DNA of 64,000 nucleotides. Source: Kocuria sp. (GTDB lineage: Bacteria; Actinomycetota; Actinomycetes; Actinomycetales; Micrococcaceae). A program made the translations under genes and the position numbers. The DNA is taken from the NCBI GenBank assembly GCA_030524035.1, contig JAUNHG010000001.1, positions 527,250 through 591,249 on the forward strand, in the 5' to 3' direction. The notes below the pieces were generated by a model. That model worked only from the letters and a program-made list of their open reading frames with translations, made no database searches and had not been told where the DNA came from. Of the stretch, positions 1 through 64,000 are shown one piece after another. The stretch's first letter is position 1, and the number at the start of each line of letters is the position of its first letter.

Positions 1-1
1 C

Positions 2-637
2 ATGTTGTTGCACGGCGATGAGTTGGGCCGTACTCAGGGCGGTAACAACAACACCTACGCGCAAGATAACGAGATCTCCTGGATTAACTGGGAACACGCG
101 GACACCCCGCTGATGGAGTTCACCTCCGCCCTGATTCATTTGCGGCGGGATCACCCCACGTTCCGCAGAGGACAGTTCTTTGATGGACGCCCGGTGGAAA
201 TGGGCGAGCTCAGTGCGGATGACCCCATGCCGGACATCGTGTGGTTGGACAAGGATGGCACCCCCATGACCCCCGGGGATTGGGACGAGCCCCTTGCCCG
301 AACCGTTGGCATGTGGCTTAACGGTCATGGGATCGCGGGTGTGGACCCCCGAGGGCGTCAGATCAAGGACGTGGATTTCATCGTGTGGTTCAACTCTTCC
401 CCGGAGGATGTGGAAGTCACCGTGCCAGATGCCACCTACGGTGCTCAGTGGGAAGAACTATTGGACACAGCCGGTGAACATGGAGATGGATCGGTCCTGA
501 GCCACTCCACAGTTTTCACACTCAAAGCCAAATCGGTGGTGGTATTGCGCCAGTGGGAAGAGCCGGAGGATGAACCGGATCTTTCCGTGGCGGCTTCGGT
601 GGCGGCATATTCGGCGCAATCACAACCTGATCAGTAA
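2..637 (+). CDS. glgX: Glycogen debranching enzyme GlgX, C-terminal part (truncated by window edge)
   Basis: The 3' end of a GH13 isoamylase-type debranching enzyme, cut by the window start. The visible 211 residues open with the family-typical block HGDELGRTQGGNNNTY followed by QDNEISWINWE, then the C-terminal beta-sandwich (HLRRDHPTFRR and a GDW-containing strand region). The family hydrolyses alpha-1,6 branches of glycogen to release maltooligosaccharides, which are the substrates of the treY and treZ products encoded directly downstream on the same strand, so a glgX-treY-treZ operon for trehalose synthesis from glycogen is likely. The real start lies upstream of the window. The gap to treY is about 90 nt without a visible terminator. 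Confidence 0.92.
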   Translation: MLLHGDELGRTQGGNNNTYAQDNEISWINWEHADTPLMEFTSALIHLRRDHPTFRRGQFFDGRPVEMGELSADDPMPDIVWLDKDGTPMTPGDWDEPLARTVGMWLNGHGIAGVDPRGRQIKDVDFIVWFNSSPEDVEVTVPDATYGAQWEELLDTAGEHGDGSVLSHSTVFTLKAKSVVVLRQWEEPEDEPDLSVAASVAAYSAQSQPDQ

Positions 638-729
638 TACGCGAACCGTGCCGCGTTGTCCTGCGAAAATGGCTCCTGCGGACATTGTCGCTACCGCAGC
701 AGCCATTTAAGTAACAGGAGTTATCCACC

Positions 730-3198
730 GTGCGTACCCCGGCTTCCACGTATCGTCTGCAGATTACCGAAGATTTCACCCTGGACCGGGCAGCAGAGCA
801 GATTGATTACCTGCGCACGTTGGGTGTGGATTGGCTGTACTTATCGCCGGTGTTACAGGCCGTTGAGGGATCACAACATGGATACGACGTTGTGGACCCC
901 ACCCGGATTGATGCTTCGCGTGGCGGCGCGCAGGCCTTCGATCGCCTGTGCCGCCGCGCCCACGAGGCCGGTATGGGCGTGTTGGTGGATGTGGTGCCAA
1001 ATCATCAAGGGGTGGCGGTGCCACGGCAAAACCCCTGGTGGTGGTCTGTGCTTGAACAAGGGCAGCAGTCCCCTCACGCCGTCGCGTTCGATATTGACTG
1101 GGATGCGTACGACGGCAAGATCATGATTCCCGTGTTGGGTGACGATACTGATGCTGACGGCGCACCGATTGTGGGTCAGCATGCCCAAGCGCTGGGGGAA
1201 CTCACCGTCCGGGTGGAGGACGGCGTACCGGTGTTGGCCTACTGGGACAACGTTTACCCCCTGGCGGAAGGGACTTACACCCTGGGAGCAGAGGGTGAAA
1301 TCCAGGAAGATCCCGCAACAATTCATGACCGTCAGCACTACCGCTTGGTGAATTGGCGCACCGGGGACGCTGCCTTGAACTATCGCAGGTTTTTTACGGT
1401 GACCACGTTGGCTGGTGTGCGGGTGGAGGACAACGACGTTTTCGTGGACTCCCACACAGAAATTGCACGCTGGTTTGCCGAGGGCTTGGTGGACGGTTTG
1501 CGGATTGACCACCCGGACGGTTTGCGGGATCCGGGCCGGTATCTCAAAGATCTCCACGAATTAACTGGTGGTGTGTACGTGGTGATCGAAAAGATCCTGG
1601 AACCGGGGGAGGCCTTACCCCGGTGGTGGCTGAGCGATGGCTTGATCGCCGGGACCACCGGGTATGACGCCCTGGGGGTAGTGGATCGGTTGTTTGTGGA
1701 CCCTTCAGGTGCTTACCCGTTGACCACCCTTGATGCGTCGTTGCGGCAGTTGTCCACTGCTGATGGTACGCAGGAAGGTCACTGGGAGCGCATGATTCGC
1801 GGTACTAAACGTGCAGTCACTGATGGTGCCTTGCATGCTGAAGTGCAGCGTCTGGCGCAGGAAGCAGGTAGCCAACCGGAGTTATCGGCGTTTAGCCGAG
1901 ATCAGATCGTGGATGGACTCAGCGAAATCCTCACGCACTTTGCCGTCTACCGAACCTATTTACCGGATGGTGCGCAGCATATGGACGATGCTGTATGCGG
2001 TGCGGTTACCGCGCGAGGCGACTTAGAGCCCGTGCTCACAGAATTGGGGATGGTGTTAGGGCAAAACACCGCAGAGCATGATCTGACCCCGGTGGCTCGA
2101 CGATTCCAGCAGACGTCGGGCATGGTGATGGCCAAGGGCGTGGAGGACTATGCGTTTTACCGGTACTCACGGTTGACGTCTTTAACCGAGGTGGGTGGTG
2201 ACCCTTCCATGTTCGCTCTGAGTCCTGATGACGTACACGAGGATATGCAGCGGCGTCAACGGGAAGAGCCGTTGGCGATGACTACTTTGTCCACGCACGA
2301 TACGAAAAGATCAGAATCGGTGCGTGCCCGTATTTCTGTGTTGGCGGAAATCGCCAACGACTGGGCCTCCACTGTGGCTTACGTGCAGAAACAAGCTGCT
2401 GCCCTGGGCATCGGGCCGTTGAGTGACCGTACGCTGATCAACCTGGTACTTCAAGCATTGGCCGGTGCCTGGCCTCTGGAGAAAGAACGTGCGGTGCAGT
2501 ACGCCGTGAAAGCTGCTCGTGAAGCCCAAACCGCCACGGCATGGGTGGATGGCTCGGAAGAGTTTGAACAGGAACTGACCCGTTTTGTGAACGCGGTGTT
2601 GGACGAGCCATCCGTACGCGGGGCTTTTGAAGGGCTGGTCCGCAGGATTGAGGCCCCTGGGTATTCCAATGCGCTCGGGCAAAAACTGGTGCAGTTAACC
2701 ATGCCGGGCGTGCCGGATGTGTATCAGGGAAGCGAACTATGGGCCGCTGCTCTGGTGGACCCGGACAACCGACGTCCTGTGGATTACCAACACCTTGCTG
2801 AGCGTTTGTCTGCGGTGGACGCTCGACGGGAGAATCCCGGTATTGCCCGTGCCCATTCTGTTCCCGCAGTGGATGATTCTGGTGATGCCAAGTTGTTACT
2901 CACTTCCCGGGCGTTACGACTACGTCGCGATCACCCTGAGCTGTTCACTGGATACACGCCCGTTTACGCACGTGGCGCGGCAGCACAGCATCTGTTTTCT
3001 TTCAACCGTGGAGCAGTAATCACCATGGTCACCCGGCTCCCGCTGGGTCTGAAGCGCATCGGCGGGTGGGGGGAGACCACCGTGGAATTGCCGGAAGGTA
3101 CGTGGGTGGATGAACTGACGGGAGGCCGATTCCACGGAACGGTTACTGTGGGGAGCGTCCTGGACTTGCTGCCGGTGGCCCTGTTGCGTCGGGTCTGA
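730..3198 (+). CDS. treY: Maltooligosyltrehalose synthase TreY
   Basis: This 822-aa GH13_26 protein converts the reducing-end alpha-1,4 bond of maltooligosaccharides to alpha,alpha-1,1, giving maltooligosyltrehalose in the cytoplasm. It opens with the characteristic RTPASTYRLQ and contains LGVDWLYLSP, the nucleophile block GLRIDHPDGL around residue 257 and the acid/base Glu block VIEKIL. The length matches the family (about 770-830). The GTG start at 730 is preceded by an AACAGGAG ribosome binding site at 713-720. It lies between glgX and treZ on the same strand and supplies the TreZ substrate. Confidence 0.96.
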   Translation: MRTPASTYRLQITEDFTLDRAAEQIDYLRTLGVDWLYLSPVLQAVEGSQHGYDVVDPTRIDASRGGAQAFDRLCRRAHEAGMGVLVDVVPNHQGVAVPRQNPWWWSVLEQGQQSPHAVAFDIDWDAYDGKIMIPVLGDDTDADGAPIVGQHAQALGELTVRVEDGVPVLAYWDNVYPLAEGTYTLGAEGEIQEDPATIHDRQHYRLVNWRTGDAALNYRRFFTVTTLAGVRVEDNDVFVDSHTEIARWFAEGLVDGLRIDHPDGLRDPGRYLKDLHELTGGVYVVIEKILEPGEALPRWWLSDGLIAGTTGYDALGVVDRLFVDPSGAYPLTTLDASLRQLSTADGTQEGHWERMIRGTKRAVTDGALHAEVQRLAQEAGSQPELSAFSRDQIVDGLSEILTHFAVYRTYLPDGAQHMDDAVCGAVTARGDLEPVLTELGMVLGQNTAEHDLTPVARRFQQTSGMVMAKGVEDYAFYRYSRLTSLTEVGGDPSMFALSPDDVHEDMQRRQREEPLAMTTLSTHDTKRSESVRARISVLAEIANDWASTVAYVQKQAAALGIGPLSDRTLINLVLQALAGAWPLEKERAVQYAVKAAREAQTATAWVDGSEEFEQELTRFVNAVLDEPSVRGAFEGLVRRIEAPGYSNALGQKLVQLTMPGVPDVYQGSELWAAALVDPDNRRPVDYQHLAERLSAVDARRENPGIARAHSVPAVDDSGDAKLLLTSRALRLRRDHPELFTGYTPVYARGAAAQHLFSFNRGAVITMVTRLPLGLKRIGGWGETTVELPEGTWVDELTGGRFHGTVTVGSVLDLLPVALLRRV

Positions 3199-3267
3199 TG
3201 CACACCACCTATCACGCCACTGCATTGCCTGATAACCCGCACCAAATTTGTGAAAGCTGATAGCACT

Positions 3268-5205
3268 ATGACTGCACTGGGCCGCAAACACCTGGACCGT
3301 TTTGACCTTTTTGCCCCGCACGCAGCGGAGGTGACGGTGCGCATTGATGGGCACGACTTCGCCATGGTTCCGGCCACCGACCTGGATGGGCATAAGCCGC
3401 GAGGGCTGGATCCTGCGCCGCGTTACACACAGACCGAACAGGGGCTGCGGGGATGGTGGAGTCTGCCGGATACCGTGACGGACCAGGTGCCAGTTTCCAC
3501 TGTGAGGTATGGCTATATCCTCACCAAGTTGAAGGACGAAGGCACCCCGGAACAACAACGCCTGATCTCAGAGGTGTTACCGGATCCGCGTTCACGCCGT
3601 CAGCCCCAGGGCGTACATGACCTTTCCTGCACTTTTGACCCGGACGACTTTCAGTGGAACGACCACCATTGGCAGGGTAAGCCACTGGAAGGGGCCATTC
3701 TGTATGAACTTCACGTGGGGACCTTCACGGAAGAAGGCACGTTTGACGCTGCGATTGAACATCTGGACGCTCTGGCGGATCTGGGGGTTGATGTCATTGA
3801 GCTGCTGCCGGTGAATGGTTTCAACGGTCCGTATAACTGGGGGTACGACGGTGTTGCGTGGTATGCGGTGCAGGAAGAGTACGGAGGACCTGCTGGGTAC
3901 CAACGATTTGTGGATGCTTGTCACACCCGCGGGTTAGCCGTGGTGCAGGACGTGGTCTATAACCACTTGGGGCCGTCTGGCAATTACTTGCCACAGTTCC
4001 TGGAGATTTTTACGGCAGGTAATTCGTCGTGGGGTGAACAGATCAACCTGGACGCCTGGGGTTCTGACGGGGTGCGGGATCTGATTTTGGACAATATCCG
4101 CATGTGGGTGGCGGATTACCACGTGGATGGTTTCCGGTTGGACGCAGTACATGCGCTCAAGGACGAACGCGCCCAGCATATTTTGCAAGAAATTTCTGAG
4201 GTGGCCCACGAAACTGCAGCGCAGGCTGGCCGTTCCTGTTTTGTGATCGCAGAATCCGACCGTAATGATCCCCGGATGATCGAACCGGTGGACTGTCATG
4301 GCCTGGGAATGGATGCCCAGTGGCTTGATGATTGGCATCATGCTGCCCATTGGGCATTGACCGGGGAAAAGCAGGGGTATTACGAAGATTTCGCTGGGTT
4401 GGGCTCCCTGGCCAAGACGTACCGGGGTGGGTTCTTCCACGACGGTTCTTTTTCCGCGTTCCGTGGTCGCAGCCACGGACATCCGGTAGACCCTGCACGT
4501 CATCAGCCGTGGCAGTTTGTCAGTTACGTCATGAACCATGACCAGGTGGGCAACCGTGCCGCAGGGGATCGTTTTTCCCAGTATCTACCCGTACAACGGC
4601 AGATCTTGGCGGCTGCGGTGCTCCTGACGCAGCCGTTTACTCCCATGTTGTTGATGGGTGAGGAATGGGGGGCGTCTACGCCGTGGCCGTTTTTTACGTC
4701 CCATCCAGAACCAGAACTGGCTGATGCTGTGCGGCGGGGCAGGATTGGTGAGTTTGCCCGGATGGGGTGGGACGAATCGGAGATCGCAGACCCCCAAGCC
4801 CCGGAGACGTTTGCTTCTGCGGTGTTGCGGCATGAAGAACGTACACACGGAGATCACGCCCGTGTGTACGCCGCTTACCGCGAACTGATTGCGGTGCGGC
4901 GCGCCACCCCGGAGCTGACGGAGCAGGATTTCGGTTCTATTCGCGTCAACTATGACGACCCTGCTGGGACTTTGGTGTTGTACCGGGGCGGCCTGGGGCG
5001 TCTGATGGAGGGAGAGAGCAGGGAAGCAGCGCACGGTATTGCGGTGGTGTTGAACTTTTCGGATGCACAAGCCCAGATCCCGGTGGAGGTACCCACTGAA
5101 GCGGAGGTGGTGTGGTCCACCGGTGATGTGCCGCTGACACCGGGCGAGCTGGGGGGCGCCGTCGTGAATCTGGCGGCATATGGGGCAGCGGTGTTGCGTG
5201 TGTGA
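3268..5205 (+). CDS. treZ: Malto-oligosyltrehalose trehalohydrolase TreZ
   Basis: This GH13 enzyme cleaves trehalose from maltooligosyltrehalose, the last step of the TreY/TreZ route. The 645-aa protein has an N-terminal beta domain beginning RFDLFAP, the GH13 block I VVQDVVYNHLG, the nucleophile block DGFRLDAVHAL, the acid block VIAESD and the transition-state Asp in MNHDQVGNR. ATG at 3268 is chosen because a weak GAAAG lies upstream of it; an in-frame GTG at 3250 would add six residues but has no visible ribosome binding site. It follows treY by about 70 nt. Confidence 0.95.
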   Translation: MTALGRKHLDRFDLFAPHAAEVTVRIDGHDFAMVPATDLDGHKPRGLDPAPRYTQTEQGLRGWWSLPDTVTDQVPVSTVRYGYILTKLKDEGTPEQQRLISEVLPDPRSRRQPQGVHDLSCTFDPDDFQWNDHHWQGKPLEGAILYELHVGTFTEEGTFDAAIEHLDALADLGVDVIELLPVNGFNGPYNWGYDGVAWYAVQEEYGGPAGYQRFVDACHTRGLAVVQDVVYNHLGPSGNYLPQFLEIFTAGNSSWGEQINLDAWGSDGVRDLILDNIRMWVADYHVDGFRLDAVHALKDERAQHILQEISEVAHETAAQAGRSCFVIAESDRNDPRMIEPVDCHGLGMDAQWLDDWHHAAHWALTGEKQGYYEDFAGLGSLAKTYRGGFFHDGSFSAFRGRSHGHPVDPARHQPWQFVSYVMNHDQVGNRAAGDRFSQYLPVQRQILAAAVLLTQPFTPMLLMGEEWGASTPWPFFTSHPEPELADAVRRGRIGEFARMGWDESEIADPQAPETFASAVLRHEERTHGDHARVYAAYRELIAVRRATPELTEQDFGSIRVNYDDPAGTLVLYRGGLGRLMEGESREAAHGIAVVLNFSDAQAQIPVEVPTEAEVVWSTGDVPLTPGELGGAVVNLAAYGAAVLRV

Positions 5206-5242
5206 TCTGCGGATTCCCTGGTTTGTGGGACAGTAGGACGTT

Positions 5243-5962
5243 ATGGAGACCTTCAGTACTTTGCCGGTGCGACGGGTACAAGAACATGCGATGAATCCCA
5301 TGGACCGGCTGTATTGGCCTGCAACGTTAGCCCCGGTGCGGTCCATCCTGGACGACGGACTGGACTTGGGCGCAGCCACAGTGTTTGTGGGGGATAACGG
5401 CACCGGAAAATCCACCGTGGTGGAAGGGATCGCTGCAGCATTTGGTCTCAATGCGGAAGGCGGTACGCATAATGCCATGCATCGCACCTATGCGACGGAA
5501 TCCCATCTGGCGAAGCACTTGCAACTGATCCGCGGCGCGGGCGCTTCCAAGCGCGGTCTGTTCCTTCGAGCTGAAACCATGCACGGGCATTTCAGCTATC
5601 TGCAGGGCCTGGGCTTGCAGGGATTGCACGAACGTAGCCATGGGGAGGCTTTTCTGGATTTTGTGCAGCAACGGTCCCGCATCCGTGGCCTGTGGGTTTT
5701 GGATGAACCTGAATCCGCTCTTTCCATGGCAGGGTGTTTTGCGTTGCTCGATGTTTTGTGCCATCTGGCTGCTGACGGTTCACAGGTGGTGTTATCGACC
5801 CATTCCCCGCTGTTGGCGGCCTTCCCTGGCGCAGAGGTGATAGAAGTGGGGGAGTGGGGATTGCGCCACACCCACTACGACGACCTGGAGTTGGTCCGTG
5901 GGTGGCGCAGTTTCTTGGAGGACCCACAACGGTTCCTTGCGATGTTAGGGCGTGCCCGGTGA
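5243..5962 (+). CDS. AAA/ABC-type ATPase, SMC-like head domain
   Basis: A 239-aa stand-alone P-loop ATPase. It shows Walker A GDNGTGKST near residue 50, a signature-like region around HERSHGEAFL, Walker B GLWVLDEPESAL and a switch histidine in VVLSTHSPLL. This is the small predicted ATPase family often annotated as AAA family ATPase; the partner or substrate is unknown. An alternative ATG lies at 5291, but the first ATG keeps a weak AGGAC upstream. It follows treZ by 37 nt on the same strand and may be cotranscribed, though nothing in the sequence ties it to trehalose metabolism. Confidence 0.85.
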   Translation: METFSTLPVRRVQEHAMNPMDRLYWPATLAPVRSILDDGLDLGAATVFVGDNGTGKSTVVEGIAAAFGLNAEGGTHNAMHRTYATESHLAKHLQLIRGAGASKRGLFLRAETMHGHFSYLQGLGLQGLHERSHGEAFLDFVQQRSRIRGLWVLDEPESALSMAGCFALLDVLCHLAADGSQVVLSTHSPLLAAFPGAEVIEVGEWGLRHTHYDDLELVRGWRSFLEDPQRFLAMLGRAR

Positions 5963-6020
5963 CGTTATGGGAGTAGTGCATAACTGGCACGTAACCCTTT
6001 GAACGATATTCAATGGCGCC

Positions 6021-7118
6021 ATGTTGATTTATGGCGAAAACACCCGGTGGAATCCTGCTGAAGATCGTTATGATCAAATGCTCATGCGGCGTTTGGGGGA
6101 CTCTGGGCTGGCGTTACCGGTGATTTCCCTGGGGCTGTGGCACAACTTTGGCGATGACACCCCGTTGCAGACCCAAAAGGAGATTCTGCGCAAAGCTTTC
6201 GACCTGGGTGTCACGCACTTTGACTTGGCGAACAACTACGGGCCGCCCGGTGGGTCAGCGGAGCTGAACTTTGGGCGGATTCTGCGGGAAGATTTCGCTG
6301 GGTTGCGTCAGGAGTTGGTGATTTCTTCCAAAGCCGGGTGGGATATGTGGCCCGGGCCGTACGGGTTTGGCGGTTCACGAAAGTACTTGGTGGATTCCCT
6401 GGACCAGTCCCTGGAACGCATGGGCCTGGACCGTGTAGATATCTTTTACCACCACCGTCCAGACCCACAGACGCCACTAGAAGAAACCATGCGGGCGCTG
6501 GATTACATCGTTCGTTCGGGGCGTGCCAGTTACGTGGGTGTGTCGTCATACAGCGCTGACCTAACTGCCCGTGCCCAGCAGATCATGCGAGGACTGGGCA
6601 CACCCTTGGTGATCCACCAGCCGTCGTATTCCATCCTGAACCGTTGGATTGAAACCCCAGCGTCTGACTCTATGGGGCCAGCTCACGGGCGCAACCTGGT
6701 GCAGACGTTGAGCGACCAGGGGATGGGGTCCATTGTGTTCACGCCTTTGGCTCAGGGCATGCTCACGGATAAATACCTCAACGGTGTTCCGCAAGATTCC
6801 CGCGCCGCCGCTTCTAAGTCGTTAGATCCTGCGTGGCTGACAGATGAAAACATCCAACGTATTCAGGGCCTACATGAAATCGCTGAGTCCCGTGGTCAGT
6901 CGTTAGCGCAAATGGCCATTGCCTGGGCTCTACGACCTCAAGAAGGTGGGCAGGTGACATCGGCATTGATAGGGGCGTCCAAACCGGCACAGATTGTGAA
7001 CAGTGTGGAGGCCGTGCAGAACCTTGAGTTCACACAGAACGAGCTGGACCGTATTGATGAACTATCGGCGGATGCTGGGGTGAATATTTGGGCGGAAGCT
7101 ACCGAGTCGGTGAACTGA
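6021..7118 (+). CDS. Aldo/keto reductase (YghZ/MgrA-like)
   Basis: This 365-aa NADPH-dependent aldo/keto reductase resembles E. coli YghZ (L-glyceraldehyde-3-phosphate reductase). The tetrad is visible: Asp in HFDLANNYG, the Tyr of the same block, Lys in VISSKAGWDM and His in IFYHHRPD. The cofactor-binding end has the block SALIGASKPAQI. Length is slightly above the YghZ type (about 346) because of a short N-terminal extension. The gene ends two bases before the stop of the oppositely oriented gene at 7121, so the 3' ends abut with no room for a separate terminator. The physiological substrate cannot be read from the sequence. Confidence 0.92.
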   Translation: MLIYGENTRWNPAEDRYDQMLMRRLGDSGLALPVISLGLWHNFGDDTPLQTQKEILRKAFDLGVTHFDLANNYGPPGGSAELNFGRILREDFAGLRQELVISSKAGWDMWPGPYGFGGSRKYLVDSLDQSLERMGLDRVDIFYHHRPDPQTPLEETMRALDYIVRSGRASYVGVSSYSADLTARAQQIMRGLGTPLVIHQPSYSILNRWIETPASDSMGPAHGRNLVQTLSDQGMGSIVFTPLAQGMLTDKYLNGVPQDSRAAASKSLDPAWLTDENIQRIQGLHEIAESRGQSLAQMAIAWALRPQEGGQVTSALIGASKPAQIVNSVEAVQNLEFTQNELDRIDELSADAGVNIWAEATESVN

Positions 7119-7120
7119 AT

Positions 7121-7939
7121 CTATAGACCCGCGTGGGCCAGGAGATAACGGGTCATGGGTGCGTAGGCTTCGGGGGCGACGTTGTCATCTAACGGGACAA
7201 CCACCTCAATCACCCCTTGAGCTTCCCCCACAAAGACGGCGGGATCGTTGCAATCGCCCACGGCAATCACCCTGTACCCCCGGGCTCCCGCGGCCCCAGC
7301 CATGCCGTGGTCGGTGACCACCAGGTCAGGCAGCGGAACGGATGCATCGTCCCGCTGCCGGGATTCCAGCTGATCCAACGCCAGGTCCATGGGTTCGGGG
7401 CGGTGCGTGTGGCGCAACCCTCCGTACTGTTCCACCATCACCACATCTCCCACAGCCCGAACGTCACCGTCATCCCAGGCAATGGCCCCGCGCACCGTCA
7501 CAACTTGCGCCCCAGCTGTCCGAGCAGCAACTGCCATCGGGGCGTATATAGCGGGCATGGCAGCGGGGTGAGCGGTAGCGAATAAAATGCTCCCACCGGC
7601 CCGGACGACCTCCCCAAACACCCGCGCGTATCGCTCTAGGGCAGCCACACACCGTTCGGCACTGATGGTGTCTTGACCCTGCCGATACGTGGGGTCAGGG
7701 TCAATTCCCACAGCATCCACCATCACACGGAATACCGAATCCCACGTATCCTCAGGGTGTGGAGCGATGCCCATGTACTGGTGTTCGGAACTGGCCAAAA
7801 AATCGTGGATATTGCCCAAGTTCGCTTGCCGGGGCGTGGCAACTTCCCCGGTGATTCGGGTGGCATTCAGGTGGATGATGAGTTCTTCACGAGTGGGGAC
7901 GTTCTGCCCGCCCACAGACGGGGTGCTTGGTGCGCTCAC
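7121..7939 (-). CDS. Conserved actinobacterial protein, possible phosphatase family, coupled to mshA
   Basis: A 272-aa soluble protein with a GTG start at 7939 that overlaps the mshA stop as GTGA, indicating translational coupling. A longer frame to 8011 would overlap mshA by 76 nt and is less likely. Distinctive blocks are LLFATAHPA, VVEQYGGLRHTH and VVTDHGMAGAAG. I recall a phosphatase-annotated actinobacterial family with such a DHGMAG block (PF15698-like), but this is memory rather than a search. Linkage to mshA suggests, without proof, a role connected to mycothiol; the MshA product 1-O-GlcNAc-inositol-3-phosphate does need a phosphatase (the step called MshA2). Confidence 0.7.
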   Translation of the reverse strand: MSAPSTPSVGGQNVPTREELIIHLNATRITGEVATPRQANLGNIHDFLASSEHQYMGIAPHPEDTWDSVFRVMVDAVGIDPDPTYRQGQDTISAERCVAALERYARVFGEVVRAGGSILFATAHPAAMPAIYAPMAVAARTAGAQVVTVRGAIAWDDGDVRAVGDVVMVEQYGGLRHTHRPEPMDLALDQLESRQRDDASVPLPDLVVTDHGMAGAAGARGYRVIAVGDCNDPAVFVGEAQGVIEVVVPLDDNVAPEAYAPMTRYLLAHAGL

Positions 7940-9228
7940 ACACCTACTGTATGACGCCCACCATCCAGCGACCCGTACAGTTGACAGTGCGCCCGGGCAG
8001 TAGCGTCCCACGAAAAATCCTGCGCTCGCTGCACGGCGGCATCAGCGCGACGCATCAGGTCGTCGGGGTGCTGCGCGATCCGGGCGAAAGCATTCGCCCA
8101 CGTTGCAGGGTGACGGTCGGGCAGCAACCACCCCGTTACCCCGTCCTGCACTGCGTACCGCAAACCATCCGTATCCGTAGCCACCACGGGGCAGCCGCAC
8201 GCTTGAGCTTCCAACGCCACTAACCCAAAAGTTTCAGACGATGACGGCACCGCCACTACGGAAGAATCCCGGAACCGTTGCGCCAGTTCATGCGGCGCGA
8301 TAGCGCCCAGCATGTCCACAGCCTGGGTCAGTCCGTGATCTCGAATAATGGCGCTGAGTTCCTCCGTGAACTCTGGTGAGCCCACTCCCGCAATCCAGAC
8401 GCGAGCATCAAGGTCAGGGTGGTTCCGACGCAGCGCAGCGAGCGCCTGAACCAGAACCTGCGGACCTTTCAGGGCTTGCAGGCGCCCAGCGAAACCAATC
8501 GAGAAAGGACGTGGCGGCGCCGTAGTACGGTCGCGGTACGGGTGGAAAACGGTGGTATCCACCCCGGGCGGAATGACCCGCACTTTCTGTGCAGAGGCGT
8601 CGTATAGTCGAGCCAGGTCATGAGCCTCAGCGGGGGTGTTCACCACAAGAGCATCCGAATCATGGATCAGCTGACGTTCCGTATCCACCCTGCGTTGTGG
8701 CTCGGGCACCTCGCCATTGCCTGCTCGCTGATTCTTGGCCAAAGCCGTGGTGTGCAACGTGGTGACGGCGGGGATGCCCCATAGGCGAGCCAGGGAAATT
8801 CCCACGGCAGCAGATAACCAGTAATGACTATGGATCACCTCTGGGAGTGGGCGGTGATCCTCCTGGTATGCCACATGTACCGCGTGGGCCATGGCTTGCA
8901 CATGGTCGGGTAAATGCTCTTTGGGTGCGTGGATGGTTTCTGGAAGCGCCACGTCCAGAACATGGAGGCGCGGTGCCGGTGAACTCCACGCCCAAGTGTT
9001 TGTCGGCACAGACTCACCGACATGTTCACTGTGCCTCCACAGGGTGATGAGGTCCACACTGTGCCCCAGTGCTGTGAGCGCCTTCGCCATGTGTTTGACG
9101 TACACGTTCATGCCACCGGCATCTCCTTGGCCGGGTCGTGCGAGCGGAGAGGTATGCAGGCACACCAAGGCAACTCGCTGTGAATCCTGCGAGGCGGCGT
9201 CCGGGGTGGCGGGGGAATCACTGTTCAC
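7936..9228 (-). CDS. mshA: D-inositol-3-phosphate glycosyltransferase MshA
   Basis: This GT4 enzyme transfers GlcNAc from UDP-GlcNAc to inositol-3-phosphate, the first step of mycothiol synthesis. The 430-aa protein shows the MshA N-terminal signature GQGDAGGMNVYV, the acceptor region IHSHYWLS, VDTTVFHP, the sugar-nucleotide block GFAGRLQALKGP and the EX7E motif in SSETFGLVALEAQACGCPVVAT. GTG at 9228 is chosen because a TACAGT -10 box at 9241-9236 ends seven bases upstream, consistent with a leaderless mRNA; GTG 9237 is an alternative. The stop overlaps the next gene as GTGA. The presence of mshA places the organism in the Actinobacteria. Confidence 0.93.
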   Translation of the reverse strand: MNSDSPATPDAASQDSQRVALVCLHTSPLARPGQGDAGGMNVYVKHMAKALTALGHSVDLITLWRHSEHVGESVPTNTWAWSSPAPRLHVLDVALPETIHAPKEHLPDHVQAMAHAVHVAYQEDHRPLPEVIHSHYWLSAAVGISLARLWGIPAVTTLHTTALAKNQRAGNGEVPEPQRRVDTERQLIHDSDALVVNTPAEAHDLARLYDASAQKVRVIPPGVDTTVFHPYRDRTTAPPRPFSIGFAGRLQALKGPQVLVQALAALRRNHPDLDARVWIAGVGSPEFTEELSAIIRDHGLTQAVDMLGAIAPHELAQRFRDSSVVAVPSSSETFGLVALEAQACGCPVVATDTDGLRYAVQDGVTGWLLPDRHPATWANAFARIAQHPDDLMRRADAAVQRAQDFSWDATARAHCQLYGSLDGGRHTVGV

Positions 9229-9235
9229 TGTCCCC

Positions 9236-9241
9236 ACTGTA
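9236..9241 (-). promoter_or_regulatory. -10 box of a leaderless mshA promoter
   Basis: TACAGT read on the minus strand, ending seven bases before GTG 9228. The placement predicts transcription starting at or one base before the start codon. Confidence 0.5.
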
Positions 9242-9296
9242 GAGGCCCACCCACGCCGTGGTGGTGCTGGGCGTCCCACCACATAGCGGTGCCACA

Positions 9297-11099
9297 ATGG
9301 TGGATGTGAGCCTTGAACCGTCGCCCTCAGCAGATCGCGCTCGCCGCCCGGAGCGGTCAGCCGTGATTGATCTGGCAGCCATCCGTCACAACGTGCAGCA
9401 TCTCAAAGCCCTTGCCGCACCAGCTGCACTCATGGTCGTGGTGAAGGCTGATGCTTATGGTCACGGGGCTGTTCAGGTGGCACGTGCCGCCTTGGAGGCT
9501 GGCGTGGACTTTCTAGGGGTTGCTCACGTCACGGAGGCCCTGGAACTTCGCGATGCTGGGATCACCACGCCCGTGTTGGCCTGGCTACACACCGTGGACA
9601 CAGATTTTGCTGCGGCGATTGAACGCGATATTGCTTTGGGAGTTTCCGGCTGGGAGCTGGAGCAGATTTCCCAGGTGGCTTCTGAGCTGGGCAGAAAGGC
9701 GTCGGTGCACCTGAAAGTGGACACCGGGCTGGGCCGCAATGGGTACACCATGCAGTCCTGGCCAGCGGCGGTTCGAGCAGCAGCACAGCAACAGGCCGAC
9801 GGGAGAATTGATGTCGTGGGAATCATGACCCACCTGGGGGCAGCCGATACACCTGCCGCCCCGGAAAATGGGCAGCAGGTGGAAACGTTTCAGCAGGCTG
9901 TGGGGATTGCGCGGCAGGCTGGTCTGACCCCCCGCATCATGCACATGGCCAATACTCCCGGGGTTTTTGATGCCCAAAGTATGGCTGACCCTACGCGCAT
10001 GCTGTGTGACATGGCGCGGGTGGGAATTGGTGTGTATGGCATTTCCCCCTTTGCGGACCGCAGTGCCGAGCAGCTGGGGTTGATCCCGGCCATGACGGTG
10101 CGCACCACGGTGAACAACGTGAAAGACGTTGCCGCAGGCCAAGGGGTTTCCTATGGCTTCCACTACCGGACACCTCAACCCACCACGTTGGCATTGATTC
10201 CCATGGGATATGCCGATGGTGTTCCCAGGATTGGCACCGGCGGTCCGGTGCGCATCCACGGCGTCACCTATGCCGAGGTGGGCCGAGTGGCGATGGACCA
10301 GATGGTGGTGGATTTGGGTGCACCCGGTATGGCAACGGATCCACAACGTAGCCCACTGGGCGCAGAAGCTGTGTTGTTCGGTGCGGACGACAACCCTTCC
10401 GTGCGGGAGTGGGCGGACGCTGCTCAGACCATTGACTATGAAATCGTCACCCGAATCTCCCCCAGAGTGCCCCGGGAATACGTGGATACCGGAAGGGACC
10501 GGAACACAAACGACGCCGAGGCCTGGTCCGTGAGTATTCAGGTGTCATCGGTACAAGAAACCCACAGGGTGGCCAAGCACGTGGCTGCCCACTTGCGCGC
10601 TGGGGACCTCATCGTGCTCATCGGCGAGCTTGGAGCCGGTAAAACTACGTTCACCCAAGGACTCGGTGCTGGGCTGGGTGTGCGGAGCGGTGTGGTATCC
10701 CCAACCTTTGTGTTGGCCCGCCAACACCCCAATGACCCTTATGGACCTCACCCCGGCGGGCCCATGCTGGTGCATGTGGATGCCTACCGATTGGTGACGG
10801 CTGGAGAAATCGACGATATTGATCTGGAAGACACCATGCCCACTTCTGTGACCGTGGTCGAGTGGGGCCAGGGCAAAGTAGAGCACCTCACCGACTCCCG
10901 GCTGGAGATCACCATGGATCGTGCTGTGGGTGCTGGGGAAGGTGTTGGTATGGATCTGGCAGCCGTGTTGGCTGACCTTGAGGCGGGGGAAGACAACGAC
11001 GGGGACGAAGCCCGCCGGATCACGATTCGAGCGGTTGGACCCCGTTGGGCGGCTCAGCCACCCATCGACGTGACACGCGGAAGGACACCGACATCATGA
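9297..11099 (+). CDS. alr: Bifunctional alanine racemase / TsaE ATPase fusion
   Basis: One uninterrupted 600-aa frame. Residues 20-395 are a fold-type III PLP alanine racemase (L-Ala to D-Ala for peptidoglycan): PLP lysine K50 in VVVKADAYGHG, catalytic Tyr247 in RVGIGVYG, C-terminal SPRVPREY. Residues 410-590 are TsaE, the ATPase subunit of t6A37 tRNA synthesis: Walker A GELGAGKTT with K449, SPTFVLAR, HVDAYRL and VVEWGQGK. The linker is about 20 residues with no stop or frameshift. GTG 10530 could give a separate TsaE but has no clear ribosome binding site. It ends ATGA-overlapped with the next gene. An upstream ATG at 9258 exists; 9297 fits family length better. Confidence 0.93.
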   Translation: MVDVSLEPSPSADRARRPERSAVIDLAAIRHNVQHLKALAAPAALMVVVKADAYGHGAVQVARAALEAGVDFLGVAHVTEALELRDAGITTPVLAWLHTVDTDFAAAIERDIALGVSGWELEQISQVASELGRKASVHLKVDTGLGRNGYTMQSWPAAVRAAAQQQADGRIDVVGIMTHLGAADTPAAPENGQQVETFQQAVGIARQAGLTPRIMHMANTPGVFDAQSMADPTRMLCDMARVGIGVYGISPFADRSAEQLGLIPAMTVRTTVNNVKDVAAGQGVSYGFHYRTPQPTTLALIPMGYADGVPRIGTGGPVRIHGVTYAEVGRVAMDQMVVDLGAPGMATDPQRSPLGAEAVLFGADDNPSVREWADAAQTIDYEIVTRISPRVPREYVDTGRDRNTNDAEAWSVSIQVSSVQETHRVAKHVAAHLRAGDLIVLIGELGAGKTTFTQGLGAGLGVRSGVVSPTFVLARQHPNDPYGPHPGGPMLVHVDAYRLVTAGEIDDIDLEDTMPTSVTVVEWGQGKVEHLTDSRLEITMDRAVGAGEGVGMDLAAVLADLEAGEDNDGDEARRITIRAVGPRWAAQPPIDVTRGRTPTS

Positions 11100-11434
11100 C
11101 CCGTCGCCCCCGTCATGAAGACCCCACAGAGCCACCACGCCCGGGGCTATTTCCGCCGAGCAGCCGCCCTGCCCAGGATCCGAACCGGAAGCCTTGGGAG
11201 GTATACGCCTGCATGATCATGGCGGCGATCATTGTGTTCTTGGTCCCGGATTGGCGGGATCCTCAGAACCCATGGCCCGCGTGGTTTTACGCTGCTCCCT
11301 TGGCTTTTGGCCTACTGGGAGCGCTCTTTGCCCTGGTTGATAAACACCCGCGTTTGGCATGGGTATCGGCGGGATGGGGGTTGCTCCTTTTTGCTGGGTT
11401 GCTGTGTGTTATTGGGGTGACGGGTGGCTCGTGA
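11096..11434 (+). CDS. Small membrane protein, three transmembrane segments
   Basis: A 112-aa protein starting at ATG 11096, which overlaps the Alr-TsaE stop as ATGA, with GCGGAAGGA upstream. The N-terminus is proline- and arginine-rich and hydrophilic (about 35 residues), followed by three hydrophobic stretches near 37-52, 63-82 and 89-107. I do not recognise a named family; coupling to the fusion gene suggests only coexpression. It stops about 55 nt before tsaB, which has its own promoter. Confidence 0.7.
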   Translation: MTRRPRHEDPTEPPRPGLFPPSSRPAQDPNRKPWEVYACMIMAAIIVFLVPDWRDPQNPWPAWFYAAPLAFGLLGALFALVDKHPRLAWVSAGWGLLLFAGLLCVIGVTGGS

Positions 11435-11478
11435 CCTTTCCCCGTTACGGTGCCATCAGTTTCCCGGGGCACCTCACC

Positions 11479-11484
11479 TAGACT
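11479..11484 (+). promoter_or_regulatory. -10 box of a leaderless tsaB promoter
   Basis: TAGACT six bases before GTG 11491, with no ribosome binding site in between. It would give tsaB-rimI-tsaD a promoter separate from the alr-tsaE transcript. Confidence 0.6.
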
Positions 11485-11490
11485 GAACGG

Positions 11491-12234
11491 GTGCTTCTGC
11501 TGTGTCTAGATTCTTCTGCCGTCGCGTCGGTTGCTGTCGTGGAGACGGGGTCTGCCGGTGGCGCGCAGACCCCCCGCATTCTCGCCCAATGGGACACTCA
11601 GGACACCCGATCCCACGCTGAAGTTCTCTCACCGGCCATTGAACAGGTGATCACGGAATCCGGAATTCACTCGCGTCAGCTAGACGCCGTGTTGGTGGGC
11701 ACCGGTCCCGGGCCGTTTACCGGGTTACGGGCCGGGCTTGCCACCGCCCGCGCCCTAGGTTTTGGGTGGGGATTGCCTGTGTATGGGATGCCTAGCTTGC
11801 ACGCGGTGGCGCACGACGTCGCCACCACACCGGAGCATCGCCGCCCATCGGAGTTTGTGGTCGCTACCGATGCCCGGCGTCGTGAACTGTACTGGGCTGT
11901 TTACCAGACCTGCACCGTGGGTTCCTATACTGCGCGCGCCGAACTATCCGACGGTCCTTTTGTGGGTTCTCCCGCGGATGTTGCGGATCTACCGGTCTAT
12001 GGGTACGGGGCGAGCCTCTACGCTCAACAGCTGACTCGTCCGGTACTGGAACCGGTGACCGGGGCGCGGTTGACCACACCTGCCAGTCAGTGGCAGCCCT
12101 GCGCGGCAGCGTTGGGACTAGCGGCGGGCGTTCTATTGAGCTGCGGTGGTGCATTAAGCACAGACACTACGCCGTTGTACCTGCGGGAATCTGATGCGAA
12201 AGTTCCTGCGTTTCGTAAGAAAGCAACGTCGTGA
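11491..12234 (+). CDS. tsaB: tRNA threonylcarbamoyladenosine biosynthesis protein TsaB
   Basis: TsaB is the inactive TsaD paralogue that forms the TsaB-TsaD-TsaE complex making t6A at position 37 of ANN-decoding tRNAs. The 247-aa product starts LLLCLDSS and contains VLVGTGPGPFTGLRAGLATARALG, the family hallmark, and a C-terminal PLYLRESDAK. The GTG start lies six bases after a TAGACT -10 box (leaderless). The stop overlaps the start of rimI (GTGATG at 12231-12236), so the two genes are translationally coupled. Confidence 0.94.
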   Translation: MLLLCLDSSAVASVAVVETGSAGGAQTPRILAQWDTQDTRSHAEVLSPAIEQVITESGIHSRQLDAVLVGTGPGPFTGLRAGLATARALGFGWGLPVYGMPSLHAVAHDVATTPEHRRPSEFVVATDARRRELYWAVYQTCTVGSYTARAELSDGPFVGSPADVADLPVYGYGASLYAQQLTRPVLEPVTGARLTTPASQWQPCAAALGLAAGVLLSCGGALSTDTTPLYLRESDAKVPAFRKKATS

Positions 12235-12782
12235 TGGCCACCGTCAGCGCACAGCACTGTGAGTGGCATATGCGGGCGGCGACCCGTGGGGATGTGGCGA
12301 CCATCGAAGCCCTAGAACGACGCCTTTTTCCCGACGACGCATGGTCGTCGGAGGTAATTACTGAGGAAATCACCCATCCCAGCCGCAGCTATTGGGTGAT
12401 TGAGACTGCCGGCCAGGTGATCGGCTACGCGGGTGTGATGGTAGTTGCCGAAACTGCCGATGTTCATAACATCGCGGTGCTGCCTGACTATGAAGGACAA
12501 GGCATCGGTTCTGCTTTGTTGCAGCAGCTTCATGCAGAAGCTATCGCACGCGGTGCACGTGAGATCCTGTTGGAAGTACGCGCCGATAATCACCGGGCAC
12601 AAGCGCTCTACCGAAAATTCGCTTACACAGAAATTGCGGTGCGCCCGCAGTATTATCCCGGGGGACAAGACGCCGTGACGATGCGCGCCGAATTAACACC
12701 GTCCGTTGCACGGTCAACAACAGACCTGACAAGCCACATGACAGGCGCTGCTACCCATAACGACCCCACTACTCTCCCGTGA
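12231..12782 (+). CDS. rimI: Ribosomal protein S18 alanine N-acetyltransferase RimI
   Basis: A 183-aa GNAT acetyltransferase. Visible: the N-terminal [16 protein letters not shown], a [20 protein letters not shown] acetyl-CoA loop of the Q-G-x-G type, and [17 protein letters not shown], the RimI signature, followed by [11 protein letters not shown]. About 30 extra hydrophilic residues trail the fold. Starts are GTG 12231 or ATG 12234. Its stop overlaps tsaD as GTGA. Position between tsaB and tsaD is the standard actinobacterial arrangement. Confidence 0.92.
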
Positions 12783-13915
12783 ATGTGATGAATAACGCCC
12801 ACCGTCCCGCCCGAAATCCCCTGGTTCTGGGGATCGAAACCTCATGCGATGAAACCGGGGTGGGAATCGTGCGGGGCAGGCGCCTTCTGGCCAATACCGT
12901 GCGCTCTTCTATGGACCAACATGCTCGGTTTGGTGGGGTGATTCCAGAAATTGCTTCCCGTGCTCACCTGGAGGCAATAATTCCCACGCTCCACGAAGCT
13001 CTACACACCGCTGGGGTCACCCTGGAAGACGTGGATGCGATCACTGTGACAGCAGGCCCTGGGTTGGCAGGGGCGTTAATGGTAGGAGTTTCCGCCGCTA
13101 AAGCCCTTGCGTTAGCAACCGGTAAACCCTTATACGGGGTGAATCATTTGGTGGCCCATGTGTGTGTGGGATTACTAGAGCACCAGGATGTAGCGACTGG
13201 CCGGAAACTGCTGGACCAGGACGGCAAAGTTCTGCCGGGGCTAGGTGCCCTGCTAGTTTCTGGTGGGCATACGGAGATCCTCAAAGTGAACGACATCGCC
13301 CATGATGTTCAGCTATTGGGGGCGACAATTGACGACGCTGCCGGTGAAGCCTACGACAAAGTGGCCCGGCTTCTGGGATTGGGATATCCGGGTGGGCCAG
13401 CGATTGACCATGCAGCATCTGATGCCGCCGCTACCATGAAGTTTCCACAAGGGTTATCCCACGCTAAGTACATGGGTTCTGCAGACCACCCCGGTAAGCA
13501 CCGGTACGATTTTTCCTTTTCCGGGTTGAAAACTGCCGTTGCGCGTGTGGTTGAAGCTTATGAAGCGGCCAATGAAACTGTTCCCGTGGGCCAGATTGCC
13601 GCGTCATTCCAGGAATCTGTGGTGGATGTGCTCAGCCGCAAAACAGTCCTAGCGGCCACAGAAAATGGTATTAACACGTTGCTTTTGGGTGGGGGAGTAG
13701 CGGCCAATTCACGATTACGACAGGTATTGGCGCAACGATGCGCTGAATACGGGGTGGACTTGGTGGTTCCACCGTTGGCGTTGTGCACAGATAACGGCGC
13801 CATGGTTGCTGCGCTGGGTGCCCACCTGATGGGCCATGGCACGGCGGCGTCGCCGTGGGGCTTCACGGCTGATCCTGGGCTTCCCGTGACGGCGGTTAGC
13901 GTCGGTGGTGTGTGA
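12779..13915 (+). CDS. tsaD: tRNA N6-adenosine threonylcarbamoyltransferase TsaD
   Basis: TsaD transfers the threonylcarbamoyl group onto A37 of tRNA. The 378-aa protein opens [14 protein letters not shown], has VNHLVAHVC with the metal-binding histidines, [27 protein letters not shown] and the C-terminal CTDNGAM. GTG 12779 overlaps the rimI stop. With TsaB and the TsaE domain of the upstream fusion, all three bacterial t6A partners downstream of TsaC are within 5 kb. An 18-bp hairpin begins at the stop codon. Confidence 0.96.
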
Positions 13916-13965
13916 CGTGTGGTGGTGGGAAATCCCGTGGAGGGTGGTTCCCACCACCACACGTC
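13914..13965. terminator. 18-bp perfect hairpin between convergent tsaD and the ThiF-like gene
   Basis: The arms at 13914-13931 and 13948-13965 are perfect complements, enclosing a 16-nt loop. The left arm overlaps the last two bases of the tsaD stop. There is no following T run on either strand, so it is either a bidirectional transcription barrier without U tract or a 3' stabilising stem. It lies exactly in the gap between two convergent genes. Confidence 0.65.
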
Positions 13966-13977
13966 GTACCGACGTAA

Positions 13978-14922
13978 CTATGATGTGGGGATCAGCGTAC
14001 GAGCGGCTCGGGCGAGCAATCTGGCTTTGCGCAGTGGGGCCAGGAAACGCGTGAGGCGGCGTGCGCCCGATGGCATGACATCCGTATGAAGATCCAGTAC
14101 CACATCCTTGGCCACGGATTGTCCACAGAGCAAACACAGCACAATGCGTGAGGCTGCGGCCCCGAACAGTAAGGCTGTATAGGCAAGTTGTGGGAAACCG
14201 TCTTCTTGATCAATGGCTGGAAGGCTTTTGAGTAAATCGACAGGCATGGCTTTGAGGGGAATGACTTGTCGTAGGAGCGCCCAGTGTGACTCTTTCCGAA
14301 GGTCTTCCAGCGTGATAGCCCCTGTGAAGGGGCGGTCCCCAGGCCGATACTGGTAGGTGCGGATGTACTGCACCCCCGCCATGTCGTAGCCGACCACCAC
14401 GGGAATTCCGAGCCGGGAAGCAGCCTCATGTAGGTAATATTTAGCCCGCCACCCCTCCATGGTTGTTACGTCCACCCCATCCAGAATCACGTGGACACCG
14501 CGCAGCATCTCGTACACATTGTGTGATGTGATGCCTTCAGTGTTGACATCACAGGCTATGTCAGGGTTGATGCTCACAGCCCGCCTGCGTAACACGTCGG
14601 CTTTATTGCTGTTCAAGTCTGCGCGAGTGGCAGATTGCCGATTCAGGTTACTTAACTCAAAGGAACCAGGTTCACATAGGCGGATACGCGATACGCCTAA
14701 CCGGACGAGTGGTTCCACTGCCGCCCCGCCCGTGGAACCACAGCCCGCCACAAGCACAAGACCGTCTCGGAGTCTTTGCTGCATAGAACGGTTGATCAAG
14801 GGTCGATTACGTGAATACTGTTCGTTATACGCATCCGTTGATTTCCATGGTGAATTTTCTGATGCAGTGTCAGAAAAACTTTCGAGATCTATCACTGTTC
14901 CCCCAATGTGCTGAATGCTCAA
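13978..14922 (-). CDS. ThiF/MoeB/E1-like adenylyltransferase
   Basis: A Rossmann-type E1-like enzyme; the family adenylates a carboxy terminus or small carboxylate. Visible: the glycine loop VAGCGSTGG, the ELSNLNRQ block with its Arg, NSNKADVLRRR with the ATP lysine, and DGVDVTT with the Mg-binding Asp. The usual acidic residue before the E-x-S-N-L-N-R-Q block is CEPG here. No CxxC zinc pairs and no obvious catalytic Cys are visible, so transfer chemistry is unclear. Start is uncertain: TTG 14922 (AGGAG eight bases upstream) or GTG 14895; both overlap the upstream gene. Last gene of the minus-strand cluster. Confidence 0.82.
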   Translation of the reverse strand: MSIQHIGGTVIDLESFSDTASENSPWKSTDAYNEQYSRNRPLINRSMQQRLRDGLVLVAGCGSTGGAAVEPLVRLGVSRIRLCEPGSFELSNLNRQSATRADLNSNKADVLRRRAVSINPDIACDVNTEGITSHNVYEMLRGVHVILDGVDVTTMEGWRAKYYLHEAASRLGIPVVVGYDMAGVQYIRTYQYRPGDRPFTGAITLEDLRKESHWALLRQVIPLKAMPVDLLKSLPAIDQEDGFPQLAYTALLFGAAASRIVLCLLCGQSVAKDVVLDLHTDVMPSGARRLTRFLAPLRKARLLARAARTLIPTS

Positions 14923-15832
14923 CCTTTTCACTCCTAGTTGACGCCAGTTTCCCCAAAATGGTCTTTTTGTTTCCTGTGTCGAGTGCCATGTCGATTCCCT
15001 CAAAGGTATGTCCGATGCCGGGTCGTGGCTGGACCCTGCCGATAAATGGAAGAACTTCACACCTACGGAGGTACATGGGCCACATCGGGTCATCGGGGGG
15101 CAGCGCAGGTTGCGTCCCCTTGATGACTTGCGTTTCTACCCCAAATACTTCCAGGTAACGAAGGGCAACGTGCATCTCAAGGTCCCCAACCGCCCACGGT
15201 ATGTGTGTTTTTCGTGCGGTGGTTAAGGCCATCAAACCAAGGACTAGTTCTAGTGGCACCAGCAGCCTCATGGACTCGGGTATCGCGGGGTTCCTGACAA
15301 ACCTTTTGATTTCCATGATTTCCCCGAGCCGAATATTCGGCGAAGGGAGCCAATCTGCAATGTTAATGTGGTGCGCTTTTTCTACTGGAAAAAGTGGTCG
15401 ATCAGGAAAATAAATAGAACGAGTATCATCCTCATCGGAAATAAATTCCGCCCCAAGGTATCCCACAATGGAGCCAGTAGTGTTATCTAAAGCTACTATG
15501 TGGAAGTCGTTAGGATTGGGGTGATTGAGATCTTCCCAAAACATTCTGTGGTTGTATACCACTTGTGGGCTAGCCCACCCCAGGCGTAAGTATTGCGCCA
15601 ATCGGAAGCCCATAATTCCAATCTGGTACCGTAACGGCACGTGATGATGATGGCACGCAACGATGGTATAGCTGTGTCTGCGACGGACATGGATGGGGTC
15701 ACTGTGAAGGCTGGTGGCCAGGTGAGTGAAGGTGAGCTTTTGATGGAGTTCCATCACGTGACGAGCAAATTGCGCGGCTTCTGCGCTGTCCCCCACATCA
15801 TCCATAGGACCTACGTTCGGTTGTGCGGTCAC
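14870..15832 (-). CDS. LuxI/FeeM-like N-acyltransferase (GNAT-fold) candidate
   Basis: A 320-aa protein without a close named relative known to me. It has the layout of the autoinducer-synthase / N-acyl amino acid synthase superfamily: an N-terminal helix region, DFHIVALDNTTGSIVGYLGAEF (beta strands around a G-x-x-V-G-Y core), PLFPVEK, then GEIMEIKRFV near residues 170-179, which parallels the ExSRF block of that family with Lys in place of Ser, and a C-terminal GDLEMHVALRYLEVFGVE helix. Such enzymes move an acyl chain from acyl-ACP or acyl-CoA to an amine. GTG 15832 overlaps the acyl-CoA dehydrogenase stop (GTGA); GTG 15835 is an alternative. Confidence 0.6.
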   Translation of the reverse strand: MTAQPNVGPMDDVGDSAEAAQFARHVMELHQKLTFTHLATSLHSDPIHVRRRHSYTIVACHHHHVPLRYQIGIMGFRLAQYLRLGWASPQVVYNHRMFWEDLNHPNPNDFHIVALDNTTGSIVGYLGAEFISDEDDTRSIYFPDRPLFPVEKAHHINIADWLPSPNIRLGEIMEIKRFVRNPAIPESMRLLVPLELVLGLMALTTARKTHIPWAVGDLEMHVALRYLEVFGVETQVIKGTQPALPPDDPMWPMYLRRCEVLPFIGRVQPRPGIGHTFEGIDMALDTGNKKTILGKLASTRSEKVEHSAHWGNSDRSRKFF

Positions 15833-17067
15833 CACTGATCCTCGCCGTTCTCAAAATCATCAGGGTTCATAATAGATTGGGTGATCGCTAACGCTAAAAC
15901 TTCGGGTGTGCCCTCATAAATTCGGGCTCCTAAAGCATCGCGCATATATTTTTCGATACCATATTCTCGTAAATATCCCCTAGCGCCCATAATCGACATA
16001 GCGGTCTGTGCTACGTCGATGGCCATTCGGTCTGCGTGCAGTTTGGCAATTGCAGGCTCCAGTGCCGGAACGGGAATTTGATTATCGGCGACATCGGATC
16101 CCCGCAGGTATAACAAGCGTGAAGCTTCGATTTGGGTTGCCATATCAGCGATTTTTTGCGCGGTGAATTGATGCTCCCAGAGCTGTTTGCCGCCTTGACG
16201 TCGCTCATGAGCGAAGGAGCGGGCTAATTCGAAGGCGCCTCGGGCTACCCCGGTGGATAGTGCTGCTACCGTGGAACGCGCCATATTCATTTGTTGGATG
16301 TTGATTTCTACTCCCAAGCCAATATCCCCAATGATGTTTGAGGCAGGGACGCGCACATCATGGAAGTAAATTTCCGTCCCCAGGCAGTTTCGATACCCTG
16401 TTTTGTCAGCGATACTCGCGGTTTCCACGTCTTTGTCGAATGGAACCACAAAGCAGGTGTACCCGTCCTCAGGTGGCATCCCTTCAATATTTGCATATAC
16501 GCTGCCAAAATCTGCAACGGCGCCGTTTGTGATGAATCGCTTACGCCCCGTGATTATGTAGGAATCCCCATCAGGTGTGGCGATGACATCGGATTCAGCG
16601 AAACGGGTGTTTTCCGGGATTAATAAATCACATCCAGAGCGGTCTTCCGTAATTGCGTTACAGGCAAGAACTGCCTTATCTGATGCGAAACGGGATAGGT
16701 ATTGTCCTTGAAGTTGTTCATCTCCAGAAAGCAAGAGAGGCGCCTGGCCTAAAAGAGTTGCGCCAAAAATTAGTGCCGTTCCGGCATCAACTGCTCCTAG
16801 TTCTTCCAGGGCGATGGCGGCGGCTTTGATCCCATACCCTAGGCCACCAAAGGCTTTAGGGACGACCAGGCGTGTAAGCCCCAAGTCGTGACCTGCTTGC
16901 ACGATGTCCCAGTCCAGGGTTTCGGCGGCGCTGGCGTCGTTGATCGCAACTTTGGGGCGCACAACGTTTTCGGCAAACGTGCGTACCTGGTCTCTGAGTT
17001 CAGTGAGAACGGGGTCCAGGAGGTCAAGGTCGATGAATGCTGTGCTGGTGTTTTCTGTGATGGGCAT
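15829..17067 (-). CDS. Acyl-CoA dehydrogenase
   Basis: A 412-aa flavoprotein of the acyl-CoA dehydrogenase superfamily, oxidising acyl-CoA to enoyl-CoA. Features in order: helical N-terminal domain, NAITEDRSGCDL (FAD-contacting), the beta domain with ITGRKRFITNG, then the C-terminal helical domain with GARGYLREY and the catalytic glutamate in RIYEGTPEVLALAI. The ATG at 17067 has AAGGAG seven bases upstream; the longer frame to 17124 is unnecessary. Its stop is translationally coupled to the N-acyltransferase-like gene, suggesting it modifies the acyl chain used there rather than acting in general beta-oxidation. Confidence 0.93.
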   Translation of the reverse strand: MPITENTSTAFIDLDLLDPVLTELRDQVRTFAENVVRPKVAINDASAAETLDWDIVQAGHDLGLTRLVVPKAFGGLGYGIKAAAIALEELGAVDAGTALIFGATLLGQAPLLLSGDEQLQGQYLSRFASDKAVLACNAITEDRSGCDLLIPENTRFAESDVIATPDGDSYIITGRKRFITNGAVADFGSVYANIEGMPPEDGYTCFVVPFDKDVETASIADKTGYRNCLGTEIYFHDVRVPASNIIGDIGLGVEINIQQMNMARSTVAALSTGVARGAFELARSFAHERRQGGKQLWEHQFTAQKIADMATQIEASRLLYLRGSDVADNQIPVPALEPAIAKLHADRMAIDVAQTAMSIMGARGYLREYGIEKYMRDALGARIYEGTPEVLALAITQSIMNPDDFENGEDQW

Positions 17068-17110
17068 GAATGCTCCTTGGTGACTGCTTGGGTGATGGTT
17101 ATTGTGTGGA

Positions 17111-17497
17111 TCATCCGACACCATGGGCCGCAGCTAAATCCGGGTAGCGGTCGAAAGCTGGACGCATTATCGGGATAAACTCAAGAATTTTGGGGACGTT
17201 TCCTCGAACGCGTACTTTTCCTGTGGCTAAGGCGGCTGGCATGAGTAGTTCGCCAAGCCAGAGTTTGTGTGCGGTATCGCAGCTCATGGCAATTCGAACG
17301 TTTGGCGTGAATCCCGTCAAATCTGTGTGTAGCCCACTGTCATCAAACCCCATGATGTATTCAGGATCTTTATGTTTGATCATCACTTTAAGCCCTGACT
17401 CGCTCATGGATTTCATAGCTTGTTCGTCACGGGACAAAATAGTGAACAGTTCACCAAAAACGGCGGCAGCTTGTTCAGCGGAATGGTAAAAGGGCAT
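17111..17497 (-). CDS. SCP2-like sterol/lipid-binding domain protein
   Basis: A 128-aa stand-alone protein resembling the SCP2 domain: central beta strands, then LWLGELLMPAALATGKVRVRGNVPKILEF, which matches the C-terminal part of SCP2-like proteins (GxxxAALxxGKVxVxG followed by a terminal helix). Members bind acyl chains or acyl-CoA in a hydrophobic tunnel. AGGAGAT lies seven bases before the ATG. It sits 43 nt upstream of the acyl-CoA dehydrogenase, so it may present the acyl substrate. Confidence 0.8.
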   Translation of the reverse strand: MPFYHSAEQAAAVFGELFTILSRDEQAMKSMSESGLKVMIKHKDPEYIMGFDDSGLHTDLTGFTPNVRIAMSCDTAHKLWLGELLMPAALATGKVRVRGNVPKILEFIPIMRPAFDRYPDLAAAHGVG

Positions 17498-17602
17498 GGG
17501 AGATCTCCTCGTGTAGCGGGTGAATGGACGGTGCCACCGTGGGGCGGCGCACGACTATTGGTGCGTTGTCGTGGTTCGTGGGGCAGGGTGAGCCTGCTGG
17601 GT

Positions 17603-18844
17603 TTACCAGGTGGTTCGCATGAGCTCGCGGTGGAGTAAGTCGCGTAATTCGGTGGATATGGCGGTGTGGCTGAATTTCTCGGTGACCACCGCGCGTGACA
17701 AGGTTCCGATGCTGTTGCGGTCAGCATCCAACGCGGTGCGGATAGCCCGGGCTTGGTCTGCGGGGTTTAGTGGATCGTGGAGAAATCCAGTGTGGTGATC
17801 TGTGAGATATGTGGGCATTGCGCCGCTGCGTGCGCATACAACGGGTGTTCCACATGCCATGGCTTCTGTGGTGGTCACGGAGAACGTTTCGTGGATTGAT
17901 GGCAAGGTGTAGGCATCCACAGAGGCCAAAACCTTGGCGCGATCCTGGCCGTGCAGAAATCCGTGGAAGAAGATCTGGTCTTTGGAACGCAGCCGTGCGG
18001 CGTGTAATTTCAATTTTTCTTCAAGTGCACAGTCCCCTTCCCCGACGACGAGTAACCACGTGCGTTTTCGGCGCTCCGGTGGCATAGCATCCATAAGTAC
18101 ATCGAAAGCTTCTAGGGTGTGGTCGATCTTTTTTTCGGGTGCTAGCCGCCCGAAGGAAAGAACAACCTGATCATCCGGTTGAAGGGTGGGCACGAGTGTG
18201 CGTAACCATGATCTATCCCGTTGTTCCGGCGTGAAGATCTGGGTGTCCACCCCGTCGAAAGCAAGGCGTTCCACGCGTCTGGCGTGCAGTTTTTCCACTT
18301 CCAGTTCGGCGCTATCCGAGGCCGCTATGACAAGGTCCGGACTCCGGTAGAGGGCCCTGAGCGCTGGCAGAAGGAAAGTATCAGTCACTTTGTTCCACCC
18401 CCTGTAGGAGGCGGCAAATCCATAAAAATCTGTGTGGTAATACCCAATGTATGGTGAACCGTTGTGTGATGCCCAGGATCTTCCGGGGCGTCGCCAACTT
18501 GAGAGGAAAGTTCCCCTTTCCACATCTGTATTAATCACAACATCTGGCTTGATATCCGCGATCATTTTTTCTACCTGTTTTCCACCCTGTAACGTGGGCA
18601 CTCGGAAGAATGGGTAAATCGGCCATGGTTTCGCCTCGTACATGTGAATAGTGGTTTGCGGAATGTTGTCACGGTGTGCGGCGTCGTGCTGTGGAACGAT
18701 CACATGTATATCCATGTCTTGGTGTTGGGATAGGTGGCGAACACGATCAACATTTCCACTACTAGGACCTCCGACTTCCGGTGGCCACCCTGTGGTGAAA
18801 TACGCAACTCGAAGACTGTTTTTTGATGAGGTACGAGAACTCAT
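17603..18844 (-). CDS. GT4 family glycosyltransferase
   Basis: A 413-aa GT-B glycosyltransferase like those acting on lipid acceptors (PimB/SQDG-synthase type). N-terminal GGPSSGNVDRV glycine-rich loop, YIGYYHTDFYGFA acceptor region, the donor block LSFGRLAPEKKIDHTLEAF, and the EX7E motif in SIHETFSVTTTEAMACGTPVV. No signal peptide or membrane segment, so it is cytosolic or peripheral. GGGAGC precedes the ATG. It lies 63 nt after the MFS gene and 105 nt before the SCP2-like gene. Donor and acceptor are unknown; the context of acyl-handling enzymes and lipid exporters suggests a glycolipid. Confidence 0.88.
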   Translation of the reverse strand: MSSRTSSKNSLRVAYFTTGWPPEVGGPSSGNVDRVRHLSQHQDMDIHVIVPQHDAAHRDNIPQTTIHMYEAKPWPIYPFFRVPTLQGGKQVEKMIADIKPDVVINTDVERGTFLSSWRRPGRSWASHNGSPYIGYYHTDFYGFAASYRGWNKVTDTFLLPALRALYRSPDLVIAASDSAELEVEKLHARRVERLAFDGVDTQIFTPEQRDRSWLRTLVPTLQPDDQVVLSFGRLAPEKKIDHTLEAFDVLMDAMPPERRKRTWLLVVGEGDCALEEKLKLHAARLRSKDQIFFHGFLHGQDRAKVLASVDAYTLPSIHETFSVTTTEAMACGTPVVCARSGAMPTYLTDHHTGFLHDPLNPADQARAIRTALDADRNSIGTLSRAVVTEKFSHTAISTELRDLLHRELMRTTW

Positions 18845-18907
18845 GTGGGCTCCCAGGTGCAGATCGCTTGTTCAATCGTTCAGAAGCAGTGGAGGGTTAC
18901 TCAGGAA

Positions 18908-20356
18908 TTAGTCCTGTGGGCGCTTTTTTGTGATATTGGAGTTTTCGGATGGTTGTTTTTCTGTAGGTGTCATAATGCTGCTGATCAGTCCTAATGTCAG
19001 AAAAGCAAGTGATGCTACGAGCGCTGCGGGTAGCCCCACCGTGTATCCATCAGGGCTTTCCGAACCCCCAGCCAGCGCAAAAAGTGCACCGACACAGGCA
19101 ACACCGATCAGCACCCCGGATTCGCGAATGGATGTATTAATGCCCGTGGCAACGCCTTCGGTGCTCCGGGTGGAAAACGCTATGGCTTGACCCGTGATGA
19201 GGGCGAAGAAAACCCCCATTCCTAATCCCGCCATAATCATCCCGGGCAGAAGGGAAACATATGCGGCATCAGGGTGAATGGTCAGGAGAAACCAGGCTAA
19301 TCCAAGTATTTGTAGGGCTGTTGAAGCAATGATCAATGGTTTCATCCCAACTCGGGTGACTGCCATACCAGCTAAAGGTGCGGAAACGGCCGGTAGCATC
19401 GTCCAGGGTAAAGTGGCGATTCCCGCCTCAAGGGGGCTATACCCCATGGCAACTTGCAAATACTGAGTGAGAATGAAAACAATTCCAAAAATTCCTGCGG
19501 TTACCAGGAGGGCCGTGGAGTTAGAACGCAAGAACCCTGTGTTGCGTAGTAGCGCGGCAGGTAAGGCTTCATGATCTTGCCGTAACACACGGTATAACCC
19601 CGCTGCCAGACATACGATGGCTAAAATTCCCCAGCCCAGAGACCAACGACTTGCGGCACTGAAGGATAATGCAGCTGCGGCTATACCGAATAGCCCCAGA
19701 CTCAGTAGCACTAAAGACAATATGGGCAACCCGTTGGTGTGATGCGTTTGTTCCGAGGGAACACGGAAGCTCAGCGCAATGACCATAACCGCGATAGGAA
19801 CATTGATCCAAAAGACCCATTGCCACTGAGACAAAGAAATAATGAGTCCCCCCACAAACGGACCGAGTGCGATGCCAAGTCCCTGGACGCCGGAGAGCAC
19901 AGCAACGACCAGCGCTCGTCGGCCTGCTGGGACTGAGGAAATCAACAGGATCAGTGCCAAGGGCACAACCAGCGCTGCGCCCACACCTTGAGTAGCCCGA
20001 GCGGCCACGAATACCCCGTATGTGCCTGCAGAGGCGGCTAAGGCAGACCCAATTCCAAAGAGGCTGATGCCCACAAGAAACACCCGGTGTCGCCCCCATC
20101 GGTCGCCCACCATGGCAGCGGCCACCATCAGAACAGCGAACGGCAGCGTGTAGGCGTTCACGCTCCACGTCAAATCCTGGATGCTCGTGGAAAATTCACG
20201 CTGGATGTGAGGAAGGGCCATGGTGACTACCAGGTTGTCCAACGACGCCATAAATGTCGCCGTCCCCATCGACACCCAGAGGGCCACCCTATGGTGGGGA
20301 GTCGCAGGCAGCGGGCTATTTTCCGCTCCGAGGGTGGGGGAGTTGCTGCTGTTCAT
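18908..20356 (-). CDS. MFS transporter, DHA2 (EmrB/QacA) type
   Basis: A 482-aa polytopic protein with about 14 hydrophobic segments. Family marks: VTMALPHIQREF and LTWSVNAYTLPFAVLMV near the N-terminus, GDRWGRHRVFL (motif A), GPFVGGLIISLSQWQWVFWINVPIA. Members are proton-driven drug or metabolite exporters. The ATG overlaps the stop of the MMPL gene as ATGA, a sign that the two exporters are made together. No specific substrate can be inferred. Confidence 0.92.
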   Translation of the reverse strand: MNSSNSPTLGAENSPLPATPHHRVALWVSMGTATFMASLDNLVVTMALPHIQREFSTSIQDLTWSVNAYTLPFAVLMVAAAMVGDRWGRHRVFLVGISLFGIGSALAASAGTYGVFVAARATQGVGAALVVPLALILLISSVPAGRRALVVAVLSGVQGLGIALGPFVGGLIISLSQWQWVFWINVPIAVMVIALSFRVPSEQTHHTNGLPILSLVLLSLGLFGIAAAALSFSAASRWSLGWGILAIVCLAAGLYRVLRQDHEALPAALLRNTGFLRSNSTALLVTAGIFGIVFILTQYLQVAMGYSPLEAGIATLPWTMLPAVSAPLAGMAVTRVGMKPLIIASTALQILGLAWFLLTIHPDAAYVSLLPGMIMAGLGMGVFFALITGQAIAFSTRSTEGVATGINTSIRESGVLIGVACVGALFALAGGSESPDGYTVGLPAALVASLAFLTLGLISSIMTPTEKQPSENSNITKKRPQD

Positions 20357-22668
20357 GCCCCCACGCCTTCCTGTGCATCATGGAAGCGCTTGGTGTTTGC
20401 CCCAAAGGGCCACCACCAGGCTGCATTCCCCAGTAGAGACAAGGCAGCGGGCACCAAAAGCATGCGTACCACGGTGGCATCAAGCAAGATTCCGACGGCG
20501 AGCCCAAATCCGAGCTGCTGAATGGGCACAATGCCCGTGAAAGAAAACGCACCAAACACCACGACCATCAGCAAGGCCGCTCCGCTGATCAGAGGGGCGG
20601 TTAGGGTGAGTCCCCGCGCAATGGCGGTGCGCGGTAACTCCCCAGACTCCCACTCTTCGCGGATGCGCGAAATCAAGAACACCTGGTAATCGGTGGCCAA
20701 GCTGAATAACAGGGCCAACAAAAGAACGGGTACAAAGTTCTGGGTGTACCCAAGGACCGTGTAGCCGAGTAATTCGGCCCCCCAGCCATGTTGGAAAACC
20801 AGCACCATGATGCCGTATGTCGCACCAACACTGAGCAGGTTCATCACGACTGCGACCAGCGGAATCAGTATGGAACGGAAGCTGACGGCCAAAAGAGCGG
20901 CGATCACCACGATCATGCACAACATGACCCACGGCAGTGCGCGAGAAATTTGGTTATTGCTTTCTATTCCCTGTGCAGTTTGCCCACCCACCAAGATCGT
21001 GGCGTCGTCTAAGGCAACGTCACTGGTGATGGACTCTACGTCACGCAGAACCCTTTGAGTGTCCTGGCTGGAAGCCCAGTCATCGGTCATAACTTCCACA
21101 AGAAGTTGTTGGCCTGATTCATCCAGGTACAGCCCTAATGCTTTGCGTTGTGCTTCCGGTAACCGTTCGCGGATGTCTGGGTTGGCCATGGCAAGGGGGT
21201 TAGCAGCATTCACGGAGGCCATGGCAGGCAAGGGTGACGTAACGTCAGTCACCCCATCAATATCGCCCAGTTGGGTGATCAGGTCTTCGACTTCTGTGGG
21301 GTCGAGTTCGTCAAGACCACCTTCTGTGGACACCAATACCTGGATCGGTGCTGTAGAACCCACGGAGAAATTCTCTGCCACACGGTCATACCCCTGACGC
21401 ACACTTGTTGAAGGATCCACAATGCGCACATCGGGGGTGAAAGTTGTCAGTTGAGCGGCTGGGAAGGTGAGTGCAGCCAGCACAGCTACCCCGGAGAGCA
21501 AGAAAATGATGGGACGTGTGGTGACAGCACGGGCCAGGCGGGACGGTTTCACCGTCTCCGACGTTTTGGAGGTTTGTGCAGCTGACCGGCGTCCCCATAT
21601 GCGGCCCCAGTTAATTCGGTGCCCCAGCAGCGCCAGGATGGCAGGCAACAAGAAAACACAAACCAACAGGGAGAACAGCACAACAGCCACAACCCCCAAG
21701 GCCAAGGATCTGATGATCATCAAATCAACCAAAAACAGCATGCTCATGGCGATGGCAATGGTCAGGCCTGATGCAACCACGGCGTGGACCGCGGTCTTTC
21801 GGGTGGTGGCCAAGGCTTCTTGAGTGGAAGCTCCCAGCTGCAGTTCTTGCTGGAATCGCCGCACAATAAACAGCGAATAGTCGATGCACACGCCTAAACC
21901 GAGCATGGTGACGGCATTGAGCGTGAAGGACGACAGGGTGATCTGTTGACCGATGACCACCAGCGTGCCCAGGGTGACGATAATTGCCGCGATGGTTACC
22001 AGAAGGGAGACGACCGTTGCGGCAATGCTGCGGTATAGGAAGAGCAGCACGACAACAATTAAAGGCAGTGCAATTAATTCCGCGTTGACTAACCCTTCGG
22101 CGCTGGCTTTGTTGATTTCGCCCCAGAAGGCCTCGGCACTCAAAAGGACGACGCGTTGATTGTCGTGCGAGTATTCGGCATCAAGTTCAGCCTGGATTTC
22201 TGGCAGCAACAGCGATGCTTCACTTGTTGTCAGATCACTGCCAAGCATTGTCAGCGTGGTGCGCTCATCTTTACCCAGGAAGTTAGATTCAATACCGCCT
22301 CCGTCTGCGTAACCAACATGTGAGGACACTTTGAGGCGTGAGTCATCGGTAATTTTTTGAACGACTTCTTGGGTGCGCTGCTCAAATTCGTCATCATCGG
22401 ATGTGAAACGCTCATCAGTGATTTCGAGAACGATGCTGCTTGTGTCGCGCCCTACAAATCCGTTCTCAAGTTCTTTCGCGAGTTTGAAAGGTGCGGCTTC
22501 TGCGATTTCCCAGCCACCTTCTTGAAAAGTTGATTCCGCTTGGGCGGCTCCTGTCATACCAATGAGAACCAGGATGAACCAGGCGGTGACCATGGCTAAA
22601 GAGCGGACCATCAGGCCGCGTGCGCCGGATTGCTTTTTGGGCGCAGTAGGGTGCGGTGAATGAGGCAC
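20353..22668 (-). CDS. MMPL family (RND-type) transporter
   Basis: A 771-aa RND-superfamily exporter of the actinobacterial MMPL type. One N-terminal membrane helix (about 20-42), an extracytoplasmic domain (to about 195), a block of helices with GLGVCIDYSLFIVRRFQQEL (the DY pair relaying protons), a second external domain, and a second helix block containing ATDYQVFLISRIREEW. Mycobacterial relatives export lipids such as trehalose monomycolate and PDIM. GTG 22668 has AGGAG nine bases upstream. First gene of the minus-strand cluster; its control region carries a palindrome. Confidence 0.92.
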   Translation of the reverse strand: MPHSPHPTAPKKQSGARGLMVRSLAMVTAWFILVLIGMTGAAQAESTFQEGGWEIAEAAPFKLAKELENGFVGRDTSSIVLEITDERFTSDDDEFEQRTQEVVQKITDDSRLKVSSHVGYADGGGIESNFLGKDERTTLTMLGSDLTTSEASLLLPEIQAELDAEYSHDNQRVVLLSAEAFWGEINKASAEGLVNAELIALPLIVVVLLFLYRSIAATVVSLLVTIAAIIVTLGTLVVIGQQITLSSFTLNAVTMLGLGVCIDYSLFIVRRFQQELQLGASTQEALATTRKTAVHAVVASGLTIAIAMSMLFLVDLMIIRSLALGVVAVVLFSLLVCVFLLPAILALLGHRINWGRIWGRRSAAQTSKTSETVKPSRLARAVTTRPIIFLLSGVAVLAALTFPAAQLTTFTPDVRIVDPSTSVRQGYDRVAENFSVGSTAPIQVLVSTEGGLDELDPTEVEDLITQLGDIDGVTDVTSPLPAMASVNAANPLAMANPDIRERLPEAQRKALGLYLDESGQQLLVEVMTDDWASSQDTQRVLRDVESITSDVALDDATILVGGQTAQGIESNNQISRALPWVMLCMIVVIAALLAVSFRSILIPLVAVVMNLLSVGATYGIMVLVFQHGWGAELLGYTVLGYTQNFVPVLLLALLFSLATDYQVFLISRIREEWESGELPRTAIARGLTLTAPLISGAALLMVVVFGAFSFTGIVPIQQLGFGLAVGILLDATVVRMLLVPAALSLLGNAAWWWPFGANTKRFHDAQEGVGA

Positions 22669-22725
22669 GAAAGTCTCCTGTGGGGGGTCTGTGATCGTAT
22701 GAATTTGGGGGGATCTACGGCCATA

Positions 22726-22754
22726 ACTCTAGATTGATTGGTCAATCAACAAGC
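22726..22754 (-). promoter_or_regulatory. Predicted promoter of the MMPL-led gene cluster
   Basis: On the minus strand CTTGTT (22754-22749) and TAGAGT (22731-22726) are 17 bp apart. The palindrome at 22734-22749 fills the spacer, so a bound repressor would block polymerase. Confidence 0.5.
22734..22749. promoter_or_regulatory. Palindromic operator, probably for the divergent TetR regulator
   Basis: TTGATT-GGTC-AATCAA is an inverted repeat with 6-bp arms and a 4-bp centre, typical in size for TetR-family operators. It lies between the -35 and -10 elements of the MMPL promoter and about 410 bp upstream of the TetR gene at 23162. Confidence 0.6.
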
Positions 22755-22985
22755 AGAGATGACGGATTGTGACGGCAACTGCGGCTGTTCGATGAGGCGT
22801 CAACAATATCGTGACCTCAGTGAATGCCACAGGTTGCGTGATCTTCATGGAGATCCGCGTCTTGCCGGTGAAGCTTTCCCCTGGGGTGTTGTCTGATACA
22901 TGCAAAGTCAGGGGTGCCTTTTCTTATGCCCTGAGCGGGCCTGCGGGGTGGGTGCATGGCAACCGCACCGTGGTGCTGATCGTCA

Positions 22986-23020
22986 CAGCGCTACCATGGG
23001 GTGACCCATCGGTAGCGCTG
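22986..23020. other. Strong hairpin with GUGA tetraloop in the MMPL-TetR intergenic region
   Basis: Outer 10-bp perfect stem (22986-22995 with 23011-23020), a single bulged C at 23010, then a 5-bp stem 22996-23000 with 23005-23009 closed by GTGA. A short T run (23036-23040) is too distant for a standard terminator. The rest of the 490-nt region between the divergent genes shows no convincing gene. Confidence 0.5.
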
Positions 23021-23070
23021 AGCAATATGCCCCCGTTTTTAGCTCAGTGAGTGTGTGGAGTACCCCGCTC

Positions 23071-23099
23071 TGGTCACTGTCCATCCTCGGACCTACCCT
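23071..23099 (+). promoter_or_regulatory. Weak predicted promoter of the TetR gene
   Basis: TGGTCA and TACCCT separated by 17 bp, about 60 bp upstream of the ATG at 23162. Confidence 0.35.
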
Positions 23100-23161
23100 G
23101 CCGACGTGGATACGTTGTGAGCCATGTACGGCGGATGCTTCCACCCCCCTAGGAGGAGCCC

Positions 23162-23689
23162 ATGAAACAACAATCCGCTCAGCAGCGACGGGCACGTGTC
23201 CTTGATGCGGCTCTGCCTGAATTCGCGGAGTTTGGTTTCCACGGTGCGACCACAGCGCGAATTGCGGAATCAGTTGGAATCTCACAGTCCTATGTGATGC
23301 ACCTTTTTGGATCGAAGAAAAATCTTTTTATGGAGAGCATGCGAACCTGCTCCGAACGTTTGGTTGAGCACCTCAAAGCAGTGCCGGATTCCGATGACAC
23401 ATTGAATTCATTGTCCTGTGCCTACCAGTTATTAATGCGTGAGCAGCCAGACCTCATGAAATTTCAGTTGCAGGGATGGGCCGCTGCAGCCCAGGATGAC
23501 GAAGTTCGGGATGCCTGTGCCGAACAGTTTCGCGTGCTCTGGTTCACCATTGCCGACAAACTTGATCTGGACCGCGGAACAGCAGCACCGCTCATGGCTG
23601 CGTTGTCTTTCTTTAATGTGGTCGTGACCCTGGGTATTCAGGATGACCAAGGGTGCGCTGTGGCGGGACTTATTCAGAATTTTCAGTAG
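23162..23689 (+). CDS. TetR/AcrR family regulator, divergent from the MMPL cluster
   Basis: A 175-aa one-domain repressor. Residues 8-55 form the TetR helix-turn-helix: LDAALPEFAEFGFHGATTARIAESVGIS then YVMHLFGSKKNLF. The remaining helices form the ligand pocket. AGGAGGAGCCC precedes the ATG. It is divergent from the MMPL-MFS-glycosyltransferase operon, whose promoter contains a matching palindrome, so it most likely represses that operon. Its last 20 bases overlap the end of the convergent ligase gene. Confidence 0.9.
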   Translation: MKQQSAQQRRARVLDAALPEFAEFGFHGATTARIAESVGISQSYVMHLFGSKKNLFMESMRTCSERLVEHLKAVPDSDDTLNSLSCAYQLLMREQPDLMKFQLQGWAAAAQDDEVRDACAEQFRVLWFTIADKLDLDRGTAAPLMAALSFFNVVVTLGIQDDQGCAVAGLIQNFQ

Positions 23690-24827
23690 ACCCTCGGACC
23701 TGCTGTATGACATCCAGTGCTACGGCTTTGAGGTCATTGTTAGTACGTTCGGCTACCCGCTGTTGTCGCTGGTACCCAGCACCGTGGTCCACGATGTGCT
23801 GCACCCACCCCAACTCCTCGGAGCAGCCCAAATCGTCGGCGATTGGCATCAGGCGATCCACGGTGTCCCGTAAGTCGTCCGTGACCAAAGGTTCGTCAAG
23901 GGAGTTGTTTTTAATGATCACCGCGTCCACTCCGTACCGAGCGGCTCTCCACTTATTTTCCTTGACCAACCAGGGGCGCATCTGTTCGATGTCCTCACCG
24001 CGTTCCACCATGCGGGAGGTTTCTTCCACCAGGCACTGGGTGAGCGCAGCAATGGCACCAATGTCACGCAGGGTGGAGGGGGCATCACAAAAACGCATTT
24101 CGATGGTGCCGAATTTGGGAACGGGGCGGACGTCAAGACGGGATTCACTGATGTCGTCAATCACGCCCGTGGTGAGCAAATCGTTGAGGTGCTGTTGATA
24201 TTCGTCCCAGTCCGCGAAGGCGTACGGCAACCCTGCGGTGGGTAGCTGTTGGAAAATTTGAGATCTGTGGGAGGCGTATCCGGTGTCCTGACCATTCCAA
24301 TACGGTGAGTTGGCGGATAACGCCAACAGATGCGGGTAATGCGCCAACAGTCGATCCTGGACGGGCAGCGCCTTGTGTTGCGCGTCCACGCCCACATGAA
24401 CGTGCATCCCGTAAATCACCATTTGGCGCCCCCAGTACTGGGCGCGGTCCACCACGGTGTAGTAGCGATCTTTGTCCACCACGGATTGATCTTGCCAGCG
24501 GGAAAATGGGTGAGTTCCGGCGGAAAAAACCGCTAGTCCTTGGGGCTCTGCTACCTGACGGACATCGTCAAGCAGCTGGGCCAACTGCGCGGAGGCTTCG
24601 GCCACTGTGGAACACACTCCGGTGACCATCTCCACTGTGTTTTCCAGAAACTCGCCAGTGAGGGTAGGGCCACCCCGGTGCTCATCACGTTCTGGCAGTG
24701 CGGCGTGTACTGCCTGCATCACGTCTTGTCCCCGGGGCACTAGGGCACCGGAGGTGGCGTCCACAAGAGCCACTTCCCACTCCAGGCCAATAGTGGAACG
24801 GGGGGATTGTGCGAAATCAATGTGCAC
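23670..24827 (-). CDS. Carboxylate-amine ligase / glutamate-cysteine ligase type 2 (YbdK family)
   Basis: A 385-aa ATP-dependent ligase of the GCS2 family, which joins glutamate and an amine, in E. coli YbdK weakly with cysteine. Marks: TIGLEWEVALVD at the N-terminus with metal-binding Glu residues, GEFLENTVEMVTG, YGMHVHVGV, RPVPKFGTIEMRFCD, WRAARYGVDAVI. GTG 24827 has GAGG six bases upstream; the frame extends to 24875 but those residues look non-native. The 3' end overlaps the TetR gene by 20 nt. In a mycothiol-making organism the true product is uncertain. Confidence 0.88.
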   Translation of the reverse strand: MHIDFAQSPRSTIGLEWEVALVDATSGALVPRGQDVMQAVHAALPERDEHRGGPTLTGEFLENTVEMVTGVCSTVAEASAQLAQLLDDVRQVAEPQGLAVFSAGTHPFSRWQDQSVVDKDRYYTVVDRAQYWGRQMVIYGMHVHVGVDAQHKALPVQDRLLAHYPHLLALSANSPYWNGQDTGYASHRSQIFQQLPTAGLPYAFADWDEYQQHLNDLLTTGVIDDISESRLDVRPVPKFGTIEMRFCDAPSTLRDIGAIAALTQCLVEETSRMVERGEDIEQMRPWLVKENKWRAARYGVDAVIIKNNSLDEPLVTDDLRDTVDRLMPIADDLGCSEELGWVQHIVDHGAGYQRQQRVAERTNNDLKAVALDVIQQVRGSTENSE

Positions 24828-24928
24828 GGGACCTCGCTGGCGTGTGGGGTACGGGTGACAATTGCCGGATGACACCGGAAAAGGCTCACTCTAGTTCAGC
24901 CAGTGTGCTGTTGGTACCGCAAGCGCTC

Positions 24929-24934
24929 TACGCT
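24929..24934 (+). promoter_or_regulatory. -10 box of a leaderless promoter for the GH3 lipoprotein gene
   Basis: TACGCT followed by seven bases and ATG 24942, with no ribosome binding site. Confidence 0.5.
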
Positions 24935-24941
24935 GGTCACT

Positions 24942-26366
24942 ATGCGCCCTGATAAGCCTTCTGCGTCCCGATTACTTTCCTGCGCCCTATTGGCGGGCGC
25001 GTTGTTGGTGGTTCCAGCGTGCTCCGCACAGACTCAGGAACCTCACGCTGGAGCTGAGCGGTCCGGTGCAGCCTCCACGTCCGCTGCTCCCTCGTCTGGC
25101 GATCAGCAGGGGCAGACGGCAGCTGTGGGGGACCGTGGGCCGTCATCAGGTCCGTGGTCTGTGGACGATGCCACGTGGGATGCTGCGAGCCAGGCTGTGG
25201 CGGAGATGACAGTGGAACAAAAAGCGGGTCAGGTGATCGTGGCAACCTACAACGGGGCGGACCCGGAATCTGTTGATGCTCACATCCAACAGATTAAGGA
25301 CCTGCACTTAGGCGGTGTGATTGTGATGGGCCGCAACGTTCCCACCAGTGACGGGACTGGCCAGACACAAGAAGACACCCCGTTAGGCGGTGCTCAGGGT
25401 GTGGATGTGCCCGCTATGACCGGCTACATCAAAGATTTTCAGTCGGCGCTCACCCGTTCCCACGCAGGTCATGAGTGGTCAGGGATCGTATCTGTGGATC
25501 AAGAAGGCGGCACCGTCACGCGGCTGGGATCACCGTTGACGCAGTGGCCTGTCACTGCAGATATTGGCGCGGCCAATGATCCACAGCTCACACAGGAAGC
25601 CGCTGAAGGGTTAGCTTCTGAGCTGGCAGGTTTGGGTTTCACCATGAATAACGCCCCCACAGCGGATGTCACCGCTCCCGGAGATGCGGTGATTCGCGAC
25701 CGTTCCTACGGGACGGACTCGGCACATGTGTCTGAACAGGTTGTAGCGTCCGTGACCGGGCACCACAACGCCGGGGTGGTGTCTTCCGTCAAACATTTTC
25801 CGGGCCACGGTTCGGTGACCACTGACTCCCATGTGGGTTTGCCGGTTCAAGAAACAGCTATCAGTGAACTTGAGAAGAAGGACTGGGCGCCATTCCGCGC
25901 AGCCGTGGAAGCTGGGGTGCCCACTGTGATGATGGGGCACATCGCTGTCTCCGCATGGAACCCGGAGGTTCCGGCCACCCTAGAACCCGCCGCATACCAG
26001 GCATTACGCGATGACGTAGGGTTTCATGGCGTGGTGGTGACTGATGCTTTGGATATGGGGGCCTTAGCCGGGATCGTTGGCCCAGGCTCACCGGTGGATA
26101 CCGGAGTATCCACCCCGGCTGGTGCCGCGTTACAAGCCGGTGCCGATGTGCTGTTGATGCCCGAGGACACGGCAGCTGCACACGCGGATATTGTGCAGGC
26201 CGTGGAATCTGGGGCTATTCCCCGCGAGCGTCTGGATCAGGCCGTCACCCGGGTGGTGGCCATGCAGATGCGCTATGACCACCTTCATAAAGACCTACCA
26301 GTTGCGCCCAGCACCCCCGGTAGCCACCAGGACGTGGTGGCCAGGATTGATGCCGCAGGAGAGTAA
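24942..26366 (+). CDS. Glycoside hydrolase family 3 lipoprotein (beta-N-acetylhexosaminidase-like)
   Basis: A 474-aa secreted lipoprotein. The signal sequence ends in the lipobox VPAC (Cys about residue 27), followed by a Ser/Gly/Ala-rich linker to residue 75. The catalytic barrel has VSVDQEGGTVTRL, the hexosaminidase signature KHFPGHG followed by DSHVGLP (His/Asp general acid pair), and nucleophile Asp in VVTDALDMGA. NagZ-type enzymes release GlcNAc from muropeptides; the lipid anchor implies action outside the membrane on cell-wall fragments. The leaderless placement of the -10 box decides ATG 24942 over the earlier frame start at 24903. Confidence 0.9.
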   Translation: MRPDKPSASRLLSCALLAGALLVVPACSAQTQEPHAGAERSGAASTSAAPSSGDQQGQTAAVGDRGPSSGPWSVDDATWDAASQAVAEMTVEQKAGQVIVATYNGADPESVDAHIQQIKDLHLGGVIVMGRNVPTSDGTGQTQEDTPLGGAQGVDVPAMTGYIKDFQSALTRSHAGHEWSGIVSVDQEGGTVTRLGSPLTQWPVTADIGAANDPQLTQEAAEGLASELAGLGFTMNNAPTADVTAPGDAVIRDRSYGTDSAHVSEQVVASVTGHHNAGVVSSVKHFPGHGSVTTDSHVGLPVQETAISELEKKDWAPFRAAVEAGVPTVMMGHIAVSAWNPEVPATLEPAAYQALRDDVGFHGVVVTDALDMGALAGIVGPGSPVDTGVSTPAGAALQAGADVLLMPEDTAAAHADIVQAVESGAIPRERLDQAVTRVVAMQMRYDHLHKDLPVAPSTPGSHQDVVARIDAAGE

Positions 26367-26391
26367 CTCACCGGCTCTGATGGGCAGTTGC

Positions 26392-27714
26392 TCACTTCAG
26401 GGGGTCTACCACCAATACCACTCGGCGCTCGCCTTTGTCCGTGACCATGCGCGTGAGAATTAGGGTGGCTTTATGGGGGCCTGATGGCTTGAGTTGGGCA
26501 CGTAACTGTTCGGGGGTTACATCTGTGCCCCGCTTTTTAATGTCCAAGGTGCCGATGTTGTGCGCCTTGATCCAGGTTTTCAGCACTTTTATGGTGTGTG
26601 GCAGAACTTCCCGTACCCGGTAAGCACGGGCAAACGGGGTGGTGGCGGTCCCCGGCTCAGCGGGTGGGCCCACCAGGTACGCAATACGTGGGTGAATCAC
26701 CTGCGCTCCCAGTTGGTCACCAAGATCCTGAACAAGGCCCGCTCGGATCACCGCACCATCCGGTTCCCAGAGCACTGTTCCGGACTGCACCGCAGGTGCT
26801 GCACGTTCCTGATGTTCAGACTGTGCTGCGACATCCGGAAAATCCGTGGAGGACGTGAGTTCGTGGCGGGTGCCGTCGTGGTGGAGCACCAAAGCGCTTC
26901 TGCGCACACCGGGGCGGGCTAGAGCGTTGAACCATAACACTACCTCTACGACGTCCCCCTGGTGGGATACCCACTGGGCCTCACAGTCGTTGTCAATAGC
27001 AGAATGCGGTATGCCCGGACCCAGTTTGACACCCATGGGGGTTCCGGTGGCGGCTAACTCCTTCACAAAAGACAGCGGGGGGCTGAAAGCTTCCGGGTCA
27101 AAAATTCTGCGTGATTCAGCTGAAACTGGGGTGTCATCGGTACGTCGTGCAGGGTCTAGCCATAGCCCCTGCGGTGCGCCTCCGGGCAAGTCTTGGAGGT
27201 CCAGAGAGTGCACATCGTCGCAGAGCACTTGGGCGTTGGGAAAAGGCATGAGATTGACGGTGGCCACCGCGGCGGTGATCTGGTCGCGTTCGATCGCCAC
27301 CACATCCAATCCCAAACCAGCCATGGCCATAGCATCGCCACCAATGCCGCATCCCAGATCTGCCACAGAACGGATGCCCGCTTCCAGGAAGCGTTGAGCA
27401 TGTACTGCAGAAACCTGCATGCGGGTGGCTTGCTCCAAACCTGCTTGGGTGAAAAGCATGTGGGCGGCGAATTCCCCGAACTTTTCGGCCGCTGCCGTCC
27501 GCAGGCGCGACTGTGTGACGGCAGCGGAAACCAAGTCTCGGTCGAAACCTTCGGCCCGTAAACGCGTGATGGTGCTTAACGCGCGGCCTTCACGGTAGGG
27601 GCCAAGTGAATCCAGCAAGATCATGCCCTCCGGCGTCAATAATCTGCCCAGAGCGGAAACAGTCGCGGCGTCGGAGCTGGACGTGGCGGGGGTGGGGTCA
27701 TTCGAAAACGGCAC
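26392..27714 (-). CDS. Class I SAM-dependent methyltransferase with C-terminal THUMP-like domain
   Basis: A 440-aa protein. The methyltransferase core has the SAM motif VADLGCGIGGDAMAMA, acidic loop end VVAIERD, and the LWLDPARR block. The C-terminal part (HNIGTLDIKKRGTDVTPEQLRAQL then TLILTR) is the THUMP-like domain found fused to this actinobacterial methyltransferase family, presumably RNA-directed. GTG 27714 lies six bases after a TACGGT -10 box on the minus strand, so the longer frame to 27798 is rejected. Substrate unknown. Confidence 0.85.
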   Translation of the reverse strand: MPFSNDPTPATSSSDAATVSALGRLLTPEGMILLDSLGPYREGRALSTITRLRAEGFDRDLVSAAVTQSRLRTAAAEKFGEFAAHMLFTQAGLEQATRMQVSAVHAQRFLEAGIRSVADLGCGIGGDAMAMAGLGLDVVAIERDQITAAVATVNLMPFPNAQVLCDDVHSLDLQDLPGGAPQGLWLDPARRTDDTPVSAESRRIFDPEAFSPPLSFVKELAATGTPMGVKLGPGIPHSAIDNDCEAQWVSHQGDVVEVVLWFNALARPGVRRSALVLHHDGTRHELTSSTDFPDVAAQSEHQERAAPAVQSGTVLWEPDGAVIRAGLVQDLGDQLGAQVIHPRIAYLVGPPAEPGTATTPFARAYRVREVLPHTIKVLKTWIKAHNIGTLDIKKRGTDVTPEQLRAQLKPSGPHKATLILTRMVTDKGERRVVLVVDPLK

Positions 27715-27720
27715 ATCATC

Positions 27721-27726
27721 ACCGTA
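27721..27726 (-). promoter_or_regulatory. -10 box of a leaderless methyltransferase promoter
   Basis: TACGGT on the minus strand, six bases before GTG 27714. About 60 bp separate it from the divergent groES control region. Confidence 0.5.
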
Positions 27727-27787
27727 CCGGGCGTGTGGCGCGTGCCGGGGTGAAGCTGGCGGGTGGTCTTGAAGGCGTTCGATGCGG

Positions 27788-27814
27788 TTGGCACTCACCT
27801 TGACCGACTGCTAG
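27788..27814 (+). promoter_or_regulatory. CIRCE-like element 1 (HrcA site)
   Basis: TTGGCACTC, nine bases, GACTGCTAG: the CIRCE 9-N9-9 layout with two mismatches in the right arm. It overlaps the -35 element of the groES promoter. Confidence 0.6.
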
Positions 27815-27828
27815 CAGACTTTTACAGT
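27800..27828 (+). promoter_or_regulatory. groES-groEL promoter
   Basis: TTGACC and TACAGT with a 17-bp spacer, close to the vegetative sigma consensus. Predicted start near 27835, inside the second CIRCE element. Confidence 0.75.
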
Positions 27829-27833
27829 GAGCA

Positions 27834-27860
27834 TTGGCACTCTCCGCTGGTGGGTGCCAA
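27834..27860 (+). promoter_or_regulatory. CIRCE element 2 (HrcA site)
   Basis: TTGGCACTC, nine bases, GGGTGCCAA: a 9-N9-9 inverted repeat with a single arm mismatch. It covers the predicted transcription start, so HrcA binding would repress groES-groEL at normal temperature. No hrcA gene is in the window. Confidence 0.85.
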
Positions 27861-28007
27861 GGGATTTGGGCCGATCGGCACCGCGACGACGGTTGGCACC
27901 CCCGCATCAACGCTCACGATAAGCGGCAGCAGCTTGCGTGAGCGTACGTGAAAAACACAAGAACTCATCAACTGGGGCTCCACGGGAGCTCAGGAAAAGG
28001 AGACATC

Positions 28008-29922
<1,915 letters not shown>

Positions 29923-29990
29923 TGTTCTGTCATTGTGTGTAAAGCCATGCGGTGACAGTTGGCCTTGACTGAATATGTCTAAGGCGTGAC

Positions 29991-30028
29991 AAGCCTCGCC
30001 TCCCTCGTTGTGGGGAGGCGAGGCTTTT
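29991..30028 (+). terminator. Intrinsic terminator of groES-groEL
   Basis: A perfect 14-bp stem (29991-30004 with 30013-30026), 8-nt loop, ending in TTTT. Confidence 0.92.
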
Positions 30029-30106
30029 CGCTGGTAGGTTCATGCTCCGGATGGTTTGGGGAAAATAACGTCCCGAGAAAGCACCACACATCGATTGAGG
30101 GAATCT

Positions 30107-32224
30107 ATGAGTGAACATGCTCCTCCGGCGCAACGAGTAGCCCGGTATGCCGGGTTCCGCCCAGAAATTCAGGGTCTGCGTGCGGTGGCAGTGTTCATGG
30201 TGGTCTTTTACCACATCTTTTTGGGCAGGGTGTCCGGTGGAGTGGATATCTTTCTGCTGATCTCGGCGTTCTTTCTGACGCTTTCATTCGTGCGTAAGCT
30301 CGAAGGTGAGCGCCCGCTGGGCATAGTGCGTTATTGGCTGCACACTTTTAAACGGTTGCTCCCCCTGGCAGTTATGACGGTTTTGGCAACGCTCGTGTTG
30401 GTTGGCCTGTTTTTCCCGCCGACGCGCTATCAGGAAGTGATCGACCAAGCGATTGCCACGGTCACGTACACCCAAAACTGGGAGTTAGCGTTCACTGCGG
30501 TGGACTACTACGCGGTGGATCGATCCACCGCCAGTCCGCTCCAGCATTTTTGGTCTCTATCAGTTCAAGGCCAAGTTTTTGTGCTGTGGCCCCTGATCTT
30601 CGGCCTGGCCTGGCTAATCACCCGTATTCCCAGACTGCGCCCCGTGCCGGTGTTAGCGGTGCTCTTCGGAACAGTGTTTGTGCTGTCCCTGGTGTATTCC
30701 GTGATCACCACACAAACCCAGCAAGAATTTGCATATTTTGACACCTTAACCCGCTTGTGGGAATTCGCTTTGGGGTCTCTTCTAGCCTTGGCTATTCCGT
30801 ACCTCAATCCGCCGCAGTGGCTGCGTGTGGTGCTCGGATGGGCAGGCTTGGTTTCCATGATCTTGGTGGGCTTGATGATTGACGTCCAAGGCGCTTTCCC
30901 CGGGTGGATTGCGTTGTGGCCTTTGCTGTCGGCGGCAGCGATTATGGTGGCTGGGCAGTCCAACTCTCCGTTGGGGCTAGACCGAATTTTTGCTTCACCC
31001 GTCCTGGTGAAACTGGGCGATATTTCCTACGCCCTGTATCTGGTGCACTGGCCATTATTGATTACATACTTGGTGGTCCGTGACCGTACTCAAACGGGTC
31101 CGATTTCTGGGGTGGCGTTGATTCTGCTGTCCCTGGCTGCGGCTGTAGTGGCCACTACGTTGATTGAACGTCCACTGAAGGCATGGCGGTGGCCGGAGGC
31201 CACCAAACTTCGACTGGTCGCAGCAGTAGTGCTGTGCGTGGCCGTGGGTCTCATACCGCCGATGATGTGGCGTGATCAGATTCAGCGTCAGCTTGATCAA
31301 GCGGCCATGGGGCCGACGGTTGATAATCCTGGGGCTTATGTTCTGCAGCCGGGATTTGAATTCACGGGGGACCCAGGTGCCTCAACGCTTCCATTAGCTG
31401 GACAGCTTAATCGTCAGGCCCCTAATCGTGGCACGCCGTGCCCTGCTGAGTGGAATGTGCCTGACGTGGCGCAGGGGCAATGCACGGATGCCACCGCCGG
31501 GATAACGAATCCTGACCGGACAATTTTGTTGATCGGCAATTCGCATACCGAACATTGGTTGGATGCACTACGTCCCGTGGCTGAAGCCAATAACTGGCGA
31601 GTGGTCACCTACATCGGCCCGGGTTGTTTCGTCAGCACTCCGGAAGACCAAGCATTTGATAATTGCCTGCCGTGGTTGGACGGTGTGGACCCGGTGATTG
31701 AGACCATTGACCCTGATTTGATGATTACACAGTCCACGTTCACTAACCCACAGGGAGAGTTTGAACGCAATGGTTTTGTGGAAAGGATGCAGCGTTACAC
31801 GGATGAGGGGCGGCGCATTCTCGGGGTCCGTGATATCCCACGTTTTGAGGATCCCTTGATCGAATGCGCGATGAAGTCGGGTAAGTCTGACGATCCCGCG
31901 TGTAGCGGAACGCACCCCATGCTTGGTACCCCGGACCCCATGCAGGGCATGGCTGATGCTAATCCCCTATTTGCTGAAATTGACTTGGTTGATCAGATTT
32001 GTCCGGATGAACGATGCCCGGCCTCTATCGGCGGTATCTATGTTCAGCGTGATGCTGGGCACCTGACTATTCCGTTCTCGAAGTCTTTGGCTCCGGTGTT
32101 TACACAACGATTGACGGATGCTCTAGAAGCGGATGGTTTTGACGTTCCCGTGCAACCGGACTTCACGTTGGCTCAGCAACCGGAGGACACCTGGGAGCCG
32201 GGGAGCGCCCCTACGTTCTTCTGA
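30107..32224 (+). CDS. OafA-type membrane O-acyltransferase with C-terminal SGNH domain
   Basis: A 705-aa membrane enzyme. Residues 1-390 are the acyltransferase-3 domain with about ten membrane helices; marks are PEIQGLRAVAVFMVVFYHI near the N-terminus, SGGVDIFLLISAFF and LQHFWSLSVQGQ. After a loop, residues 430-700 are an SGNH hydrolase-like domain outside the membrane, with the Ser block IGNSHTEHW and the DxxH pair in RDAGHLTIPF. The family O-acetylates cell-wall or surface glycans, or succinylates polysaccharides. ATG 30107 has GAGGGAAT upstream. Stands alone between groEL and guaB. Confidence 0.92.
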   Translation: MSEHAPPAQRVARYAGFRPEIQGLRAVAVFMVVFYHIFLGRVSGGVDIFLLISAFFLTLSFVRKLEGERPLGIVRYWLHTFKRLLPLAVMTVLATLVLVGLFFPPTRYQEVIDQAIATVTYTQNWELAFTAVDYYAVDRSTASPLQHFWSLSVQGQVFVLWPLIFGLAWLITRIPRLRPVPVLAVLFGTVFVLSLVYSVITTQTQQEFAYFDTLTRLWEFALGSLLALAIPYLNPPQWLRVVLGWAGLVSMILVGLMIDVQGAFPGWIALWPLLSAAAIMVAGQSNSPLGLDRIFASPVLVKLGDISYALYLVHWPLLITYLVVRDRTQTGPISGVALILLSLAAAVVATTLIERPLKAWRWPEATKLRLVAAVVLCVAVGLIPPMMWRDQIQRQLDQAAMGPTVDNPGAYVLQPGFEFTGDPGASTLPLAGQLNRQAPNRGTPCPAEWNVPDVAQGQCTDATAGITNPDRTILLIGNSHTEHWLDALRPVAEANNWRVVTYIGPGCFVSTPEDQAFDNCLPWLDGVDPVIETIDPDLMITQSTFTNPQGEFERNGFVERMQRYTDEGRRILGVRDIPRFEDPLIECAMKSGKSDDPACSGTHPMLGTPDPMQGMADANPLFAEIDLVDQICPDERCPASIGGIYVQRDAGHLTIPFSKSLAPVFTQRLTDALEADGFDVPVQPDFTLAQQPEDTWEPGSAPTFF

Positions 32225-32280
32225 TTGCTCCCCGGATCTTTTCCATCGGATGGGTGGATTCAGTGGCCGTGCGCGGGCCA

Positions 32281-32286
32281 TAGAAT
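32281..32286 (+). promoter_or_regulatory. -10 box upstream of guaB
   Basis: TAGAAT, 33 bp before GTG 32320. A GAAAGG ribosome binding site (32305-32310) lies between, so this transcript has a leader. Confidence 0.45.
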
Positions 32287-32304
32287 GGCTGATAAGTCTT
32301 GTGA

Positions 32305-33846
<1,542 letters not shown>

Positions 33847-33902
33847 AGCCAGCGGTACCTCCACCGCATATCAGCCCCGACTCTGAATCAGGACGGATCA
33901 CC

Positions 33903-35030
33903 GTGAACATGAACTTGGATATCGAGATTGGGCGTTCCAAACGCGCCAGGCGGACGTTTTCCTTGGACGAGATTGCTCTAGTTCCCTCTCGACGTACCCG
34001 CGATCCCCGGGAAGTTTCCACCGCGTGGAAAATTGATGCCTATTCTTTTGATACCCCGTTTGTGGCTGCCCCCATGGATTCAGTGACTTCTCCTGCGACC
34101 GTCATTGCCATGGGCAGATTGGGTGTACTGGGCGTGCTGAATTTGGAAGGGTTATGGACGCGCTACCAGGACCCCCAGCCACTGCTGGATGAAATTGCGC
34201 AGCTGGGGGAGGGCGACCTCCCTGCGGCTACCCGACGCATGCAGGAGATCTATGATCAGCCGATTCAGCCGGAATTGATCACTGAGCGTTTGAGGGAAAT
34301 CCGGGAGGCCGGGGTGATTGTTGCCGGGGCGTTGACCCCGCAGCGCACTCAGGAGCATTACCGCACGGTGCTGGAAGCCGGGGTGGATGTCTTCGTGATC
34401 CGGGGCACTACTGTTTCTGCGGAGCATGTCTCTGGAGCCCAGGAACCCCTAGACCTCAAAAAATTCATTTATGACCTTGACGTTCCGGTCATTGTGGGTG
34501 GTGCGGCTGGTTACACCCCAGCTCTGCACCTGATGCGTACCGGTGCCGCCGGTGTGTTGGTGGGCTTGGGTGGGGGAGCTGCCATGCGCACGGAACAGGT
34601 TGTGGGTATTCACGCTGCCGGTGCTTCAGCTATTTCGGATGTTGCTGCCGCGCGTCGTGATTATTTGGACGAATCGGGCGGGCGCTACGTTCACGTGATT
34701 GCCGATGGCAGTTTAGGGACGTCAGGGGCAATCATTAAGGCTTTGGCCATGGGGGCGGATGCGGTCATGTTGGGCACAGCCCTTGCCCGCGCGCAGGAGG
34801 CCCCAGGGCAGGGTTACCACTGGGGGGCGGAAGCTCACCATGATCAGCTTCCGCGTGGAGCACGGACGCGTCTGGAATCTGTGGCACCCCTGGAACAGTT
34901 ATTGCATGGGCCATCCCACCACGTTGATGGCACCTCTAATCTTGTGGGTGCGCTGCGTCGAGCGATGGCGACTACGGGGTATACGGACCTGAAGTCTTTC
35001 CAACGGTCAGAGGTGGTGGTCCGCAGCTAA
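33903..35030 (+). CDS. guaB3: GuaB3 family IMP dehydrogenase-related protein
   Basis: A 375-aa TIM-barrel protein of the GuaB3 group that accompanies guaB in Actinobacteria. It opens with SKRARRTFSLDEIALVPSRRTRDP, has PFVAAPMDSVTSP, and ends with the flap-like region HVDGTSNLVGALRRAM. It lacks CBS domains, and where true IMPDH has the catalytic GSICTTR loop this protein has VIRGTTVSAEHVS, without cysteine. Its reaction in Actinobacteria is not settled as far as I know. GTG 33903 or ATG 33909 may be the start. Confidence 0.9.
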   Translation: MNMNLDIEIGRSKRARRTFSLDEIALVPSRRTRDPREVSTAWKIDAYSFDTPFVAAPMDSVTSPATVIAMGRLGVLGVLNLEGLWTRYQDPQPLLDEIAQLGEGDLPAATRRMQEIYDQPIQPELITERLREIREAGVIVAGALTPQRTQEHYRTVLEAGVDVFVIRGTTVSAEHVSGAQEPLDLKKFIYDLDVPVIVGGAAGYTPALHLMRTGAAGVLVGLGGGAAMRTEQVVGIHAAGASAISDVAAARRDYLDESGGRYVHVIADGSLGTSGAIIKALAMGADAVMLGTALARAQEAPGQGYHWGAEAHHDQLPRGARTRLESVAPLEQLLHGPSHHVDGTSNLVGALRRAMATTGYTDLKSFQRSEVVVRS

Positions 35031-35064
35031 TCTGCGGTGTTGGATGTCGATTCGCTACGGTTAC

Positions 35065-35070
35065 TAGACT
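35065..35070 (+). promoter_or_regulatory. -10 box of a leaderless SURF1 promoter
   Basis: TAGACT six bases before GTG 35077, with no ribosome binding site. Confidence 0.6.
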
Positions 35071-35076
35071 GACACA

Positions 35077-36030
35077 GTGCTCCGGACTGCCCTGACCCCT
35101 CGATCACTGTTGGTCATGGTGGTGTGTCTGAGCATTGCGACCGCCTTTGTGCTGCTGAGCCGGTGGCAGTTGAGCTCCAGCGATGAAGGCCGTACGGTGT
35201 TTGACCCCGCCAAGGAAGTGGTGCAGCCGCTTCAGGAAGCCGTACCGGCAGGGCAACCCGCATTGGCTTCTTTTGCGGACCAAGCGGTGGAAGCCCGGGG
35301 TAGTTACCGGGAAGATTCCACGGTTCTGATCGAAGGCCGTATCCACGACGGTGACACCGGATGGTGGGTGGTGAACGCTCTGACCGTCACGGATTCTGCG
35401 CAGCAGTGGCCGGATGCTGGTGATGACTTAGTGATACCGGTGGTGCGCGGGTGGGTTGCCGACCCCGCAGCGGCGGAAAAAATCCAGGTCCCACGCGGTG
35501 ACGTCATGGTAGTTGGCCGTTTCCTACCCCCCGAAGCTCCGATCCCTACGGAAGATTTGCCGCAGGGGACGTACGGAAGTCTTTCACCCGCCCAACTGAC
35601 CAATGTGTGGCAGGTGCCGGTGTATTCAGGGTTTATGACCGCTCAGGGCGAGTCCCGTGCCCAGGATGGGCCGCAACGCGGTGACAATTCCACGCTGCCA
35701 ACCGACGGAACGCTGCTGAGTTCTGAACTTGAGGCGGTCCGAGTCGATCAGCAACCCACCGACACCTCCGTGAACTGGCTCAATGTGTTCTACGCGGTGG
35801 AATGGTTGGTTTTTGCGGGATTTGCCCTGTGGGTATGGTTCCGGTTTGTGGCCGATACCTACCGGCGTGAAACAGACCCCGAGGAGTGGTTCGTGTTGGG
35901 CGGGGAGGATGCCCCTTACTACTGGGATGAACACAGCCAGCGGTACTACTACTACGATCCTGTGGCCGAAACCTACTACTTCTTTGACGATCAAGACCCC
36001 GCTGAATCCCCTGAACAACACAACCGGTGA
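35077..36030 (+). CDS. SURF1 family cytochrome oxidase biogenesis protein with Tyr-rich C-terminus
   Basis: A 317-aa protein of the SURF1 family, which helps assemble haem into aa3 oxidase. N-terminal membrane helix (about 10-28) then FVLLSRWQL, external domain with the SURF1-type VPVVRGWV block, and a second helix (about 236-256, WLVFAGFALWVWF). After the second helix comes a tail not expected for SURF1: acidic, with YYWDEHSQRYYYYDPV and ETYYFFDD, resembling WW/OCRE-like aromatic repeats. GTG 35077 fits a leaderless TAGACT box. DUF3817 gene follows after 52 nt. Confidence 0.85.
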   Translation: MLRTALTPRSLLVMVVCLSIATAFVLLSRWQLSSSDEGRTVFDPAKEVVQPLQEAVPAGQPALASFADQAVEARGSYREDSTVLIEGRIHDGDTGWWVVNALTVTDSAQQWPDAGDDLVIPVVRGWVADPAAAEKIQVPRGDVMVVGRFLPPEAPIPTEDLPQGTYGSLSPAQLTNVWQVPVYSGFMTAQGESRAQDGPQRGDNSTLPTDGTLLSSELEAVRVDQQPTDTSVNWLNVFYAVEWLVFAGFALWVWFRFVADTYRRETDPEEWFVLGGEDAPYYWDEHSQRYYYYDPVAETYYFFDDQDPAESPEQHNR

Positions 36031-36082
36031 TTGATACACCCGGTTACGCGCCCCATCACAACACAGAAAGTGACAACGCCCC

Positions 36083-36676
36083 ATGACGCAGACTCCTGAC
36101 CACCAAACACCCGAGGGAACTCCGCGCCCCCAGGAGCGTACTGACGGGGTGCGTGTTCCAGTCCCGCACGGTGCTGACCCGACCAAAGCAGCGCAGCCTG
36201 GCGGGCCGAATTCAGCGGCGATCTTGGCTCGGCGTCGTTTTGGGGGGACTGAGTCGCAAATTCGTTCGGCTCTGTGGTTGTACATGGTCTGCGCCTGGGT
36301 TTCCGGTGTATTCCTGCTGCTGTTGGTGGCTGAAATGGTTACCCGCTACGGGTTTGGATACGACCTCGTTGCCGGTGGTACCTGGGCGGAGACGGGGAAG
36401 CCCAATATGTTGGGCATGCGGGATAACGAGCTGATGACCATCACCGGTGGTGTGAACATTTCCACGTGGATTTTGATCATCCACGGCTGGTTTTATGTGA
36501 TCTATCTTTTGTCGTGTTTCCGCATATGGCTGATGATGCGCTGGCCGTTCCCGCAGCTGATCGTGATGGCGTTGGGTGGAGTGGTCCCATTCTTATCGTT
36601 TGTTGTGGAACGTAAGATCCACCGCAGCACCGTGGCAGAACTCGCCGCCAACCCCAAGGCGGCCAAACGGTACTGA
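36083..36676 (+). CDS. DUF3817 integral membrane protein
   Basis: A 197-aa protein: about 60 hydrophilic, proline-rich N-terminal residues, then a DUF3817 domain with three membrane helices (about 62-85, 126-148, 155-175), including HGWFYVIYLLSCFR and a following Arg/Trp-rich loop. DUF3817 proteins are common next to SURF1 and guaA in Actinobacteria; the function is unknown. ATG at 36083 follows AGAAAGTGAC. Confidence 0.85.
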   Translation: MTQTPDHQTPEGTPRPQERTDGVRVPVPHGADPTKAAQPGGPNSAAILARRRFGGTESQIRSALWLYMVCAWVSGVFLLLLVAEMVTRYGFGYDLVAGGTWAETGKPNMLGMRDNELMTITGGVNISTWILIIHGWFYVIYLLSCFRIWLMMRWPFPQLIVMALGGVVPFLSFVVERKIHRSTVAELAANPKAAKRY

Positions 36677-36703
36677 TTCCGCTGCTGGCCGCGTGTCTTG
36701 ACT

Positions 36704-36709
36704 TAGAAT
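36704..36709 (+). promoter_or_regulatory. -10 box of a leaderless guaA promoter
   Basis: TAGAAT seven bases before GTG 36717. The box itself contains part of the in-frame ATG at 36708, which argues against that ATG as the start. Confidence 0.6.
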
Positions 36710-36716
36710 GGCGGCC

Positions 36717-38336
36717 GTGACTTCCCAGAGTTCCCAGCCTGTCGCCCAGCCCACCCATCAGGACACTGTGCAGCAGGGGCCCGTGCTTGTTGTGGACTAC
36801 GGCGCGCAATATGCCCAATTGATTGCCCGACGCGTCAGGGAAGCCGACGTCTACTCAGAGATTGTGCCGCATACGCTGTCCACCCGGGACATCCTGGCCA
36901 AAAACCCTGCTGCGCTCATTCTCTCCGGTGGGCCGTCTTCCGTGTGGGCCGATGATGCCCCACAGCGCGATGCCGAACTGTTTGAGGCCGGGGTGCCCGT
37001 GTTTGGTATCTGTTACGGCTTTCAAGTGATGGCCCGTGCGTTGGGTGGCACTGTGGCGCAAACAGGGGCGCGTGAGTACGGGTCCACGGACTTGGTGGTT
37101 CATGGCGGTGAACCGGCGTCGATACTGATGCAGACCCCCACCAACCAGGTGGTGTGGATGAGTCACGGTGATTCCGTGACTCAAGCCCCGGACGGTTTTG
37201 AAGTGCTGGCTTCTACCCCGGGTGCCCCCGTGGCAGCTTTTGTGGATCCCGCCCGCAAACTTGCCGGTGTGCAATGGCACCCTGAAGTGCGGCATTCCCA
37301 ATACGGCCAACAGGTGCTGCGGAACTTCCTGTTTAATATCGCGGGCCTTCACCCCACATGGTCCACGGAGAACATTATTGACCGTGAAATCGCCAAGATC
37401 CGGCACCAGGTAGGGCAGGGACGTGCTATCTGCGGGTTGTCCGGCGGGGTGGATTCCGCTGTGGCTGCTGCTCTGGTGCAGCGGGCTATCGGTGACCGTC
37501 TGACTTGTGTTTTGGTGGATCACGGTCTGATGCGCCAGGACGAAGTCGAACAGGTGGAGCAGGAATACGTGGCAGCCACCGGGGTGAAGCTGCATATTGC
37601 ACGGGAGGCGGACCGTTTCCTGAGCGCATTGGCGGGTGTTACGGAGCCAGAAACCAAACGCAAAATTATTGGCAGGGAGTTCATCCGGGCATTTGAGGCG
37701 GCTGAAGCTCACGTGTTGTCACAAGCCCAAGCTGATGGCGCTGCGGTGGGGTATCTGGTGCAGGGCACCTTGTACCCAGACATTGTGGAGTCCGGTGGGG
37801 GCGAAGGCGCTGCCGTCATCAAGTCTCATCACAACGTGGGCGGGCTCCCCGAAGACTTAGAGTTTGAGCTGGTGGAGCCCTTGCGCGAACTGTTCAAGGA
37901 TGAAGTCCGCGAGGTGGGCAGAGAACTGGGGTTGCCCGCATCCATCGTGGATCGTCAACCTTTCCCCGGACCCGGTTTGGGGATCAGAATCATCGGCGAG
38001 GTCACCGAACACCGGTTGAGCATCCTGCGTCAGGCTGATGCCATCGCGCGGGAGGAACTCACCCGAGCTGGCTTGGACCACGAGGTGTGGCAGATGCCCG
38101 TGGTGTTGTTGGCGGATGTTCATTCAGTGGGTGTCCAGGGTGACGGGCGGACCTACGGTCACCCGATCGTGCTGCGGCCCGTCAGTAGTGAGGATGCCAT
38201 GACGGCTGATTGGTCACGACTACCCCCTGAGTTATTAGCCAAAATATCCAACCGCATCACGAACGAGGTTCAGGAGGTCAACCGGGTGGTTCTGGATGTG
38301 ACCTCCAAACCCCCCGGAACCATTGAATGGGAGTGA
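36717..38336 (+). CDS. guaA: GMP synthase (glutamine-hydrolysing) GuaA
   Basis: A 539-aa enzyme converting XMP to GMP. Glutamine amidotransferase half with [20 protein letters not shown], the nucleophile Cys in [10 protein letters not shown] and the HPE of VQWHPEV; synthetase half with the PP-loop [12 protein letters not shown] and the C-terminal dimer domain ending [12 protein letters not shown] 36717 is chosen from the leaderless promoter geometry; ATG 36708 would add three residues. Confidence 0.97.
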
Positions 38337-38363
38337 CGCTCGACGGCGTCCGCTCATGAGGCC

Positions 38364-41300
38364 ATGAGCTCGAATTCATCAGGAGAAACATTGTCCCCCA
38401 CCCCGCACTTCCCCCAGGGTACGGTCTCTGTGCACGCCTGGACTCGGCAGATGGATGCCTATACGGGCCCGGATACACTGCTGGACTTCAACCAGGTGGA
38501 CAACGTTTGTATTGATCTCACGGAAGCCAACGCCTCTGGGCAGGCGCAGCTGCTGATGGGCCGTTCCACCAGGTTATCGACGATCCTTCGGGACTCCCAC
38601 GACTTTGCTCGTGCCGCAGCAGCAGCGCAGGCGTTGCGCACCAAGGTGCACGAACTGTCCACCCAGCATGGCCTGGACGCGGCGTATCTGGCAGCCGGGA
38701 CGGCATCATGGCTGGGGCAAGATCCCGCAACATCGGAAGAACACCTCAGCCTGGGTGCGTCCCACGGCGGTGGCCAACGCAGGTTCATTGCGCCGGTGCT
38801 CCTGGCCCCCATCACCATTAAACCGCGCCGTGACCACGGGGATTTTGACTTCAAATTGGTGGGCCCCGCACGGTTAAATCCTGCTTTGGTGCGGCGCCTG
38901 ATGGCTGATCATCACGTTGACCTCAGCACTGGTGAACTAACCGGTTTGGCGTACGGAACTAGACGCCTAGATCCTGCTCCGGTGCTGGAGACTCTGAGAT
39001 CTGTGGCCTCTCATGTGCCGGGTATGCATGTGGAACACCGTTTATTGGTATCGACTTTTGCGGATTTGCATGATCGCCCTAGTGATGATTCAGTGCCGGT
39101 GCGTACGGAGGTGGTGCGGGCGCTTGCCCAGCTCAAAGAACCTGGGGCGCAAGTTCCACAGATTCAGCCCATATCCTCTACCGCTGTTCCCCTAGATCAT
39201 CGGGACCCACAGGACGAGCTTCTGCTGTTGGACGCGGACGCTTCTCAGCAAGAAGTCGTGGATCTTGCCGCAGAAGGGCATTCTTTTGTGGTTCGAGCCG
39301 CTCCCGGCACAGGTCACATTGCAACTGCCGTGAATACCGTGGGTGCTTTGATCGCCCAAGGACGCTCCGTGCTGGTGCTGGCAGAACGCCGTTCCACCTT
39401 GGCTGACTTCCACCGCGGATTTGAGATGTTGGGATTAAGCTCAGCTGTGCTCAGGTTGGGGTCGCACTCCACTGGTGAAGATCTTGCCCAGCAACTCATC
39501 GCGGCCATCACCCGCAATGAACGTTCCACGGAACCCGACGTCGCTGCCTTGCACGAGCAGCTGCGTACTAGTCGCGCCAAGCTGGCCGGGCATATGGAGT
39601 CGTTGCACTCCCACCGCCCCCGGTGGGGTGCCTCCCCGTACCAAGCCATGCAGGCGTTGGCGGATCTCACCTCCCGCCCGGATGGCCCCCGCACCAAGGT
39701 GCGGTTTTCCCGCACGGTGCTGGATGCTTCGGCGAATAGACAAGACATCACCCGCCAATTGGAACGTGCCGCTGAATTAGGGGCCTTTGACGCATCCACG
39801 CTGGAAGGGCCGTGGGAGGGTGCGCGGCTGATCAATGAAGAAGAGACCAGGCAGGCGCGCCACCTGGCTCAATCGCTTCTGCTGGAATTGACCACATTGG
39901 AAACCGGCATGCGCAGGGTGTTGGCGGTATCCAACCTTCCCCCCGCCGCCACGGTTCCAGAGTGGGGTCAGCAGTTGCGTTTGCTGCAAGATGTCCGTGA
40001 TTCATTGCAACGGTTTACCCCGGATATTTTTGACCGCCCGGTGACTGACTTGATTGCGGCAACAGCTGCTGCGTCATGGCGCAAGGACCATGCCATCGAG
40101 ATGTCCGGATTGCAGCGTTCACGATTACGTAAAGCAGCTAAGGAGTACATCCGCCCTGGCGTGCGACTGCCTGATTTGCATTCCGCGTTGGTCAAGGTGC
40201 AGTCGGAAAGAGATCGCTGGCGTTCGTGGTCATCCACCCTGGAGCAGCCCAGTATCTCGGCAGATATCGACGATATCGCGGCTATTCACACCCGCTTTAT
40301 GCAGGATTTGGAGGGGTTGGCCGTTGCCCTGGAGGGTGCGGAAACCGGCAATGGGCTGATGGACCGTGATGCCCCGTCACTGCGGGAAGTGCTTAACGAC
40401 CTGATTGATGACGAAGATAACTTGGAAACCATCCCCGAACGCACCCTGTTGTTGGAAGGGCTCAGGGATCGCGGTTTGGGGGAGTTTATCGACAACCTAG
40501 TTCAGGAGCGCACACCACGGGAGAAAGTGTCTGACGAATTCGACTTGGCATGGTGGCAGTCGATTCTTGAAGCGATGGTGTCCGGGGATGAATTTGTGCC
40601 GATGACTGATGGCCCGTCTTTACGGGCCGCCGAACAGCAGTTTCGGCGTGCAGACTGGGCTCATGTGGCTTCCGGGGCTTCCCGTCTGGAATGGTCCTTG
40701 GCCCAACGATGGTCGCAGGTTGTCCGGGACAACCCGGAGGCTACTGGACAACTACGGGAGATGCTGCGAGCAGGCAATGCTCCGCTACATCAGTTGGTGC
40801 AAACATGTTCCCCGTTGGTGGGGACCCTGGTGCCGGTGTGGACGGCCAGCCCTTTGGTGCTTTCTGCCGCTCTACCGGACGATGTTTCTCTTGATGCCGT
40901 GGTGGTGTTGGACGGTGAATCCTCGCCGTTAGCCGCTGTGTTGCCGGCTGTCACGCGCGCCGATCAAGTCGTGGTTTTTGGTGATCCTGCGTTGGGGGTT
41001 CCACATCCTTTCACCGTGGCTCCTATGACCTCTGCACAGCCGTCTGCTCCTGCGGAGATTGACTCCGCGTACGACGCTATGGCCCGGGTGGTTCCGGAGC
41101 GGGTACTGACCACCATGTATCGGGATATGGACCCTGTGGTGTTCGATCAACTTAATCAGGATTTCTACGATTCTCAGTTGAACCGTATGCCCACCGCTGA
41201 TGCGGTGATTGGCGGTGCTCCTGCGTTGCAGGTGGAATATGTGGATGACGGTGTGGGTGCGCGCACGGCAGGTCACGAGGGCGTTCAGTCCCCGAATGCA

Positions 41301-42476
41301 GAAGTTCGGCGTGTGATTCAGTTGGTGCTGCAGCACGCAGCGACAACGCCCCAGCGGTCGTTGGCCGTGGTGACCCCCAGCGAAATCCATGCCAAAAGGG
41401 TGGCGCAGGGAATTCGTGCGGTGCTGGGGCAACGACCGGAAGTGGCGGATTTTTTCACGGCGGGTGCCGACTCATTCCGGGTGGTTGACCTTCGCAGGGC
41501 GGTGGGGCTACAACGTGACACGATTATTTTCAGTTTGGGCTTTGGTCGTGCTGATAACGGGCAGGTGGACCCGTATTTCGGTCAGCTGTCGGCGCGGCAC
41601 GGACGCCAAAATTTTGTGGTGGGTATGACCCGCGCCCGGTACCAGATGCTCGTGGTTTCTTCGGTGCGTCCGGATGATGTTCAACAGCGGGGTTTATATT
41701 CCGGTGCCCGTGATTTCTACCGGCTTTTGCAGAGGCTGGATCAGTCGGGCAACGTGCGGGAAGCCGAGGAGTTAGCCCCACTGGTCAGCCAGCCAGAGTC
41801 CGCTGATTCCGTGGAGCTTTCTGCTGACTATGAGCAGCAGTCATCACAGCAGGAGGAGCCGGTGGCGCAGCGCCCGGTACTGTCCTTGGTCCGCGATGGT
41901 GATACCCACGATTCTGTGATCAGCCGTGTGCCCAGCAGCCCAGGCGAGGCGGACGAAGAGGGTTCGCAGGATGCTGCAGCGGAGAAATCCGTAGAGGAGT
42001 CCGGGGGTGCTGAACAGCGGGTTGCTGTGGTGGTGCGCGATCCCATGGAGTTGGCGGATGCTGCGGTGCACGAGGATGCTTTGGTGCAGGATCTTTCGCA
42101 GCGTTTGGTGCGCCGTGGTGCAACGGTACGACACCATTTCCACGACGTGATTGACCTTGTGGCCTGGACAGATTCGGCCGAATCCCTGTCAGCCGGGGCG
42201 ATTGTCAAAGAACGAGGAGATACACAGGGCAAAGCGTTGCGGATACCCGTTGCCGTAGAGTCCGATGGATCCGCCCACTCAGCCAGTATGTCCGTGAGGG
42301 AGCGGGTACGTTTACGCCCTCAGAGTCTTGAACGCGCCGGGTGGAATTACCTCACCTTGTGGACTATTGAGGTGTTTACGGACCCGGATACCGTGGCGGA
42401 ATTGATCCGACGTTACCTTGGGTTGCCTACCGAAGGGGCATCTTTGGGGGCGACTGATACGGACGCGCACGCGTGA
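38364..42476 (+). CDS. Large SF1 helicase-like (AAA/DNA2-type) protein with degenerate ATPase motifs
   Basis: A 1370-aa cytosolic protein that follows guaA in Arthrobacter-like genomes. The N-terminal third is an unknown domain (DLTEANASG, QRRFIAPVLLAPI). The helicase core has DASQQEVVDLAAEG then APGTGHIATAVN: at the Walker A position the lysine is replaced by His318. The Walker B region reads AVVVLDGES near residue 849 instead of a DE pair. The second RecA-like half keeps VVDLRRAVGLQRD and GMTRARYQM. Residues 1120-1230 are acidic and low-complexity, then a C-terminal nuclease-like domain (RLRPQSLERAGW). Nucleotide hydrolysis is doubtful; a structural or DNA-binding role is possible. Confidence 0.8.
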   Translation: MSSNSSGETLSPTPHFPQGTVSVHAWTRQMDAYTGPDTLLDFNQVDNVCIDLTEANASGQAQLLMGRSTRLSTILRDSHDFARAAAAAQALRTKVHELSTQHGLDAAYLAAGTASWLGQDPATSEEHLSLGASHGGGQRRFIAPVLLAPITIKPRRDHGDFDFKLVGPARLNPALVRRLMADHHVDLSTGELTGLAYGTRRLDPAPVLETLRSVASHVPGMHVEHRLLVSTFADLHDRPSDDSVPVRTEVVRALAQLKEPGAQVPQIQPISSTAVPLDHRDPQDELLLLDADASQQEVVDLAAEGHSFVVRAAPGTGHIATAVNTVGALIAQGRSVLVLAERRSTLADFHRGFEMLGLSSAVLRLGSHSTGEDLAQQLIAAITRNERSTEPDVAALHEQLRTSRAKLAGHMESLHSHRPRWGASPYQAMQALADLTSRPDGPRTKVRFSRTVLDASANRQDITRQLERAAELGAFDASTLEGPWEGARLINEEETRQARHLAQSLLLELTTLETGMRRVLAVSNLPPAATVPEWGQQLRLLQDVRDSLQRFTPDIFDRPVTDLIAATAAASWRKDHAIEMSGLQRSRLRKAAKEYIRPGVRLPDLHSALVKVQSERDRWRSWSSTLEQPSISADIDDIAAIHTRFMQDLEGLAVALEGAETGNGLMDRDAPSLREVLNDLIDDEDNLETIPERTLLLEGLRDRGLGEFIDNLVQERTPREKVSDEFDLAWWQSILEAMVSGDEFVPMTDGPSLRAAEQQFRRADWAHVASGASRLEWSLAQRWSQVVRDNPEATGQLREMLRAGNAPLHQLVQTCSPLVGTLVPVWTASPLVLSAALPDDVSLDAVVVLDGESSPLAAVLPAVTRADQVVVFGDPALGVPHPFTVAPMTSAQPSAPAEIDSAYDAMARVVPERVLTTMYRDMDPVVFDQLNQDFYDSQLNRMPTADAVIGGAPALQVEYVDDGVGARTAGHEGVQSPNAEVRRVIQLVLQHAATTPQRSLAVVTPSEIHAKRVAQGIRAVLGQRPEVADFFTAGADSFRVVDLRRAVGLQRDTIIFSLGFGRADNGQVDPYFGQLSARHGRQNFVVGMTRARYQMLVVSSVRPDDVQQRGLYSGARDFYRLLQRLDQSGNVREAEELAPLVSQPESADSVELSADYEQQSSQQEEPVAQRPVLSLVRDGDTHDSVISRVPSSPGEADEEGSQDAAAEKSVEESGGAEQRVAVVVRDPMELADAAVHEDALVQDLSQRLVRRGATVRHHFHDVIDLVAWTDSAESLSAGAIVKERGDTQGKALRIPVAVESDGSAHSASMSVRERVRLRPQSLERAGWNYLTLWTIEVFTDPDTVAELIRRYLGLPTEGASLGATDTDAHA

Positions 42477-42697
42477 CCACCGCCAAGAAACCGCGTTCTG
42501 CGCGGGGAACCCGCCGCGCTACGGGTGGAACACCGGGTGGTGGGGGAGAAAATAACGCCCTTTTTCCTCGAGAGAACTATGAGTGGGGTGGATCGGAGAC
42601 AACAGACACTGACCCTGAGGACCCCAGAGCAGCGCAAGCGCAGCGTGAAGCACGTGCCGAATGGCTCAAAGCACAACGCCCGCCTCACTGGGGTTGA
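42473..42697 (+). CDS. Small conserved hypothetical protein
   Basis: A 74-aa hydrophilic protein, basic at the N-terminus and acidic in the middle, ending LKAQRPPHWG. The GTG start overlaps the helicase-like gene stop (GTGA). The last 13 bases overlap the convergent SAF gene. Small proteins with a PPHW-type end occur at this position in related genomes; no function is known to me. Confidence 0.65.
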   Translation: MTTAKKPRSARGTRRATGGTPGGGGENNALFPRENYEWGGSETTDTDPEDPRAAQAQREARAEWLKAQRPPHWG

Positions 42698-43536
42698 GCA
42701 GTGGCTGCAGAGGCATCTTGCGCCACCAACACCGGTACCAGTTCTTGACCGTCATGCGCCGCGATGCTCTGTGCGGTGTCGGCATCTGCCCCCACCACGA
42801 GGAGGTCTTGATTTGATTCCCCTGACGAGGACGACAGCAACCCGGTTGCTGGTTCCGTGGGATCAGCAACCCACAGCACAGTGACGTCGTGCGCTACCAC
42901 ATTGTGGCGGGGTGAGCCGGATTCATCATCTGAGGCAGATGGTGATGTTTGGGGGTCGGGCCGTTCCATGGTGAGGTTTTGATCACGGTGTATTAGGTCG
43001 ACGCGTTGGCCAGGGCGTAAGTGAGTGAGCGCTCCGGGGTCTGCCACTCGAACAGTTACTGCTGTGGTTCCTGTGGGTTGGCCAGCGAGGAGGTCTGGTC
43101 CAACCACACTGGAGGTGGTCAAGGGCTGACCCTCCACCATGGCGGTGGATAGGGTGAGTCCGACCCAGTCTTTGAGGTCGGTGGACGATGTGCTGGCGGG
43201 TAACAATCCCGCAGGGTACTGAACCACTTTAAGGTCGTCTGCCGTCAACGCCGTACCGGCTCCCACAGGACGTGAGGCCACCACCACGGGTTCGGTGTCC
43301 CGTTCGTTTGGGCTGAAGTGCAAGATCAGGATGGCTGTGGCAATGCTCAGCAACGCGGCAGCTACCAAGCGGCGTTTTCTGGAAATTGCTGTGCGTAGCT
43401 GCAATGCCAGGGGGTAGGTGGGCCGTGACGATAGTCGTACCCGGCGTTTTCCGCCCGGAGCAGGGCGTGCAGTGCCATGGCGTGAGCCGCGAAAAATAGT
43501 TGACCGTGACGTAGGACGTGAACCAGAAACCCGCAT
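42685..43536 (-). CDS. SAF domain protein, CpaB/RcpC-like
   Basis: A 283-aa protein with a basic N-terminus (about 55 residues), one membrane helix (RRLVAAALLSIATAILIL) and an outer SAF domain (VVVASRPVGAGTALTADDLKVVQYP), followed by a VTVRVADPGALTHLRPGQRVDLI strand region, as in CpaB of Flp/Tad pili. No pilus genes are near, so a pilus role is not shown. ATG 43536 is six bases after a TACCGT -10 box (leaderless). Confidence 0.8.
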   Translation of the reverse strand: MRVSGSRPTSRSTIFRGSRHGTARPAPGGKRRVRLSSRPTYPLALQLRTAISRKRRLVAAALLSIATAILILHFSPNERDTEPVVVASRPVGAGTALTADDLKVVQYPAGLLPASTSSTDLKDWVGLTLSTAMVEGQPLTTSSVVGPDLLAGQPTGTTAVTVRVADPGALTHLRPGQRVDLIHRDQNLTMERPDPQTSPSASDDESGSPRHNVVAHDVTVLWVADPTEPATGLLSSSSGESNQDLLVVGADADTAQSIAAHDGQELVPVLVAQDASAATAQPQ

Positions 43537-43542
43537 GCCAGC

Positions 43543-43548
43543 ACGGTA
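43543..43548 (-). promoter_or_regulatory. -10 box of a leaderless SAF-domain gene promoter
   Basis: TACCGT on the minus strand six bases before ATG 43536. Confidence 0.45.
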
Positions 43549-43649
43549 AGGGTTCGATGCCGAGGCATCCCAGGGAATCCCTGTGTATCTGTGGATTACC
43601 TGCTATGTGGAGGCGGTAGAAACTACATGTGGATCACCCAGGGCGTGGG

Positions 43650-43970
43650 TCAGTTTTCTGAAGACGATCCTGAAGATGAGGCTGCGGTGGTCGTGGAACT
43701 GGTCCCGGAATCTGTGGACGTCTTGGTATCGGTGGATGCCCCCGAATCCTTCTGAGCAGAGCCAGTGTCTGCAGAACCAGCCGAGGTGCTCGATTGGCGG
43801 GCATCGTTGCGGTAAAAACCGGAGCCCTTGAACACCACACCGACGGAGTTGAATTGTTTGCGCAGATCACCCCCGCACTCGGGGCACACAGTGAGGGGGG
43901 CGTCAGAAAAGGATTGACGCTGATCAAACTGATGATCACAGTCTTTGCACTTGTAGGCGTAGACGGGCAC
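43650..43970 (-). CDS. FmdB family zinc-ribbon protein
   Basis: A 106-aa protein: VPVYAYKCKDCDHQFDQRQSF with the first CxxC and CPECGG with the second, forming a zinc ribbon, then VVFKGSGFYRND, the FmdB core end, and a Ser/Thr/Gly-rich tail. Function in Actinobacteria is unknown. GTG 43970 has AGGAG nine bases upstream; the frame extending to 44021 is not needed. Confidence 0.92.
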   Translation of the reverse strand: MPVYAYKCKDCDHQFDQRQSFSDAPLTVCPECGGDLRKQFNSVGVVFKGSGFYRNDARQSSTSAGSADTGSAQKDSGASTDTKTSTDSGTSSTTTAASSSGSSSEN

Positions 43971-44057
43971 TGAACAACTCCTGAAGGTGCTGCTGAACGG
44001 GGCGGGAGGCCACGGAGGCACGGTGACCGCTGCGAATACGTGGACCGGGTCAAGATT

Positions 44058-44651
44058 CTACGCGGTGATTGGTCGAACCCCGGTTTCGGTCAGGACTGTA
44101 GGGATGCGGGCATCCCATGGATCGCAAGGTACCGCTCCGACGGGGAGGACTTCGTGGTCGAACACGCAGGCTATGCGCGGCACAGTGGGATCCAGGTGAG
44201 ACAGGAAAGAGTCGTAGTAGCCTCCGCCCATTCCCAAGCGTAAACCAGAGGTGTCTAGGGCAAGGGCGGGGACGAGGATCATGCCGGGGTGCTCTGGAGC
44301 AGGACGCCGGGCCCCGCTGGGCTCCGCCAAACCACCGGGGCCCGTTGGGGAAAAACGGGTGTGTTGATTCCATAAAGCCCACGACAGGCTGCGGTCTGGT
44401 CCGGTGACGGGTAACCAGACTTCCCGCGTGCTGCTGAGCTCTTCCAGCCCTGTTCTTAAGGGAGGCTCATGCTCCGTGGGAAAGTATGCCAGGATGGGGC
44501 CGCTGCTGTGGGTGTGGCAGAGCTGACGCAACCCAGCGGTGAATCCGGCTTGAGCCTGTGTGCGGAATGTGTCGGTGAACTCACGACGTTTCTGCCGTAG
44601 CGTGTGGCGTAATAGGCGTTTAGGGTCGTGGTCGTCAACATGTACGTTCAT
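44058..44651 (-). CDS. 5-formyltetrahydrofolate cyclo-ligase
   Basis: A 197-aa enzyme converting 5-formyl-THF to 5,10-methenyl-THF with ATP. N-terminal LLRHTLRQKRREF (folate/ATP contact), YFPTEHEPPL, and the signature GLRLGMGGGYYDSFLS. ATG 44651 gives the usual length; the 32 residues upstream in frame show no family similarity. A TAGAAT -10 box lies about 45 bases upstream. Confidence 0.93.
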   Translation of the reverse strand: MNVHVDDHDPKRLLRHTLRQKRREFTDTFRTQAQAGFTAGLRQLCHTHSSGPILAYFPTEHEPPLRTGLEELSSTREVWLPVTGPDRSLSWALWNQHTRFSPTGPGGLAEPSGARRPAPEHPGMILVPALALDTSGLRLGMGGGYYDSFLSHLDPTVPRIACVFDHEVLPVGAVPCDPWDARIPTVLTETGVRPITA

Positions 44652-44695
44652 GAACGGGATCTTCCCCACAGTGCTGTCCCCAGTGTGGGTGACGC

Positions 44696-44701
44696 ATTCT
44701 A
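44696..44701 (-). promoter_or_regulatory. -10 box upstream of the 5-FCL gene
   Basis: TAGAAT on the minus strand; predicted start about 38 bases before ATG 44651, with a GGGAAG site in the leader. Confidence 0.45.
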
Positions 44702-44871
44702 TGATTCGTAGGTCATGCGACTTGCGGGATGTAATGCTTGAATACATGACCTTGTCAGCTGAAATTATGACAAAAATTTATGGTTTAGGTGGGTGTAAGG
44801 CTTCCTACTTTGTGGGCTGTCTAGTGGTGATAGAGATCTAGGGCACTCTCGGCTAAATGGGTCACGTCAGA

Positions 44872-44877
44872 TATTCT
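44872..44877 (+). promoter_or_regulatory. -10 box of a leaderless galU promoter
   Basis: TATTCT seven bases before ATG 44885; no ribosome binding site. Confidence 0.6.
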
Positions 44878-44884
44878 CAGGCTC

Positions 44885-45796
44885 ATGACCGAAGAAAACG
44901 TCAAGCATCCTGTTCGGAAGGCCGTTCTGCCCGCAGCTGGCCTGGGTACGCGCTTTTTGCCAGCCACCAAGGCGACTCCTAAGGAAATGTTGCCCGTGGT
45001 GGATCGTCCGGCCATCCAGTACGTGGTACAGGAAGCCGTGGATGCTGGTTTGGATGACCTGTTGGTGATTACGGGTCGTTCCAAGCGAGCTCTTGAAGAC
45101 CATTTTGACCGCATCCCTTCCCTGGAAGATCAGCTTGAAGCGTCCGGAAAGCACAAGCTGCTTGAGGCTGTCCAGCATGCCTCTGACCTCGGTGATCTGC
45201 ACTACTTGCGGCAGGGGGATCCCAAAGGGCTGGGGCACGCAGTGCTGCGCGCTAAGACTCACGTAGGGCATGAGCCCTTCGCTGTTTTGCTGGGTGATGA
45301 TCTGATTGATGAGAAAGAAAACCTGCTCTCCGACATGATCGATGTTCAGGAGGCTACGGGCGCCACCGTTATTGCTCTGATGGAGGTTCCACAAGAATCC
45401 ATTAGCGCCTATGGCTGCGCTGACGTCAGCGTGGTGGAGGGCCAGGATTACGTCAAAGTGAATCGGCTGGTGGAAAAGCCGAAGCCCGAAGAAGCTCCTT
45501 CGAACTTGGCGATTATTGGTCGTTACGTGCTGCACCCGGAAGTGTTCAACGTTCTTGAACACACTGAACCTGGTGCCGGCGATGAAATTCAGTTGACTGA
45601 TGCCCTTCAGGAACTGGCTGCTCGCGACGACGAAGGTGGTGGCGTGTATGGCGTGATCTTCCGTGGGCGTCGTTACGACACTGGCGACAAACTGTCCTAC
45701 ATCAAGGCCAACATCACGATCGCCTCAGAGCGGGAAGATTTAGGGCCGGAGCTGCGGGAGTGGCTGGTGGACTTTGTTCAGGGGCTTGACGCCTGA
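44885..45796 (+). CDS. galU: UTP-glucose-1-phosphate uridylyltransferase GalU
   Basis: A 303-aa nucleotidyltransferase making UDP-glucose. Marks: VLPAAGLGTRFLPATKATPKEMLPVVDRPAIQYV (nucleotide and Mg loop), GHAVLRAK, FAVLLGDDL and LVEKPKPEEAPSNLAIIGRYVL. The last base of its stop is the first base of the next gene's ATG (TGATG). Confidence 0.96.
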   Translation: MTEENVKHPVRKAVLPAAGLGTRFLPATKATPKEMLPVVDRPAIQYVVQEAVDAGLDDLLVITGRSKRALEDHFDRIPSLEDQLEASGKHKLLEAVQHASDLGDLHYLRQGDPKGLGHAVLRAKTHVGHEPFAVLLGDDLIDEKENLLSDMIDVQEATGATVIALMEVPQESISAYGCADVSVVEGQDYVKVNRLVEKPKPEEAPSNLAIIGRYVLHPEVFNVLEHTEPGAGDEIQLTDALQELAARDDEGGGVYGVIFRGRRYDTGDKLSYIKANITIASEREDLGPELREWLVDFVQGLDA

Positions 45797-46434
45797 TGAA
45801 CCAGAGGGCCCTGTGGCCCGTGAGCTTATCCTGGGGAGATTTTCTGCTGCGCCCCATGCGTCCCGGCGATCGTGCCGAATGGGATGCAGTGCGGTGGCGC
45901 AATAAAGAATGGTTGACCCCCTGGGAAGCAACTCAACCCGAACCGTCTGAACGGCTTCCGTCGTTCAGGCGGTTCGTTCGTGAGCAGAATCAGGAGGCCC
46001 GTGCCGGGCGCACTCTGCCATGGTTGATCACTCAGCGCCGGGCACATGGTGGTGTTTATGAGCTGGTCGGCCAGCTCACGGTTGCCTCAATCATCCTGGG
46101 AGCTTTTCGGTCAGCGAGCATCGGATATTGGGTGGATAGCGCTTACGCCGGGCGTGGTATTGCCCCCATGGCGGTGGCTATGGCAAGCGATTACTGTTTT
46201 CAGTACCGCGCCCTCCACCGACTACAGATCAACATCCGGCCAGAAAACTCTGCGTCACTGCGTGTGGTGGAAAAACTGGGTTTTCGAGAAGAGGGCTACC
46301 ACAAGGACTATCTGCACATTGCGGGTCACTGGGCGGATCACCGGGCTTTTGCGCTGACCGCACCGGAAGTCCCTGACGGCCTTGTGGCAAGATTGACGGG
46401 CACTACCGTGGGTATCACGGTACGTGGTTCTTGA
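45796..46434 (+). CDS. RimJ-like GNAT N-acetyltransferase
   Basis: A 212-aa acetyltransferase with LRPMRPGDRAEWDAVR, SIGYWVDSAYAGRGIAPMAVAMASDY (acetyl-CoA loop) and RLQINIRPENSASLRVVEKLGFREEG, the RimJ/RimL signature. It is translationally coupled to galU (one-base overlap). In corynebacteria the order is galU, glp (MoeA-like), rimJ, glpR; here no glp lies between. Confidence 0.9.
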   Translation: MNQRALWPVSLSWGDFLLRPMRPGDRAEWDAVRWRNKEWLTPWEATQPEPSERLPSFRRFVREQNQEARAGRTLPWLITQRRAHGGVYELVGQLTVASIILGAFRSASIGYWVDSAYAGRGIAPMAVAMASDYCFQYRALHRLQINIRPENSASLRVVEKLGFREEGYHKDYLHIAGHWADHRAFALTAPEVPDGLVARLTGTTVGITVRGS

Positions 46435-46725
46435 GCCCCTCGACCTTATTTTGTCTACCGGGCGATGACGTTCATTTTTGTGATTTTTCGACGGTGAACG
46501 AGCGGTATGACATTGTTCAAGACACACCTAGTATTAAGCATTACACGGGTGTGATTCTCAGTTATTGTTGTGCTCGATCTGATGCTCGAGTACATATTTT
46601 TCAGCGTATAAATGACTGAAAGTTACCGGCGTCGATCCACTTCCCACCAACGTCGAGCATTCTCTAAAAAATCCGGCGCGGGTATACCTGAGCCCGCGAC
46701 CGATGACCCCCCAAGGAGTCAGGAT
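46435..46725. other. Intergenic region, 291 bp
   Basis: AT-richer than its surroundings. I see no confident promoter or terminator. The frame of the next gene reaches back to 46612, but those residues lack a ribosome binding site. Confidence 0.4.
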
Positions 46726-47553
46726 ATGGCCATCGGCGCAACCAAGAAGACGGAATCCGTCTTTGAGGGGCTGAACATTAAGTGGGACCGCACCATCATC
46801 TTTTTGTTGGGCTGCGCCGCTCTCTTCCTGGCCATTATCACGGGAATCTTGGCACCGCTGACCGTTGCGGTGACTTGGCCGTGGCCGGTGTTCCTCGTGT
46901 TGCTGGGTAGCGGATCCATTGCGGCTCTGCGGTATCTGGCTGTTCAAGAAAAGCGTGAACGTTCTGCTTACGCCGAAGGAGTCACTGCAACGGGCAGCGT
47001 GGTGGAAGATCGTCCGGCCAGCAGCACCACTGTGTTCAATAACGAGGAACATGTGGCGCAGGAAGCTGCGCGTCGTGCACAGCAACAACGCGCAGCCTTG
47101 GACTTGCCAGAAGACCAAGCATTCTTGGATGATCTTCGATTTGCTGAAGACCCAGATGGCGTGCAGTACACCCTGCCCGCTGGTGCGGATGAACCCCAGC
47201 AGCTTCCCGGTCGTCTCACCGAATCCGAATGGGACCCCGCCACCGCCTCCACAAAAGGTGTCCGGGATATCCCCACCCATGCGGAACTGGTGGCTGTGGC
47301 GAAAAAAGTTGCCGAACAATCCGCTCGATCCGCCGGTGCCACCTGGGATCCTGTTCCCGTACCCAAACCCACGTACGCGCGGACGGCAGTGGCTCATCGT
47401 GAAACACCGGAAGCCCTGGAAGTTCCCCAGACCCCGGCCGCTGACCGTGGGCAGAGCCTGAAAGATGCCGCTAAGGTGCCAGAACCTCCCATCCAAAAGG
47501 CAAGCAACGGGGGCATCGATGTCGATGATGTTCTCAACCGCCGCCGTGCGTGA
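46726..47553 (+). CDS. Two-helix membrane protein, GlpR-like divisome receptor candidate
   Basis: A 275-aa protein: short N-terminus, FEGLNIKWDRTI, two membrane helices (about 23-45 and 50-70), then a long acidic, proline-rich cytoplasmic tail ending IDVDDVLNRRRA. Position after rimJ downstream of galU matches glpR of corynebacteria, the membrane receptor of the gephyrin-like cell-division protein Glp; identity is inferred from synteny and architecture. ATG 46726 has AAGGAG nearby upstream and is preferred to ATG 46612. Confidence 0.6.
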   Translation: MAIGATKKTESVFEGLNIKWDRTIIFLLGCAALFLAIITGILAPLTVAVTWPWPVFLVLLGSGSIAALRYLAVQEKRERSAYAEGVTATGSVVEDRPASSTTVFNNEEHVAQEAARRAQQQRAALDLPEDQAFLDDLRFAEDPDGVQYTLPAGADEPQQLPGRLTESEWDPATASTKGVRDIPTHAELVAVAKKVAEQSARSAGATWDPVPVPKPTYARTAVAHRETPEALEVPQTPAADRGQSLKDAAKVPEPPIQKASNGGIDVDDVLNRRRA

Positions 47554-47575
47554 CCCCCATATTTCAAGGATTGTG

Positions 47576-49189
47576 ATGACCCCGAAGGTTCAGCTGGAGG
47601 TCGAACGCAAATACGAAGTCCCAGCCCATGCGGAACCTGATTGGTCCGCCATGCCGATTCTTACCGTGGATGCTGGGGAATCACCACGCGCGCTGACCAC
47701 CGAGTATTTCGATACTCCCCAGTGTCGTTTGGCTGACCATGGGGTGGTTTTACGTAGGCGGCACGGTGGCCCGGACGCCGGGTGGCATCTGAAGTACCGC
47801 ACCGGTCAGGGTAAACACGAACTGCAGGTTCCCCTGCTGAAAACCTCCAACCGTATGCCTGCGCAGATGAAACAGTATGTGAACGGTTTATCTGGTGGCC
47901 AAGAGTTTGAGTCGTTAGCCACCGTGGCCAACAACCGGCGGGTTCTTTACGCAGTACACCCACAGCACGGGCCTGTTGCAGAAATTTGCTTGGATGACGT
48001 CGTCGCAACGGACCGGCGTGCGGGACTTCGGCGGTCCTGGGTTGAGTGCGAAGTGGAATTGGTGAACGGCTCTGGCGCCGACCCTGATGCTGTTTTTGAC
48101 GAGATTGAGGCGGTGCTTTTTGCTTCCGGTCTGAAGGCATCGGCATCAACTGCCAAAATCGCCAGAGCGTTAGGGGCGGACGACCACACCTCAAACGTGA
48201 TGGTGACGGATTTACACGGGGAACCGGTTGCGGCCACTGCCCAAAAATCCGGGGTTAAAAAGCAGCAGAAAAAGATCAAACAACCGCAAAAATCCCTGCA
48301 AGACCATATTCGGGGGCTTATGGCTTCTGCCGTAGCTGAGTTGGTATCTGCGGATTTCTTGGTGCGTGTGGGGGACCCCAACGGGGTGCACGCTGTCCGG
48401 GTGGCTGCCCGGCGGGTGGTTGCTCTGATTGACGGTATGGGGCCTGAATTAGCTGGGAAATCGCATCGGAAGATTTCCGCGCGGGTAGCTGAACTCAGCG
48501 ACCGGCTTTCTGCAGCGCGTGATGCGGAAGTGGTGGTGGATATGTTGCCGCAACGTGCCGCGATGGTCGACGGTCACATGGCTGAAGCGGAGCTACGGCA
48601 GCTCATAGAACGCGCTGAGCGCGCCCGTGATTCTGAGCGGGCCACCGTCGTGCGTTACATCGGCAGCAATGAGCATGCGCAGTTTTTGACGGACGTGGAA
48701 TCCTGGGCGCAGTCGGTGGCGCTGCGTTCTCAAGCGCGTGAACTATCTGGTAAAAAACTGGCCACTCGCGCTGTGAAACGGTGGGTGCAGGCGGTGCACC
48801 AGGCCGATCAGTCCCTGAACACCGGCCCCGCGCACAGCACCAAACTGTCGCATGTGGTTGATCGCGTGCATGTGCACCGGAAAGCCATCCGCAATCTGCG
48901 GTATGGACTGGACGCTGTGGCCCTCACTCCAGGTCTGAAGCCTAAAAAGCCGTGGCGTGGTGTGTTGGATAGCACCCCCCAGATTCAGCAAGAGCTTTCT
49001 GAGGTGATGGATTCTGCTGTTCTGGATGATTGGTTGGCTTCGGCTGGGCAGGCGATCAAACGTGCGGGCGGGGACCGCTACGCCGTCGGGTTGCTGCACG
49101 GTTATGAACGGGCTCGGGTTCATGGGTATCAGCAGAGTGCGCCGGGGCTTATTGACAGACTACTGTCGGAATTATCACCGCAGGATTGA
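47576..49189 (+). CDS. CYTH-CHAD domain protein
   Basis: A 537-aa two-domain protein. Residues 5-200 are a CYTH (triphosphate tunnel) domain with the signature VEVERKYE-like LEVERKYEVP and LRRRHGG/DAGWHLKYR. Residues 250-530 are a helical CHAD domain with the conserved histidines in GVHAVRVAARRV and HRKAIRNLRYGLD. CHAD domains bind inorganic polyphosphate; CYTH hydrolyses triphosphates. ATG 47576 follows CAAGGA by five bases (GTG 47573 also possible). 22 nt separate it from the membrane-protein gene. Confidence 0.92.
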   Translation: MTPKVQLEVERKYEVPAHAEPDWSAMPILTVDAGESPRALTTEYFDTPQCRLADHGVVLRRRHGGPDAGWHLKYRTGQGKHELQVPLLKTSNRMPAQMKQYVNGLSGGQEFESLATVANNRRVLYAVHPQHGPVAEICLDDVVATDRRAGLRRSWVECEVELVNGSGADPDAVFDEIEAVLFASGLKASASTAKIARALGADDHTSNVMVTDLHGEPVAATAQKSGVKKQQKKIKQPQKSLQDHIRGLMASAVAELVSADFLVRVGDPNGVHAVRVAARRVVALIDGMGPELAGKSHRKISARVAELSDRLSAARDAEVVVDMLPQRAAMVDGHMAEAELRQLIERAERARDSERATVVRYIGSNEHAQFLTDVESWAQSVALRSQARELSGKKLATRAVKRWVQAVHQADQSLNTGPAHSTKLSHVVDRVHVHRKAIRNLRYGLDAVALTPGLKPKKPWRGVLDSTPQIQQELSEVMDSAVLDDWLASAGQAIKRAGGDRYAVGLLHGYERARVHGYQQSAPGLIDRLLSELSPQD

Positions 49190-49209
49190 CCGAGCACAGG
49201 GAGTAACCC

Positions 49210-50667
49210 GTGGCTGTTTTTGAATCGACGGAACGCCTTGAGCGCCCTGCCACGTGGGTGTATGCCTGGCATCGCCGCCCGGGCGCACTGACCCGTTTGA
49301 GCCCGGAATGGGCGCAGACCGTGGTGGAGGAAGCTTATCCGCCACTGTCGTCTGGCGCGCAGGCCCGGCTGAAAACCTCCGTTCCAGGGACCGCAGGAAC
49401 AATCCGTGTGCCGTTTGTGTCGGAACACCACGCAGGCCCTACCCCGTTGTCTTTCGTGGATCGGATGATCAGCGGACCCCTGTCGTCTTGGGAACACACA
49501 CACACTTTTGCTGATGTGGCGCAGAACGGGACAGAACACACAGCTGGCCAGGCGTGTGTGATTCATGACCGTATCGAATATGAGGTTCTCCCCACAGCAC
49601 TCAGATCATGGGGTCGGGCTGGTGGTGCCGTGGCGGGGGCTTTCACCCAGAAAGCTATGGAATCCACTGTGGCGAAAACATTCGCGGATCGCACCAAGCG
49701 GCTGCGGGCGGACATTCTGTTCCAGGATCATGCACTGGATCGTTGTGGGCCGCAACAGTTAAAGGTGCTGGTTGCTGGGGCATCAGGTCTGGTGGGTTCT
49801 CAGGTGGCGGCGTTGTTGTCCACGGCGGGGCATGAGGTGCGAACCTTGGTGCGCGGGCAGGCGACGCGTGCTGATCAGATCTCCTGGGATCCTGCCGCTG
49901 GGGAGCTGGATTCCACCGCAGTGGCTTGGGCGGATGTGGTGATTCACTTGGGTGGGGCGTCTATTGGCACCCGGTTTACGGAGTCTCATAAACAGAAGAT
50001 TCTGCGTTCACGGATTGACAGCACTCGTCTGCTCGTTGATACGTGCGCCTCACTGACGGCGTCTGATCGTCCGCGGGCTTTGATCTGTGCATCGGCTGTG
50101 GGTGCGTATGGGGCGGACCGGGGGGACACTGTGCTCACCGAAAGCAGCGCGCTGGGGGAGGGGTTCTTGGCGGACGTGTGCCGACAGTGGGAGCGCACGG
50201 CCGCCGGAGTTGAGGAACTAGGAATGCGGTGGGTGTCACTCCGCACCGGTGTTGTGCTCAGCTCCCTGGGGGGAGTTGTGAAATTACAAATTCCGCTGTA
50301 CTTATCGGGCTTAGGCGGGCCACTGGGTAAAGGCCAGCAGTGGTTCTCGTGGGTGTCGTTGGACGACGTGGCCAGTGCATATATGTGGGCGGCGTTGGAT
50401 GAGTCTTTAAGCGGACCAGTGAACGCCGTGGCGCCCGAGCCGGTCCGGTACAAGGAATTCAGCAAGGAATTCGGCAAAGCGCTGCGGCGTCCTGCTGTGG
50501 TGCCCGTTCCGACCATCGGTCCCCGCATACTGCTGGGCCGTGAAGGTGCACAGCAGTTGGCGTTGGCTAACCAGCGTGCGGTTCCTGATGCTCTGGAGGC
50601 AGCACATTTCCCGTTCCGGCACCGTACTGTGGCGGATGCGCTGGCGTGGACGCTGCCCCCACGGTGA
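49210..50667 (+). CDS. TIGR01777 family NAD-dependent epimerase with N-terminal SRPBCC domain
   Basis: A 485-aa protein. Residues 1-165 resemble a START/SRPBCC ligand pocket (ALTRLSPEW, DRMISGPLSSWEHTHTF). Residues 175-485 are a short-chain dehydrogenase: VLVAGASGLVGSQVAALL Rossmann loop, VVIHLGGASI, SASAVGAYG and WERTAAGVEE. The family (YfcH-like) has no firmly assigned substrate. GTG 49210 has GGGAG seven bases upstream. Confidence 0.9.
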   Translation: MAVFESTERLERPATWVYAWHRRPGALTRLSPEWAQTVVEEAYPPLSSGAQARLKTSVPGTAGTIRVPFVSEHHAGPTPLSFVDRMISGPLSSWEHTHTFADVAQNGTEHTAGQACVIHDRIEYEVLPTALRSWGRAGGAVAGAFTQKAMESTVAKTFADRTKRLRADILFQDHALDRCGPQQLKVLVAGASGLVGSQVAALLSTAGHEVRTLVRGQATRADQISWDPAAGELDSTAVAWADVVIHLGGASIGTRFTESHKQKILRSRIDSTRLLVDTCASLTASDRPRALICASAVGAYGADRGDTVLTESSALGEGFLADVCRQWERTAAGVEELGMRWVSLRTGVVLSSLGGVVKLQIPLYLSGLGGPLGKGQQWFSWVSLDDVASAYMWAALDESLSGPVNAVAPEPVRYKEFSKEFGKALRRPAVVPVPTIGPRILLGREGAQQLALANQRAVPDALEAAHFPFRHRTVADALAWTLPPR

Positions 50668-50769
50668 TCCCTGCCATCGTGTGAAGGCTGTTTCCTTGTC
50701 TTGGTGAGGACGGATACGGCGGATTGCGGTTGGGTTGCCTATGCTTCTGGAGACATTCAAGGAGGAGCA

Positions 50770-52296
50770 ATGAGCATGACGCCGGATCCCACCGTGAGTG
50801 TGGAACATCCCGCACACACACCGGCACGTGGGGGAGTGCAGCTGATCACCTACATTGACCGCCTGGGTGGGGACGCCCAAGGGTTGAAGAAGATCTTGGG
50901 TGGCCCGCTGCGCGACGTTTTTGATGGGTATCACCTTTTGCCGTTTTATACCCCGTATGACGGTGCGGACGCTGGGTTTGATCCAGCCGATCACACCCAG
51001 GTTGACCCACGGTTGGGGACGTGGATTGACGTTAAAGATCTTGCGTTGGGTAAACGATTGATGGCGGACATGATTGTTAATCACGTGTCCTATGAGTCCC
51101 CGGCGTTTCAGGATGTGCTGGCGAAAGGCGCTGGTTCTGAATACCTGGACATGTTCTTGACCATGACGGATGTGTTCCCAGAAGGGGCCACTGAGGAAGC
51201 TCTGGCTGCTATTTATCGGCCACGGCCCGGGTTGCCTTTCACCCCCATGACTATTGCCGGGCATAAGCGTTTGATGTGGACCACGTTTACCCCTCAGCAA
51301 TTGGATGTGAATATTGCCTCCGATGGTGGGCGTGCTTACCTGGATCGGGTTTTGACCACGTTGATTTCCAGCGGTGTTGATTTGCTGCGCCTGGATGCTG
51401 TGGGGTACGCGGTGAAGACCGCCGGGACCAGCAGCTTTATGACCCCGGAAACTTTTGAGTTCATTGACGAACTCACGGCACGCGCCCGGTCTTTAGGGGC
51501 TCAGGTGTTGGTGGAAATCCATTCGCATTATCAGCGGCAAATCGCCATCGCGTCCAAGGTGGATATGGTGTACGACTTTGCGTTGCCGCCGTTGTTGTTG
51601 CACAGCATGTATACGGGGGATGCCGCCGCGCTACGGCATTGGTTGAGTGTGCGTCCGGTGAATGCGGTGACTGTTTTGGATACCCACGACGGTATTGGTG
51701 TGGTGGATGTGGGGCCGGATCAGATTGATGCGGACATGGAGGGTTTGCTGACACCGGAGCAGGTGCATGACCTGGTGGAAGGCATTCATGAACATTCTGG
51801 TGGGCAATCACGGCAAGCAACCGGTTGGGCTGCTTCTAATGTGGATGTGTACCAGGTGAATTCCACCTACTATTCCGCGTTGGGGTGTCATGATTCCGCG
51901 TATTTGATCTGCCGTGCCGTCCAATTTTTTACCCCCGGCATCCCACAGGTTTATTACGTGGGGTTATTGGCGGGCGCTAATGACATGGATTTGTTGGCGC
52001 GCACCGGGGTGGGGCGGGATATTAACCGGCACTATTACACCCCGGAGGAAATTGAGGCGCAGTGTCAACGGCCCGTGGTGGATCGCTTGATCAGGTTGAT
52101 TCGGTTCCGTAACGCCCACCCGGCTTTTAACGGGGAGTTTACGAGTGACGGTGAGGGGTCGCGCGTCCGTATGCGTTGGGAGCATGACAGCGCTTGGGCT
52201 GAACTGGAGGTGGATTGCGCGGCCACAACCGCGCGGATCACTTCGAGCCCCGCTGACGGGGTGGACGATGAATGGGTTCAGTGGAGCGTTCAGTAG
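50770..52296 (+). CDS. Sucrose phosphorylase (GH13_18)
   Basis: A 508-aa enzyme that phosphorolyses sucrose to glucose-1-phosphate and fructose. Blocks: GVQLITYIDRLGGD (family start), HLLPFYTPYDGADAGFDP, MADMIVNHVS, nucleophile Asp in LLRLDAVGYAVKT, acid Glu in VLVEIHSHYQ, VLDTHDGIG, and GIPQVYYVGLLAG. The sucrose-specific residues follow the bifidobacterial type. ATG 50770 has AAGGAGGAG upstream. No transporter or regulator for sucrose is adjacent; the downstream DNA is broken ABC transporter sequence and an island. Confidence 0.93.
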   Translation: MSMTPDPTVSVEHPAHTPARGGVQLITYIDRLGGDAQGLKKILGGPLRDVFDGYHLLPFYTPYDGADAGFDPADHTQVDPRLGTWIDVKDLALGKRLMADMIVNHVSYESPAFQDVLAKGAGSEYLDMFLTMTDVFPEGATEEALAAIYRPRPGLPFTPMTIAGHKRLMWTTFTPQQLDVNIASDGGRAYLDRVLTTLISSGVDLLRLDAVGYAVKTAGTSSFMTPETFEFIDELTARARSLGAQVLVEIHSHYQRQIAIASKVDMVYDFALPPLLLHSMYTGDAAALRHWLSVRPVNAVTVLDTHDGIGVVDVGPDQIDADMEGLLTPEQVHDLVEGIHEHSGGQSRQATGWAASNVDVYQVNSTYYSALGCHDSAYLICRAVQFFTPGIPQVYYVGLLAGANDMDLLARTGVGRDINRHYYTPEEIEAQCQRPVVDRLIRLIRFRNAHPAFNGEFTSDGEGSRVRMRWEHDSAWAELEVDCAATTARITSSPADGVDDEWVQWSVQ

Positions 52297-52308
52297 CGGC
52301 GTATAGCA

Positions 52309-52449
52309 ATGCTCCAGCAAGCAGTGCGGCGCTCTTACTCCGCACTCAATCCCGGGGGCACGATTCTGATGGGGTTCTTGACTTGGGCATTATTGTTGAC
52401 CACGATGGTCGCTCTGGTGGTGATTGGCGGGCTATTCGGTGCACCGTGA
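52309..52449 (+). CDS. Small possible membrane peptide (46 aa)
   Basis: A short frame starting 12 nt after the sucrose phosphorylase stop. It has one strong hydrophobic segment (TILMGFLTWALLLTTMVALV). It may be a real small protein or another remnant of transporter sequence. No good ribosome binding site. Confidence 0.3.
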   Translation: MLQQAVRRSYSALNPGGTILMGFLTWALLLTTMVALVVIGGLFGAP

Positions 52450-52542
52450 AGGCTGTCCGAGAGCCGAGACCAGCGAGATCGGCTGGGTTTCTGGGTAGGC
52501 GCGTCATTCAATCCGCTCGGTGTGGTTCTAAGCCTTGATCTG

Positions 52543-52990
52543 AGCGGTCGCAGGTGGCGGAATGCAATTGGCGATCATCGTCATCCTCGGCATTGGGGAG
52601 GGACGAGTCGCCCTCGGCGAACTCGCGGTCCCAACTCTGGTTGCGTTCCTGCTCCACGTCTTCAATATCGTCGACCCGATCATCGTCCTGGCCGGTGCCT
52701 TCGCCTTCCTTCAGTCCGGTCTGGTTGCGGCCGCCCGCATCCGTGATATCGAGCATCTCGAAGCGGGAGACACCCACATACTCCCCATTGCAACCGCATC
52801 ACCGATCCCCGAGCCGGACACGCGGTTCTTGTACTCCGGAACGTGATAGCTGGGTACGAGGGCACCGAGCATCCCGCGCTGACCGGGTTAATTCTGGAGA
52901 TTCCACGCACCGGACACATCGCGCTCACCGGACCCTCCGGTGCGGGCAAGGCTACATGGGATCTTTTAACACGCCTACCGTGCCAGAATG
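52543..52990 (+). pseudogene. Remnant of a multidrug ABC exporter (membrane end and start of the ATPase)
   Basis: Frame 1 (52562-52846) encodes the last membrane helices of an ABC half-exporter (VALGEL, FLLHVFNIVDPI, LQSGLVAAARI) and then stops. The nucleotide-binding part continues in another frame from about 52815: YEGTEHPALTGL, EIPRTGHIAL, Walker A GPSGAGKAT, and is lost after LLTRL. So the gene is truncated at both ends and frameshifted once. It marks the left edge of the island. Confidence 0.75.
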
Positions 52991-53060
52991 GCTGTGGCGG
53001 GGTGCGGCTTGATTGGCCTTCTCACTGCCGCCACACGGAGGCTGGCTGGAAGGGGCGGGC

Positions 53061-55508
53061 ATGATCGGTGCTGGAGCGAGTGCGGGCTCGGCAAGGTTCG
53101 CGCGAGTGCTTGGTGATATCGATGTCGAGGACTTCGGGGACCCGGCACAAGAGCTGTCCCTATTCTCTGGCTGCGAGTCCGTCGCGGACGTGCGATCGGT
53201 TCTTCGCGAGCAGGTGGAGCTTGAGACTTCCGTGATGCTTGATCTTGTTGCGGAGGCTGACGCGTTCGATGTGATTGAGCTGATGCGGATGCGTGAGTTC
53301 TCCCCGGTTCCCGATCCACGAGTGACGATGCCAGGCGGGTCTGCGTTGGCCGTGGAGTTGGTGGCTGCCATGCTGCTTTCTCGCTCCAGTCGGAAGCCGA
53401 GCGATGTCCCCCGTGAGGAGACGCGTCCGCACGAGAAGATCAAGGAACTGCACGCGCGCGCCAAGCGGCTTGCTCGACTGGCGACATACCGGCAGCAGTA
53501 TGAGGCCCATCTCAGCGGGCATGTGCTGGCGCGTCTTGCGGCGGAGTACCAGGCTGCCGTGCTGAACATTCGAAACCTTCAGTACGACCACATCCGAGAT
53601 GAGCAGGAGCGTCGTCTCTTCCAGCATCCCGTGGTCGAGGGACTCATGAATCAGCACCTGGGCTACGGGTACGACGACGTGGTCGGTGTCCGTAATGCGC
53701 TGAAAGCGATTTCTGCAGACCGGATGACGAGTCTTCGGGATGAGACCGGCGACATCATGCTCGAAAACCAGGGGGTCTCTCCGGAAGAGATGCCGGAACA
53801 AGTGATCGCCCGTTTCCGGGAGGCGATGATCGACTTCATGTTCCTGCCCGGGGAGCGTGCGACGATCCGCGCCAACGAGCTTGCCGAAGCTGGCCAGCTA
53901 GACGAGGCGAGAGTTCTCACCGTCCTGAACTCGTACTCCCAAGTCTTCGATGATTCGATCTCTGCGGGGACGAGAGTCTTCGATCTCCTTACGGCCACCA
54001 ATCCGTTCCTCATCACTCCGTTCGTTGCGGACGGCGCCGGTGGCTTCGTGTCGACAGTCAACGATCCTGGGCTCGATTCGCTGCGCCGTGTACTAGAGCG
54101 AGCACTCGCGCCACACTCGGCCGACATGCGCCGCTACGACCAGCGGGCTCGGCAGTCGGTGAGCGAGAGCCTTGCGATCGCGAGTCTCGAACGTATTCTC
54201 GGGTGCGCGGCGCTTCATTCGGGTTTCCATTACTACGCGCCGAAGAAGGGACGGAGCGAGGCAGCGCTCGACGTAGGATGCAGCGACGTGAACCTCGTGG
54301 CGGACCGCGTCGAGGGAGACGGTCTCTTCTTGGTCGACGACGTCGCGATCGTTGTCGAGGTGAAGGCGAAGTCCGTCGCTAGTCAGTCTCGACGTGGCGA
54401 CGTTCGCAGACTCGAATCCGATCTGAAGGCGACGATCGGCGACGCCAACAATCAAGCCGTACGGCTGCAACGGCTGATCGAAGTGAACGGAGGCGTCTGG
54501 CTCGCACCGGACTCATGGCTAGACCTGTCGCAGGTCCGCGAGGTGCGTTCGGTCATCGTCTTGCTGGACGATGTCGGTCCGCTCGGTGTCGCCATTGGTG
54601 ATCTTCAGGCTGCTGGACTGCTCGCTGAGCGGCGGCCTCCGTGGGTTGCGTCATTGCATGACCTGATGGTGATCGCCGAGATCTGCGATCGGCCCAGCGA
54701 GTTTCTTCTGTATCTGCGACGCCGGACTGACAGCGGAGTGGCCACGTTCTACCGCGGGGCCGATGAACTCGATCTCTTCATGTTGTTCCTCGGCGGAGAC
54801 CTTTACGTTGAGGATGATCCGGACGATGTGCGGCGTGAGCACGTATCCGCCCCTCCAACGAAAGCCCGGGACAGAAGGCGGCGCGACGAGAGCGCAGTCT
54901 GGACAAGGGTCGCCGATCACTGCCAACCGTTGAGCGAGTGGTACCTGCGTGATCAGATTCCCGAGTTTGAACCGCGACCCGCGAAACCGACTTTCAACAT
55001 CGCTGTCGAGATCCTCCCGCTCCTTGATGTGATCGCTGCCCGGGGTGCGCCCGGCTGGTTGCGATGTACGACTGATCTGCTCGGCCTTGCCGGTGAGGCG
55101 CAGACACGACTGGTGAAGGGCATTTGTGAGTGTTGTCGGAGGACCTATGCGGACGGCAACTACCATGACATGCTCATGTCTTTCGCGGGCATGTGGGGGC
55201 ATCCCGCTGTGTTCGTTGGGGTAGCTCCGGAGACCGAAAACAGACCCGCTTACCGCGATCAGCTATCTCAGTATGTGAGGGTCAAGGGGTACCAGCTGCA
55301 ATCGGATCGCGCGTATGGTCTGCTCTTTAGCGCAGAAGGGGATCTCCTCGAGTTCATCTACCTGACGAATCCTCCGCGTTCCGATCCGGGTCTCGACCGA
55401 TTGGTAGTAGAGATGGGCCTGCAGCCTGTTGGGCAAGGCAGCAGGCCCATCCCACCGTCCGCGCGACGCCCAACGAAAAGGCTGCGTGGGAAGAGGCAGC
55501 GCCGCTAG
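53061..55508 (+). CDS. Large protein with PD-(D/E)XK/NERD-like motif, possible defence nuclease
   Basis: An 815-aa protein I do not recognise. Mostly helical and charged N-terminal 380 residues; then a restriction-fold-like motif: FLVDDVAIVVEVKAKS with Asp426/427 and E433-V-K435, preceded by a conserved-looking GFHYYAPKKGRSEA. It has CECC near residue 693 and a very basic C-terminus (RPTKRLRGKRQRR). ATG 53061 has GAAGGGG upstream. Codon use is richer in CTC/GAC/CGC-type codons than the flanking core genes. It lies 940 nt upstream of gajA on the same strand inside the island, which suggests defence but does not prove a link. Confidence 0.6.
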   Translation: MIGAGASAGSARFARVLGDIDVEDFGDPAQELSLFSGCESVADVRSVLREQVELETSVMLDLVAEADAFDVIELMRMREFSPVPDPRVTMPGGSALAVELVAAMLLSRSSRKPSDVPREETRPHEKIKELHARAKRLARLATYRQQYEAHLSGHVLARLAAEYQAAVLNIRNLQYDHIRDEQERRLFQHPVVEGLMNQHLGYGYDDVVGVRNALKAISADRMTSLRDETGDIMLENQGVSPEEMPEQVIARFREAMIDFMFLPGERATIRANELAEAGQLDEARVLTVLNSYSQVFDDSISAGTRVFDLLTATNPFLITPFVADGAGGFVSTVNDPGLDSLRRVLERALAPHSADMRRYDQRARQSVSESLAIASLERILGCAALHSGFHYYAPKKGRSEAALDVGCSDVNLVADRVEGDGLFLVDDVAIVVEVKAKSVASQSRRGDVRRLESDLKATIGDANNQAVRLQRLIEVNGGVWLAPDSWLDLSQVREVRSVIVLLDDVGPLGVAIGDLQAAGLLAERRPPWVASLHDLMVIAEICDRPSEFLLYLRRRTDSGVATFYRGADELDLFMLFLGGDLYVEDDPDDVRREHVSAPPTKARDRRRRDESAVWTRVADHCQPLSEWYLRDQIPEFEPRPAKPTFNIAVEILPLLDVIAARGAPGWLRCTTDLLGLAGEAQTRLVKGICECCRRTYADGNYHDMLMSFAGMWGHPAVFVGVAPETENRPAYRDQLSQYVRVKGYQLQSDRAYGLLFSAEGDLLEFIYLTNPPRSDPGLDRLVVEMGLQPVGQGSRPIPPSARRPTKRLRGKRQRR

Positions 55509-55593
55509 CCTGGGGCGAATCGCGAAATCCCGGCCGTAATGCCTTCCATGGTGTCGGCGGCTGCCCTCAGAATCCTTCGAGTTAGTTGTTCGC

Positions 55594-55908
55594 TTAGCAG
55601 CGGTTGAGCTGAGTGTCCGGTCCTGCTGGAAGAGCCGTAGGCCTCGCCTCAACGAAGAGCGTCAGGTTCACCGCTGTCTGATCGACGACAGTAGTCGTGC
55701 AGACGACGGCGTGGCGAGATGACAGGGAAGTCCAATGCCGAGCGAGGTCGGAGGGGCGGAGTGCGAGTATCCAGATCCGGTTGCGAGCGGTGAAATCGCG
55801 GGCGGCCTGGTCGAGATCGTCGACGGGTAGGCAGGGACTTGGGGCATCGCTCGGTGGCTGGTTTGCAGAGGTAGACGCGTTTGCCGTGGCGTGTGCCACA
55901 CCGCTCAC
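55594..55908 (-). CDS. Hypothetical protein, possible gene fragment (104 aa)
   Basis: A frame beginning GTG, with a coherent-looking part WILALRPSDLARHW and HAVVCTTTVVDQTAVNLTLFVEA. It starts 7 nt after the stop of another short frame. No family recognised. Probably decayed mobile DNA. Confidence 0.25.
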   Translation of the reverse strand: MSGVAHATANASTSANQPPSDAPSPCLPVDDLDQAARDFTARNRIWILALRPSDLARHWTSLSSRHAVVCTTTVVDQTAVNLTLFVEARPTALPAGPDTQLNRC

Positions 55909-55915
55909 AGCGGAG

Positions 55916-56083
55916 CTATCCCGCTGAGGAAGCGGGCCAGGCGGCGTCTCGGCGGGGCACGAACAGGCCCACCTGGACGAGTGCAGGTTCGTCTTCTGTG
56001 AGGAGGCGTTCCCAGGACCCGGCGATGTGTCCGGTAGTGGCGTGATCTCGCTTGCGCTGGGGAAACCGGTCGCTGTCGAGCAT
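55916..56083 (-). CDS. Short hypothetical frame (55 aa), possible fragment
   Basis: ATG 56083 to TAG; reads GSWERLLTEDEPALVQVGLF, which looks like real coding sequence, but is short and unrecognised. Adjacent to the preceding entry. Confidence 0.22.
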   Translation of the reverse strand: MLDSDRFPQRKRDHATTGHIAGSWERLLTEDEPALVQVGLFVPRRDAAWPASSAG

Positions 56084-56448
56084 GTTACGGGGGGTGGTCG
56101 GTGCTATCTGTCTGACCGGGGGCGGGCCAGTGAACCCGAGGTTCGCGGCGTGGGTGGCGCAGCCTTCTTACTGGCGTTGGATGCCCGCTTGGCTTGCAGA
56201 CGGATTCCGCTCTTGCTGGATCCGCAGACACATCGTCGCCTTACCCTGATTTCTCGCCCATTATAGGATAAAAAACGTGAATGTCGGTCGTCTGTTCTCG
56301 CCGAGTCATTTAAAGGACAGCGGTTAAAAGAGTGTATGCAAGGAACGCGGAGTTTGTACTCTATGGTTAGCTCGATGCAAAAATCGGAATCCCGCGGTGG
56401 AGCTCAGGAGTCGTCATTTGGATCTGGTACTGAGCAAAGGGTGCGCCA

Positions 56449-58044
56449 TTGAAACTTTCACGGCTGAAGGTCGAAAACTATCGGCGCCTCCAGGACTTCG
56501 ATATCGAGATCCGCTCCCATCTTGTCTTAGTCGGTGCCAACGATGTCGGTAAGTCGTCGTTGCTTCGTGTCATCGATCTGACCCTCGGAGCGAGTGTTGC
56601 GCAGCTATATGCCTCTTTGGCGGTAGATGATCTCCGCGATACTGCAGAGCCAATGATAGTTGAGATTGAGCTGACGGGGTTCAATGCTGATGATCGTGCT
56701 TCCTTCCCAGATGAGATCAACACGGTCACGGATTCCCTAATGGTTCAGCTTCGCGTGGATGTAGACGAGAAGGAAACGGTCAGCATTAGCCGCGTGGCGC
56801 CTGAAGGCGGAACCGGGCGCCAGCTTTCTCGCGACCAGCTCGCCGCGCTAGGCTGGAAATTCCTCAGCGCAAAGGCGCAGACGCGCGACCTGCGGGACGA
56901 TCGCCGAAACCCCGTGGACGAGATGCTAGGGGCGCTCGAACTCGGTGACGAAAAGGAGGCTTTCGCGTCCGTTGCAGAAGTATTGCAACAGAAGCTTGAC
57001 GGCTCAGCGCTATTGAAGAGTCTTCGAGAGCGACTCGCCGGCCAGCTCTCAAAGGCTTTGCCACAGAAAGTGACTGCGGATAGCCTCACCTTTGTCAGCG
57101 GCGCGGAGGCCGATGACGACGTTCTGAGCGATGTCCGCCTGCAAGTGACTAAGGCAGGAACCCCGCATGATCTGTCGGAGCAGTCAGATGGATCCCGTGC
57201 ACTGTATGCCATCGCATTATACGACCTGATGAGCGTCGGAGCGAACGTCGTCGGAATTGACGAGCCGGAGATCCATCTCCACCCGATTTCGCAGCGTAGC
57301 GTGGCGCGGCTTCTCCGTGACAGTGGGAGCCAGAAGGTTATTGCGACGCACTCGTCTGACATCGTCGGCGCATTCGACGTTGCGGATGTCGTCGTTATGC
57401 GAGCCGGCGGCGAGGCCGTGCAGTCAAACCGTGACTTTCTCAGCGATGATGAGCGCACGATGGTCCGCTGGTGGGTGCGAGACAAATTGGAGCCGTTGAC
57501 ATCAGCACGGATCGTGACAGTAGAAGGTCTTTCTGATCGGATTCTGGTCGAACGGGTTGCCGAGTTGACTGACCGCAACTTGGATCGCCTAGGGATCTCG
57601 GTAATCGAGACGGACGGTAGCGCTGAGATCAAGCCGATCGCGAAGCTATTCGGCCCAGATGGTTTCCGGATTCCTGTTTCCCGCCTTATTGATCATGATG
57701 CGACCGCTAAGCTTGCGGATGCACTGGGGGTGCCGGAAGAAGACCTCGACCAGCACTCAGTGCACGTCTCGAAGGTCGATCTTGAAGACGAATACGTTTT
57801 AGCGCTCGGCGCAACCGCCGTGCACAGCGCATTGGAAGATTCCGACCACTTCAGCCGCAACGAGCTCGCTAACATCAAAGCAACCGGCACCAACGGAAAG
57901 CCAACCAATGCCGAAGTTGCTCAATTCTGCCGAAAGAACAAGTACAAGGTGCGTTCCGCTCTTGCTGTACTTCCGCTCCTGACGACGGAGAACGCATCCT
58001 CGATCGCAAGCATTGAATCCCTTCTGAGCGAAATCACGTCATAG
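56449..58044 (+). CDS. gajA: Gabija GajA: OLD-family ATPase-Toprim endonuclease
   Basis: A 531-aa overcoming-lysogeny-defect protein. ATPase head: Walker A GANDVGKSS (29-37), signature-like LSEQSDGSRAL, Walker B IDEPEIHLHP with D271/E272, and ATHSSD. Toprim nuclease: VEGLSDRIL with E359 and LIDHDATAKL with D415-x-D417, the metal-binding set. In Gabija, GajA tetramers nick phage DNA when nucleotide levels fall. Start is TTG 56449 with AAAGGG upstream. The next gene starts directly after its stop. Confidence 0.9.
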   Translation: MKLSRLKVENYRRLQDFDIEIRSHLVLVGANDVGKSSLLRVIDLTLGASVAQLYASLAVDDLRDTAEPMIVEIELTGFNADDRASFPDEINTVTDSLMVQLRVDVDEKETVSISRVAPEGGTGRQLSRDQLAALGWKFLSAKAQTRDLRDDRRNPVDEMLGALELGDEKEAFASVAEVLQQKLDGSALLKSLRERLAGQLSKALPQKVTADSLTFVSGAEADDDVLSDVRLQVTKAGTPHDLSEQSDGSRALYAIALYDLMSVGANVVGIDEPEIHLHPISQRSVARLLRDSGSQKVIATHSSDIVGAFDVADVVVMRAGGEAVQSNRDFLSDDERTMVRWWVRDKLEPLTSARIVTVEGLSDRILVERVAELTDRNLDRLGISVIETDGSAEIKPIAKLFGPDGFRIPVSRLIDHDATAKLADALGVPEEDLDQHSVHVSKVDLEDEYVLALGATAVHSALEDSDHFSRNELANIKATGTNGKPTNAEVAQFCRKNKYKVRSALAVLPLLTTENASSIASIESLLSEITS

Positions 58045-59727
58045 ATGATCACGCCCACGCCTTCCCAAATCGAGATTCGAGACCACATGGCCCGCGACCT
58101 CCTCGTGGTTGCGCCTGCGGGCTGCGGTAAAACCGAAGCACTCGCGCTTCGCGTCGATGGTCTCCTGCGGCGAGGCGATGTGGAATTGCCACGCAAGATC
58201 CTAGTAGTGACGTTCTCGAACCGCGCAAAGGACAACATCCGCGATCGGCTACGTGCTTATCTCGGCGCGACGCATCTCCGCGACCACGTCACCGTCGTGA
58301 ACTTCCACGGGCTTTCCGCTCGCATATTCAAAGCGCACGCTAACGTCATCGGCCTCAACCCAAGCATGACTCTCCCCGAGAGCGACTGGGTAAGAGAAGA
58401 ATGCAATCGCAAAGGTCTTGAATACCCAGCTGCTAAGCGAGCTCAAGATGCACTCCGCGCTGCAAAACTCGAACCCCACACGGATTCGGATATCGAGGAA
58501 TACCTAGTACGGAACCGCGAAATCCACGCGCTGGAAATTGAGCGGGATCGGCTCGCCGACGCTCGATTGACATACGATGACCTGCCCCGTGTCGCCGAGC
58601 TGATCTTGGCAGACGACCGAGTCGCTGAACTCTATCGAGAGCATTTCGGCGCCCTCATCGTCGACGAATTTCAGGACCTAACGCCGCAGCAACTGCGGAT
58701 CGTCAACAGAATCGGATACAGGCGCACCACCTATGCGGGTGACCTTGCTCAGGGCATCTACGGTTTCACCGGCGCGAAACCGACCGAGATACACCGACGG
58801 ATCGCAGAAGAATGCACGAAAACAGTGAGACTCGCCGAGTCGCATCGTTCGTCGCCCGCCGTTCTGGCGGCGGTCAACTCGCTCATTCCGCTGACCGGCG
58901 GCACTCCACTCACAGCCGCTGACGAAGCCTCGTGGCCTGGTGATGGCCTGTTTGCCACTGCTCGATTCCAAACTGCAGAGGATGAAGCTGACTGGATCGC
59001 AAACCTAACTGGGAGGCTCGCTTCTAAGGTTCCGTACCACCGAATCGGCATCATGGCGCGAACCGAGAAACGGCGGAAATTCGTTGAGGTGGCCCTGGGC
59101 GGTATAGGTGTCGACCACATGCGCTGGGACGATGGGGTGCTCGACACCGACACAGCGCGGGCGATGAGGTCGATGCTTGGCCATTTCAACCTGTCGGCAT
59201 ACGAGCGGGCAGACAGCAAGCTCTCTTTTCTCCGGGAATCGTCTGGTCTGGAGGAGATCGCGGAGTCCTCGACACGGCAAAGTCTTGTCGAGGCGCTGGG
59301 CTGGTGTTACGAGCTGCTCCGTGACGGAATTTCCCCAGGTGAGATTCACGCGCGCATCAAGGTCGGCAATGGCGACACGCTAGTCACCAAACCTGGCGTG
59401 CATGTTCTCAACGGACACGTAGGAAAAGGGCAGCAGTTTGACTGGGCGATAATCGTCGGCGCAGAGGACGGATCAATACCGTCTTACCTCGCAAAGACGG
59501 AAGAGGAGCGGGCCGAAGAGGCACGAATTCTATCGGTCATGATTTCCCGCGCCCGGCATGGAGTGTTCGTCACATATGCCGACGAGGTTCAAATCACGCA
59601 GACGTGGCGCAAGTCTCACAAAGCGTCGCCTTATTTTAATGAGTTGTCGGATGCTAAACCGCTTGGCGGGCAAGACCTTTGCGACTGGCTACAAGGCGCA
59701 GACTGGGCTGCTATCGCAGCGAGATGA
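58045..59727 (+). CDS. gajB: Gabija GajB: UvrD/PcrA-like helicase
   Basis: A 560-aa superfamily 1A helicase: Walker A APAGCGKTE (23-31), motif Ia VTFSNRAKDNIRDRL, DEFQDL (motif II), YAGDLAQGIYGF (motif III), HRSS (motif IV), GKGQQFDWAIIVGAEDG (motif V) and MISRARHGVFV (motif VI). ATG 58045 immediately follows the gajA TAG, so the two are one operon. GajB senses or unwinds DNA ends and activates GajA. Followed by 670 nt without a clear gene. Confidence 0.9.
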   Translation: MITPTPSQIEIRDHMARDLLVVAPAGCGKTEALALRVDGLLRRGDVELPRKILVVTFSNRAKDNIRDRLRAYLGATHLRDHVTVVNFHGLSARIFKAHANVIGLNPSMTLPESDWVREECNRKGLEYPAAKRAQDALRAAKLEPHTDSDIEEYLVRNREIHALEIERDRLADARLTYDDLPRVAELILADDRVAELYREHFGALIVDEFQDLTPQQLRIVNRIGYRRTTYAGDLAQGIYGFTGAKPTEIHRRIAEECTKTVRLAESHRSSPAVLAAVNSLIPLTGGTPLTAADEASWPGDGLFATARFQTAEDEADWIANLTGRLASKVPYHRIGIMARTEKRRKFVEVALGGIGVDHMRWDDGVLDTDTARAMRSMLGHFNLSAYERADSKLSFLRESSGLEEIAESSTRQSLVEALGWCYELLRDGISPGEIHARIKVGNGDTLVTKPGVHVLNGHVGKGQQFDWAIIVGAEDGSIPSYLAKTEEERAEEARILSVMISRARHGVFVTYADEVQITQTWRKSHKASPYFNELSDAKPLGGQDLCDWLQGADWAAIAAR

Positions 59728-60398
59728 GGCTTGTTCCGACCCGAAACCCTTAAGCGGACAGTAAAAGCTTCATGGCGCTTTCTCTGCCTTAATTTGACTC
59801 AGACAAACGGTTTGAAACAGCTTGACGCCTTCTGTCGCCCTCACCAAGCTTGCTGTGTTCCTGATCGTCATCGTACAAGTCGGCACCCTAGATTGGCTCG
59901 CTCCTCCGCGATCACCGCTTCAACGAGAACACGGAACCGGCCTCGGTCACCACGTCCCCGAGGCCCGGGAACCGAGAGAGCCTCGCCGCCATGAACACCC
60001 CGGTCCTTGGTCGCCAGAGATTGAGGAGGGGACTGTGCTCATGTTTCCCCTGATCTGGATTGTCAGCGTCCACACGCGTGACTTTCTTCATCGTTACACG
60101 CTCACCGACATCGTTTGGGCAAACGCGGCTAAAACTGTCAATCCTTAGGGCAAGCCATCATGTTGGGCAGCGAATACCTGAGCGAAATGCGCTAGTTAGC
60201 AGCAACCGACTGGCTAATTTTCAAGGTCCAAGGCTGGTTAGAATCAGCACCAGCTGGGTGATGGTCCCTCTCTATATGACATCTACCCCCGACCCTAGGT
60301 TGCCTGCCACCTAATTGCCATCGTCTGGTAGTACAGATGGGTGGTCGTAACAAAGCATCAGCAAAACTTGCAACCTGACCCGGAGTGACTAAGGAATC
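59728..60398. other. Intergenic, right end of the Gabija island
   Basis: About 670 bp with only short, incoherent frames. Composition shifts from GC-rich (to about 60,050) to AT-richer near 60,350, so a junction of two foreign segments may lie here. No terminator, repeat or att site could be made out. Confidence 0.4.
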
Positions 60399-61088
60399 TT
60401 AATTGATTATTCCTAACTGCGGAATTGATCGGATGACAAGGATGATACCTACTATGGCTGATATCCATAGAATAGTAATTTTGGCTTCATATTCAAGCCG
60501 GGGCATAATTTTATTTATTCTGTCAAAAATTCGCCCCCCAAAGACCTGAAAAAGTGCTCCAGCTACCACTGCCGGTGCAATCATGACCAGGCAGTAGGCC
60601 CCCAGTGCAAAAAGTTTAGTAATGAACTTCCATTCAGAAGACTGAATAATTCCGATGGCAGCCAGATAGGGCAGCATGGTGGCTGTTTCGATGACAGCAG
60701 CTCCTAGTGCAACTGCAGCCATGGTGCAGGGGCTGGCGGAGGCCTTCTGTGTCTTTCGGGGACGCCCTTCCAGGACTTCCTCAAGAGTCTTCTGTTTGGG
60801 ATTAGGTGAAAAAATCCCAAAAATTGCGAGCATTACACCTAGCGTCACCATAACCCAGGGGAACCAATCGGTTTCTTGGGCTCGGTCCATGGAATTGACG
60901 ATCCAACCCATACCAAAAAATAGTCCTATGCCGATTAAAAAGTAGCTCAAGGCTATGGTTCCCAGGTAAACCCCAAAGTGAATTGGTTTTACCCTCTGCC
61001 ACACAACTAAAAGAATAAGGGGGATGACGAAGGTGCCTGCGCTTAAGCTGTCGACAAGAGCAAGTCCCAGTAAGGTTAGAAGATTCAC
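60399..61088 (-). CDS. GAP/Sap family six-helix membrane protein
   Basis: A 229-aa protein with about six membrane helices: LLGLALVDSLSAGTFVIPLILLVV at the N-terminus (the family's ALVDSxSxGT block), FGVYLGTIALSYFLIGIGLFFGMG, and ACCTMAAVALGAAVIETATMLPYLA-like central block. Mycobacterial Sap helps move sulfolipid; other GAP-family proteins are unassigned. DNA here is AT-richer than the core genome, hinting at recent gain. Divergent from a TetR gene. Confidence 0.8.
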   Translation of the reverse strand: MNLLTLLGLALVDSLSAGTFVIPLILLVVWQRVKPIHFGVYLGTIALSYFLIGIGLFFGMGWIVNSMDRAQETDWFPWVMVTLGVMLAIFGIFSPNPKQKTLEEVLEGRPRKTQKASASPCTMAAVALGAAVIETATMLPYLAAIGIIQSSEWKFITKLFALGAYCLVMIAPAVVAGALFQVFGGRIFDRINKIMPRLEYEAKITILWISAIVGIILVIRSIPQLGIIN

Positions 61089-61137
61089 AACCGCATCACA
61101 ACCTTATATAGTCGTATTAATTTCCGAAACTGTATCA

Positions 61138-61167
61138 CAGTATATCATACACTTGTATGATATACTG
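61138..61167. promoter_or_regulatory. 30-bp palindromic operator between Sap-like and TetR genes
   Basis: Two perfect 14-bp arms around a 2-bp centre (core ATATCATACA / TGTATGATAT). It lies between the divergent starts (61088 and 61207); TAGAGT at 61168-61173, directly beside it, could be the TetR gene's -10 box. Confidence 0.75.
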
Positions 61168-61206
61168 TAGAGTTACTGCTTCTGTAACCGCATAAAGGCT
61201 GAGTAC

Positions 61207-61800
61207 GTGAAAACACCCCACCAAGAACAAGCCATTGCTGACGCAGCCATCCGCGTCATCGTTCATCAAGGGTTTGATGTTGTCAGTATCAGGAAAGTGG
61301 CCGCCGAAGCAAAAGTTGCCCTGGGAACCGTCCAATACTTCATGGGAACGAAGGAAGGGTTGCTCATTAAGGTTTTGAGGCGTTCGGTCGCGAGGCAGAG
61401 CGATCGTATTGAACAGCTACAGTTCAGTCCGTCTATGAAGCCAGTAGATCGTCTGTCCCGATCACTCCTTGAACTGCTTCCTACTGGTGAAGTGCAGAGG
61501 GAAGATGCCGCCCTGTGGGTCATTCTTGGTGCTGCGGCTTCCACGCGCCCACTTTTAGCTCAGCACTACGATCAGGCACTTACACTTTTTCGGGAAAGCC
61601 TTATACATGCCATTGGTCGGTTCCTTGAGGCTCAGGGAAAAAGCAATTCAGCAGAAGAAGTTAAGCAAACTGCCCGACTCATTACGGCCCTGGTTAACGG
61701 AATAACTCTTGATAACCTCAATAGCCCTTATAGCACTCAGCTGGTGGAAACTATTCACAGAGACCTGCTGGCAGGGCTGAGCCGCATCACCGGTGCCTAA
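61207..61800 (+). CDS. TetR family regulator of the Sap-like gene
   Basis: A 197-aa repressor. HTH in residues 8-50: IADAAIRVIVHQGFDVVSIRKVAAEAKVALGTVQYFMGTKEGLL. The rest has the BetI/TetR-C layout (LWVILGAAASTRPLL). GTG 61207. The perfect palindrome at 61138-61167 is its probable operator, controlling both itself and the divergent membrane gene. Confidence 0.88.
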   Translation: MKTPHQEQAIADAAIRVIVHQGFDVVSIRKVAAEAKVALGTVQYFMGTKEGLLIKVLRRSVARQSDRIEQLQFSPSMKPVDRLSRSLLELLPTGEVQREDAALWVILGAAASTRPLLAQHYDQALTLFRESLIHAIGRFLEAQGKSNSAEEVKQTARLITALVNGITLDNLNSPYSTQLVETIHRDLLAGLSRITGA

Positions 61801-61872
61801 CCCGGCAAGTTGCTATGCTCGGTATGGATTATCCAAATTATCTTTCTACCTTTGCTACATGGGGTTTGACAG

Positions 61873-61945
61873 TGGAGCTAAGGGGAATCGAACCCCTGAC
61901 CTTTTCATTGCGAACGAAACGCTCTACCAACTGAGCTATAGCCCC
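61873..61945 (-). tRNA. tRNA-Ala(CGC)
   Basis: 73 nt on the minus strand, beginning GGGGCTA and ending TAGCTCCA. All four arms fold; the anticodon loop TTCGCAA gives anticodon CGC (Ala codon GCG). The G3-U70 pair that identifies alanine tRNA is present. CCA is not encoded. Confidence 0.95.
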
Positions 61946-62035
61946 GTGCCCTTAACCGCAGCACGGCAGCCGCAGCGGACGGGCTTATGGTACGCCTGTT
62001 TGTTGCTTGCCCACCAGTTGGTGCGTCTTGTCCTT

Positions 62036-62041
62036 TACGCT
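62036..62041 (+). promoter_or_regulatory. -10 box of a leaderless promoter for the LysR-like gene
   Basis: TACGCT seven bases before ATG 62049. Confidence 0.5.
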
Positions 62042-62048
62042 GGCTGGT

Positions 62049-62963
62049 ATGGACCAGGCCGTTCCCGCTGCGCACACCACGCCGTCATGCCTACGCGTGG
62101 GTTATGAAACGGGCATGATGCCTGCCAAATGGTTCACCAGGTGGCGGGAACGCCTCCCGGGCTCACACCTGGAAGATGCCGAACTGCCTCCCGGCACGTG
62201 GCGCGATCACCTAGGCGGTAACTATCATGTGGCCCTGGTGCGCTTACCGGCCCACCCCAAACCGGGCAGCCAAGACCTCGAAGGGCTCCGCGGACACTAC
62301 CGAGCAATCCTTGCTTACCAGGAACAGCAAGTTGTTGTGCTGCCCACAGACCACGAACTAACCCTCCTCGACCACGTGAGCATCACGGACCTTGCGGACG
62401 AACGCCTGGTCCACGACCTGTCCGACCTTCCCGAATACACACCATCACCGCATGGAGCCGGTACTGACGAGCACGGTATGCCCTTGCCAGCGCTCGAATC
62501 CCGCAGCACGGAGGACGTGATCGAATACGTCGCCGCAGGACTCGGCTTGGCCGTAGTGCCCATGTCCCTCGCCCGGTTCCACCACCGCCGGGACCTCACA
62601 TATCGGGCGGTCACAGACCTTCCCGGGATCGACGTCGCCGTGGTGTGGTCACAAAACCTGGACGATGCCACGGAGGCTCTGGTGCAGGAATTGGTGGGGG
62701 TGGTACGTGGACGCCGCCCAGGAAGCTCACGAGGCCGCGCCGTACCCCACAAAACTGAGGAATCCGCCTCTCTGCGCAAGCCAGGCCGCAAATCTAAACC
62801 TGCTAATGCCACTGAAACCCCCACACGGACAGCTAAAGGCACCAGCAGAGGCGACCAACTCAAAGGCAAACGTCTGGCCGGTGGAAAACCACGCCGCAAC
62901 AAACCGAGCGGCAACCCCGGACGCCCCGGGAAACGCAACACAGCCAGCCGTAAGCGCCACTAG
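62049..62963 (+). CDS. LysR-type substrate-binding domain protein without HTH
   Basis: A 304-aa protein. Residues 1-215 match the effector-binding half of LysR regulators (RVGYETGMMPAKW, ESRSTEDVIEYVAAGLGLAVVPMSLARF, VAVVWSQNLDD), with no helix-turn-helix. Residues 225-304 are a lysine/arginine/proline-rich disordered tail (GRKSKP, GKPRRNKPSG) that could bind nucleic acid. Actinobacteria commonly have such a gene; function unknown. ATG 62049 fits the leaderless box. Confidence 0.78.
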   Translation: MDQAVPAAHTTPSCLRVGYETGMMPAKWFTRWRERLPGSHLEDAELPPGTWRDHLGGNYHVALVRLPAHPKPGSQDLEGLRGHYRAILAYQEQQVVVLPTDHELTLLDHVSITDLADERLVHDLSDLPEYTPSPHGAGTDEHGMPLPALESRSTEDVIEYVAAGLGLAVVPMSLARFHHRRDLTYRAVTDLPGIDVAVVWSQNLDDATEALVQELVGVVRGRRPGSSRGRAVPHKTEESASLRKPGRKSKPANATETPTRTAKGTSRGDQLKGKRLAGGKPRRNKPSGNPGRPGKRNTASRKRH

Positions 62964-63044
62964 CTCCCCTTTCCCCCGCCGAGATCATGGTTGGTGCACG
63001 CTTTCTGCCCTTTGTGCGTACACAAACCATGACTTCGGGGGGCG

Positions 63045-63920
63045 TCACGTCGCTTCCAATGCTTTCTTGACCCACCGCACAAGTTCCCGAAACCTTCGGG
63101 CATCGCGGAGGTCCTCGGCAACTACCGGACGAATCCTCCATCCCAGATCCTGAAGTCTGTTCAGCCGGTACATCTCATCCCCGTAGGTGTGACGATCCTG
63201 GTAATGAATCGCCCCGTTGTACTCCACCCCAACCATGTTTTCTGGCCATGCCAGGTCAATAAACGCGGTTCGCCCGCCCGCCAGATCCACTCGGGCATTT
63301 GCTTGTGGAGTCGTAATCCCCTGGGAGACGAGCGCCAACCGTAACACAGTTTCCATCGGCGACCACACGTTGGGGGCCGCCAGCGGTAACGCCGCTCGGA
63401 TTCGTGCCAGGCCCCGGGTGCCCGGCCGCAGCTCGGATAGGTGATAGGCAATCTCCTGAGCAGAAACCGGCTCCGTCCCAGCGCAATAACTCAGACCCGT
63501 CGCCAACAGGTGATCCAGAGCTACTACACTGCGCCACCCCGGCAGCAGGTGATGAAGGACCACCACAGTTTCCACCGGATGCATCACCGGAACTTCCCAC
63601 GGCCCCAGAAGCGGCCCCAGTTGCACACCACGGTGCATGACGAACTTGCGTGTGGATTGATTTCGGCGGCTGTCTTGAAACGCCAGGTGAGGACGATGAT
63701 CTGCTCGCGGGAATGCGGGCGGCTCCCCGAGTAGGTGGTCCACCCAGGTCATGTTCTCGGATAAAGGGATTCCCCAGATTCGTGCCGCCGAAACATGGGA
63801 AACCACAACGTCAGGGCCAAGTATCGGCTGGATTGTTAGCGCCAGTTCCCATGGTTCCAGGGTCGCTGGATCCATACCGGCAGGGCATTGCATCCAATAG
63901 CCATGTATCAGCGGGATCAT
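63045..63920 (-). CDS. AbiEi-like protein with C-terminal DUF559/Vsr-fold domain
   Basis: A 291-aa protein. The middle (VVSHVSAARIWGIP, HRGVQL, VMHPVETVVVL) resembles the AbiEi antitoxin/transcription-factor families; the C-terminal 100 residues have the DUF559 nuclease-like layout RTAFIDLAWPENMVGVEYNG, then DEMYRLNRLQDLGWRIRPV. D and E of the D-x(n)-ExN core are visible. Such proteins are frequent in actinobacterial chromosomes without a toxin partner. ATG 63920 overlaps the stop of a 17-codon leader ORF. Confidence 0.65.
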   Translation of the reverse strand: MIPLIHGYWMQCPAGMDPATLEPWELALTIQPILGPDVVVSHVSAARIWGIPLSENMTWVDHLLGEPPAFPRADHRPHLAFQDSRRNQSTRKFVMHRGVQLGPLLGPWEVPVMHPVETVVVLHHLLPGWRSVVALDHLLATGLSYCAGTEPVSAQEIAYHLSELRPGTRGLARIRAALPLAAPNVWSPMETVLRLALVSQGITTPQANARVDLAGGRTAFIDLAWPENMVGVEYNGAIHYQDRHTYGDEMYRLNRLQDLGWRIRPVVAEDLRDARRFRELVRWVKKALEAT

Positions 63921-63970
63921 CCGGGGGTCACCCTCCCGGTGGCGGCGTGAGATATTCCACGTTGATCCAT
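63917..63970 (-). CDS. Possible 17-aa leader ORF overlapping the AbiEi-like gene
   Basis: ATG 63970, five bases after a TAAGAT -10 box (63981-63976), encodes 17 residues and stops in an ATGA overlap with the main ATG 63920. A GGGAGG ribosome binding site for the main gene lies inside it. Could be a coupling ORF that carries ribosomes to the main start, or chance. Confidence 0.3.
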   Translation of the reverse strand: MDQRGISHAATGRVTPG

Positions 63971-63975
63971 GCGCG

Positions 63976-63981
63976 ATCTTA
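63976..63981 (-). promoter_or_regulatory. -10 box upstream of the AbiEi-like gene
   Basis: TAAGAT on the minus strand, about 56 bp before ATG 63920 and five bases before the leader ORF start. Confidence 0.35.
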
Positions 63982-64000
63982 GGCTGTGGGTACCGCGGAA

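Follow-up and report, generated by a model that had tools for sequence, protein, structure and literature searches.

What product do the eight genes lying between positions 13978 and 23689 of a 64,000-nucleotide stretch of Kocuria sp. DNA (hereafter the window) make together? A sequence-only reading had described them as a locus for the synthesis and export of an acyl lipid under a TetR switch, with a gene set found in no described pathway. The seven same-strand genes and the divergent TetR gene on which it was built were all located in the sequence, and Pfam names the products of seven of the eight, the exception being that of 14870..15832. The features are:

13905..13990, minus strand: hairpin between the ThiF and tsaD stops, a probable two-way terminator
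13978..14895, minus strand: ThiF/E1-like adenylating enzyme (Pfam ThiF 92 bits; start GTG 14895 or TTG 14922)
14870..15832, minus strand: 320-aa protein of no recognised family, a putative N-acyl amino acid synthase (named from position and size)
15829..17067, minus strand: acyl-CoA dehydrogenase-fold flavoenzyme, 412 aa (Pfam 123 bits; 83% identity to Kocuria subflava)
17111..17497, minus strand: SCP2-like small lipid-binding protein, 128 aa (Pfam SCP2 21.9 bits, cut-off 21.3)
17603..18844, minus strand: GT4 glycosyltransferase, 413 aa (Pfam Glycos_transf_1 107 bits; PDB matches such as 3c4q)
18908..20356, minus strand: DHA2-type MFS exporter (Pfam MFS 161 bits; 67% to K. subflava)
20353..22668, minus strand: MMPL-family exporter (Pfam MMPL 265 bits; GTG start behind AGGAG; 73% to K. 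subflava)
22734..22749, upstream of MMPL: candidate TetR operator palindrome (7-bp arms, 2-nt spacer)
23009..23101, plus strand: probable alpha/beta-hydrolase gene remnant (tblastn)
23162..23689, plus strand: TetR-family regulator, divergent (Pfam TetR_N 42 bits; 66% to K. subflava)

The genes are tightly packed. The ATGA overlap between MMPL and MFS was found at 20353-20356, the GTGA overlap between dehydrogenase and acyltransferase at 15829-15832, and the ThiF gene overlaps that of the acyltransferase by 26 nt if it starts at GTG 14895, in agreement with where its K. subflava counterpart starts, or by 53 nt if it starts at TTG 14922. The dehydrogenase most likely starts at the ATG at 17067, behind AAGGAG and 43 nt past the SCP2 stop, rather than at 17124. 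Pfam matches back the family calls proposed earlier for ThiF, acyl-CoA dehydrogenase, GT4, MFS, MMPL and TetR; the SCP2-like call also exceeds its cut-off, but marginally, and tblastn matches it to annotated SCP2 genes on Rhodococcus plasmids. The MFS protein matches the NCBIfam EmrB-type DHA2 model below the cut-off of that model. A long, stable hairpin at the convergent ThiF and tsaD stops (-42.8 kcal/mol, z -5.6, none of 200 shuffles as stable) probably marks the operon end. The G+C content is lower in the locus (0.51-0.58) than in its flanks (0.57-0.63).

We propose, with a probability of about 45%, that this cluster, under TetR control, makes and exports a lipid of the N-acyl amino acid type, with an oxazolone (azlactone) formed by ThiF as intermediate. 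The 320-aa protein would N-acylate an amino acid with a fatty acyl chain; the ThiF enzyme would then adenylate the free carboxylate and the amide oxygen close the oxazolone ring, by analogy with the tyz, trz and oxz systems. In the third and least certain step, the acyl-CoA dehydrogenase may dehydrogenate the amino acid across its alpha and beta positions, the role of the nitroreductase-type oxidase in known clusters, on the rationale that an oxazolone, like a thioester, would make the amino acid alpha proton acidic. Judging from their families, the MMPL and MFS proteins would export the lipid, with the SCP2-like protein as a possible carrier and the GT4 enzyme possibly adding a sugar. The divergent TetR would act as repressor through the conserved palindrome.

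The first of these steps is assigned to a protein that has a counterpart in K. subflava (60% identity) and whose N-acyltransferase function is putative, with no significant support from sequence or fold. It has no Pfam match even at E 10 and none in NCBIfam; the LuxI and FeeM profiles PF00765 and PF21926 match neither the window protein nor that of K. subflava at E 10. The LuxI/FeeM-like label given earlier is unsupported by sequence because of this lack of Pfam and NCBIfam matches, and the other comparisons did not rescue it. The AlphaFold model built from two sequences was unusable (pLDDT 33), hhalign gave E 0.73 to TrzA-type proteins and 0.51 to a FeeM-ThiF fusion, and shuffle z-scores against TrzA, FeeM and GNAT proteins stayed within the control range. 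The highest of them, 4.1, came from the control GNAT encoded at 12231-12782 of the window, and with just one of the two queries. In this comparison, the alignment of upstream frames had 16 rows, one of which (L032, TetR-like by eye) was left out. Three TrzA-type proteins scanned in the same way likewise had no Pfam match. Homologues of the 320-aa protein were found only in the window genome and K. subflava among 39 relatives, 394 genomes of the class and 295 of the family (two of 295 Micrococcaceae), and searches of genome contigs, plasmids and viral contigs added none.

The second step would fall to the ThiF enzyme, a predicted cyclase. Its gene adjoins that of the putative acyltransferase, as in acyl-oxazolone clusters, and alignment reveals the motifs GCGSTGG, SNLNRQ and DGVD. 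When 248 genomes of one genus, which we take to be Mycobacterium, were searched with the Kocuria ThiF profile, the top three matches were stand-alone ThiFs adjoining a TrzA-type acyltransferase and a nitroreductase-type oxidase; among the other matches listed, all but one lie in frames of at least 640 aa, the size of TrzS ThiF-oxidase fusions. On plasmids, the top match is a FeeM-ThiF-nitroreductase fusion. Among 394 genomes of the class, the two best matches adjoin a GNAT acetyltransferase, and neither type of desaturase was detected in their surroundings. About equally good is the match to a Riemerella ThiF that lies in another context. Of seven TrzS-like ThiF matches fetched that lack the oxidase part, two have a TrzA-like gene nearby and one (L118) has an acyl-CoA dehydrogenase; the latter gene adjoins what look by eye like transketolase halves, and the locus was therefore dropped as support.

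The deep forks of the ThiF tree are unsupported (62/76); the tree included 10 of the 30 TrzS loci fetched and left out the class-level ThiFs of L062 and L063. The AlphaFold model (mean pLDDT 55, pTM 0.61) is good only in the nucleotide-binding core; the nearest PDB chains are 9EGC and 9EGB, on which a literature search found no relevant paper. None of the compared families is close to the C-terminal half, E. coli MoeB/ThiF scoring a little above the rest (E 0.025 local, 0.008 global), and no convincing relative was found for that half alone. A sulfur-carrier E1 role of the MoeB/ThiF kind, whose defining feature is presumably two CxxC zinc pairs, was set aside because the pairs are lacking (the Kocuria protein has one CLLC, the second Cys of which is lost in K. 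subflava) and no ThiS/MoaD partner was found among the locus frames scanned, which were those of at least 100 aa. A defence role was also discarded: the 25 listed of 30 padloc models on the ThiF are all E1-E2 models, lying on the E1 core, and no padloc model matched the putative acyltransferase.

As regards the oxidising step, the acyl-CoA dehydrogenase gene occupies the place of the nitroreductase-type desaturase of known clusters. The protein has the domains and the catalytic Glu column of its superfamily: the Glu of IYEGT, which we take to be the catalytic base, aligns with the same Glu of 1ukw, although 7p98, the PDB entry that the protein matches best, carries Thr in that column. Pfam detects no nitroreductase-superfamily oxidase among the locus frames, and at E 0.01 neither the window genome nor that of K. 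subflava had a match to a nitroreductase-type oxidase query, which did match three of three comparison genomes, one being its own. PF00881 gave one partial match in the window genome, in a 116-aa frame outside the locus. Besides K. subflava, a sample of 120 Micrococcaceae contained no match to the dehydrogenase at E<=1e-60; plasmids gave 233 records at E 1e-40, none of them reaching 60% identity and the 40 listed being at 32-36%. The paulomycin cluster, as described in the available text, also has ThiF-like and acyl-CoA dehydrogenase genes; it was set aside as a parallel, its ThiF resembling MoeZ and having been assigned a role in sulfur transfer (PMC4425429).

The sequence-only reading had also placed a palindrome inside the promoter. 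The palindrome, TTGATTG-GT-CAATCAA, is present, and lies in a 49-nt block that is 84% identical in K. subflava, but a sigma-70 scan found no promoter there. Taken alone the palindrome is weak: mononucleotide shuffling of the intergenic region yields one of equal quality in 68 of 1000 cases. Between operator and tetR, K. subflava retains an alpha/beta-hydrolase gene, of which 23009..23101 is, from its sequence, a probable remnant (31 aa by tblastn, 39% identity, internal stop, E 0.004; 22.3 bits, where 100 shuffles reached 20.4 at most).

More generally, six of the eight proteins (TetR, MMPL, MFS, dehydrogenase, acyltransferase and ThiF) are present in K. subflava at 60-83% identity and in the same gene order, near the ends of two contigs. 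One contig carries TetR, MMPL, MFS and about the first 22 codons of GT4; the other carries dehydrogenase-acyltransferase-ThiF. No SCP2 match was found in the available K. subflava sequence. Acyl-lipid synthesis and export under TetR, as proposed earlier, is still the best reading, and the claim that the genes travel together stands for most of them, but not for GT4 and SCP2, which may be dispensable to the cluster. The chromosomal setting differs, with neighbours including a HAD hydrolase, and these different neighbours together with the lower G+C fit a mobile unit. The split onto two contigs, with homology ending some 70-90 bases short of both contig ends, and the two genes not recovered could also suggest a loose set, in which an operon for envelope-lipid export and glycosylation and a separate ThiF-based modification set share a promoter and nothing else. 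We regard this as quite improbable: both halves are kept, each break falls in the stretch that would join them, and the overlaps tie MMPL to MFS and the dehydrogenase to acyltransferase and ThiF.

The dehydrogenase could also act first, introducing a 2,3 double bond into an acyl-CoA, with the ThiF enzyme activating a carboxylate for an amide or ester, so that a glycolipid or lipopeptide would arise without an oxazolone. The kept fold and Glu column and the adjoining SCP2-like lipid carrier would suit this order, and ThiF relatives activate carboxylates for several nucleophiles; it nevertheless seems unlikely, the closest stand-alone ThiFs in the 248 genomes lying in oxazolone-type loci. Similarly doubtful is a product like lipothrenin, an N-acyl hydroxy-amino acid (e.g., threonine) whose configuration ThiF would invert, perhaps via an oxazolone, while the dehydrogenase would merely tune the chain. 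According to the published table for Streptomyces aureus LU18118, litI (124 aa), litJ (acyl-CoA dehydrogenase, 421), litK (85), litL (311, of unknown function) and litM (ThiF, 297) agree in order and size with the Kocuria genes from SCP2 to ThiF, except for litK, which has no counterpart, the proteins being likened by size and order; TetR, MFS and hydrolase genes also occur in both sets, the last through its counterpart in K. subflava (PMC10616846). As reported there, deletion of litL abolishes the N-acyl-threonine products, that of litM leaves only the L-Thr product, LitM being required for D-allo-Thr products, and that of litJ has minor effects only (PMC10616846). The likeness to lit and the litL and litM deletions also speak for the oxazolone reading; the minor litJ effect speaks against it, since the Kocuria dehydrogenase may accordingly be peripheral. 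Unlike the Kocuria block, the lipothrenin cluster has a fatty-acyl AMP ligase (FAAL), an ACP, a KAS III and a diiron N-oxygenase, none of which is among the eight Kocuria frames, and its table shows neither MMPL nor GT4 (PMC10616846).

To return to the oxazolone route, an acyl-CoA dehydrogenase might have been recruited to oxidise the oxazolone as a thioester mimic, the azlactone being a shared intermediate for desaturation, epimerisation and glycosylation or export; we consider this broader idea speculative and rather unlikely. If true, two unrelated flavoenzyme folds would be able to desaturate a ThiF-made azlactone, which LitM would epimerise in the lipothrenin pathway and which in Kocuria would go on to glycosylation and MMPL export. 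The oxazolone reading would also offer a testable explanation for why epimerisation depends on ThiF in the synthesis of lipothrenin, so far unexplained. Acyl-oxazolones are a recent discovery among lipids, with no role known yet and with part of the work on them done in mycobacteria, and a compact Kocuria operon with its own exporters and regulator would permit tests of export, regulation and desaturase interchange.

Among known systems, the tyz, trz and oxz acyl-oxazolone clusters combine, in the available descriptions, an acyltransferase, a ThiF cyclase and a flavin desaturase; TyzA and TrzA N-acylate amino acids, which TyzB and TrzS cyclise (PMC10404671, PMC12856293). The Kocuria locus resembles tyzABC of Mycobacterium tuberculosis, which has a 322-aa acyltransferase, a stand-alone 318-aa ThiF, a flavin-dependent oxidation and a neighbouring mmpL, mmpL9 (PMC10404671); TyzA is likened to the Kocuria protein by size and context. 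It differs in that the tyz desaturase is a nitroreductase-superfamily oxidase, whereas Kocuria has an acyl-CoA dehydrogenase, and the text available on tyz mentions no GT4, SCP2 or MFS (PMC10404671). With trzAS (PMC12856293) and oxzAB (PMC10404671) it would share N-acylation followed by ThiF cyclisation, as predicted for Kocuria, but their ThiF is fused to the oxidase, and TrzA-type proteins have no significant similarity to the 320-aa protein. In the same way, the stieleriacine, thalassotalic acid and kyonggic acid clusters join an N-acyl amino acid synthase, a ThiF and a flavin enzyme, proposed there to form the 2,3 double bond; unlike that of Kocuria, it is of nitroreductase type, and the words MMPL and glycosyl are absent from the main text (PMC12479983). 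Titles and abstract openings of the literature pairing Kocuria with oxazolone name no such product. The earlier claim that no described pathway has this set holds for the exact set, which differs, but not for its core logic, known from tyz, trz and oxz, nor for its gene order, akin to that of lit; what is new relative to the known acyl-oxazolone clusters is probably the oxidising enzyme, the ring-closing chemistry being already known.

The operon is real, largely conserved and linked to TetR. It lies in a genome of 2.3 Mb, flanked by tsaD on one side and by a GCS2 ligase gene on the other, with a G+C content of 0.51-0.58 in the block vs 0.57-0.63 in its surroundings. The sequence-only reading had described a locus for acyl-lipid synthesis and export under a TetR switch, and its eight frames, ATGA and GTGA overlaps, ThiF overlap and palindrome were all borne out on re-reading the window sequence. 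By itself, the palindrome is close to chance (68/1000 shuffles); it is included in a 49-nt block sharing 84% identity with Kocuria subflava, in which GATTG-N2-CAATC is retained. The operon probably ends at a hairpin of 18 pairs, located where the ThiF and tsaD stops converge.

Features of the locus
13978..23689, seven minus-strand genes (ThiF, acyltransferase, dehydrogenase, SCP2, GT4, MFS, MMPL) and a divergent plus-strand tetR
14870..15832, minus strand, 320-aa putative N-acyl amino acid synthase (the acyltransferase)
17067, minus strand, most likely start (ATG) of the dehydrogenase, preceded by AAGGAG
23009-23101, probable decayed alpha/beta hydrolase remnant (E 0.004, one internal stop); K. 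subflava retains the gene between operator and tetR

Searched at the DNA level, 27 genomes of the genus (own genome included) yielded five pieces, spread over two contigs of K. subflava YIM 13062, the sole relative found with the locus, and a single short match in one further genome (E 6e-4). TetR, the alpha/beta hydrolase, MMPL and MFS lie on the first contig together with about 22 GT4 codons; the dehydrogenase, acyltransferase and ThiF lie on the second.

Protein identity to K. subflava
TetR 66%, MMPL 73%, MFS 67%
dehydrogenase 83%, acyltransferase 60%, ThiF 62%

That the genes travel together is borne out for six proteins including TetR, on two contigs, GT4 beyond these codons and SCP2 excepted. 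Similarity to the window operon stops about 70 and 90 bases short of the K. subflava contig ends (L005:1-100 and L022:1-75). These ends, which lack clear similarity apart from a faint 19-residue match to GT4 in the longer one, fall at the positions expected for GT4, SCP2 and the beginning of the dehydrogenase. The rest of GT4, SCP2 (sought by DNA search alone) and the first dehydrogenase codons were not found in K. subflava and are therefore either lost or in an assembly gap; a GT4 search of this genome gave ten matches, all at 35% identity or less. Downstream of the block lies a HAD hydrolase gene in K. subflava and tsaD in the window. Counting the window genome each time, the acyltransferase was found in 2/39 relatives, 1/394 class genomes and 2/295 family genomes.

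We give a probability of about 0.45, slightly under even odds, to a pathway for an N-acyl amino acid lipid that follows the ThiF/oxazolone type, in which the desaturase is substituted and genes for export are added; GT4 and SCP2 may be extras. The acyltransferase of this pathway is putative, an assignment based on position, size and published parallels. Profile, pairwise, profile-profile and fold methods gave the 320-aa protein no significant support. Since three TrzA-type control proteins likewise lack a Pfam match, this silence does not count as evidence against it. In two alignments, both weak, the register is the expected one: EIMEIKRFV lies opposite GEMYEHSRLVV in a GNAT/FeeM-ThiF fusion, and IPWAVGDLEMHVALRYLEVFGV lies opposite part of a TrzA protein. 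AHL synthases have E-x-x-R as their signature.

The ThiF product is an E1-like adenylating protein. Its profile, built from two rows, matched 96/248 genomes of one genus, taken to be Mycobacterium (E 1e-12). The best three matches there are stand-alone ThiFs (E 1e-21 to 1e-23); the remaining listed matches, one excepted, are in frames of at least 640 aa, as in TrzS (ThiF-oxidase) fusions. The three stand-alone clusters resemble oxazolone-type loci with extra tailoring.

Genes around the stand-alone ThiFs (L094, L095, L096; about 2400-8800)
methyltransferase: Pfam in L094 and L096
TrzA-type acyltransferase: by alignment, around all three
P450: Pfam match in L094, recognised by eye in L095, not seen in L096
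nitroreductase-type oxidase: Pfam match in L094, the other two 89 and 71% identical

At class level (394 genomes, E 1e-20), three genomes matched, own included. The other two ThiFs (E about 4e-25), from two large genomes of one genus, adjoin a GNAT acetyltransferase gene (L062:6318-8087, L063:7813-9497), with no match nearby to the oxidase or dehydrogenase queries. Among plasmids, the best records are a FeeM-ThiF-nitroreductase fusion of Nitratidesulfovibrio; on the N. vulgaris plasmid (L024:8089-11058), it adjoins exosortase (PEP-CTERM) polysaccharide genes. Shinella and Rhizobium plasmids carry ThiF with a GNAT gene, within a common five-gene set (unknown, ThiF, unknown, GNAT, fifth gene; L026:7051-12145 and L027:7036-12056), whose fifth gene, tested in Shinella, is nitroreductase-like there. 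Other plasmid arrangements include a 622-aa fusion in Streptomyces sp. NBC_01431 (L109:10915-12783), in which a TrzS-like ThiF is joined to a GNAT/FeeM-like part (weak matches) and which overlaps a KAS III gene, and a Rhodococcus GNAT acyltransferase (weak AHL-synthase match) separated from ThiF by an IS256 transposase (L111:6924-9807).

hhalign E-values of the Kocuria ThiF pair
Rhizobium/Shinella 4e-18
three stand-alone ThiFs 8e-18
Riemerella 1e-17
TrzS 7e-16
Nitratidesulfovibrio 1e-14
E. coli MoeB/ThiF 4e-12
TcdA 4e-11

Close kinship is opposed by the Riemerella ThiF, which scores as high without acyltransferase context, by a deep tree without resolution, and by the C-terminal half, which alone has no good match to anything compared. 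On these matches and E-values, the Kocuria ThiF lies closer to ThiFs associated with acyltransferases than to MoeB, ThiF or TcdA, though as a divergent branch.

In known acyl-oxazolone clusters, oxidation is due to a nitroreductase-superfamily oxidase (PMC10404671). Such an oxidase query (E 0.01), which matched 3/3 comparison genomes, one being its own source, had no match in either the window genome or K. subflava; a Pfam search of the window genome gave one partial nitroreductase match, in a 116-aa frame outside the locus. An acyl-CoA dehydrogenase occupies the place of the oxidase and would oxidise the oxazolone instead. This reaction is plausible because the oxazolone alpha proton is acidic, like that of a thioester. 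The enzyme keeps the Glu column of 1ukw, where its best match, 7p98, has Thr, and among 120 Micrococcaceae nothing else matches it at E 1e-60 or below. However, deleting litJ from the lipothrenin cluster produced minor effects only (PMC10616846). Another neighbourhood pairing ThiF and dehydrogenase is L118:6934-12907, where the genes diverging from a TrzS-like ThiF are transketolase-like halves (judged by eye) and an acyl-CoA dehydrogenase.

Among the matches listed in open-licence literature, no single pathway combines acyl-CoA dehydrogenase, N-acyl amino acid synthase, ThiF, GT4 and MMPL. Sections of the published accounts attribute C12 tyrazolone to tyzABC, which adjoins mmpL9 (PMC10404671), tryptazolones to trzAS (PMC12856293) and dehydrotyrosine lipids to NAS-ThiF-nitroreductase clusters (PMC12479983). 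The Kocuria locus is not placed in the tyz family, because the tyz-type nitroreductase was looked for and not found in it. The lipothrenin cluster table of PMC10616846 gives, in order, a 124-aa protein, an acyl-CoA dehydrogenase, an 85-aa protein, a 311-aa protein annotated as unknown and ThiF; in the deletions described there, loss of litL abolished all products and loss of litM left the L-Thr form alone.
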